From a virus, in IMG/VR virus record IMGVR_UViG_3300031586_000018, positions 1 to 31,660 of that record: 31,660 bases of DNA; one strand, written 5' to 3'. Under the pieces are notes generated by a model. That model saw only the letters and a program-made list of their open reading frames with translations, searched no databases and was not told the origin of the DNA. Below are positions 1 through 31,660 of this stretch, in pieces. Each line of letters opens with the position of its first letter. The stretch's first letter is position 1. The position numbers and the translations under genes are program-made.

Positions 1-1
1 C

Positions 2-262
2 ACCTATACCAAGAAGGACGGGACTGAGACGGTGGAGGAACACTTCGCCCGCCCGGAGTGGCAGGCCGATATGACCCACCTGGAGCGGCAGTATTTCGAC
101 AGGTGGGGTAAGAAAGAGAAGCACGAGTTTACCGGAAAGGATGGTAAGCCGATAGAGGCGGAGATAGATGCAAAAGGAAAACTCCTTGATGCACTCAATA
201 AGTTTGCTGCCGGAGCAGGAGCGGCGGAAGGCGATAAACCGGCTGACACAACAGGAGGCTGA
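2..262 (+). CDS. Terminase small subunit, C-terminal part (partial)
   Basis: The frame is open to the left edge, so only the last 86 or so residues are visible. The segment is hydrophilic and charged, with a TYTKKDG-like stretch followed by EEHFARPEWQADM and an Ala/Gly-rich tail. No DNA-binding domain is in the visible part. The call rests mostly on position: it directly precedes and overlaps the large terminase gene, where the small subunit that recognises phage DNA normally lies. The stop at 260-262 falls inside the large-subunit gene, implying translational coupling. A different small packaging protein cannot be excluded. Confidence 0.55.
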   Translation, partial: TYTKKDGTETVEEHFARPEWQADMTHLERQYFDRWGKKEKHEFTGKDGKPIEAEIDAKGKLLDALNKFAAGAGAAEGDKPADTTGG

Positions 263-1484
263 GGCTCTCCTTTACGACTGGGAAGCCTGGGCCCGGCCGA
301 ACCAGCTGCCACCGGCCTGGGCCTGGTACATCTGGCTTATCCTCAGCGGGCGGGGCTTCGGGAAGACCCGCACCGGTAACGAGCTGGTTATCAGGTGGGC
401 CAGGGAAGGCTATAACCCCATAGCTCTGATAGGCCAGACCAAGGCCGATGTCCGAGATACCATCGTCGAGGTCGGCGACAGCTCCATCCTGAAGATAAGC
501 CCGCCCTGGTTCTACCCGGAGTACGAGCCCTCCAAGCGCCGGGTGATCTGGCCGAACGGGGTACTGGGCATTATCTACTCAGGGGATGAGCCGGACCAGC
601 TGCGCGGCCCGCAGCACGCCAAAGCCCTCGTGGATGAAATCTCGAAGTATAAGTACCCGCAGGATACCTGGGACAACCTGATGTTCGGCCTGCGGGTCGG
701 CACCAACCCCCAGGCGGTGGTGGCAACTACCCCCAGGCCCATCAAGCTGATTAAGACACTGCTCAAAGACCCGAAGACAGCTATCACCCGGGGGCACACG
801 ATGGATAACAAGGCCAACCTGGCGCCGTCTTTCCTGAAGTATATCATCGAGAAGTATCAGGGGACACGGCTCGGCCGGCAGGAGCTGGACGGGGAGGTGC
901 TGGACGATAACCCCGATGCCCTCTGGAAGCGAGACAGGATTGACGAGCTGAGGGTCAGGCAGCACCCGGACCTGACCCGGGTCGTGGTGGCCATAGACCC
1001 GGCGGCCTCGGACAGCCCGGAGTCGGCGGAGACGGGCATTATCGTGGCCGGCGTTGCGATGTTCAACGGGCAGTTCCACGGCTATATCCTGGATGATTTA
1101 ACGATAAGGTCTTCCCCCAGCGGCTGGGCGACCGCCGCGGTAACCGGATACTACAAGCACAAGGCCGACCGGATAGTCGGCGAGGTCAATAACGGCGGGG
1201 ACATGGTGGAGCACACGGTCAGGACAGTTGAAAAGAACGCGTCCTATAAAGCCGTCCATGCCAGTCGTGGTAAGGCGGTCCGGGCGGAGCCGGTCAGCGC
1301 CCTCTACGAGCAGGGGCGGGTTCACCACGTCGGGTTCTTTGCCGAACTCGAAGACCAGCTCTGCGAGTGGGTGCCCGGGGGCACCTCGCCGGACCGGCTC
1401 GATGCCCTGGTCTGGGCTCTTACCGAGCTGATGATTGAAGAGTCCAAGCCCCCGAAAGAATTTATGATAGGAGTAGCGGCTTGA
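168..1484 (+). CDS. terL: Terminase large subunit (packaging ATPase/nuclease)
   Basis: This motor protein pumps DNA into the prohead and cuts the concatemer. The N-terminal ATPase shows the adenine-binding-type segment YDWEAWARPNQLPP (about 36-49), a Walker A motif GRGFGKT (61-67) and a Walker B LVDEIS with Asp156-Glu157. The C-terminal RNase H-like nuclease shows AIDPAAS (Asp277), GEVNNGGD and the final SPDRLDALVWAL with its acidic residue. The 438-residue length is normal for the HK97/GTA-like terminase group. The start at 168 follows GGCGGAG; an in-frame ATG at 189 is an alternative. Both overlap the preceding gene, and the end overlaps the portal start by 4 nt (ATGA-type coupling). Confidence 0.95.
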   Translation: MQKENSLMHSISLLPEQERRKAINRLTQQEAEALLYDWEAWARPNQLPPAWAWYIWLILSGRGFGKTRTGNELVIRWAREGYNPIALIGQTKADVRDTIVEVGDSSILKISPPWFYPEYEPSKRRVIWPNGVLGIIYSGDEPDQLRGPQHAKALVDEISKYKYPQDTWDNLMFGLRVGTNPQAVVATTPRPIKLIKTLLKDPKTAITRGHTMDNKANLAPSFLKYIIEKYQGTRLGRQELDGEVLDDNPDALWKRDRIDELRVRQHPDLTRVVVAIDPAASDSPESAETGIIVAGVAMFNGQFHGYILDDLTIRSSPSGWATAAVTGYYKHKADRIVGEVNNGGDMVEHTVRTVEKNASYKAVHASRGKAVRAEPVSALYEQGRVHHVGFFAELEDQLCEWVPGGTSPDRLDALVWALTELMIEESKPPKEFMIGVAA

Positions 1485-3490
1485 TGTTAAATGAGCTTAG
1501 AAGCAGGATAGCCATAGCCCTTCTCCCGAAGAAAAACGGAGAGAAGGCAGTCAACACCGCGGCCTTGAATCCCTTCCAGATTCTCTCCCTGCAGTATGCC
1601 AGCGTCCCGGTCTATACCGATATGACGGTGAGGAAGGCAACCCGCGAGGGCTATAAAATCAGCGTCTATGTCTACCGCGCCGTGAGGACGATTATCCAGG
1701 CGTCCTCGGCCATTCCCTGGGTCATCCTGGACAGCAAAGGGGAGATAATAGAAGGGCACCCGCTGGCGAAGGTGCTACGGAAACCCAACCCGGAGTTCTC
1801 GGGGCAGGACCTGATGGAGTTCCTCGTCGCCCACCTCGAGCTGACGGGGAATGCCCTCTGGCAGCCGATAATCGTGGGAAAGCAGGTCAAGGAGATCTGG
1901 ACGGTGATGCCCGACCTGGTGCAACCCATCCCCTCGGATGTCCCCGGTGAATGGCTGAAGGGTTGGCAGGTGACCAGCGCCGGAGGCGGCCAGCAGGTGG
2001 TACCCCCGGGCCAGTTCGTCCACTTCATGATGGTCGACCCTGGCAACCCGTATTGGGGCATGGGGCCGCTGCAGGCAGCCGCCCGGACCATCGACACGGA
2101 CAACGAGGCCCAGGATACCCAGAAGATTTCAATGCAGAATAGAGGTGTCACCGACGGGGTCTTCACGCATGAGACTCCGCTGTCGCAGGAGCAGTTCGAG
2201 GAGGCACGCCGGCAAATAAAGGAATACTTCCTGGCTAAGAGCAGGAGACGCGAGCCCTGGGTGCTGGGCGCCGGGGCCAAGTGGAACCAGATGTCCCTGA
2301 CCGCTATCGAGATGGACTATATCGCCTCCAGACTCTCCGGGAAGCGTGACATAGCCGGGGCGTTCGGGATAAGCCCGATATTCCTCGGAGATTTAGAACA
2401 ATCGTCCTATAACAATATGATGGAGGCTCGCAAGGCTCTCTATGAAGACGTTGTCATCCCGCTGCTCGACGATATAAAGTCGACGCTCAATCTCAGGCTG
2501 GCCCCGATGTACGGGGACATTACGATTTCGTATGATACCTCCAAGGTGGCCGCCCTCCGTGAAGACTTTTCCAAGAAGGTGGAGCAGGCCAAGAACTTGT
2601 GGGCGATGGGGGTCCCTTTCGACCAGATAAACGAGAGGCTGGAGATGGGCTTCAACGAGTTTACCGGCTGGGACAGAGGCTATTTGCCCCTGACCCTCTT
2701 GCCGGCCGGAGTTCCTACGAAGGCAGGAGTCAAGGCCGCCGACCTGGAGACAGAAGAGGCCAAGGCCGCTCAGTGGAAGAGAATAGACCGCCGGCGCGTC
2801 GCCTGGTGGGGAGTGGTCAGCGGGAAGGTCATCCCGCTCTATGAGGCCGAGGCCAAGGCGATAGAGAAGGCGCTGAAGGGCATCAAGGCCCAGGCCGACC
2901 TGGAGAAGGTCATCAACGGGGCTATCGATAGCATGGCGCCGGAGTGGGAGAAGATGATGACCGCTATCCTGGGCGCTCTTATCGAGGACTTCGGGGCCGT
3001 AATCGCTGAGGACTTCGGCGGGAAGTCGGCCGGCGGTGGAGAGGCGAAGTGGACATTTGACCCCATGAGCCTGGCTGCCGTGGCCTGGATGAAGAAGAAC
3101 GGCGCCGCCGACGTGAAGAGCATCCTGGATACTGATAAGGCCGAGATGAGGGCCGTCCTGGTGGCCGGGCAGGAAGAGGGCTTGAGCACCGTGCAAATCG
3201 GCCGTAATATGCGGCAGTTCTATTCAGACCGGTCGCCGTATAAAGCGATGAGGGTCGCACGCACGGAGACATCTCATGCTGCTGGCTTCGGGCAGCGTGA
3301 AGCTGCCAAGCAAAGTGGCGTGGTAAAGAGAAAGCAATTTATCACGAGCAGAGACGACCGTGTGAGAGATGAGCATGCTGCTATGGATGGTGAAACAGTA
3401 GATTTTAACGAGCCTTATTCCGATGGTTCTATGTATCCTGGCGAAAACAGCATTAACTGTAGATGTGTGGAAGGGTATTTGACTAGATAA
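1481..3490 (+). CDS. Portal protein fused to MuF-like head protein
   Basis: Residues 1 to about 420 are an HK97-type portal: a conserved VYRAVRTIIQASSAIPWVI segment, then HPLAKVLRKPNPEFSGQDLM, and a core ending in the region that binds FGISPIFLGD. The portal forms the dodecameric DNA channel at the capsid vertex. The C-terminal 120 or so residues are a Mu gp30/SPP1 gp7-like (MuF) domain with the signature ARTETSHAAG, DDRVRDEHAAMDG and the terminal NSINCRC motif. The two functions are usually separate adjacent genes; here a helical linker joins them and no stop intervenes. At 669 residues the length equals the two proteins together. Each part is a confident match, and the fusion is directly visible. 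Confidence 0.9.
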   Translation: MMLNELRSRIAIALLPKKNGEKAVNTAALNPFQILSLQYASVPVYTDMTVRKATREGYKISVYVYRAVRTIIQASSAIPWVILDSKGEIIEGHPLAKVLRKPNPEFSGQDLMEFLVAHLELTGNALWQPIIVGKQVKEIWTVMPDLVQPIPSDVPGEWLKGWQVTSAGGGQQVVPPGQFVHFMMVDPGNPYWGMGPLQAAARTIDTDNEAQDTQKISMQNRGVTDGVFTHETPLSQEQFEEARRQIKEYFLAKSRRREPWVLGAGAKWNQMSLTAIEMDYIASRLSGKRDIAGAFGISPIFLGDLEQSSYNNMMEARKALYEDVVIPLLDDIKSTLNLRLAPMYGDITISYDTSKVAALREDFSKKVEQAKNLWAMGVPFDQINERLEMGFNEFTGWDRGYLPLTLLPAGVPTKAGVKAADLETEEAKAAQWKRIDRRRVAWWGVVSGKVIPLYEAEAKAIEKALKGIKAQADLEKVINGAIDSMAPEWEKMMTAILGALIEDFGAVIAEDFGGKSAGGGEAKWTFDPMSLAAVAWMKKNGAADVKSILDTDKAEMRAVLVAGQEEGLSTVQIGRNMRQFYSDRSPYKAMRVARTETSHAAGFGQREAAKQSGVVKRKQFITSRDDRVRDEHAAMDGETVDFNEPYSDGSMYPGENSINCRCVEGYLTR

Positions 3491-3510
3491 TTTAACAGGG
3501 AGATAGCGCA

Positions 3511-3753
3511 ATGCAAAATGGCTTATTTGAGAAGATGATAGACGAGGCTGCCGAGGAAGTCGCCAACAAAGGCTGGAAGGGGGCCGACCAGAATGCCGTG
3601 ACCCTAGCAGCGTTCGGCCTATTATATAAGCTGGTCAGTAACAGGATGCACAGTATCTCAAAGCCCTTCTGGTGGGCGGCCGGGGTTATCGGAGCCGGCG
3701 TCCTCTGGTACATAGTGAGCAACCTGATTGGCATGGTAACAGGCAACGGTTAA
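3511..3753 (+). CDS. Small single-span membrane protein in head operon
   Basis: This 80-residue protein has a charged amphipathic N-terminus (EKMIDEAAEEVANKGWKG) and one C-terminal membrane segment, roughly residues 52-74 (WWAAGVIGAGVLWYIVSNLI). It has a good ribosome site (AGGGAGA) and sits between portal and protease. I do not recognise the family. A membrane protein in this place could be an assembly factor that docks portals to the membrane or an accessory lysis/exclusion factor; the sequence does not decide between these. Confidence 0.65.
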   Translation: MQNGLFEKMIDEAAEEVANKGWKGADQNAVTLAAFGLLYKLVSNRMHSISKPFWWAAGVIGAGVLWYIVSNLIGMVTGNG

Positions 3754-3771
3754 CTGAAAAGGGAGGTCAAA

Positions 3772-5007
3772 ATGAAACCGGAACACAAGACAGTCAGCTT
3801 TGAAATTAAGGAAGTCGACGAGGAGACGGGGGTTTTCACGGGCTACGCAGCTACCTTCTCGAAAAAGCCCGACTCATACGGCGATATTATCGAGCCCGGC
3901 GCGTTCGCCAAGACTCTCAAGGAAATGGGCAATCGGGTAAAAATCCTCTGGAATCACAACACCCTGGAGCCGATTGGAAAGCCCGAGGAGCTGCTGGAGG
4001 ATGATAAAGGCCTGTTCTTTAAGGGCAAGCTGAGCCTCGGTGTCCAGCGCGCCAGGGAAGTCCTGAGCCTTATGAAAGACGGCGTCATCACCGAGATGTC
4101 TTTCGGTTACGATACCATGAGGGAATCGTGGCAGGACGGCACCCGGCATCTGCAGGAAATGAGGCTGTGGGACGTGTCGCCGGTCACCTTTGCCGCCAAC
4201 CCCGAGGCGGTCGTGCTGAGCGTCAAGAAGGCAACGACCTTCGCCGATTTACCCCTGGCGGATCGTGAGGACGAGTGGGATGCCACCGCTGCGGAGAAAA
4301 GGGTCCGCGCCTGGGCCGGCGGAGAGGATAATCTAAACTGGAATAAATACCGCCAGGCCTTCTACTGGTACGACGGGGAGAGCCCCGAGCTGTTCGGGAG
4401 CTACAAGCTGGGCTTCGCCGACGTGGCGGGGAGCCGGCTCACTGCCATCCCGCGGGGGATCTTCGCCGTGGCCGCGGTGATAATGGGCGCCCGGGGAGGA
4501 GTCCAGATCCCAGACGAGGAGATGTCGGCGGTGAAAGCCCACGTCGAGAAATATTACGCCAAGATGCGGAAGGAATTTGACGACGAGGAGATAATCGCCC
4601 CGTGGAATAAGGCCGAAACTTTTAACTGCGAATGTGTCGATTGTGGGCACGAGCTCATATCTGAGAAGCACTGCAGCGATACTAAATGCCCGGAATGTGG
4701 AGGTGAGATGAGAAGGGCTGAACGCCCTGGCCCAGGAAAGGAAAAATCAGGGCGTGTCTTGAGCGCCACGAACCTGGCGAAAGTCCAGGCGGCGCTCGCT
4801 GCTCTCCAGGCACTTCTCGAGGCTGCTATAAGTGAGTCAGAGCCGGAGAAATCCACTCAGCTCGCGGAAGCTACCAAGGAAGCCGCGGAACTGGAGATTA
4901 TAGTGGCGAGTCTCAAGGCCGAGAACGACGGCTTCGATGTGAAGGAAGCCGAGAGGCGCATCGAGGCTATACTCGAAACCATCAACAAAAAACAGGAGGT
5001 AAAATAA
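3772..5007 (+). CDS. HK97-family prohead protease with extended C-terminus
   Basis: The first 150 residues are the U35 prohead protease that trims capsid and scaffold during head maturation. The core reads TGVFTGYAATF, DSYGDIIEPGAF, the catalytic His62 in WNHN, the nucleophile Ser110 in EMSFGYD, and the DVSPVTFAANPEA finish. A second domain (about 160-270, WDATAAEKRVRAWAGG to VEKYYAKM) is one often attached to such proteases. A zinc ribbon follows (about 283-312: CECVDC and CPECGG), then an Ala/Glu-rich coiled coil that may serve as scaffold or delta domain. At 411 residues it is about twice the length of a minimal protease. The 3' end is part of a 77-bp tandem duplication. Confidence 0.92.
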   Translation: MKPEHKTVSFEIKEVDEETGVFTGYAATFSKKPDSYGDIIEPGAFAKTLKEMGNRVKILWNHNTLEPIGKPEELLEDDKGLFFKGKLSLGVQRAREVLSLMKDGVITEMSFGYDTMRESWQDGTRHLQEMRLWDVSPVTFAANPEAVVLSVKKATTFADLPLADREDEWDATAAEKRVRAWAGGEDNLNWNKYRQAFYWYDGESPELFGSYKLGFADVAGSRLTAIPRGIFAVAAVIMGARGGVQIPDEEMSAVKAHVEKYYAKMRKEFDDEEIIAPWNKAETFNCECVDCGHELISEKHCSDTKCPECGGEMRRAERPGPGKEKSGRVLSATNLAKVQAALAALQALLEAAISESEPEKSTQLAEATKEAAELEIIVASLKAENDGFDVKEAERRIEAILETINKKQEVK

Positions 5008-5103
5008 CCATGGAAGCAAAGGAAGCCGAGAGGCGCATCGAGGCTATACTCGAAACCATCAACAAAAAACAGGAGGTAAAATAACCATGGAAGCAAAGGA
5101 AGC
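4942..5103 (+). repeat. 77-bp-period tandem duplication at protease/capsid junction
   Basis: Positions 4942-5026 and 5019-5103 are identical over 85 bp, offset by 77 bp. The unit contains the end of the protease gene, its TAA stop, the AGGAGGT ribosome site and the ATG with the first codons of the capsid gene. Because 77 is not a multiple of three, the two copies lie in different frames. The perfect identity suggests a recent event or an assembly error. Confidence 0.95.
5010..5084 (+). CDS. 24-codon mini-ORF created by the duplication
   Basis: The first copy of the capsid start site (ribosome site at 4994-5000, ATG at 5010) opens a 24-residue peptide beginning MEAKEAERRIEAILE and ending at TAA 5082-5084, just before the true capsid ATG at 5087. 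It is a hybrid: the first six codons match the capsid start and the rest repeats the protease C-terminus. It probably has no structural function, but ribosomes finishing it could re-initiate at the capsid gene. Confidence 0.35.
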   Translation: MEAKEAERRIEAILETINKKQEVK

Positions 5104-6286
5104 AAAAGAACTTGCTGACCTGGTTCAGAGTGCAGTGGATGAGCTGCACAAGGCTGTAGAGCGCCAGGACGCTGAGATTAAGAAACTCGGCGAGCCTACG
5201 GCCGAAACAACGGCGACTATTGATAAGCTCAATACCCGGATAGATGAGTTGGAGGTCAAACTCCAGCGCCAGACTATCCCGGCAACGGGCAGCCAGGCAC
5301 CCGAGTCCGAGGAAGCCAAGGCGCGCACCGCAGCCTTCTACAAATTCGTGAGGCAGGGTGAAGCGGGTTTAACCCCGGACGAGAGGAAGGCCCTCGTCGA
5401 AGATGCCACCGGCCAGTATCTCGTGACCCCTGAGCTCGAGTCCGAGATTGAGCGCACCCTCCCCAAAATAACCGTTATCCGCCCCCTGGCAACAGTGAGG
5501 CCAATCAGCAAGGACCGGCTCAAGCTTCGCAGCCTGAGTGAGGTCACTGTCGGCTGGGGTAAACTGGAAACCGGGGAAGAACCCACCGAGGGCGGAGGGG
5601 TACCGGGAGCGCCGACCTACCAGTACGCGGAAGACCTCTACGGTCTGGCCAAGATCGGCGAGGACGAGCTGGCGGACAGTGACGTCAACCTTCAGGCCAT
5701 CCTGGCCGGTTCGTTCACCAGGGCAATAGGCGAGGCTGAAGACGCAGCATTTGTAGTCGGTCGCGGTCACACTACTTACGAGGAGCCGGAGGGCATCACC
5801 ACGAACGCCACCCTGACAGGTGCCACCATTACCACGACCGCAGCCGGTGCCATCACCATCGAAAAATTCCTGGAGATGGTCTACACCTGCCCGGCCCAGC
5901 ACCGCAAGAATGGGGTTTTCATCTGGAATTCCCTTACCGAACTGGCCGCAAGGCAGCTGAGAGGAGATGGCGGAGGCGGAGCCGGCACCGGGCCTTTCCT
6001 GTGGCAGCCGAGCATTGCCTCAGGCAAGCCCAACACCTTCGTGGGTTATCCCGCTTACTGCCAGGATGACATGGAGTCTCTGGCCGGGGCGGCCCAGGTC
6101 ATCGCCATCTTTGGCGACCTCAAGGCTGGCTACCGGATAATCGACCGCCAGGGCATCACCCTCCAGCGGCTCTCCGAGCTGTACTCCGAAGCAGGCCTGG
6201 TGGGCTTCAAGGTCCACAAGAGGGTCGGCGGCGGGGTGATAAAGCCTGCCAACAAAGCGCTGGTCCTTCTGACCGAGCACGCCTAG
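5087..6286 (+). CDS. Major capsid protein, HK97 fold
   Basis: This is the main shell protein, 399 residues, a normal length. Residues 1 to about 75 form a charged coiled coil like the HK97 delta domain, which acts as internal scaffold and is removed by the prohead protease just upstream. The mature part begins after a flexible Ser/Ala/Pro-rich linker (ATGSQAPESEEA). It contains the typical segments GQYLVTPELESEIER, ITVIRPLATVRPISKD (N-arm and E-loop region), EDLYGLAKIGEDELADS, and a C-terminal A-domain/P-domain stretch with FVGYPAYCQDDM and GDLKAGYRIIDRQGITLQRL. The cleavage site itself is not certain from sequence. Confidence 0.93.
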   Translation: MEAKEAKELADLVQSAVDELHKAVERQDAEIKKLGEPTAETTATIDKLNTRIDELEVKLQRQTIPATGSQAPESEEAKARTAAFYKFVRQGEAGLTPDERKALVEDATGQYLVTPELESEIERTLPKITVIRPLATVRPISKDRLKLRSLSEVTVGWGKLETGEEPTEGGGVPGAPTYQYAEDLYGLAKIGEDELADSDVNLQAILAGSFTRAIGEAEDAAFVVGRGHTTYEEPEGITTNATLTGATITTTAAGAITIEKFLEMVYTCPAQHRKNGVFIWNSLTELAARQLRGDGGGGAGTGPFLWQPSIASGKPNTFVGYPAYCQDDMESLAGAAQVIAIFGDLKAGYRIIDRQGITLQRLSELYSEAGLVGFKVHKRVGGGVIKPANKALVLLTEHA

Positions 6287-6313
6287 CGATAGGTGAAGCG
6301 AATAGAGAGTAAA

Positions 6314-6340
6314 CGGGGGGAGGTGAAATTCCTCCCCCCG
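6314..6340 (+). other. Strong hairpin 3' of the capsid gene
   Basis: A perfect 10-bp GC stem (CGGGGGGAGG with CCTCCCCCCG) closes a 7-nt loop. No T run follows, so a classical terminator is unlikely. Its place 28 nt after the capsid stop suggests an mRNA-stabilising or processing element for the most highly expressed transcript, or a partial attenuator. Confidence 0.6.
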
Positions 6341-6362
6341 AATAAATCGAGGAGACAAAGAG

Positions 6363-6758
6363 ATGGCAAATAATCAAAAAGCATTTGACCCGACAGATGC
6401 GGTCATTACGGTTGGTGCCAATACTGCAGGGTCATTCCCCATAGGAATCCAGCTTTTGGGACCCAACGGTAAGGCTCTAACCCATTCCGCCTGCGTATTC
6501 TGTTACCTTGCGAAAGACGCGGCCGGCGCTACCATCTGCGTAGATGCAACAGATACTACTTCTATGGCTGCCGGCTCTGATGGCTTGATGGTCGAGGCCG
6601 CTGGATACGCTACCGCTGTATCAGGGCATTTCGTGAGTGAGGACGATGGAGGCATCGATATCACTGCGATTGTGCTAACCACCAAGACTATGTATCTGGT
6701 CGTAGTGCTGCCTAATGGCAAATTGGTCATTAGTGACATTATGACCTACACAGCATAA
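6363..6758 (+). CDS. Hypothetical capsid-associated protein (decoration candidate)
   Basis: This is a 131-residue protein rich in Ala, Thr, Gly and Val with a predicted all-beta pattern, no charged coiled coil and no membrane segment. It has a clear ribosome site (GGAGACAAAGAG). Decoration or cement proteins often lie directly downstream of the major capsid gene, and the size and composition are compatible. I do not recognise the family, so the role is an inference from position. Confidence 0.6.
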   Translation: MANNQKAFDPTDAVITVGANTAGSFPIGIQLLGPNGKALTHSACVFCYLAKDAAGATICVDATDTTSMAAGSDGLMVEAAGYATAVSGHFVSEDDGGIDITAIVLTTKTMYLVVVLPNGKLVISDIMTYTA

Positions 6759-6796
6759 TAGCCTGCCCTTCAGCAAGGTAGGGTCTCTTTAACCAG

Positions 6797-6836
6797 GGGG
6801 GAGCCCGGCGCTTACTCCTTCCGCTGCGGCTCCCCC
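6797..6836 (+). other. GC-rich hairpin between head genes
   Basis: GGGGGAGCC (6797-6805) pairs with GGCTCCCCC (6828-6836) across a 22-nt loop. No T tract follows. As with the hairpin at 6314, this could stabilise or process mRNA between head genes. Confidence 0.5.
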
Positions 6837-6863
6837 ATTACCAATCAAAAGGAGGATATCGTC

Positions 6864-7091
6864 ATGCGTATCAGAATATTAAAACCCATAGTGTCAATCT
6901 ACGGGGGCTTTAAGCCCGGGACGGTGGTGGATATTCCTAATGAGAACATCGCCGCCAGCTGGTGCAGAACCGGGATAGCAATGCAGGACAAGAGCCTGGA
7001 TGGGGCGAGTGAGAGCAAAGCGGCACCGGCACCGGAAGCCGCCCCGGCACCTGCAAAGCCAAAGACGAAACGAAAACGGAGGAAAACATGA
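6864..7091 (+). CDS. Small hypothetical protein with basic tail
   Basis: The product is 75 residues. The first 45 form a small beta-rich unit (RIRILKPIVSIYGGFKPGTVVDIP), a pattern often seen in phage head-region proteins that cap or decorate. It continues as an Ala/Pro-rich linker and a very basic end (KPKTKRKRRKT). The basic tail could touch nucleic acid or the inner capsid surface; that is inference. The ribosome site is AAGGAGGATATC, and the stop overlaps the next start (ATGA). Confidence 0.6.
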   Translation: MRIRILKPIVSIYGGFKPGTVVDIPNENIAASWCRTGIAMQDKSLDGASESKAAPAPEAAPAPAKPKTKRKRRKT

Positions 7092-7651
7092 TAGGCAAAA
7101 TAAGATTAAAATACCATTCCGGCTGGAGGGTACGCCACTGGCGGAAGGACGAGCACGGCATCTACCGCCTCATCTGGCAGGATATAGCCATAGACCGGAA
7201 TATCCTGCATGACGCTGGGGAAATCGCCATCCTGTCGGCCTTCTTCGCCACGGGTATGACTAACTACGGCGCTCCCCCGGCCAGTCTCTACCTCGGCCTG
7301 GATAAGCGAGCATCGCTGGCCGAAGCCGATACCCTGGCCACCCTGGACGAACTCGACAAATCAGGCTATGAGCGCAAGGCGCTATCTTCTGCCGGCACTG
7401 GCGCCAGCGGGCAGGACTTCTATATCAACCAGCCCGCAGCCTACTACAGGGCGGATAGCGCAGAGGTGGAGTGGACGGCGGGGGAGAACTGGGTGGATGC
7501 GGTCAAGAACATCTTTTTGTGCACCGATTCGGTTGCAGTGGAGGACGGGGACGGTGACCACCTCATTTCCAGCCTCGCCCTGACCGCTAACCGCACCTTA
7601 CTGAGCGGGGACAAGCTGGACGGGTCTGTGTATATCGGCCTATCGGAGTGA
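7088..7651 (+). CDS. Hypothetical phage structural protein
   Basis: This 187-residue protein begins with a basic segment (KYHSGWRVRHWRKD) and then has a beta-rich body (ASLYLGLDKRASLAEADTL to DGSVYIGLSE). Similar proteins occur as virion-associated or tail-fibre-like proteins in phages of poorly cultured bacteria, but I cannot name a family. It is translationally coupled to the previous gene by a 4-nt overlap. The body has internal similarity in style (GxYIGLS) to the 19179 protein, which also starts with a basic segment and reports a property of a surface domain. Confidence 0.6.
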   Translation: MIGKIRLKYHSGWRVRHWRKDEHGIYRLIWQDIAIDRNILHDAGEIAILSAFFATGMTNYGAPPASLYLGLDKRASLAEADTLATLDELDKSGYERKALSSAGTGASGQDFYINQPAAYYRADSAEVEWTAGENWVDAVKNIFLCTDSVAVEDGDGDHLISSLALTANRTLLSGDKLDGSVYIGLSE

Positions 7652-7654
7652 TAG

Positions 7655-7744
7655 ATGGCCTACGCTGTAATAGAAAAGTCTGGCTGCGGTATACATAAGG
7701 ACAGGGTTAAACTGCGCCTTGACTGCTATTTAGGAGTAATTTAG
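7655..7744 (+). CDS. 29-residue small ORF
   Basis: An ATG 4 nt after the preceding stop opens a 29-codon frame (MAYAVIEKSGCG to DCYLGVI) that stops immediately before the next ATG at 7745. The perfect stop-start fit suggests coupling, and the upstream sequence TCGGAGTGATAG offers a plausible ribosome site. It may be a genuine microprotein or the remnant of a longer gene. Confidence 0.45.
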   Translation: MAYAVIEKSGCGIHKDRVKLRLDCYLGVI

Positions 7745-10012
7745 ATGCCCATAACTAGAACTTCTAGGATGAATCCGGTAAAGATAAACGACACAACCTA
7801 TGAGGTGACGCTGCCCCGGGGGGATAAGGTTGAGATAGGGGAGCGGGAGGCGGCCGACTTTAAGCCTCACCTCAAGCTCAATCGCTGGGGTGGAGAGTGC
7901 TCTATTAAGGTCGGCCTGCCTACCACCGCCCGGAGCAGCCCGGTTATCGAGGGGGAGAAGGTCAAGTGGGTGGATGCGGACATTGAAGCCTGCTTCTACC
8001 CACTTGAGCCGACGGTTGTCGATGGCTTTAGCCAGAATGAGCTGGGCGGGTTTGAGTTTGAGATTATCCTTAAAAAGAAGCCCCAGACGAACCAGATAGT
8101 CCTGAACATGGAGACTCAGGGGCTTAAATTCTACTATCAGCCTGAATTAACCCTAGAGGAGATAGCTTTAGGCTGTATCCGCCCCGCCAATGTGGTTGGT
8201 TCTTATGCCGTCTATCACGCTACCAGAACCAATATGCACCGAGGCAAGGCTGATGCTGATAAATATAAGGCTGGTAAGGCGTTCCATATCTACCGCCCCA
8301 AGGTAATAGACGCTTCGGGTAAAGAGGTATGGGCTGACCTCCATATTGACAATAAACTCACAATCACCATAGACCAGGTCTGGCTTGATGCTGCTGTTTA
8401 CCCGATAAGCATTGACCCCAATTTCGGCTACGAGTCAATTGCAGGTAGTAGCTGGAGAACCGGAGATAATTATAAAAGAGCTTGTAAATTTACTGCGCCT
8501 GGGTCAGGCACTGCTACTTCTGTGACGGTTTACACTGCCGCTTATGACCCTAGCACTGGCTATATGAGGGGATTTATTTATTCTGACTCAGGGGGTCAAG
8601 CAGACGCACTTCTGGCAACTGGGACGGAGCTTCTTCTTGATGATACATTCGGATGGGAACAATCAGACCTTTCCACCTCAATAACTGAGGGTACTCCCTA
8701 TTGGCTTGGCTGGATGTTTGACCACGTGAACTGGTATTTTTATGACGCTGGTGATACGGGGCAGGTGAACTGGGGGCGTGACCCTTATGCGGATGGGCCA
8801 AGTGACCCCTTTGGCACTCCTATGGTTTTGGATTGGGTGCAATCCATCTATTGCACTTATGAGGCGGGGGGAGGGGAGACCTACGATGAGACAGGCCGTG
8901 AGCAGGTAATCCTCGCTGTGACGGGGGGATTGGGTACCCAGACGATGCAGGAACTCGGTAAAGTTCAGGCTATACTCGCCGAAGTGGGCGAGACCGAACA
9001 CTTCACCTTCCCCGAAACCGGGAAGGAGCAGGTCATCCTCGCTGTAGGTGGACAGGCCTCCGTCCAGACAATGAATGAACCGAGGGGACAGGTTATCCTC
9101 GCAGTCGGCGGGCAATCGGGCAAACAGACCATGACCGAGGCTAGAGGGCAGGTCATAAAAGCCGAGCTGGGCAAGGCCGAACACTTCACCTTCCCCGAAA
9201 CCGGGAAGGAGCAGGTCATCCTCGCTGTAGGTGGACAGGCCTCCGTCCAGACAATGAATGAACCGAGGGGACAGGTTATCCTCGCAGTCGGCGGGCAATC
9301 GGGCAAACAGACCATGACCGAGGCTAGAGGGCAGGTCATAAAAGCCGAGCTGGGCAAGGCCGATATCCAGACTATGCTTGAAGCCCGTGGGCAAGTCATA
9401 TTAGCCGAACAGGGGCATACCGACCTGGCTATCTTCGCCGAGACTGGACATCTCCAGGCTGTCTTAGCATCATTAGCCCAGACTGACCTGGCTACTTTCT
9501 CCGAGTTAGCGCACCTTGAGACTATCCTCGCCGTAATCGGTGAATCAGACCTGGCCACCTTTGCAGAAACCAGCCACCTCCAGGTCATCATAGCGGGGCA
9601 GGGAGAGAGCGACCTGGCTATCTTCTCGGAGCTGGGGCACCTGGAGGAAGTGCTGGCCGTCCTGGGCGAGGAAGATACCTATATTCCTGCTGGTGTGGTC
9701 TATGACGAAACCGGTCACCTGCAGGCGATACTCTTTATGGCCGGGGAGTCCGATAATCTCAGGTTTACCGAGACGGGCAAGGTGCAGGCCATCCTGGTCA
9801 CCACGGGGGAGAGTGATACCGCCACCTTTGTCGATGCTCATGGCCAGGTCATACTGGTAAAGCTCGGAGAGAGGACAATCCGCATCCTGAAGAGGATAAG
9901 GCGGAAATCGGACATACACAACCTGGGCAGGATGCAGCCCAATTATAACCTCGGAACGATGCAGGGTAGATACACTCTAGGCGAGGGGGAGAAGCGAAAT
10001 GTCATTAAATGA
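7745..10012 (+). CDS. Large virion repeat protein (fibre-like)
   Basis: This 755-residue protein has three parts. Residues 1 to about 225 form a beta-rich domain ending in WLDAAVYPISIDPNFGY, a motif seen in uncharacterised phage and environmental proteins. Residues about 225-375 look like a jelly-roll or lectin-type domain (SSWRTGDNYKRACKFTAPGS to QSIYCTYEAGGG). From about 380 on there are some sixteen repeats of 20-21 residues with consensus E-x-G-x-x-Q-V-I-L-A-x-x-G-x-x-D-x-x-x-F. The C-terminus is basic. Lying between capsid and connector genes, it may be a head fibre or whisker that binds surfaces. Repeats 3-5 and 6-8 are DNA-identical. Function is inferred, not known. Confidence 0.75.
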   Translation: MPITRTSRMNPVKINDTTYEVTLPRGDKVEIGEREAADFKPHLKLNRWGGECSIKVGLPTTARSSPVIEGEKVKWVDADIEACFYPLEPTVVDGFSQNELGGFEFEIILKKKPQTNQIVLNMETQGLKFYYQPELTLEEIALGCIRPANVVGSYAVYHATRTNMHRGKADADKYKAGKAFHIYRPKVIDASGKEVWADLHIDNKLTITIDQVWLDAAVYPISIDPNFGYESIAGSSWRTGDNYKRACKFTAPGSGTATSVTVYTAAYDPSTGYMRGFIYSDSGGQADALLATGTELLLDDTFGWEQSDLSTSITEGTPYWLGWMFDHVNWYFYDAGDTGQVNWGRDPYADGPSDPFGTPMVLDWVQSIYCTYEAGGGETYDETGREQVILAVTGGLGTQTMQELGKVQAILAEVGETEHFTFPETGKEQVILAVGGQASVQTMNEPRGQVILAVGGQSGKQTMTEARGQVIKAELGKAEHFTFPETGKEQVILAVGGQASVQTMNEPRGQVILAVGGQSGKQTMTEARGQVIKAELGKADIQTMLEARGQVILAEQGHTDLAIFAETGHLQAVLASLAQTDLATFSELAHLETILAVIGESDLATFAETSHLQVIIAGQGESDLAIFSELGHLEEVLAVLGEEDTYIPAGVVYDETGHLQAILFMAGESDNLRFTETGKVQAILVTTGESDTATFVDAHGQVILVKLGERTIRILKRIRRKSDIHNLGRMQPNYNLGTMQGRYTLGEGEKRNVIK
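8994..9363 (+). repeat. Exact 183-bp tandem duplication inside the repeat gene
   Basis: Positions 8994-9180 and 9177-9363 are identical over 187 bp with a period of 183 bp (61 codons, exactly three protein repeats of 21+20+20 residues). The reading frame is kept. The other repeats of the gene have diverged, so this copy is recent. Confidence 0.95.
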
Positions 10013-10790
10013 TACGGCGCTGGTGACAGTGACCGAGGCTAAATCTTACCTGAGGGCGAGCACGGCCGCTTCCCTGCAGGTGCAGGCCGAGTATGTCGGG
10101 CTGGGTGACGGTGAGGAGGTGGAGTTTTCCCTTGATAATACCCCGGTGAGCGGCAGCCTGAAGCTCTATGTCAACGGCGTGCTCCAGGTGGAGGGCACCG
10201 ATTTTACCCTGAGCGGGGCAACTATAACCTTCACAGCAGCCCCGGGGGCCGCTGTCCCTATCACCGCCAGCTATGATGCCCTCGCCGATGCCGATACCTT
10301 CGAGAGCTACGACGATGCGCTCCTGGAAATCTTAATCAACGCGGCCACCAAAAAGGCCGAGGGTTATACCGGGCGGGCATTTATTTCTCAAGAAATAATC
10401 GAGACTCACATCGGGGACGGAAGGCAGGTCCTGAAACTCTATAAGCAGCCCGTGACCGAAGTTTCAAACATTACCCTGGACGGCGACGAGGTGACCGATT
10501 ACTCCGAGCGGCTTTCGATAGGGAGGCTGTACCACCCGGTTGTCTGGATTCTGGATGCAGAAATTGTTGTGACCTACACAGTGGGAAGTGGTATCACCCG
10601 AGCAGATACTCAAGCTCTGCTACCCGATGCTGTGGCCGCAGTGCTTTTAATCGTGGCTGATTTATATGAAAACAGAGGTGATAAGGTGGATAGCGAGAGC
10701 ATAACCGGGGTTAGTTCTACGAGTTATAAAATGCCAAGCCGGGCCGAGGAATTATTGAATCCTTTGCGAATATCCGTTGGATTAGGATAA
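9999..10790 (+). CDS. Head-tail connector (HK97 gp6-like) with inserted beta module
   Basis: The head-tail connector forms the ring below the portal. Its typical start, ALVTVTEAKSYLR (7-19), and typical helix, DDALLEILINAATKKAEGYTGRAF (from about 105), are separated by an extra 67 or so residues (28-94) instead of a short loop. The insert reads GLGDGEEVEFSLDNTP to ITASYDA and resembles modules in the proteins at 13412 and 17637. The remainder has the usual VLKLYKQPVTEVSNITLDG and the helical end LPDAVAAVLLIVADLYENRGD. It overlaps the upstream gene by 14 nt. Confidence 0.85.
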   Translation: MSLNDTALVTVTEAKSYLRASTAASLQVQAEYVGLGDGEEVEFSLDNTPVSGSLKLYVNGVLQVEGTDFTLSGATITFTAAPGAAVPITASYDALADADTFESYDDALLEILINAATKKAEGYTGRAFISQEIIETHIGDGRQVLKLYKQPVTEVSNITLDGDEVTDYSERLSIGRLYHPVVWILDAEIVVTYTVGSGITRADTQALLPDAVAAVLLIVADLYENRGDKVDSESITGVSSTSYKMPSRAEELLNPLRISVGLG

Positions 10791-10806
10791 CTCCTTGTGG
10801 TATAAT
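10777..10806 (+). promoter_or_regulatory. Candidate sigma70-type promoter
   Basis: TTGGAT (10777-10782) and a perfect TATAAT (10801-10806) are separated by 18 nt. It lies in the gap after the connector gene and before an AT-rich decayed endonuclease gene, so it may have arrived with that gene. Homing endonuclease genes often carry their own promoter. Confidence 0.45.
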
Positions 10807-10825
10807 ATAATCGGGAGGTTAGATT

Positions 10826-11117
10826 ATGCCACAGATAGGAGATGTTCTAAAGGGGACAGAAGCTGGATTCAACTTCGCAAATAAAGTTATATGGCATAGG
10901 TGCGAGGGATGTGGAAAAGAATATTGGGTAAGGATATTAAGGGGCAAACCTAGAAGTACAAGGTGTGTATCTTGTTGCCAAAAGACACTTGAGAGTCACG
11001 ATAAACATAGTCGGGCAATACGGGGAGAAAGGCACTACAATTGGAAAGAAAGCCTATATTCATAGGCTTGAATGGAAGATTGCCGAATTAGAATCTGCTA
11101 AAGGAGTAAAAGCATGA
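10826..11117 (+). pseudogene. Decayed HNH homing endonuclease
   Basis: A 79-codon frame (10826-11065) encodes a zinc ribbon (CEGCGKEYWVR and RCVSCC) followed by RAIRGERHYNWKE, the element that precedes the catalytic domain in phage homing endonucleases. The HNH core is missing. In another frame directly after, codons ending at TGA 11115-11117 read AYIHRLEWKIAELESAKG, which is the usual C-terminal helix. An internal deletion with frame loss explains this. The gene is more AT-rich than its neighbours and has its own candidate promoter. The N-terminal peptide may still be made. Confidence 0.65.
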
Positions 11118-11446
11118 ATCTTCGTAAATTAGAGGCTGAAAACCGAGAGCAAATGAATAAAATATTTATCAAAGAAAAACTCGAAAATGTCATTACGGTA
11201 TTAAACGAGATTAACAAACTTGACCCCACGGTGCTGCTGGCACTTATCAGTTATCGCGTGCCATGCAATCAGGCATTAGCAGACCATCCGACCGTGCAAG
11301 TGGGAAAGAGCGAACTGGGAGATTATTTTGAGGTCGGCTTGCTTGGGATATTGAATGGGCTTTTTGGGGTTAAAGAAGATGGCTATGGCTATATCGCCGC
11401 CGAGTTTGATGGTGATACCCTAAAGGGATTTAAACTCCTAACGTAA
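11114..11446 (+). CDS. Conserved hypothetical phage protein
   Basis: A 110-residue soluble protein with an N-terminal helix and a core reading YRVPCNQALADHPTVQV and GLLGILNGLFGV. I recognise this pattern as recurring in phage genomes without an assigned role. It is AT-richer than adjacent head genes and is the last gene before a terminator. Its start overlaps the end of the decayed endonuclease reading frame, and AAAGGAGTAAAAGC gives the ribosome site. Confidence 0.7.
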   Translation: MNLRKLEAENREQMNKIFIKEKLENVITVLNEINKLDPTVLLALISYRVPCNQALADHPTVQVGKSELGDYFEVGLLGILNGLFGVKEDGYGYIAAEFDGDTLKGFKLLT

Positions 11447-11468
11447 TCCTAATTCTTATGTGAATTCT

Positions 11469-11493
11469 AAAGCCCGCTTCGGCGGGCTTTTTT
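11469..11493 (+). terminator. Rho-independent terminator of the head operon
   Basis: AAAGCCCGC pairs with GCGGGCTTT around a TTCG tetraloop and is followed by a T run. The stem is perfect. The next 128 nt, up to the start at 11622, hold no gene that I can support, only a small GAGCA/TGCTC hairpin at 11498-11510. Confidence 0.9.
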
Positions 11494-11621
11494 AATGGAG
11501 CAGATTGCTCGATTCCCTGAGGGTAAATACAGGTCTCGGGTAACCTTTACCCTGGCTCGACCATAAACTCCATCCAAAAGCCATCCTGGTTTGTCTGGTA
11601 GGCATCTGAGGAGAAACCCTA

Positions 11622-11936
11622 ATGTTATCGAATATCTTAAAAGACCGCGTCCAGGTGCAGGAGAAAACAACCACGCAGACGGCGATCGGGGAGACCGAGG
11701 TCTGGAAGCCTGTGCAGTGGCTCTCTGCCCGGGTCATCCCCCTGGACGCCAAGGCGCGGGCGGTCTACCAGCAGCTCCAGAGCCATGTTACCCACAAGGT
11801 CGTACTGCGCGGGAATGTCTCCCTCTCCCTGGGTAAGACCCGGCTCATCTGGGGTACAAAGACCCTGGGGCTGGCGGAACCTCCGCAGGTACTCGGCCAA
11901 ACTACTGTAGTTATGGTGGGTGAAAGCAATGGCTGA
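11622..11936 (+). CDS. Head-tail adaptor (SPP1 gp16-like)
   Basis: This 104-residue protein fits the small beta-barrel head-tail joining family, with MLSNILKDRVQVQEKT, the Trp in EVWKPVQWLSARVIPLDAKARA and the repeated pattern of strands ending VLGQTTVVMVGE. The family seals the connector ring and prevents DNA leakage. Order agrees: it precedes the gp10-like neck protein and tail terminator. The ribosome site is TGAGGAGAAACCCTA. Confidence 0.75.
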   Translation: MLSNILKDRVQVQEKTTTQTAIGETEVWKPVQWLSARVIPLDAKARAVYQQLQSHVTHKVVLRGNVSLSLGKTRLIWGTKTLGLAEPPQVLGQTTVVMVGESNG

Positions 11937-12351
11937 TGGCTGCGAGGTTAAACTGACGTTCCACACCGATAAGGTGGTCAAGGCTATCGATGATGCTCAG
12001 AGCAAGCTAATGTCTGAAGCCGTCAACGAGGTCAGGGACCAGACCCTTGAGACGCTCAGCGGCACCCGCAGCGGCCGGATATACAAGGTGCCGGGCACCG
12101 GCCGGACTTACACCGCCTCCGCCCCGGGTGAACCGCCGGCGGTTGCCACAGCTGAGTTGAGGCAAAATATCAAGACCTCGGTTGGAAGCGAGGGAAAGAC
12201 GATTGCCGGCATAGTAGGCACAGATAAGATTCAGGGTAAGATGACCGAATTCGGGACAACGAAGATGGCCGCTAGGCCGTGGCTGCGTATCAGCTTCGAA
12301 AAGGCGATGCCGAAGTTAAAGGAGATATTCGGAAAGAAATGGCTACCGTAG
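11929..12351 (+). CDS. HK97 gp10-like neck/tail protein
   Basis: The sequence contains KAIDDAQSKLMSEAVNEVRD, a loop region YKVPGTGRTYTASAPGEPPA and EFGTTKMAARPWLRISFEKAMPKL. The last motif, a Pro-Trp-Leu within ARPWL, is diagnostic for the HK97-gp10 family that sits at the head-tail junction. I chose ATG 11929 because GGTGGG lies 8-9 nt upstream; GTG 11920 is possible. It overlaps both neighbours, a sign of coupled translation in the connector-to-tail block. Confidence 0.85.
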   Translation: MADGCEVKLTFHTDKVVKAIDDAQSKLMSEAVNEVRDQTLETLSGTRSGRIYKVPGTGRTYTASAPGEPPAVATAELRQNIKTSVGSEGKTIAGIVGTDKIQGKMTEFGTTKMAARPWLRISFEKAMPKLKEIFGKKWLP

Positions 12352-12779
12352 ATACTCAGAAATCACTCCTCACCTATCTCTTCAACCTGCTTACTACAGA
12401 TGAAGATTTACAGACAGCTTGTGGAGGGGCAGTAAAATTATTCCCTGAAAAAGCCTCACCTGATACAGAGTTCCCATATTTAATTCACAGGATAGAGCCA
12501 AGAGCTGATAGTGATTTCTTCCCTATGATTCGGGCAACATATATTCTGGACATATACTCCTATTCCCCCAATCAGGAAGAAATTCTTGCAATTCGTAAAA
12601 AGATTATTGAACTTCTTGATGAGTTACAATTCTCAACCAATGAGGCCAGCAATGTTAGGATATGGTATCAGGCGGATACCCCAGTAGTGGATTATGAAGA
12701 AAATATTTGGCATCGTGCCTTTTTATGGAACCTGAGATATTACAGGAAGACGGAGGTGGCAGGAATTTTAAGCAGATAA
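12339..12779 (+). CDS. Tail terminator / tail completion protein (DUF3168-like)
   Basis: A 146-residue protein with an N-terminal helix (KSLLTYLFNLLT), a strand segment FPYLIHRIEPRADSDFFPMIRATYILDIYSYS and a helix EILAIRKKIIELLDELQ. This matches the tail-terminator/gp17-like shape that caps the tail tube. ATG 12339 is preferred over an upstream ATG at 12279 because the extra 20 residues come from the wrong frame of the gp10 gene and look non-natural. The gene is clearly more AT-rich than its neighbours, suggesting recent replacement. Confidence 0.75.
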   Translation: MATVDTQKSLLTYLFNLLTTDEDLQTACGGAVKLFPEKASPDTEFPYLIHRIEPRADSDFFPMIRATYILDIYSYSPNQEEILAIRKKIIELLDELQFSTNEASNVRIWYQADTPVVDYEENIWHRAFLWNLRYYRKTEVAGILSR

Positions 12780-12784
12780 ATATC

Positions 12785-12798
12785 GGGGCGAGAGCCCC
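12785..12798 (+). other. GNRA-loop hairpin before tail-tube gene
   Basis: GGGGC pairs with GCCCC closing a GAGA tetraloop, 36 nt before the start of the first tail-tube gene. The stem-loop lies in the leader of what should be a highly translated message and may stabilise it. No T run follows. Confidence 0.45.
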
Positions 12799-12833
12799 TC
12801 GAGGGCCTAAATAACTTTTGGAGGTAAAAGGAA

Positions 12834-13385
12834 ATGACAGTCAAAAAGCATGGAGTAAGTGCGGACACACCGGACCGCATCTTGATAGATGCGGGAGCGG
12901 TCTACACCGGCTGGACCGATGTTGATACGCCGGGAACATTGCTCGGGGCGACCAAGGGGGGTAACGTCTTCGAGGTTAACCGGGCAATCAGGCGTATCGA
13001 TCCGGATGGAGCCAAGGGGCCGGTCAAGGGTTTTCGTAGGGTGGAGGATGTCGTTGCCACTCTCACCGTCAACCTGATTGAGATTACCGAGGCAAACCTG
13101 CTTAAGGCACTAGCCGGTTCTTCGGCAACGGGTCACGTCATCACCGGCGCTGAGATTGACGACGATGACTACATCAGCAAGGTCGCCCTGGTTGGCACGA
13201 TAACAGGCTTTAACGGCACCACCAAGCCCATCATCTGCGTGCTGAGCAACGTGCTGGTCGACGGGCCGTTCAGTCTCGCCTTGAACCCCAAGGATGAGGC
13301 GGTCATCAAGCTGGTCTTTACGGCTCATTATGCCGACTCCGACCTGGACACTGAGCCGTGGTCCATCGAATACCCGGCCGCGTGA
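12834..13385 (+). CDS. Major tail (tube) protein, copy 1
   Basis: A 183-residue protein with the pattern HGVSADTPDRILIDAGAVY, LGATKGGNVFEV, RIDPDGAKGPVKGFRRVEDV and LNPKDEAVIKLVFTAHY to DTEPWSIEYP. Such proteins polymerise as hexamer rings to form the tail tube. It precedes the G/GT chaperone pair, as the tube gene does in lambda-like phages. It is paralogous to the next gene along nearly its full length, the next gene having an extra domain in the middle. It has the strong ribosome site TTTTGGAGGTAAAAGG. Confidence 0.85.
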   Translation: MTVKKHGVSADTPDRILIDAGAVYTGWTDVDTPGTLLGATKGGNVFEVNRAIRRIDPDGAKGPVKGFRRVEDVVATLTVNLIEITEANLLKALAGSSATGHVITGAEIDDDDYISKVALVGTITGFNGTTKPIICVLSNVLVDGPFSLALNPKDEAVIKLVFTAHYADSDLDTEPWSIEYPAA

Positions 13386-13411
13386 GTGGAGGGAATAAAT
13401 GGAGGTGAACT

Positions 13412-14212
13412 ATGACAGTAGTTAAGCATGGAGTAAGCACAGATAGCCCTGACAGACTGCTCATCGATGCCGGCGCCGTCTACTTCAACTTCATCGATGC
13501 CGATAACTCCGGCACGCTCCTCGGTGCTACCCGCGGGGGTAACACCTTTGAGCTGGCCAGGACCATCAGGAAGATGGAGGCAGACGGGGCGAAGGGGCCG
13601 GTCAAGGGCATGAGACGGCTGGAAGAGGTGATGGCCACCCTCAAGGTCAATATGCTGGAGCTGACCGCGGAAAATCTGCGGAGGGCGATAGCCGGGGCTA
13701 TATATTCCTCGGGTACTACCCTGGTGGAGGATGAAGCGGTCGGAAATGGTGATGGCGAGACATTGGTTTTCGCCCTGGACCATGCGCCGGTGCAGGAGAA
13801 CAGCGAGACCATTGCCGTGGTCGACAGAGATACCCAGGTGCTCCTCACCGATTACACGATAGACTATGCCGCAGGTTCTATCCAATTCGTTGTTGCGCCC
13901 GAGGATGGGAAGGCAATCACCGCCACCTATTATTATGTATCAGCCGCTGCCGTCATCGGCGGTGAGACAACGGAAGCGTACAAGTACCTTATCAAGGACG
14001 CCGCCTATATCGGCAATGTGGCCATTGTGGGGACACTCACCGGCAAGACCAACCCGGTCATTGTCATAATCACCAATGCCCTCTGTGACTCCGGGCTGAG
14101 CCTAGCACTGGCGCCCAAAGACGAAGCGGTGCCTGTATTGACTTTCACAGCGCACTACCTTAATACTGACCTGGACACTGAGCCGTGGAGTTTGATTTAT
14201 CCGGCCAGTTAA
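13412..14212 (+). CDS. Major tail protein paralogue with inserted beta module
   Basis: The outer parts match copy 1 closely (HGVSTDSPDRLLIDAGAVY, GAKGPVKGMRRLEEV, DTEPWSLIYP). Between them, at residues about 105-178, is an added domain GNGDGETLVFALDHAP to AITATYYY that copy 1 lacks; copy 1 has only a short stretch there. The module resembles those in the connector at 9999 and the hub at 17637. Possible outcomes are a mixed tube carrying surface domains or one copy serving as a minor tail protein. It has its own strong ribosome site (ATGGAGGTGAACT). Confidence 0.85.
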   Translation: MTVVKHGVSTDSPDRLLIDAGAVYFNFIDADNSGTLLGATRGGNTFELARTIRKMEADGAKGPVKGMRRLEEVMATLKVNMLELTAENLRRAIAGAIYSSGTTLVEDEAVGNGDGETLVFALDHAPVQENSETIAVVDRDTQVLLTDYTIDYAAGSIQFVVAPEDGKAITATYYYVSAAAVIGGETTEAYKYLIKDAAYIGNVAIVGTLTGKTNPVIVIITNALCDSGLSLALAPKDEAVPVLTFTAHYLNTDLDTEPWSLIYPAS

Positions 14213-14234
14213 AGCAAGTTGAAGGAGGACTACA

Positions 14235-14585
14235 GTGGAAATCAAGGTTAGACCCCTGATCGTTACAGACGTCTTCGCTGTCGCTCGTATGTTGAGCAAG
14301 GTGACAAAGGGAGCGCGGGCGGAGCTCGCCGCGGCTATGTCAGCGAAGAAGAAACCTGACCCCACGGAGTTGGGCATGGTCATAATGCAAAGCATGTTTA
14401 CCGAGACCGAAGAAGACCTGAAGGCATGGATGGCCGATCTGATTGGCAAGACCAAAGAGGAGTTCACGGTCATGTCAGCTGCAACGGTGATAGACATTAT
14501 TGAGGCACTTATTGAGCAGGAGGACATCAAGGATTTTTTCGGACGTGTCTCTCAGTTAGTTGGCAGGCTTACCAAGAAGGCCTAG
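14235..14585 (+). CDS. Tail assembly chaperone, short form (lambda gpG-like)
   Basis: The unshifted product has 116 residues, mostly helical, beginning VEIKVRPLIVTDVFAVARML and ending SQLVGRLTKKA. Position between tube gene and tape measure, plus the frameshift site inside its 3' end, identify it as the short chaperone that coats the tape measure during tail assembly. GTG start with a GGAGG ribosome site. It is not incorporated in the finished tail in known systems. Confidence 0.8.
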   Translation: MEIKVRPLIVTDVFAVARMLSKVTKGARAELAAAMSAKKKPDPTELGMVIMQSMFTETEEDLKAWMADLIGKTKEEFTVMSAATVIDIIEALIEQEDIKDFFGRVSQLVGRLTKKA

Positions 14586-14908
14586 CTAAGCTTTTTGACC
14601 CGATACAGGCTCGGTATCACTGGGAGGATGATATTGTCAACCACCTTCCCTTCTCTCGCTTCCAACGGCTCTTAAAAATCTCTGCTGAAGCGAGAGAGGG
14701 GGAGAATAAGGATGCGTTCATCAAGGCTGCTTTTATAGCGCATCAACTGGGCGCCGGAGGGGGTAAGAACTTCGGTGATTATCTCCGTGAGCTAGGGCTG
14801 TTGGAAGGGCAGATAGCCACGGGTACGCCCTCGGCCCGGGACCTAACCAAGAAAGAAGCAATCGCTAAAGCAGAGGAAATCCTGAGAATGGCAAGGAAGA
14901 AGGTCTAA
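14235..14908 (+). CDS. Tail assembly chaperone, frameshifted long form (gpGT-like)
   Basis: A -1 frameshift at T TTT TTC (14534-14540) joins codons 1-102 to the minus-one frame, which continues open to TAA 14906-14908. The product is about 224 residues. The added part reads DPIQARYHWEDDIVNHLPFS, then helices rich in Ala, Lys and Glu, and ends EEILRMARKKV. No start codon with a ribosome site serves the second part alone, and the chain is coding-like throughout. The T domain recruits tail-tube subunits to the tape-measure complex in lambda. Efficiency cannot be read from the sequence. Confidence 0.8.
14534..14540 (+). promoter_or_regulatory. -1 programmed frameshift slippery site
   Basis: In the zero frame the codons are GAT TTT TTC, which gives the canonical X XXY YYZ heptamer T TTT TTC. 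The -1 frame is open on both sides. A bulged stem (14565-14570 with 14577-14583) lies downstream but its 24-nt distance is too long to be a confident stimulator. Confidence 0.75.
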
Positions 14909-15204
14909 GTTTGTTTCTTTAATTCATTTAGCTTGTGTAATAAAGACCTTGCCTCGCCATCATCCTTCGTAGCTTTCGACAGGATTTGAGATGCCTCTGT
15001 TAATTTCTGCGGGTTCTCTATGTACCCTACCCTCAAGGTATCCCGGACATATTTCTTGGCTCGATTCTCTTGGAATTTGGGGATTGTCTCGGAAATGCCC
15101 TCCAGAACCTTCCAGATTCGAAATACCATCAGGAGTAAGAAAATCGAGTAGAGTAGCCCCAGGGCTCCAATAATCGAGTAAACGATTGCGATTGTTGTTT
15201 CCAT
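14905..15204 (-). CDS. Antisense small membrane protein, likely moron
   Basis: This 99-residue protein has an N-terminal membrane segment (about residues 4-28, IAIVYSIIGALGLLYSIFLL) and a charged cytoplasmic tail with predicted coiled-coil character. It is the only reversed gene in the late block and lies between the chaperone and tape-measure genes, overlapping the chaperone end by 4 nt. A near-perfect ribosome site (AAAGGAGAT, 6 nt from ATG) and an own promoter support expression. In HK97, a membrane protein encoded at the same relative place (gp15) blocks superinfecting DNA. Similar exclusion work is an inference here; no homology was tested. Confidence 0.75.
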   Translation of the reverse strand: METTIAIVYSIIGALGLLYSIFLLLMVFRIWKVLEGISETIPKFQENRAKKYVRDTLRVGYIENPQKLTEASQILSKATKDDGEARSLLHKLNELKKQT

Positions 15205-15225
15205 TTTGATCTCCTTTCGAAGTTA

Positions 15226-15254
15226 AATATAGTATGGAAAATCTTTTAAGTCAA
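15226..15254 (-). promoter_or_regulatory. Sigma70 promoter for the antisense membrane gene
   Basis: On the minus strand TTGACT (15254-15249) and TATATT (15231-15226) are spaced by 17 nt, each matching the consensus at five of six positions. The start codon is about 22 nt downstream. The promoter lies in the leader of the tape-measure gene, so prophage expression independent of late genes is likely. Confidence 0.8.
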
Positions 15255-15267
15255 GAGGACGGGTAAA

Positions 15268-17637
15268 GTGAACGTATTCGAGCTTTTCGGGAAGGTTGCT
15301 CTCGATGGGAGCGCGAAGGTAAAGGATGAGCTGACTGGGCTGGAGAAGAAGACTCAGCAGGTCCAGAAAGGTATGCGGGTCATGGGTGCCGCATTTACTG
15401 CTGTGGGCGTTGCCGGCCTGGCCATAATCAGTTCAACCAAGAAGATAAATGCCCAGCTTGGTGTGACGGCGCTGAATCTTGGCGTTACCACTAAGGAAAT
15501 GCGGGACCTAACCCTCGCAGTTACTAATGTGACTTTCGCCATAAGCGAGGTTACGGCAACCTTTGATTTATTGGCCAGGGCTGGGGTAAAAGACACGGAG
15601 GTCCTGAAGGCTACAGCCACAGCCTTCGATACCCTTGGTGACGCTACCGGTAATACGGCTAGCATTACTGCCGGCATTATGATAGATGCAATGAAGACCT
15701 TCGGCCTTACAGCTGAGGAAATAGCCAGTAAGGGCGACATGATGACCCACATGGCCAGAAATAGCACAATAGGCCTCGAAGACTTCGCCACAATGGTTGG
15801 ATACACAGACCAAGAAATGGTCGCTGCTGGACTCACCATCGAAGATATGGCGGCTATGATGATGTATATGGGCGATAGCGGCATCGCACCTGGAAAGGTC
15901 ATGCTTAGAGAGTGGCAGGCGGCGGTTACTCGATCAAAGAAAGAGAACATCTCTATGACCGAGGCTCTCGGTATGACAAGCGAAGAGTTGGCCAAGTATA
16001 ATGGCGGTCTGCAGGATTCCGAGGGGGAAATGCAGCAGTTTGCTGATGCCGCGAATGAGCAATATACCATCATGGACAAGCTCAAACAGAAGTTCAGCGA
16101 GATAACTCTAGGAATGAGTGGTTTCCTTGAGCCTTTGGAGCCGATACTCGCCGGCATGACAGCTTTGGGGCCCTTGATGATAGGATTATCCACCAGCGCC
16201 GGGACTGCCGCGGTCAAGTGGGGACTACACACGGCCGCCCTGGTTGCGCACAAGGTAGCCCTTCTGGCCTCGGCCGTAGCTATTAAGGCGGTCACGGCCG
16301 CTCAGTGGCTATGGAATGCGGCCATGTCAGCCAACCCGATAGGTCTAATTATCATGGGGATAACAGCCCTGATAGCAGCTGGAGTCTTGCTCTGGAAGAA
16401 CTGGGATAAGGTTGTCGATTTCTTCAAGATGGCTTGGTCGAATATAAAGATATTCTTCCTGGAGGGCGTGGAGAAAGTCCTGGGGACGTTGGATAAATTC
16501 TTAGGCTTCCTCCCGGGGCTGGGCGATAAAATCAGAGAAGCTCATGATACCATTGCCGGCATGATAGAGGCAGAGAAGATTGACCGGGACATCCTCCAAG
16601 TCGATAGAGCTCTGAAGAGAAACGAGGAGGCATTAGCTGAAAATCAAGTTGCGATAGAAAATGTAACTGAAGCTACTGACCCCGATTATGTCGATGCTTT
16701 AAATGCCTCGACAGTGGCCTTAAAGGATAATCAAACAGCACTCGAGGACCAGAAAGAGGCCTATGAGAATCTGCTGGAAAAGGCCCAGGAAGCCGTAAAG
16801 CAATTCGAGTATGAGCGAAGCGAAGCCGGCTTACTAGGGATAACCACAAAGGACGTAACGACGGCGCTGGTCGACCAGGGCTGGACCGCTGATAGACTTG
16901 CTGACCTGTGGGCCCAGCTGGGCGATGATGTTAATTATGCTGACCGGTATCTCGCGGCCGCCGGGCTCACTTCGTCCGAAATTGACGCTATACTCAAAAA
17001 ACTCGGGGGCACTGTAAGCGGAGTAGCGGATAATTACGACGAACTCACCGAAAGCGTCCAAGGCTATAGCGCGGCGGTCACGGCCGCAAGCGCAAAGGAA
17101 TACGAAGAGCTGCTGAAACTTCATGAGAAGGGCGAAGAGACCGGCTATGCTGATTACCTCTGGGAAACAGAAGCAGGGCGGGCAGCGATAGCCGCTGATA
17201 TTGCTGCAGCACAAGCGAGTGCAGCGAGAAGTTATGAAGCGATGGCTTCTATTGAAACCGCATTAGCAGCATTTTTAGAGGGCAAACTTTCTTGGGTTCA
17301 GTATATATACGCATTGGGAAGGGAAGCAGGGGGTGGTGGCGGGGATGGTGGCGGAGGAGGCGGCGGTGGAGGTGGCGGTGGAACTCCGCCTCCCGGCCCC
17401 CCAGCGCCTTGGGTTCCCCCCTTTCCAATGCCGGGCTATCAATACGGTGGTCTTATACCGGGGCGACTTGGTGAGGCTGTTCCTATTATTGCACATGCTG
17501 GGGAGGAGGTTGTCCCCGTTAATAAAGTAGGCCGGTCTATAAATATCTATGTCCAACTTGACGGGAAAACGATAGCCAAGGCCATCGGTCAACCATTTGT
17601 AGACGAAATCCGAGTTAGGACAGGGCTGAAGAGCTAA
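15268..17637 (+). CDS. Tail tape measure protein
   Basis: A 789-residue protein that sets tail length and is ejected with DNA. The N-terminal part has ELTGLEKKTQQVQKGMRVMGAAF and the phage tail tape-measure core (SGIAPGKVMLREWQAAVTR, DEMTEALGM-like region). Hydrophobic segments lie at about 310-385 (AAMSANPIGLIIMGITALIA). A glutamate/alanine-rich helical part follows, then a poly-Gly stretch at about 688-706 and a Pro-rich hinge before a C-terminal YGGLIPGRLGEAVPIIAHAGEEVV motif common to these proteins. GTG start, with GAGGAC upstream. Its end overlaps the next start by one base (TAATG). Confidence 0.9.
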   Translation: MNVFELFGKVALDGSAKVKDELTGLEKKTQQVQKGMRVMGAAFTAVGVAGLAIISSTKKINAQLGVTALNLGVTTKEMRDLTLAVTNVTFAISEVTATFDLLARAGVKDTEVLKATATAFDTLGDATGNTASITAGIMIDAMKTFGLTAEEIASKGDMMTHMARNSTIGLEDFATMVGYTDQEMVAAGLTIEDMAAMMMYMGDSGIAPGKVMLREWQAAVTRSKKENISMTEALGMTSEELAKYNGGLQDSEGEMQQFADAANEQYTIMDKLKQKFSEITLGMSGFLEPLEPILAGMTALGPLMIGLSTSAGTAAVKWGLHTAALVAHKVALLASAVAIKAVTAAQWLWNAAMSANPIGLIIMGITALIAAGVLLWKNWDKVVDFFKMAWSNIKIFFLEGVEKVLGTLDKFLGFLPGLGDKIREAHDTIAGMIEAEKIDRDILQVDRALKRNEEALAENQVAIENVTEATDPDYVDALNASTVALKDNQTALEDQKEAYENLLEKAQEAVKQFEYERSEAGLLGITTKDVTTALVDQGWTADRLADLWAQLGDDVNYADRYLAAAGLTSSEIDAILKKLGGTVSGVADNYDELTESVQGYSAAVTAASAKEYEELLKLHEKGEETGYADYLWETEAGRAAIAADIAAAQASAARSYEAMASIETALAAFLEGKLSWVQYIYALGREAGGGGGDGGGGGGGGGGGGTPPPGPPAPWVPPFPMPGYQYGGLIPGRLGEAVPIIAHAGEEVVPVNKVGRSINIYVQLDGKTIAKAIGQPFVDEIRVRTGLKS

Positions 17638-19169
17638 TGAGCACGATAAAGATTGACGGTATTGAAGTTGTTACCGCCAAGGATTCGCTTGTTGTTGAAT
17701 GCCGCATTGAGGAACGTAGCACGGCCGATTTCGATGTCATAGACCTGGTCGGTGCTGCCAGCTATACCCGGGGCCAGCCGGTCGAAATCCGCGACCCGGA
17801 CGATAACCTGGTGTTTGGCGGCTTCATCGACACGCCGAGCTCCCAGCGTGCATACCCGGGCGGCGGCCTTATCCATCATATCTCCTGCATGGACAATCAC
17901 TACCTGGCCGACAAACGCCTTGTGGTTAATTCCTATGTATCTCAAACAGCAGGGTATATCGTAGAGGATATATTCGACCATTATCTCTCCCTTGAAGGCG
18001 TTACTATCGGGGAGATACAGGCCGGGCCAACGGTGGCCCAGGCCATATTCAGCTATGTCAAGGTTTCCGATGCCTTTGATGCACTGAAAGAATTGTCGGG
18101 GGCTTTTACCTGGTTTATAGACAATGAAAAGAAACTCTATTTTATTGATAGGGCTACTATCTCAGCCCCCTGGCAATTAGACTGGGCCACCCATAAAGCG
18201 GAAAGAGACAGCGTTAGTCTGATGACCGGGAATCCCTTATACCGGAATTTTCAGTATATCTGGGGCGGGACTGATATAACCAGCGTGCAAACAGCAACTT
18301 TCACCGGAGATGGGGTTATTAAGACATTTACCCTGGGGTATCCCCTGGCGGCGGAACCTGTAATTACCGAAGATGCCGCCCCGATGGATGTGGGCATCAA
18401 GGGGATAGAATCGGGGAAAGATTATTACTGGTCGAAGGGTGACAGCGCGATCTATGCAGAAGTAGCCCCCGGCATCGGGGTTGTTGTCGCAGTTGATTAC
18501 TACGGGCAGTATCCTCTCATTGCAATGTCCCTTGATAGTGCCTCTATCGCGGCGAGGAAAGTTATTGAGGGAGGGACCGGGATAACTGAAGACATCGAAA
18601 GGGAAGCGTGGCACGAATCCAAGGAATCAGCCAGAGAATCCGCACAGGGGAAACTAACTCAATATTGCCAGGATGCCGAGAAGTTTAATTATCAGACACT
18701 CGAAAGTGGTCTTTTACCTGGCCAGCTTCAGGAAATCACCTATGCACCTTTCGGCTTTACCGCTCATCAGATGTTGATAGAGTCGGTATCTGTTAGCTCC
18801 CAAGGCGGGATAATTATCTACAATATAACCTGCATTACCGGGCCCATTCTCGGTTCCTGGAGCAAATTCTTTAATAATCTATTCATACGGCAAGACCAGT
18901 CAATTCGTGTGGGTGGCGAGATGCTGTTGAAGCTGATAGCCCAGCCCGAGAGTTTAGATTTGGTTGAGGATACCGACATTGATACGGATGACTTCTCGGG
19001 AGGTCTGGTCAATAGATGGCTCAATTCAGCCCCGATAGATGCCGGCTCCCTGGGGAATGTCCAGCATGAAGCTCTGGCTCTGGCCGAAGCTGTAGACGAC
19101 GGTGAGCATACCACCGAGGATTACGAGTGGGATGACGGTTGTCTGTGGGATATGGCTACTTGGGCGTAG
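17637..19169 (+). CDS. Baseplate hub / distal tail-like protein with beta module
   Basis: A 510-residue protein with a gp27/Tal-type pattern: an N-terminal barrel (DLVGAASYTRGQPVEIRDPD, FGGFIDTPSSQ), a second domain beginning SYVKVSDAFDALKELSG and FIDNEKKLYFIDR, then AREAWHESKESA-type helices. Residues 216-292 form a TFTGDGVIKTFTLGYP to VVVAVDYYG module that resembles those in the connector and the second tail protein. The acidic, Trp-rich C-terminus (DYEWDDGCLWDMATWA) may be a docking tail. In siphophages the hub closes the tube and carries the receptor-binding complex. Role is inferred from sequence style and position. Confidence 0.8.
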   Translation: MSTIKIDGIEVVTAKDSLVVECRIEERSTADFDVIDLVGAASYTRGQPVEIRDPDDNLVFGGFIDTPSSQRAYPGGGLIHHISCMDNHYLADKRLVVNSYVSQTAGYIVEDIFDHYLSLEGVTIGEIQAGPTVAQAIFSYVKVSDAFDALKELSGAFTWFIDNEKKLYFIDRATISAPWQLDWATHKAERDSVSLMTGNPLYRNFQYIWGGTDITSVQTATFTGDGVIKTFTLGYPLAAEPVITEDAAPMDVGIKGIESGKDYYWSKGDSAIYAEVAPGIGVVVAVDYYGQYPLIAMSLDSASIAARKVIEGGTGITEDIEREAWHESKESARESAQGKLTQYCQDAEKFNYQTLESGLLPGQLQEITYAPFGFTAHQMLIESVSVSSQGGIIIYNITCITGPILGSWSKFFNNLFIRQDQSIRVGGEMLLKLIAQPESLDLVEDTDIDTDDFSGGLVNRWLNSAPIDAGSLGNVQHEALALAEAVDDGEHTTEDYEWDDGCLWDMATWA

Positions 19170-19178
19170 GAGAATGAT

Positions 19179-19652
19179 ATGAAAACAAAAGATAGAGATT
19201 CCTTAAGATTATACGGAAGGTGGCAGCTTGAAGCCCGCCATATCAAGACGGGCGAGATTATCGTCAAAGAAGGCAAGAACTTAATCTGCGCAGTGGGTAA
19301 GGGGCTGGTCGGCGACCTTATGATTGACACGGCTGGCTTCGACGTGGGGTTGACCTTCTGCGCTATAGGTTCAGACAATACCGCCCCAAATGTCGCTGAT
19401 ACCACTTTAACGGTGGAGGAATTCCGAAAGGCGGTAACTTCTAGGTCAAGAACCGTGAATGAGATAACGATTACCACATTTTTCACCGCCGGAGAGTCAA
19501 CCTATGCGATAGAGGAAGCGGGGATATTCGGGCACTCAACGGCCAGCGCAACACCAGACAGCGGGATTATTTTCAGTCATTGGCTGGTTTCCTTTGACAA
19601 CTCGGGTGGCGTCTACGATATAACGATTTCTTATATTCTGACAATAGGGTGA
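19179..19652 (+). CDS. Tail fibre-like virion protein
   Basis: A 157-residue beta-rich protein: RWQLEARHIKTGEIIVKEGKN, then GLTFCAIGSDNTAPNVADTTL and the end YDITISYILTIG. This pattern, with a characteristic AIGSDNTAP loop, is found in small phage tail-tip or fibre proteins. It lies between the hub and further fibre-like proteins. Function on the receptor is likely but untested. The ribosome site TAGGAGAATGAT is strong. Confidence 0.65.
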   Translation: MKTKDRDSLRLYGRWQLEARHIKTGEIIVKEGKNLICAVGKGLVGDLMIDTAGFDVGLTFCAIGSDNTAPNVADTTLTVEEFRKAVTSRSRTVNEITITTFFTAGESTYAIEEAGIFGHSTASATPDSGIIFSHWLVSFDNSGGVYDITISYILTIG

Positions 19653-19660
19653 GGTGAGAT

Positions 19661-20083
19661 ATGCCAATAGCAACAGGACAACAGATATTGGCGGCGGATG
19701 TATTCCCGATAGCCGCAGGAGTTGGTGATATCCCAGAATGTTTTAATGATACAGAAAATGGCTCTAATGCCACTAGCTACGAGAAAGTGAAAGAGACCAG
19801 CCTGGCCAGAAGTGGAACTCTCAGAATCAAGTTTGATGTCAGGGGCCATCTCTCTGGCACCGGTTACGGCAAAATTTATAGGAACGGAGCCGCAGTCGGG
19901 ACTGAGCGGAGCAACAACACTGATACATGGGTGACCTTTTCTGAGGATATTGCGGGATGGTCGGCTGCTGATTTGTGCCAACTATACACAAAGCATTCTG
20001 CCGGGGGAGGTGCATACAGTAAAGTACGGAATTTCCGTATTTATGTAAATGTTCCTGTCAATAATGTTGCGACAGTAGACTAG
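19661..20083 (+). CDS. Small tail fibre or head-domain protein
   Basis: 140 residues, beginning MPIATGQQILAADVFPI and with a beta core SGTLRIKFDVRGHLSGTGYGKIYRNGAAVGTE and TWVTFSEDIAGWSAADLCQLYTKHS. This reads as a compact beta-sandwich domain of the kind used at the tips of tail fibres. The leading residues may be a docking segment. I do not recognise a named family. Confidence 0.6.
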   Translation: MPIATGQQILAADVFPIAAGVGDIPECFNDTENGSNATSYEKVKETSLARSGTLRIKFDVRGHLSGTGYGKIYRNGAAVGTERSNNTDTWVTFSEDIAGWSAADLCQLYTKHSAGGGAYSKVRNFRIYVNVPVNNVATVD

Positions 20084-20092
20084 GAGTATCAT

Positions 20093-20320
20093 ATGGAAAA
20101 GCAATTACCTTATATTCCAGAGAACAGAGATCAGATTATAGCAGAGCAAGAGGCTCTAGGCTTCAGACTATATGAAGAGCAGATGCATCATTCTGGATGG
20201 TGGCTTTTGTTTACCGACCAGCCTTATGTGGAATCTAAACCCGAGAGAGACCCCATCAAGGAAATAGATGAACTTAAGGCACGGCTAACAGGAATAGAAG
20301 CGAGGGTAGTACCGAAATGA
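20093..20320 (+). CDS. Small hypothetical tail-region protein
   Basis: A 75-residue polar protein with an aromatic centre (HHSGWWLLFTDQPYV) and a C-terminal helix (KEIDELKARLTGIEARV) that could form a coiled coil. It lies between fibre-like proteins and the hydrolase, overlaps the next start by 4 nt (ATGA) and has the ribosome site TAGGAGTATCAT. Small proteins here often act as fibre chaperones or XkdX-type factors. No firm match. Confidence 0.55.
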   Translation: MEKQLPYIPENRDQIIAEQEALGFRLYEEQMHHSGWWLLFTDQPYVESKPERDPIKEIDELKARLTGIEARVVPK

Positions 20321-20850
20321 AATTGGAATCAGGGGATATAGGCGAAGTCAAGGGCGTGGGAACTCTACCCAAACTGAACGCCAAATTAACAGAGCCTCAT
20401 ACTGACCGCTTTCACTTCTTCTTAATCTGGAGGAAGGTCGGGGATGACTGGATAATACTGGAGTCTATAGGTAAAGGAATAGCCGTTGGGAGGTTGTCCT
20501 TCTATGCTGGCCAGGATGTCAAGTTCTACCGTGTGAACTGCCCCGCATATTACCGGCATCGAGCCCCGCTCGAGCTCACGAAATGGGGCAGGAGCAAGTA
20601 CGATTACTCCCTGATTTTATCCATTATCATTCAAGGTCTATGGACAATATTCAAGAATTTCATAAAAGGTGAGGGGGTCCACCCGATAAAGGCTGGCGAT
20701 ATATCCTGGAAGCACAACTCCGCCCTTGTCTGCACTGAAGCCGTTGACATAGCCTATCTGTCTGTCGGAGTGAGTCTGACCGGTGGGACTGTCCCACTTC
20801 CGAGCGCTTTCAAGCAGGCAGAATTAGACGGTCTTATGGAGGAGATATGA
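20317..20850 (+). CDS. Permuted papain-like (YiiX/NlpC-P60 type) hydrolase
   Basis: A 177-residue protein. The pattern is FHFFLIWRKVGDDWIILESIG followed by AVGRLSFYAGQDVKFYRVN, then KYDYSLILSIII and a conserved-looking ALVCTEAVDIAYLSVGV. In permuted papain-like enzymes the His-containing strand precedes the nucleophilic Cys, which fits the His in RFHFF and the Cys in ALVCTEA. Such enzymes cut peptide or amide bonds in murein. As the last enzyme before two membrane proteins it is a good endolysin or tail-lysin candidate. The catalytic assignment is inferred. Confidence 0.6.
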   Translation: MKLESGDIGEVKGVGTLPKLNAKLTEPHTDRFHFFLIWRKVGDDWIILESIGKGIAVGRLSFYAGQDVKFYRVNCPAYYRHRAPLELTKWGRSKYDYSLILSIIIQGLWTIFKNFIKGEGVHPIKAGDISWKHNSALVCTEAVDIAYLSVGVSLTGGTVPLPSAFKQAELDGLMEEI

Positions 20851-21053
20851 GAGACACTCTGGCAATTTTATTTCTGCTCCTATTTTTACCCGCCTGGTTC
20901 GCCTTTATGTTCTGGATTGTTGCGAATTATCCTTTGAATGTGGCCGAGGCTCTTGGGATAGGTACGATAAACGGCGTCTTCCTTGCCGCATTTAAGGATA
21001 TGTGGCAGTTTTACTTTAGAAAAGCTCCATTTCAACTTCCGGGGAAGAAATGA
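20847..21053 (+). CDS. Holin-like membrane protein
   Basis: A 68-residue protein with a strongly hydrophobic N-terminus (LAILFLLLFLPAWFAFMFWIV) and a second weaker segment (GIGTINGVFLAAF), finishing in basic residues (FRKAPFQLPGKK). Two membrane spans with a basic tail match small phage holins, which release endolysins. It follows the hydrolase with a 4-nt overlap and the ribosome site GGAGGAGAT. Confidence 0.55.
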   Translation: MRDTLAILFLLLFLPAWFAFMFWIVANYPLNVAEALGIGTINGVFLAAFKDMWQFYFRKAPFQLPGKK

Positions 21054-21178
21054 TACTCTGGGCGGAGCTCTTTATCGGCTTCTTGATACTCTTTACGGTG
21101 ACAATGACGGTGCTGGTGGGTTTCTGCCTGGTGCTACAGTTTCTCTCATCGCTGCAAGAAATATTTTTTGAGAAATAA
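21050..21178 (+). CDS. 42-residue single-span membrane protein
   Basis: ATG at 21050 overlaps the preceding TGA (ATGA). The peptide has one long hydrophobic segment (ILWAELFIGFLILFTVTMTV) and ends FLSSLQEIFFEK. Size, topology and position next to a holin-like gene suggest an antiholin or second lysis factor. It is the last gene before the terminator. Confidence 0.55.
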   Translation: MILWAELFIGFLILFTVTMTVLVGFCLVLQFLSSLQEIFFEK

Positions 21179-21208
21179 CCTCTTCCATACATACCCCGGT
21201 CTTAGAAG

Positions 21209-21243
21209 GCCCGCCCCTTTTTACGGGGGCGGGCTGTTTTTTT
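21209..21243 (+). terminator. Rho-independent terminator, end of late operon
   Basis: A perfect 9-bp stem GCCCGCCCC/GGGGCGGGC with an 8-nt loop, followed by TG and seven T residues. The convergent repressor gene ends at 21242, so the site separates the two transcripts. A weak T run on the other strand means it may work less well leftward. Confidence 0.9.
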
Positions 21244-21922
21244 ATTTCTTGAAGAGGTTATCTACCGGGCTGGCCAGCTGGTGGGCCTTAATCAGGTCCT
21301 CCTCTCCCAGGGTGGAGACATACCTCCGCGTCATCGATAAGGTACTGTGCCCCAGCATTATCTGCAGGGTGAACTCCGAGCCGCCATTTCTCAGGTAGTT
21401 GATAGCCGCGGTATGCCGGAAGGTGTGGGGACCGCGCTTGGCGCCAGTGATGCCAGCCCGGGCACAGAGTCGCTTGATAGCCATCTGGATACCCGCTAAC
21501 GTATCCCCCTCATGTATCTCCGGCTCTAAACAAAGTCCCTTCACCCGGAAAGCCCGTATTGTTTCTGCGGCGGGTTTTAAGCGGGTATAGGCTACGAAGT
21601 CTATCGGCTCCATGCCTTCCCCGGCTGAAACCTCACCATAGACCGGCACGAAAGACCTGAGCGACAGCTCTATCTCGGGGAGGGCGGCCTCGGGTGGGCG
21701 GGGCTGAGCTATTACCTGGTCAGATATAAACCAAGCTAACGGTTTGCCAAGAATAACGGCAAATCGTTCTATATCGGCAACACCGAGTTTGACATCCCCC
21801 TTTTCTATTCTTGAAATATGAGCATCGGAACAGCCATACATAGCCCCTAGTTCTTCTTGGCTCATGTTAAGCGATTCCCTTGCCTGCTTAATTCTAGCCG
21901 CTATGAGTAATTGCCTATTCAA
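21242..21922 (-). CDS. CI-like repressor fused to integrase C-terminus
   Basis: The 226-residue product joins two known families. Residues 8-65 are an XRE helix-turn-helix (NMSQEELGAMYGCSDAHISRIEKGDV). Residues 90-142 are the first half of an S24/LexA-type domain with a likely cleavage-site Ala-Gly at 100-101 (GEVSAGEG); where the nucleophilic Ser is expected, VKGLCLEPEI has Cys131. From about 144 the sequence becomes the catalytic end of a tyrosine integrase: His166 and Arg169 in HTFRH, His192 in LGHS and Tyr201 in RRYV. The first catalytic Arg and the S24 Lys region are absent. I use TTG 21922 because AAGGAG lies 7 nt before it; longer in-frame upstream sequence is not protein-like. Confidence 0.85.
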   Translation of the reverse strand: MNRQLLIAARIKQARESLNMSQEELGAMYGCSDAHISRIEKGDVKLGVADIERFAVILGKPLAWFISDQVIAQPRPPEAALPEIELSLRSFVPVYGEVSAGEGMEPIDFVAYTRLKPAAETIRAFRVKGLCLEPEIHEGDTLAGIQMAIKRLCARAGITGAKRGPHTFRHTAAINYLRNGGSEFTLQIMLGHSTLSMTRRYVSTLGEEDLIKAHQLASPVDNLFKK

Positions 21923-21947
21923 TTTTATGCTCCTTAATGGAGACAGC

Positions 21948-22020
21948 GTAGGGATTTTCCTACATTTTCCGTAAAAAGTCAATAAAACTACTTGACTTTT
22001 CTTTACCAATATGGTAGGAT
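21948..22020 (+). promoter_or_regulatory. Divergent promoters and operators of the lysogeny switch
   Basis: A 9-bp inverted repeat (AAAAGTCAA 21974-21982, TTGACTTTT 21992-22000) gives TTGACT -35 elements in both directions. Rightward, TAGGAT (22015-22020) follows at 17 nt. Leftward, GAAAAT (21959-21954) follows at 17 nt and is weaker. The leftward -10 lies inside GTAGGGATTTTCCTAC (21948-21963), and the rightward -10 overlaps TACCAATATGGTA (22004-22016). The half-sites share GTAGG, so these are likely repressor operators. Confidence 0.6.
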
Positions 22021-22094
22021 ATTAGTTGCAGGTTAGGGGAATGGATGGAAAGCCATATATTTTTTAGCTTCGGGGATACCAAATAGGTGAGGGT

Positions 22095-22307
22095 ATGGTT
22101 ACCAATAAAGTAATTAAGAAAACAAAACGGATGCTCAAAGAGGAGGCTAGGCTAGGCCAGCCATTAGAGGAGATTATCCCCAAGACCTACGAGAAATTAG
22201 GGAGTCTGGAGGCAGCGGGAGAGGCTTTGGGGATAAACGCAAATACCCTCTACGTCTGGCTTTTGAGATTGGGCTATACCCGAAAAGTAACGCTGGTAAG
22301 GAGATAG
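22095..22307 (+). CDS. Cro-like small HTH protein
   Basis: A 70-residue basic protein with a helix-turn-helix segment LEAAGEALGINANTLYVWLLRLGY (about 34-57). It is the first gene rightward of the switch, where Cro-like repressors lie, and has the ribosome site TAGGTGAGGGT. The likely role is control of the divergent promoters upstream. The HTH is of the Fis/homeodomain-like kind rather than XRE, so it could instead be an early activator. Confidence 0.6.
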   Translation: MVTNKVIKKTKRMLKEEARLGQPLEEIIPKTYEKLGSLEAAGEALGINANTLYVWLLRLGYTRKVTLVRR

Positions 22308-22310
22308 CTT

Positions 22311-22562
22311 ATGGGCGGTGAAATTTGCTTGAGAAAAGGCCGGGAGCGCGGTCCTTGGTACGAAATCCAGTGTGTCAAGAATGACATCATCTCCAAAGAG
22401 TCCCGGGGTGAGGATGCTTCTTATGAAAGGGGTCTCTTGAATTCCTGGGCAAAATACCCCGGTTACAAAACTGCTGGAGATGCCCTCCGTACTCTTGGAA
22501 AATCAACCCACAGCCGCCTTACCACTGCGGCTAATGGTTTGATACCTGAAACAAAAATCTAG
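22311..22562 (+). CDS. Hypothetical early protein
   Basis: An 83-residue polar protein starting MGGEICLRKGRERGPWYEI with no recognisable motif. The sequence KYPGYKTAGDALRTLGKS could be a short helix-turn unit. It lies 3 nt after the HTH gene and is likely co-transcribed. No function can be given. Confidence 0.5.
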   Translation: MGGEICLRKGRERGPWYEIQCVKNDIISKESRGEDASYERGLLNSWAKYPGYKTAGDALRTLGKSTHSRLTTAANGLIPETKI

Positions 22563-22583
22563 CTCATAAGAAGGAGTAAACAA

Positions 22584-22772
22584 ATGTCTTTAGGAACTAC
22601 CACCAGGTCCCGAGAATATCGTGAGGGGAAGATAAGCCGGCGTAGGACATATCGTTGCCGGAAATGCGGCGAGAGGTTTCAGGAGGACAGGCTGGGGCCT
22701 TTACCTGAAAAGGAACGGATCTGCCCTGTATGTCGACATATCAACGAGGTCAACGGAGTAATTAATGACTAG
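22584..22772 (+). CDS. Zinc-ribbon protein
   Basis: A 62-residue basic protein with CRKCG (about 25-29) and CPVCRH (about 48-53), a CxxC-x19-CxxC zinc ribbon. An Arg-rich N-terminus (TTRSREYREGKISRRRT) suggests nucleic acid binding. Strong ribosome site (AAGGAGTAAACAA), 8-nt overlap with the next gene. Confidence 0.65.
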   Translation: MSLGTTTRSREYREGKISRRRTYRCRKCGERFQEDRLGPLPEKERICPVCRHINEVNGVIND

Positions 22773-22992
22773 AGCCGAAGCCGGGCGAATCGGCGGCATC
22801 CAGACCCTGCTCCGGCATGGCAGGGAACACTTCTCTCTTGCTGGACAAAGGGGTGGCCGACCGCGGGCCAGGACTATAAGGCAGCAATCAGCTCCAAGAA
22901 TTTTTACGAAAGGAGAGGCTGCCCAACGGCCTTTTAGCCTTAAGACACTAAAGGAGCTGTGGGATAGCAAGCGGGGAGAGAGCTGCAATTAG
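22765..22992 (+). CDS. Small basic Gly/Arg-rich protein
   Basis: A 75-residue protein with the pattern AGRIGGIQTLLRHGREHFSLAGQRGGRPR, a motif seen in small phage and bacterial proteins with KGG-like repeats. It may bind nucleic acid. The last part (AAQRPFSLKTLKELWDSK) is a short helix. Overlaps the previous gene by 8 nt. Confidence 0.6.
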   Translation: MTRAEAGRIGGIQTLLRHGREHFSLAGQRGGRPRARTIRQQSAPRIFTKGEAAQRPFSLKTLKELWDSKRGESCN

Positions 22993-23001
22993 CTCTCCCC
23001 G
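22972..23001 (+). other. Hairpin covering a stop codon and leading to a ribosome site
   Basis: CGGGGAG...AGCT pairs with AGCTCTCCCCG with a two-base bulge and a GCAATT loop, spanning the stop of the preceding gene. It ends directly before GAAGGAGGCG, the ribosome site of the gene at 23013, so folding could alter translation coupling. No T tract. Confidence 0.45.
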
Positions 23002-23012
23002 AAGGAGGCGAA

Positions 23013-23150
23013 ATGAAAAGCGGCGATGCAATCAGGATAGAGTTCAACACCGAGTATTACTTCCAGAATGGCCTGCGCCTGGTTCTTTACCCCTATAACT
23101 TTACTGAAGCCGGCGTATTCGATGCCTGGTGGAAGGGAAGGCAGAACTGA
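23013..23150 (+). CDS. 45-residue hypothetical protein
   Basis: ATG after the strong ribosome site AAGGAGGCGAA. The peptide MKSGDAIRIEFNTEYYFQNG ends in FDAWWKGRQN, rich in aromatics. Its TGA overlaps the next ATG by one base (TGATG). Too short to assign, but the coupling and ribosome site support it. Confidence 0.55.
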   Translation: MKSGDAIRIEFNTEYYFQNGLRLVLYPYNFTEAGVFDAWWKGRQN

Positions 23151-23374
23151 TGAACCCTGAAGCCCTAAATCTATTAGAGGGGGTAGCGGGAAGTAAGCCA
23201 CGCCGCCGGATGAAGATAACCGATGCCAATATCTCTAAGGGTGAACTTATATACACGGTGCATTGTGTTTGCGATACGGTGTTTGGTGTCTCCCTGTACC
23301 GGTATAGGGTCCGGTGCCCTAATTGTGGACGTGAAAGTTATATGCATAGCCTTATGAGGGATTGGAGTGATTAA
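23150..23374 (+). CDS. Small protein with a zinc knuckle
   Basis: A 74-residue protein with CVCDTVFGV and CPNCGRES, forming a CxC...CxxC pattern. The start at ATG 23150 overlaps the TGA of the previous gene; an upstream in-frame GTG (23129) is less likely. Function unknown; one of several zinc-type small early proteins. Confidence 0.55.
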   Translation: MNPEALNLLEGVAGSKPRRRMKITDANISKGELIYTVHCVCDTVFGVSLYRYRVRCPNCGRESYMHSLMRDWSD

Positions 23375-23507
23375 ATTTTATTGTCTCTACTGTAAGTTCG
23401 CCTCCCCTGACCTGACAGGACTTATAGACCATTTTGGGAGGGAACACTGCCACAGAATATTTTATGCCCTGAATACCAAAGGAGGATTAACTGATGGAAG
23501 AAAATAA
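23367..23507 (+). CDS. 46-residue C2H2-like zinc finger protein
   Basis: GTG at 23367 lies inside the end of the preceding gene, 6 nt after GAGGG. The peptide FYCLYCKFASPDLTGLIDHFGREHCHR has Cys-x2-Cys followed by His-x4-His, a C2H2-like spacing. It overlaps the start of the next gene. The GTG start and shortness keep confidence moderate. Confidence 0.5.
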   Translation: MIKFYCLYCKFASPDLTGLIDHFGREHCHRIFYALNTKGGLTDGRK

Positions 23508-23703
23508 TGTAAAAGCTTTACGGGAAAAGGCTGGGCTTTCCCAAACCGAGCTGGCCAGGCTAGCCTGTGTCGCGAATTCCAATCTATCGTCAATAGAGCA
23601 CTTCAAGCGGGAGCCCTGGCCGATACTCAGGCGACGGTTAGCACGGGCCTTAAAGTGCACCGAGACCGATCTGTTTCCAGAGCAGAGGGGGAAAACACGG
23701 TGA
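23494..23703 (+). CDS. XRE-family HTH regulator
   Basis: A 69-residue protein that is essentially only an XRE helix-turn-helix: KALREKAGLSQTELARLACVANSNLSSIEHFKREPWP, followed by a helix ARALKCTETDLFP. A second regulator besides the CI-like and Cro-like proteins, possibly acting on early or late promoters. It is overlapped by the excisionase-like gene. Confidence 0.8.
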   Translation: MEENNVKALREKAGLSQTELARLACVANSNLSSIEHFKREPWPILRRRLARALKCTETDLFPEQRGKTR

Positions 23704-23984
23704 CCGAAGAGAGATTGACGCTCTCTGTCGAAGAGGCCGCGGCGAAGCTCGGCATCTCGCGAAATTTAGGCTACCAGCTGGCTAAGACCGGGCAGCTCCC
23801 CGGGGTAATACGACTGGGGCAGCGGCGGATAGTAATCTCGAGGGTCCAATTTGAACGCTTCCTCGCAGCTGACCGCCATCGCCAGGAAGCACCACGACCA
23901 GAAGCCGGTACAGGGTATCGAATTTTACAACGAGCCCACCGTAAGGGTGAGCACCAAATAAGGAGGAGTAAAAATGCCAATTAA
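23700..23984 (+). CDS. Excisionase-like winged HTH protein
   Basis: The N-terminal part LTLSVEEAAAKLGISRNLGYQLAKTGQLPGVIRLGQRRIVISRVQFERFL is a textbook excisionase/MerR-type helix-turn-helix-plus-wing of about 50 residues, used by Xis proteins to direct integrase. GTG 23700 is chosen because it overlaps the previous stop and has AGAGGGGGAAAACACG upstream. The C-terminal tail is Arg/Lys-rich. Its presence although the integrase is truncated suggests that integration was once functional, or that it now serves as a regulator. Confidence 0.75.
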   Translation: MTEERLTLSVEEAAAKLGISRNLGYQLAKTGQLPGVIRLGQRRIVISRVQFERFLAADRHRQEAPRPEAGTGYRILQRAHRKGEHQIRRSKNAN

Positions 23985-25143
23985 AGGACTGACCGAGAAG
24001 CGCCGACTGCCCCGGGAGGGCAAGATCCACCTTGGTATAAAGGCCACAACTAACAAGGCAGGGCAGGAATGCCCGCCTTACCCGAAGGCGGTGGACTATT
24101 TCGTATTCCCCCAAGACCATCCTCAATACCAGGAGCTGGTCGATACCTTCGGGGATAAGCCCAAAGAGCTCCGCATCGTTATACCTGTCAATAACGAGGA
24201 GCAGTTCGCAAGCCAATATTACCGGTGCTACTCAAAGAGCAGGGGCCTTATCTGCAAAGGGGACGGTGAAGTGGCTATGCGCACCGTGGATACTGTTACC
24301 GGCGCCATGGCCGATCGGGACTCTAAGACGGTAGAAATGCGGGAGGTCAGCTGTGAGGGTCGGGAGTGCCCCGATTATAAGGCCGGCAAGTGCAAGGAGA
24401 TGATGAACCTGCAGTTTCTTTTGCCGGAGATAACAGGCCTGGGAATCTGGCAGATAGACACCTCCAGCATTAACAGCATCCGTAATATCAACGGGGCCGT
24501 GAGCTTGATTAAGGCTGTCCATGGGAGGGTGGCCATGCTGCCTCTCCTGCTGACCATGGAGAAGATAGAGGTTACCCCGCCGGGCGAGAAGAAGAAACCG
24601 GTGTGGGTGCTGAACCTTAAGAGCCCCACTACCCTGGTTGAGGCGGCTAAGCAAGCCATGCTGAAGCCGTTACAGCTTATCGCCGGCATGGGGCCCGAAG
24701 GGATTCTGACGCCGGTGCCGGATGATGAACGGCCTGAACTGATAACGCATGATTGGGAGGGGTCCATGGGCGACCCTATAGACCCCGACGTGGCCGCTAT
24801 CCCGGTGGACCCGGAGGATTTATGGCCGCCCGGCCCCGATGACCAGCCCACAACTTCGGTCCAGGCGGCACCAGCTGCTAAAACAGCCGATAAAACGCCA
24901 CCGGCTAAGGAAAAGGCCAAGCCACCGGCCAAAGCAGCCCCAAAAGCCACCGCCGAGCCTGCACCGGCGGGCCCGCCTAAAACCATCCAGGCCCTATATA
25001 ACTGGATAGCTTCACATGGGAGAAAGTATGGCCGTACCTGGTTCCTGCAGAATTTTGGATATACCGAGGAGGAGTTGCGGGACCCGGCCAAGGTAGAGGC
25101 GGCTTACCAGGAAGTAATGCAAACTGCGGGCTGGGAGAACTAG
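23974..25143 (+). CDS. Recombination-directionality-factor-like protein
   Basis: A 389-residue protein. The first 240 residues (MPIKGLTEKRRLPREGKIHLG; a four-Cys cluster from CEGRECPDYKAGKC; then GIWQIDTSSINSIRNINGAVSLIKAVHGRVAMLPLLLTMEKIEV) resemble proteins annotated as recombination directionality factor-like in phages. They are followed by a Pro/Ala/Lys-rich linker (KTADKTPPAKEKAKPPAKAA) and a small C-terminal helix-rich domain (GRKYGRTWFLQNFGYTEEEL). I am moderately sure of the family; DNA binding or annealing is an alternative role. It overlaps the excisionase-like gene by 11 nt. Confidence 0.55.
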   Translation: MPIKGLTEKRRLPREGKIHLGIKATTNKAGQECPPYPKAVDYFVFPQDHPQYQELVDTFGDKPKELRIVIPVNNEEQFASQYYRCYSKSRGLICKGDGEVAMRTVDTVTGAMADRDSKTVEMREVSCEGRECPDYKAGKCKEMMNLQFLLPEITGLGIWQIDTSSINSIRNINGAVSLIKAVHGRVAMLPLLLTMEKIEVTPPGEKKKPVWVLNLKSPTTLVEAAKQAMLKPLQLIAGMGPEGILTPVPDDERPELITHDWEGSMGDPIDPDVAAIPVDPEDLWPPGPDDQPTTSVQAAPAAKTADKTPPAKEKAKPPAKAAPKATAEPAPAGPPKTIQALYNWIASHGRKYGRTWFLQNFGYTEEELRDPAKVEAAYQEVMQTAGWEN

Positions 25144-25171
25144 CCCGGGTAATAAATAAGGAGGAGCAACC

Positions 25172-25435
25172 GTGGGAGAAATCAAGGCAAAGGTTACAGT
25201 GGACAAGCTGGAAGCCAAAGTGAAGCTGGTGGAGGAGAAGGAAGAGGGCGTGGTGGTAGACCGCCAGCTGGTCACCGAGGCCAAAATCCAGTATGAGGGC
25301 ACCCCCGCCATGCTGGAGAAGATACTCTACACATTACAGGCGGGGCATACCGTGAAGGCCACCTTTACGACTCCGCAGCGGGGGCTGGATTTACCGGAGA
25401 CAAAAGAGCCGGCTGCGGCCAGAGCAGCGTCTTAA
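25172..25435 (+). CDS. Small charged hypothetical protein
   Basis: An 87-residue protein of alternating charged and hydrophobic residues (KAKVTVDKLEAKVKLVEEKEEG) consistent with beta strands, ending in an Ala-rich tail. GTG start with the strong ribosome site AAGGAGGAGCAACC. Probably co-transcribed with the preceding gene. Its stop codon lies inside a repeated element. No function assigned. Confidence 0.55.
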   Translation: MGEIKAKVTVDKLEAKVKLVEEKEEGVVVDRQLVTEAKIQYEGTPAMLEKILYTLQAGHTVKATFTTPQRGLDLPETKEPAAARAAS

Positions 25436-25609
25436 CAACTGAATAGCCAGTTACACGGGAACCCCAGAATGATGGGGCTACTCCTCTAGAGAGAGAGGCA
25501 GGAAGCCGTGGTGAAAATAAGCTGGCAGGGTAGAAGGCTGGGGTGTTCAGCATTAAAGTCCTTGGCGTGGTGGAATAGACACCAGCCCCAGCCCTGCAAG
25601 GGGGATTAA
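25431..25609 (+). ncRNA. Structured non-coding segment (candidate RNA element)
   Basis: The 174 nt between the genes at 25172 and 25610 lack a coding frame that I can support but hold several stems: AACTG/CAGTT (25437-25452), CCCCA/TGGGG, CCTCT/AGAGG, and a long-range stem GGCTGGGG (25536-25543) with CCCCAGCC (25586-25593), reinforced by GCAG/CTGC outside it. The segment starts with the motif repeated at 30637-30657 and ends at the ribosome site of the next gene. It could be a leader that controls that gene or a small RNA. Confidence 0.4.
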
Positions 25610-25735
25610 ATGAAACTCTACTGCCCCAGGTGCAAAAAGAAAGTAGAAGCGGAGTTGAGATTATTTCAGTGGCGGAAGATGTGGTACTGCCCTAATTGCG
25701 GGGAGCTGCTGTTTAAGAGGGAGAGGACGAAGTGA
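25610..25735 (+). CDS. 41-residue zinc ribbon protein
   Basis: The peptide begins MKLYCPRCKKKVEAEL, has WYCPNCGELLFKRE near the end, and therefore two CxxC pairs spaced by about 18 residues. Ribosome site AAGGGGGATTAA. Its TGA overlaps the GTG start of the next gene. It probably binds zinc; the substrate is unknown. Confidence 0.6.
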   Translation: MKLYCPRCKKKVEAELRLFQWRKMWYCPNCGELLFKRERTK

Positions 25736-26565
25736 ATCACACAAAAATAGAATGGGTCCAAAACCCAGACGGCACCCCGGGCTACACCTGGAATCCAATA
25801 ACCGGCTGCCTGAACCACGTCAACGGAATGTGCAAAGGCGGGGGCTTCCCCTGCTATGCCTACAGGCTAGCAAATGGGCGACTAAAGAACCTGTATCTGG
25901 CACAATCTCCTTTTGAAGGTCATTCGCCAGATGAGACAACATCACCTATTTACAAAGGGATATCATCGTATGACCCCTTCTATCCCCGCTTCTGGCCGGA
26001 GAGGTTACCCCCTGCTACTGGGCTGAAGATGGACTGGAAAGGTGTACCAGTAGGAGTATTCGTCTGTGATATGGGTGAGTTATTCGGCGATTGGGTGCCG
26101 ACAGAGTGGCAAGATGCCATTTTCAAAGTTATAAAGGCTAACCCTTGGCACCGCTTCTACCTCTTAACTAAACAGCCCCAAAACCTGATTAAATTCAGCC
26201 CGTTCCCCCCGAACTGCTGGGTGGGGGTGACGGCTACGGGCTTTCGAGCCTTTGCTGGTGCACATTACTACTTGTCCCGTATAGAGGCAAGGGTTAAATA
26301 CATATCGTTTGAACCCCTTTTATTCTGGGGCGTAGGGGCTTCCCCCCAGCCTTACCAAGAGTTCAGTCGCCATTTGAAAGAGTGTTGCAATTGGGTAATC
26401 ATCGGCGCTCAGACCAAGCCCTATAGACCGCCCAAGATAGAGTGGGTGGAGGAGATTATTGAGGCGGCGGATAAGGCTGGGATACCAGTGTTCCTGAAGG
26501 ATAACCTGAAGTCGTTGTTTGAGAAATATGGTAGTCCTTATGAGTTGAGGAGTGATGAAGGATAA
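25732..26565 (+). CDS. DUF5131 (phage Gp37/Gp68-like) protein
   Basis: A 277-residue protein with the family start TKIEWVQNPDGTPGYTWNPITGC and the cysteines GC...C...CYAYRL (a CX7CX6C pattern, spaced unlike the CxxC of related radical-SAM-type members). Further blocks are WPERLPPATGLKMDW, GVFVCDMGELFGDWVP, FYLLTKQPQN, WVGVTATGF, KYISFEPLL, WVIIGAQTKPYRPPK. The family is widespread in phages and its biochemical role is unresolved. GTG start, coupled to the zinc ribbon gene. Confidence 0.85.
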   Translation: MNHTKIEWVQNPDGTPGYTWNPITGCLNHVNGMCKGGGFPCYAYRLANGRLKNLYLAQSPFEGHSPDETTSPIYKGISSYDPFYPRFWPERLPPATGLKMDWKGVPVGVFVCDMGELFGDWVPTEWQDAIFKVIKANPWHRFYLLTKQPQNLIKFSPFPPNCWVGVTATGFRAFAGAHYYLSRIEARVKYISFEPLLFWGVGASPQPYQEFSRHLKECCNWVIIGAQTKPYRPPKIEWVEEIIEAADKAGIPVFLKDNLKSLFEKYGSPYELRSDEG

Positions 26566-26815
26566 GCAATATTGTATAGGGTGTGATAGCGATTTTTATA
26601 ACGGGAATAATCCTTATGGGGTAAAAGAGTGTTGGAATTTTAAGACTGCCAAGATTGTGACTAAATTCCGTATAGGCTGGTGGACTCCAATGGATAAGGC
26701 TGACCGATTCCAAAAAGTGAAGACGCACAACTGCCATACCGAAAGTGGGAGATTCGCCTTCCTTGATAAAATGCCAGAACATTTGGTTAGCCCTACAGGA
26801 GGGAAGATAGGATGA
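26555..26815 (+). CDS. Small hypothetical protein with Cys pair
   Basis: An 86-residue protein beginning MKDKQYCIGCDSDFYNGNNPYG and containing CHTESGRFAFLDKMPEHLVSP. The CxxC and later Cys/His may bind a metal. The start at ATG 26555 (or the adjacent GTG 26552) overlaps the end of the previous gene and sits next to GAGGAG. Its 3' end is a repeated junction sequence shared with 28798. Confidence 0.5.
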   Translation: MKDKQYCIGCDSDFYNGNNPYGVKECWNFKTAKIVTKFRIGWWTPMDKADRFQKVKTHNCHTESGRFAFLDKMPEHLVSPTGGKIG

Positions 26816-26816
26816 A
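26787..26816 (+). repeat. 30-bp gene-junction repeat, copy 1
   Basis: This stretch, TTAGCCCTACAGGAGGGAAG followed by ATAGGATGAA, is identical to 28798-28827. Each copy covers the end of one gene, a GGAGGG ribosome site and the ATG of the next, but the upstream stop codons are read in different frames (TGA here, TAG in copy 2). Confidence 0.9.
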
Positions 26817-27267
26817 AGCATTAAGTATTAGGCAACCGTGGGCGTGGTTAATCTGCGCCGGCATCAAGGACATTGAGAACCGAAGGAGGCATACCAAGTT
26901 CCGAGGCAGGGTTTATGTGCACACCGGCAAGGTCATAGAGATAAAAGCCTTTGAGCTTCTGGCCGAAATGTACCTCATGGACAAGAGAGGTATCATACGA
27001 ATAGGCAAAGATGTTATTAGTAGGATAATTGAGTATGGCCTGCCCAACCGAGGAATGTTTGCTACCGGCGCCATCATCGGCGAGGTTGATATAACTGATT
27101 GTGTTTGGTCTCAGAATGAAGGTCTGTCGGCCACGAAATCGCCCTGGTTCACCGGCCCCTATGGATGGGTACTGGCTAATCCCGTGGTATATGACAAAGC
27201 TATACCGTGCAAGGGGCGACAAGGCTTCTTTGACCCCAAAATGGAGATACCCGATGTTAGAGCATGA
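26812..27267 (+). CDS. ASCH-domain protein
   Basis: A 151-residue protein with the ASCH hallmark at the N-terminus, KALSIRQPWAWLICAGIKDIENR, followed by KFRGRVYVHTGK, GAIIGEVDITDC and FTGPYGWVLANPVVYDKAIPCKGRQGFF. ASCH domains bind RNA or nucleobases and some members are amidohydrolases or cleave nucleosides. In phages they occur with small early genes. Full domain is present and the length is usual. Confidence 0.85.
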   Translation: MKALSIRQPWAWLICAGIKDIENRRRHTKFRGRVYVHTGKVIEIKAFELLAEMYLMDKRGIIRIGKDVISRIIEYGLPNRGMFATGAIIGEVDITDCVWSQNEGLSATKSPWFTGPYGWVLANPVVYDKAIPCKGRQGFFDPKMEIPDVRA

Positions 27268-27454
27268 TATCAAGCCCAAAGCAGACGAGGTAATAATACG
27301 TTACGGCACGGGGTGCTCGGCCTGGCCCGACTGCTTCACCTGCCCTTTCAAGGACTGCATAGCAGATTACAGCGGCGGGTACAGGCACCATTACAGCATG
27401 AACCACCAAGTAAAAACGGAAAGTGTTAATCACCAAAACAGACATCAAGACTGA
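27254..27454 (+). CDS. Small Cys-rich protein
   Basis: A 66-residue protein with GTGCSAWPDCFTCPFKDC, four cysteines in one cluster, likely zinc binding, and a His-rich end. The ATG at 27254 has GGAG 7 nt before it; the longer in-frame sequence starting at 27101 is merely the ASCH gene read in another frame. It overlaps the ASCH gene by 14 nt and the next gene by 32 nt. Confidence 0.55.
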   Translation: MLEHDIKPKADEVIIRYGTGCSAWPDCFTCPFKDCIADYSGGYRHHYSMNHQVKTESVNHQNRHQD

Positions 27455-27758
27455 GCTCCGGCGCATCCTGGAGCGGCACCAGGGCAGGGACCAGGCCGTC
27501 ACCGGCATGGAGCTGGCGAAAAGGCTCGGCCACCGGAATGACCGGGAAATCCGGCAGGTTATCCGGGAGCTGATAGCCGAGGGGCTACCGGTGGCCAGCT
27601 GCGGCGCTGGCTACTTTCTGGCGACCAGCTATGCCGAGGCCCGGGAATATGCCGACTCGCTGAAAGGCCGGCTTATTGAGGATGCGCTGCGCCGGCGTGA
27701 TTTCCGCAGAGCCGCCGACTGCCACTTAAGGCTGGCCACACAGAGAAGGCTAATTTGA
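27423..27758 (+). CDS. Winged-helix-type protein
   Basis: A 111-residue protein, GTG start. The N-terminal 65 residues (LRRILERHQGRDQAVTGMELAKRLGHRNDREIRQVIRELIAEGLPVASCGAGYF) show a wHTH layout with strand turn GYFLATS, and the rest is a basic helix (RRRDFRRAADCHLRLATQRR). It probably regulates or aids replication, since the neighbour is a replication-initiation protein. Overlaps the Cys-rich gene. Confidence 0.6.
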   Translation: MLITKTDIKTELRRILERHQGRDQAVTGMELAKRLGHRNDREIRQVIRELIAEGLPVASCGAGYFLATSYAEAREYADSLKGRLIEDALRRRDFRRAADCHLRLATQRRLI

Positions 27759-27770
27759 AGGGAATAACCG

Positions 27771-28535
27771 ATGGCTAGAACACAGAAGGATACAGTTAGC
27801 TATTTCCCACACGATGCTTATTCCTCGGCCAAAAGTGACACTGTGACAGTGCTCCAGAGCAGATTTGGTAATGACGGATATGCCTTCTGGTTCAAGCTGC
27901 TGGAGAATCTGGCTACGACCGGTGGGCATTATATTGACCTGAGAAATCCCGCCAGGTTGCAGGTGTTTATGGCCAAGATGGGCGTCGAGAAATTACTGGG
28001 TGTAGAAATGCTTAATTTACTTGTAGAAATGGAGGCCATTGACAAGGAGCTCTGGGAGTCGAAGGTAATCTGGTGTCAAAACCTGGTGGATAATGTCGCC
28101 GATGTCTATAAAAACCGCCGGCGGGAAATACCCCGAAAACCGATAATTACAGGCAATAATCGAATAACTACAGAGAGTAATGCCAAAACTACAGGTAGCC
28201 TATCTGTAGAAATACCACAAACTAAATTAAATAAAACTAAACTAAATAATATTAAAGGAGAGGGAGAGGGGGGTATGGGGGGAGATTCCACACCCTCACC
28301 AGCTGCTCAAAAGGTATTAGATATATTTCTTAAAAAATTCCCTTATGCCTTCGGGAGAGAGCCCAACAGCAGGGAACAAGCGCAGCTGAGGGACTTTGCC
28401 GCCGAGGTCGCTGCCGGCGGCGGCGCCACGGAAAAACAGATACATGATGCCTTTGCAGAGGCGGCGGGCCAGAATAAGTGTAATGTGAGATACGTCCGGG
28501 CGGTACTACTGGACTGGCTGGGGGTGCAGCGGTAA
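27771..28535 (+). CDS. Replication initiation protein, DUF4373/Lin1244-like
   Basis: The N-terminal half (DTVSYFPHDAYSSAKSDTVTVLQSRFGNDGYAFWFKLLENLATTGGHYIDLRN) matches the Lin1244/Lin1753-like domain typical of phage replication organisers. The middle is Asn/Thr/Lys-rich and low complexity (about 125-170), and the C-terminal 80 or so residues (KKFPYAFGREPNSREQAQLRDFAAEVAAGGGATEKQIHDAFAEAAG) are a helical DnaD-like part that would recruit helicase. At 254 residues the length is normal. Gene order supports a replication role. Confidence 0.8.
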   Translation: MARTQKDTVSYFPHDAYSSAKSDTVTVLQSRFGNDGYAFWFKLLENLATTGGHYIDLRNPARLQVFMAKMGVEKLLGVEMLNLLVEMEAIDKELWESKVIWCQNLVDNVADVYKNRRREIPRKPIITGNNRITTESNAKTTGSLSVEIPQTKLNKTKLNNIKGEGEGGMGGDSTPSPAAQKVLDIFLKKFPYAFGREPNSREQAQLRDFAAEVAAGGGATEKQIHDAFAEAAGQNKCNVRYVRAVLLDWLGVQR

Positions 28536-28581
28536 CTATGAGTAGCGTATATTTTTACACACTAAAAAAGGGGGGTGAGTG

Positions 28582-28821
28582 ATGCCATTAGCTAATTATA
28601 CTACGGGTGTTCAGGCCAACAAGACTGTCGGTGAAATCCGTGGTAAACCTCTTGCCCCAAACTTTTACGCTATTGTCTTGAGGATTGATGACGGTAGGTA
28701 TCTCCACGCTTGCCGTGCCGGTGTTGCAGCATTTGGTGAAGCAGTAAGGAGCGAAAATCCCATCTTGGCTGATGATATACAAACCAAATTAAGGGAATTA
28801 GCCCTACAGGAGGGAAGATAG
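28582..28821 (+). CDS. Hypothetical early protein
   Basis: A 79-residue protein beginning MPLANYTTGVQANKTVGEIRGKP, with FYAIVLRIDDGRYLHACRAGVAAFGEAVRSENP. The ATG is 7 nt from a GGGGGG ribosome site, so I prefer it to GTG 28579. No known domain. Its end is copy 2 of the 30-bp junction repeat. Confidence 0.55.
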   Translation: MPLANYTTGVQANKTVGEIRGKPLAPNFYAIVLRIDDGRYLHACRAGVAAFGEAVRSENPILADDIQTKLRELALQEGR

Positions 28822-28827
28822 GATGAA
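28798..28827 (+). repeat. 30-bp gene-junction repeat, copy 2
   Basis: Identical to 26787-26816. In this copy the downstream ATG opens only an eight-codon frame (MKPKWSSS) before a stop, so the real following gene starts at 28834 in another frame. The copied start appears to be a remnant of a gene that was replaced. Confidence 0.9.
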
Positions 28828-28833
28828 GCCCAA

Positions 28834-29118
28834 ATGGTCTTCCTCGTAATCAAAATTAGAACAGGTTTCAAACAAGGGTCTGAAACCGTTTATAAGTGCG
28901 ATAATTGTGGTAAAGAAGCAAAAGACGTTGTGCCTGCTGGCTGGTTTCTATTAGGGTTCGCCATAATTAAGCACCTGCAATTCCCTGAAGGTATTAAACT
29001 AAAAATGCCCATCGCTAACAAACCCGATTGGCAGATTACGCACCATTTTTGCTCTGAACAGTGTATGAACGAAGCTGTCAAAGTTAAGTCTAGCCCCACT
29101 AATGGGGAGGGGGAATGA
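28834..29118 (+). CDS. Zinc-finger-like small protein
   Basis: A 94-residue protein with YKCDNCGKEA and HHFCSEQCMNEA, a CxxC plus CxxxC treble-clef-type site. Around it lie LLGFAIIKHLQFPEG and a polar end that terminates in SSPTNGEGE, the same last residues as the 55-residue protein at 29646. The ribosome site is weak. Probably a metal-binding accessory protein. Confidence 0.55.
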   Translation: MVFLVIKIRTGFKQGSETVYKCDNCGKEAKDVVPAGWFLLGFAIIKHLQFPEGIKLKMPIANKPDWQITHHFCSEQCMNEAVKVKSSPTNGEGE

Positions 29119-29122
29119 GAAA
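29091..29122 (+). repeat. 32-bp gene-boundary repeat, copy 1
   Basis: The sequence TAGCCCCACTAATGGGGAGG and the following GGGAATGAGAAA occur again at 29786-29817. It contains a CCCC/GGGG hairpin, a GGAGGGGG ribosome site and the ATG of the next gene. It encodes SPTNGEGE at the end of the upstream gene in both copies. Confidence 0.9.
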
Positions 29123-29621
29123 GTTTGAATTTGACGTTCTAGGGATGGGTATGAACAATAGTGATTACCCGGGGGCTTTCACAGAGCCGGTGAAGCAGAT
29201 TATCAAGTCTGTTATTTCTGGCAAAGTGTTACACCTCTACTCTGGCAGTAGTTTTATTGGAGATGAGCGCATTGATATAGACCATCCTAATGCCACTAAA
29301 AATATGAGAGTAGAAGATTTTATAATCAGTGATAGCCGAAATTGGGATTGGTGTTTGTTAGATGCCCCCTATGCTATTACTAGAGCCAATCTTAGATTGA
29401 AGGAATATGGCGAAGCTGATTCCCTGAGTGGTAATGTAAAATGGCGGCGCATTTTAAGACAATACTTTCAAAAACATTTAGATAATGTTTTGTGGCTAGA
29501 TATGTGTGCACCCTCAATAAAAGGATTTAGGCGTAAAAAACTATGGCTATTATTACCTGGCGGCTTCCATACTGTTCGTGTCCTATCTTGGTTAAAGCGG
29601 GAAATGAAGCCCCTACTGTGA
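29115..29621 (+). CDS. Small methyltransferase-like protein
   Basis: A 168-residue protein. The N-terminal segment VLHLYSGSSFIGDERIDIDHP (39-58) resembles a SAM-binding glycine loop with an acidic strand end. WDWCLLDAPYAI (78-88) resembles motif IV of N6-adenine methyltransferases (DPPY), here DAPY at 83-86. Other parts are SLSGNVKWRR, NVLWLDMCAP and GFRRKKLWLLLPGGF. Short single-domain forms of this kind occur in phages. Activity is not certain because motif IV is changed and target recognition is absent. It could modify phage DNA. Confidence 0.6.
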   Translation: MRKFEFDVLGMGMNNSDYPGAFTEPVKQIIKSVISGKVLHLYSGSSFIGDERIDIDHPNATKNMRVEDFIISDSRNWDWCLLDAPYAITRANLRLKEYGEADSLSGNVKWRRILRQYFQKHLDNVLWLDMCAPSIKGFRRKKLWLLLPGGFHTVRVLSWLKREMKPLL

Positions 29622-29645
29622 GGGGAGCCCCAAGGAAAGGAGAAG

Positions 29646-29813
29646 ATGATGGGGAATAAGCCCCTAATAGTATGGCAGGTTGAGGAAATTCTGTTGCGTA
29701 TGGAGTGTTGGGAGTATATGAGAAAAACGCCGTTACTTACACCGTATCTAAGACTACTACTAGAAGATATTGCTCTTAATGCTCTTAGCCCCACTAATGG
29801 GGAGGGGGAATGA
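29646..29813 (+). CDS. 55-residue hypothetical protein
   Basis: Starts MMGNKPLIVWQVEEILLRME (29646; second Met 29649) after AAGGAGA. Mostly helical and Leu-rich (LTPYLRLLLEDIALNAL). It ends in SPTNGEGE, identical to the end of the gene at 28834, because the boundary repeat is duplicated. The ribosome-site spacing favours 29649. Confidence 0.5.
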   Translation: MMGNKPLIVWQVEEILLRMECWEYMRKTPLLTPYLRLLLEDIALNALSPTNGEGE

Positions 29814-29817
29814 GAAA
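29786..29817 (+). repeat. 32-bp gene-boundary repeat, copy 2
   Basis: Identical to 29091-29122. Here the ATG opens only a four-codon frame (MRND), so the downstream gene that once followed has been lost and the current one (29856) starts further on. Confidence 0.9.
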
Positions 29818-29855
29818 TGATTAACAGTAGAGTAATACTATGAAGGAGGATGAGC

Positions 29856-30257
29856 ATGGCGATAACTGAGGAGCAGTTTTCCGGCCAGGTAGAGGACCTG
29901 CTCAAGATGTTAGGCTGGCGCTGGTGCCACTTCCGCCCGGCCAGGACGGAGAAGGGCTGGCGGACGGCGCTCACCGGGGACAAGGGGCTGCCGGATATCA
30001 TCGCCGCAAGGCCGCCGCGCCTTATATTTGCCGAGCTGAAGTCTGAAGATGGTGAACTATCGCCGGAGCAGGAGGGATGGATTGCGGCTCTTAAAAAGGA
30101 TTTAGGCGTAAAAAACTATGGCTATTATTACCTGGCGGCTTCCATATTGAGCTATAGGGACTTGGGGAATAATGAATATCTCATTGAGACGATAACACCC
30201 GAAGTCTACCTCTGGCGGCCAAATCAAATTGAGGAAATAGCGGAGATATTGAGTTAA
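29856..30257 (+). CDS. VRR-NUC endonuclease with patch insertion
   Basis: Family features: EEQFSGQVEDLLKMLGWRWCHFRPART, GLPDIIAARPPRLIFAELKSEDGELSPEQEGWIAALK, with Asp47, Glu60 and Lys62 as the PD-(D/E)xK metal site. Residues about 81-114 (DLGVKNYGYYYLAASILSYRD and onward) interrupt the usual run from the helix to EVYLWRP, and 53 bp of that insert copies the methyltransferase-like gene in another frame. The ATG at 29856 lies 6 nt from GAAGGAGG. VRR-NUC proteins are structure-specific nucleases, probably for phage recombination or branch clearing. Confidence 0.8.
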   Translation: MAITEEQFSGQVEDLLKMLGWRWCHFRPARTEKGWRTALTGDKGLPDIIAARPPRLIFAELKSEDGELSPEQEGWIAALKKDLGVKNYGYYYLAASILSYRDLGNNEYLIETITPEVYLWRPNQIEEIAEILS

Positions 30258-30472
30258 TGCCTAAGGGCGTGCAGCTGATAACCTACGAGTTGACCCCCCT
30301 CCAGGCGGCTCTCATAGAGTGGGGGAAATTGCACCCCTATGGTAAACTAAAAGAGATACAGTACCAGGACGGGATGCCGGTCAAGGCCGAGATGTACCTG
30401 GTGGACGGGACCGGGACGGAGACGGTGCTGTTCGATAAGGTGGCCAGGAAGGCGGGGTTACTGAAGGAATGA
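30257..30472 (+). CDS. Small conserved hypothetical protein
   Basis: A 71-residue protein, starting MPKGVQLITYELTPLQAALIEWGKLHPYGKLKEIQYQDGMPVKAE. This pattern (short helix then a DGxPV strand) recurs in small phage early proteins without known role. TAATG overlap with the nuclease gene suggests coupling. Confidence 0.6.
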   Translation: MPKGVQLITYELTPLQAALIEWGKLHPYGKLKEIQYQDGMPVKAEMYLVDGTGTETVLFDKVARKAGLLKE

Positions 30473-30648
30473 GTGAATTAAACGAGGATGAATTGAGGTT
30501 TGAAGAGTGCCGGCCTATTTCCGATGCCACATGGGCTCAACTCCGTGAGGCCTTAATAAATGAGATTCTCTTACGGTTTGCTATCCCCCCGAGTATTTTG
30601 GGTGAACAACGAGAGAGAGGGGTTTTCTCAAAGAGACTTAACAACTAA
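30469..30648 (+). CDS. 59-residue hypothetical protein
   Basis: ATG at 30469 overlaps the previous TGA (ATGA). Begins MSELNEDELRFEECRPISDA and is helical, ending FSKRLNN. The last three codons and the stop lie within the motif repeated from 25431. Short and without a family, but coupled and free of codon oddities. Confidence 0.55.
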   Translation: MSELNEDELRFEECRPISDATWAQLREALINEILLRFAIPPSILGEQRERGVFSKRLNN

Positions 30649-30657
30649 ATAACCAGT
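30637..30657 (+). repeat. 21-nt element shared with 25431-25451
   Basis: TTAACAACTRAATARCCAGT occurs here and at 25432-25451, differing at two R positions, with one more C to the left matching. Both copies start at the stop codon of a small gene and lead into GC-rich stems. The TCTTAACA/CTTAACA part resembles a boxA-type antitermination element, which is only an idea. Confidence 0.7.
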
Positions 30658-30675
30658 CGCTGACCAGGGGAAACC

Positions 30676-30720
30676 GGAGGCGGCCTTCTGAGCTTAACAG
30701 GCTCGGGGCCGCCTCTTTTT
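30676..30720 (+). terminator. Rho-independent terminator of the early operon
   Basis: GAGGCGGCC (30677-30685) pairs perfectly with GGCCGCCTC (30707-30715), with an inner GAGC/GCTC stem, followed by five T residues and ATTAT. It ends the early transcript after the gene at 30469. Confidence 0.88.
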
Positions 30721-30755
30721 ATTATCGGATTATCGAGGTTCGATAAGGTGAGAAT

Positions 30756-30959
30756 ATGAATAGATTGACCTGCCCTATATGGGAGTGCCTGAAGCCGGAG
30801 CAGCTGGCTAAGCTGATCTTAGTCCAGTGGAAGCTCTACGGCACCAGGTTAGAGCTGCTTACCCGCTCCGACTATAGCGGCATTGAGAATTTGGAGGAAT
30901 TGACCAAGATTATGAGGCAAAAACCCCACCATTCTAGAGGAGTTGATGTTGGCCATTAA
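30756..30959 (+). CDS. Small hypothetical protein
   Basis: A 67-residue protein beginning MNRLTCPIWECLKPEQLAKLI, with aromatic and Leu-rich helix KLYGTRLELL and EELTKIMRQKPHH. Good ribosome site (AAGGTGAGAAT). It follows a terminator and overlaps the reversed homing endonuclease gene by 26 nt. No family. Confidence 0.5.
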   Translation: MNRLTCPIWECLKPEQLAKLILVQWKLYGTRLELLTRSDYSGIENLEELTKIMRQKPHHSRGVDVGH

Positions 30960-31476
30960 GCAAGGCTTCAAGTTCTTGAATGCGCTTTGCTTTTGCCTGA
31001 AGAACAAGGTAATGCTTCTTATTCGGCAGGGCTACCAAGTTGCGAGGGTGATTGTCGTCTTTGACACCGTTCAGATGGTGAATTATCCACCCTTCCGGGA
31101 GTGGTTTACCATTAACCTGCTCCCAGATGTAAATGTGCTCCAGAACGAGGCCATGCCTATTTGCTCTGGGATGGTCAGGTATGAAGACAAATATATATCC
31201 GCCTGTAGACTTATATCTTTTGCCGATTCTTCCTTTATCCCTTTCAGCTTTCAAAGCGGCGTGGATTGCTCTGATGTTTCCTGTTTCCCAATTATGCTTC
31301 GAGGCACAAGACCGGCATCTCTTTGCTGCTTTCCTAGAATCATATTTCCCATTTTGCTGTTGATTGATAGGTTTGCCACAGTCAGGGCAAAATCGTGCTA
31401 TCGGCCTTTGTCTGTGTTTGTGCTCACAATTTATACAGCGTTTGGCCTCTTGAGAGCATGGCTGTCCGCAATCCAA
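30934..31476 (-). CDS. HNH homing endonuclease
   Basis: Zinc ribbons at the N-terminus (CGQPCSQEAKRCINC and FCPDCGKP...RCRSCASKH) are followed by an HNH_3-type catalytic domain: GRIGKRYKSTGGYIFVFIPDHP, LVLEHIYIWEQVNGKPLPEGW, IIHHLNGVKDDNHPRNLVAL, with the central His-His, Asn and Asn residues. A C-terminal helix LQAKAKRIQELEALL closes it. I take TTG 31476 as the earliest support; the open frame continues upstream without an ATG or ribosome site, so the true start is unclear. Such genes spread by DNA cleavage into intron-less or gene-less alleles. Confidence 0.75.
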   Translation of the reverse strand: MDCGQPCSQEAKRCINCEHKHRQRPIARFCPDCGKPINQQQNGKYDSRKAAKRCRSCASKHNWETGNIRAIHAALKAERDKGRIGKRYKSTGGYIFVFIPDHPRANRHGLVLEHIYIWEQVNGKPLPEGWIIHHLNGVKDDNHPRNLVALPNKKHYLVLQAKAKRIQELEALLNGQHQLL

Positions 31477-31512
31477 ACAGGGATGTTGGTGTTCCTGTTT
31501 CCATATATTGTA

Positions 31513-31541
31513 AGTATAGCATATATGAACCTAAATAGCAA
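31513..31541 (-). promoter_or_regulatory. Candidate promoter for the HNH gene
   Basis: On the minus strand TTGCTA (31541-31536) and TATACT (31518-31513) are separated by 17 nt. Transcription would begin near 31505 and lead directly into the endonuclease frame. Confidence 0.5.
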
Positions 31542-31553
31542 CAGGATGCAAAG

Positions 31554-31660
31554 GTGTCTCAAGTAGAGTATTCATATAAGGAATTCACCTTCACGCTTGA
31601 GCAAGTAAAGTGGGCATTGGCCAACTTATCGACATTGAAAAATGGTGAGTGGCCTAGAGA
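31554..31660 (+). CDS. Partial early protein at right edge
   Basis: GTG 31554, with AGGA 7 nt before it, opens a frame that continues to the end of the window. The readable part is VEYSYKEFTFTLEQVKWAL and then NLSTLKNGEWPRE. This is a hydrophilic protein start with an amphipathic helix. It lies where genes before the small terminase would be expected if the map is circular. No function assigned. Confidence 0.4.
   Translation, partial: MSQVEYSYKEFTFTLEQVKWALANLSTLKNGEWPR

Follow-up and report, generated by a model that had tools for sequence, protein, structure and literature searches.

The open reading frame at 21242-21922 of the window (the whole analysed stretch of 31,660 nucleotides, IMG/VR record IMGVR_UViG_3300031586_000018) very probably marks the place where a temperate tailed phage, whose hosts are probably Dehalococcoidales, recently lost about 1.3 kb of its lysogeny module. 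The frame fuses a truncated repressor in frame to the catalytic end of a tyrosine integrase and is most likely a remnant. The features concerned are as follows.

21208-21235, minus strand: integrase terminator stem-loop, sequence common to the window and the related record L003
21242-21922, minus strand: chimeric open reading frame of 226 aa, TTG start at 21922, stop TAA; identical in L002/L106
21242-21496, minus strand: integrase-derived part, 84 residues and stop, with box II His-x-x-Arg, His and Tyr (Phage_integrase, 3.2e-11)
21496-21497, minus strand: deletion junction between codon 142 (TTA) and codon 143 (GCG), from alignment to L003 and to the related locus L251
21497-21922, minus strand: repressor-derived part, 142 residues comprising XRE helix-turn-helix (HTH), linker and first half of an S24 domain (HTH_3, 2.6e-12)
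21948-22020, no strand assigned: putative divergent promoter and operator-like region with the palindrome GTAGGGATTTTCCTAC and inverted TCCTAC/GTAGGA arms
22095-22307, plus strand: small gene divergent from the repressor, no Pfam match; counterpart upstream of the intact L251 repressor (3581-3802)
23694-23984, plus strand: excisionase-like HTH_17 gene, intact in the window; weak partial match in the sister genome G016
23974-25143, plus strand: Gp3-like (RDF-like) gene, kept also in G016

Frame and Pfam matches confirm what the earlier note had read from the letters, namely one uninterrupted leftward frame that passes from an XRE/S24 repressor into the end of an integrase. The TTG start aligns with the ATG of L251, the closest intact repressor. 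An XRE helix-turn-helix is present at the N-terminus according to both the HTH_3 match (residues 11-65) and the structure model. Peptidase_S24 gives a weak N-terminal half-match (residues 93-142, E 0.18) and the complete C-terminal S24 domain is absent, while an intact relative matches the profile over positions 1-104 with E 1.7e-10. The Phage_integrase match spans residues 145-203 (profile positions 110-167 of 172). PHROGs splits the protein in the same way, with the repressor family phrog_4 over 7-142 and integrase families over 145-215.

The catalytic set Arg-Lys-His-Arg-His-Tyr is incomplete. Like XerD-like phage tyrosine integrases (PF00589; nearest solved structure XerD 1a0p) the fusion has a C-terminal catalytic half with His166, Arg169, His192 and Tyr201, but it lacks Arg I and the beta-hairpin Lys, as judged from a relative's integrase aligned to XerD. 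Moreover Pfam finds no SAM-like core-binding domain in the fusion, unlike in the integrase of L003. The earlier note was thus right about the missing first Arg and core-binding domain, and every residue it had named, Ala100-Gly101 and Cys131 included, is correct. Structure prediction, which it had proposed as a check, was run with a six-sequence alignment. It gave a confident HTH (pLDDT 77-94 over residues 1-60) and low pLDDT for the linker, the S24 piece and the integrase piece. The low values weigh little, because the alignment is thin and no good mixed alignment of both halves was obtained. No record covering both halves was found in the phage and plasmid collections, and the phrase "repressor-integrase fusion" combined with other topic terms was not found in a literature search.

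The closest intact repressor, L251, has 206 aa and is 55% identical over residues 1-143 of the fusion. Across the junction the fusion reads GDTLAGIQMAI where L251 goes on GDTVIVDTAIQ (in context ...CLEPEIHEGDTL/AGIQMAIKRL... with the junction at the slash, against ...CLEPDVHDGDTVIVDTAIQP...). L251 comes from a genome that belongs to the same order as the Dehalococcoidales MAG. A full integrase follows 0.43 kb downstream of its repressor, and the same small divergent gene stands beside it. No close unfused parent of the repressor half was found in viral_contigs.

Cys131 had been taken as a sign of damage. The equivalent position is Cys in the intact repressors L251 (GLCLEP), L007 (GKCLEP), L006 (GKCMEP) and G023/L258 (GHCLEP) as well as in L261, L262, L270, L271 and L273. 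With nine intact relatives carrying it, Cys131 predates the deletion and, judged from these sequences, is a trait of the clade and not damage. An S24-type repressor clade in which Cys replaces the nucleophilic Ser is represented by L251 (3966-4586), L007 (3238-3867), L258, L262, L270, L271 and L273. Some repressors of this clade seemingly lack the usual Lys too.

Relatives with separate repressor and integrase genes, which the earlier note had suggested looking for, were found among the integrase relatives. All of 12 unintegrated ones carry a repressor followed by a codirectional integrase. In 10 of them the gap between the two genes contains a tRNA 3'-half, the expected attP, mostly ~62 bp ahead of the integrase. 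In prophage forms the integrase lies directly behind a whole tRNA gene, which is Ala in L003 and L019, Lys in L026, Val in L027 and Met in L265. Temperate relatives such as L003 and L251 hold the intact module at the corresponding genome position. The window differs from the ten in that no cognate attP adjoins the integrase part; an attP-like tRNA piece was not found anywhere in the window (Rfam: nothing of note).

An attP within the repressor gene, as in integration-dependent immunity, was considered and rejected, since in 10 of the 12 relatives it sits between the two genes and it was seen within a repressor in none. Mycobacteriophage BPs (PMC4557955), which has integration-dependent immunity, shares the close linkage of repressor and attachment site and the importance of the repressor C-terminus. 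There attP belongs to the repressor, whereas in the relatives of the window it is intergenic and the window itself has none. One relative, L261 (4321-5942), has full-length repressor and integrase genes with just 39 bp between them; a tRNA 3'-half was not found there, and attP may have been lost or may be of a different type.

The ancestral order in the relatives, together with the match to L003, indicates that the fusion reflects a deletion. The ancestor would have carried repressor, attP (tRNA 3'-half) and integrase in this order. A single illegitimate deletion would then have cut away the last third of the repressor together with attP and integrase codons 1-236, and joined the remaining ends in frame. 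Judged by relatives, about three quarters of the integrase were taken. Measured against L251 and L003, the lost segment adds up from about 195 + 430 + 708 bp, so that ~1.3 kb is our estimate and about 1.0-2.0 kb would cover the gap lengths seen in relatives. The claim that a deletion joined adjacent repressor and integrase genes is therefore strongly supported; the proposed size of about 1 kb is better put at ~1.3 kb, and attP went as well.

The S24 half dimerises CI-type repressors. A phage without attP, integrase and this dimerisation half would be able neither to integrate nor to hold stable repression, which points to a lytic life. The earlier note had suggested a phage that may be locked in its state; "locked into lysis" is the better wording for what the missing parts imply. 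The chimeric protein, if made, would fold at the HTH and bind operators weakly at most, because it has lost the dimerising half and its integrase part comes without core-binding domain, Arg I and Lys. Neither maintenance of lysogeny nor recombination is to be expected from it. The best reading, with host and lifestyle taken from relatives, is that a temperate phage of Dehalococcoidales-type hosts has recently given rise to this obligately lytic form.

By analogy the mechanism is of a known kind, as virulent derivatives arise via lysogeny-module deletion (PMC6526443). In Lactobacillus casei phage A2, deletions of 0.5-3.5 kb fall into two dispensable regions, and clear plaques result when the lysogeny module is hit (PMC6526443). 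These mutants share with the window a kilobase-size deletion that removes repressor functions, in the window also integration. In contrast, the deletion in the window is natural, comes from metagenomes and has its breakpoints inside repressor and integrase, leaving an in-frame chimera. The strictly lytic phiIPLA35, a derivative of the S. aureus phage phiA72, likewise has a repressor truncated at the C-terminus (PMC6526443). It loses 25 residues, whereas the window has lost ~64 repressor residues, attP and the greater part of the integrase.

The integrase half has a near-identical counterpart in L003 (IMG 3300031351), which encodes an intact integrase of 320 residues; 83 of the 84 residues are identical to its positions 237-320. 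DNA homology with L003 sets in precisely at the junction (window 21496 = L003 899) and continues through the common terminator, and the gene order downstream is that of the window. The L003 integrase starts 38 bp past a complete tRNA-Ala gene, so L003 resembles the end of a prophage. Among genomes, the nearest integrases belong to hosts of the Dehalococcoidales and other Chloroflexota.

Between the fusion and L003 the integrase piece has a dS of 0.13 with one replacement. Most flanking genes show dS 0.57-1.0 and two neighbouring genes 0.31-0.41. One or no replacement in 84 residues at such a dS means that the deletion is young or the piece constrained. If the piece is unconstrained, the deletion would be younger than ~19%, about a fifth, of the divergence from L003. 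A nearly unchanged piece is expected under constraint too, and the data do not separate the two.

At the DNA level, integrase piece and terminator match L003 at ~96% identity, against ~83% for the 1.2 kb stretch as a whole, which suggests a separate history of this segment. Hence the two halves might stem from illegitimate recombination between phages, one contributing the repressor and the other an L003-like integrase, instead of a deletion within one genome. We regard this as unlikely, since with the identical gene order in twelve relatives a simple deletion is enough to explain the fusion, and the integrase piece may have been swapped in before the deletion. The outcome for the phage would be the same.

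The window is not the only case. A different phage, L004 (IMG 3300031553), carries an independent in-frame fusion of repressor and integrase with other breakpoints. Here the first 24 repressor residues (MAGNWGFHIKRLREMRGLTQKELA) are joined to the integrase just past the first catalytic Arg, so that the HTH is cut ahead of the recognition helix and destroyed. From relatives, both parents are expected to read Glu-Leu-Ala at this junction (HTH "TQ.ELA", integrase "SELAN"), which makes a microhomology of ~9 bp plausible. A third damaged repressor, L263 (4048-4431, 127 aa), has an in-frame internal deletion by which linker and cleavage region are gone and the C-terminal 50 residues kept; attP and integrase next to it are intact. 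Frame retention in both fusions has a chance of 1/9, in all three damaged repressors of 1/27, a hint that retaining the HTH protein may be of some use.

Among 80 surveyed integrase loci only the window and L004 show repressor-integrase fusions. A search for fusions also covered truncated integrases in 156 genomes from the order to which the L026 genome belongs; the six short-frame matches inspected were all ordinary decay, frameshifts or repressor-less fragments. A C-terminal integrase remnant next to a transposase-like gene pair (L252, 1686-1976) on a chromosome of the same bacterial order represents ordinary prophage decay.

These observations bear on whether the fusion was kept as a working regulator, its HTH binding operators and its integrase piece serving as a tail for oligomerisation or DNA contact, with weak Cro-like control or partial immunity as the result. 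The HTH is confidently modelled, the frame is maintained in both fusions and L263, and the integrase piece is hardly altered. Moreover the operator-like palindromes and divergent promoters look intact. The latter are two back-to-back sigma-70-like promoters at 21948-22020, consensus matches only and not more numerous than in shuffles. With these putative promoters and palindromes in place, weak operator binding is possible. However, the L004 fusion is cut before its recognition helix, which leaves no DNA-binding function common to both fusions, recency explains the conservation of the integrase piece equally well, and all parts of the window's fusion beyond the HTH have low pLDDT. Residual function is thus improbable; it keeps a small share because shortened repressors sometimes work, as does the C-terminally shortened CI of TP901-1, which can still repress (PMC4892519). 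For the new role that the earlier note had offered as an option we find no positive evidence, and L004 argues against a shared function.

In a broader form, deletions across attP would repeatedly create chimeras that are retained, the one in the window binding operators weakly as a monomer or oligomerised by its integrase tail. We give this little chance. If true, a retained chimera would provide a lytic phage with residual self-control or with protection from the immunity of temperate relatives.

Metagenomic contigs frequently contain strain mixtures, and an assembler could have joined repressor and integrase of different strains. This is very improbable, since the junction recurs in a second IMG/VR record (3300031654_000292, from IMG sample 3300031654) that corresponds to window 16138-30094 and is 100.000% identical over its 13,957 bp, with zero differences. 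The two assemblies are likely independent. In addition, a k-mer check found no 12-mer from the 60 bp around the junction elsewhere in the window, hence there is no local repeat that could mislead an assembler or its graph, and in L004, another phage, these two genes are fused in a different way. The terminase-end DNA of the window is identical in the further records L115 and L116. The fusion is a genuine natural event, and the second record makes unlikely both an assembly error and a confinement to this assembly, which the earlier note had raised.

Searches with PF00589 (tyrosine recombinases) and PF00239 (resolvase type) detected no other recombinase in the window, in agreement with the earlier note. 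As it had also stated, excisionase-like and RDF-like genes remain. The window is not quite a whole genome: ~1.2 kb of the sister G016 are missing between its two ends, and the corresponding stretch of G016 holds no recombinase. G016 has 32,979 bp, is circular, as its start recurs at its end, and is 93-97% identical to the window in many blocks. It is nearly identical from about 20242 to 21142 and carries other genes between the equivalents of 21142 and 23208. Neither relatives of the fusion, repressor or integrase, nor PF00589 or PF00239 matches were found in G016, which has lost repressor, attP and integrase altogether. A pentapeptide-repeat-like open reading frame (ADLSDADLRNADLRN...; L212, G016 26243-26902) occupies the place of the lysogeny module.

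The RDF-like gene had been read as a sign of a missing integrase. G016 keeps this gene without a recombinase match, so its presence in the window does not imply a lost integrase. Among 19 related or similar records searched, PF00589 matched in 6 and a resolvase in 1; phages with such a terminase and no recognisable integrase are therefore common. That the phage is a satellite or partner using the full integrase of another phage, for which the intact excisionase-like gene might speak, is scarcely credible given the long uninterrupted terminase-, portal-, capsid- and tail-type frames of the window, its lack of an attP-like tRNA piece for any integrase and the RDF-like gene persisting in integrase-less G016.

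Under the deletion reading, the genomes line up as graded steps by which uncultivated phages with Dehalococcoidales-type hosts pass from a temperate to a lytic life: intact relatives, the window with one deletion and a whole excisionase-like gene, and circular G016, where none of the module remains. That this gene pair was fused twice independently marks the repressor-attP-integrase block as a recurrent deletion target. For annotation this is a warning, since a "repressor" or "integrase" match here would suggest a temperate phage although the module is broken.

Elsewhere in the window, a 755-aa open reading frame contains an internal direct repeat of about 280 bp at 89% identity (8903-9363), and an exact 85-bp tandem copy lies at 4942-5103.
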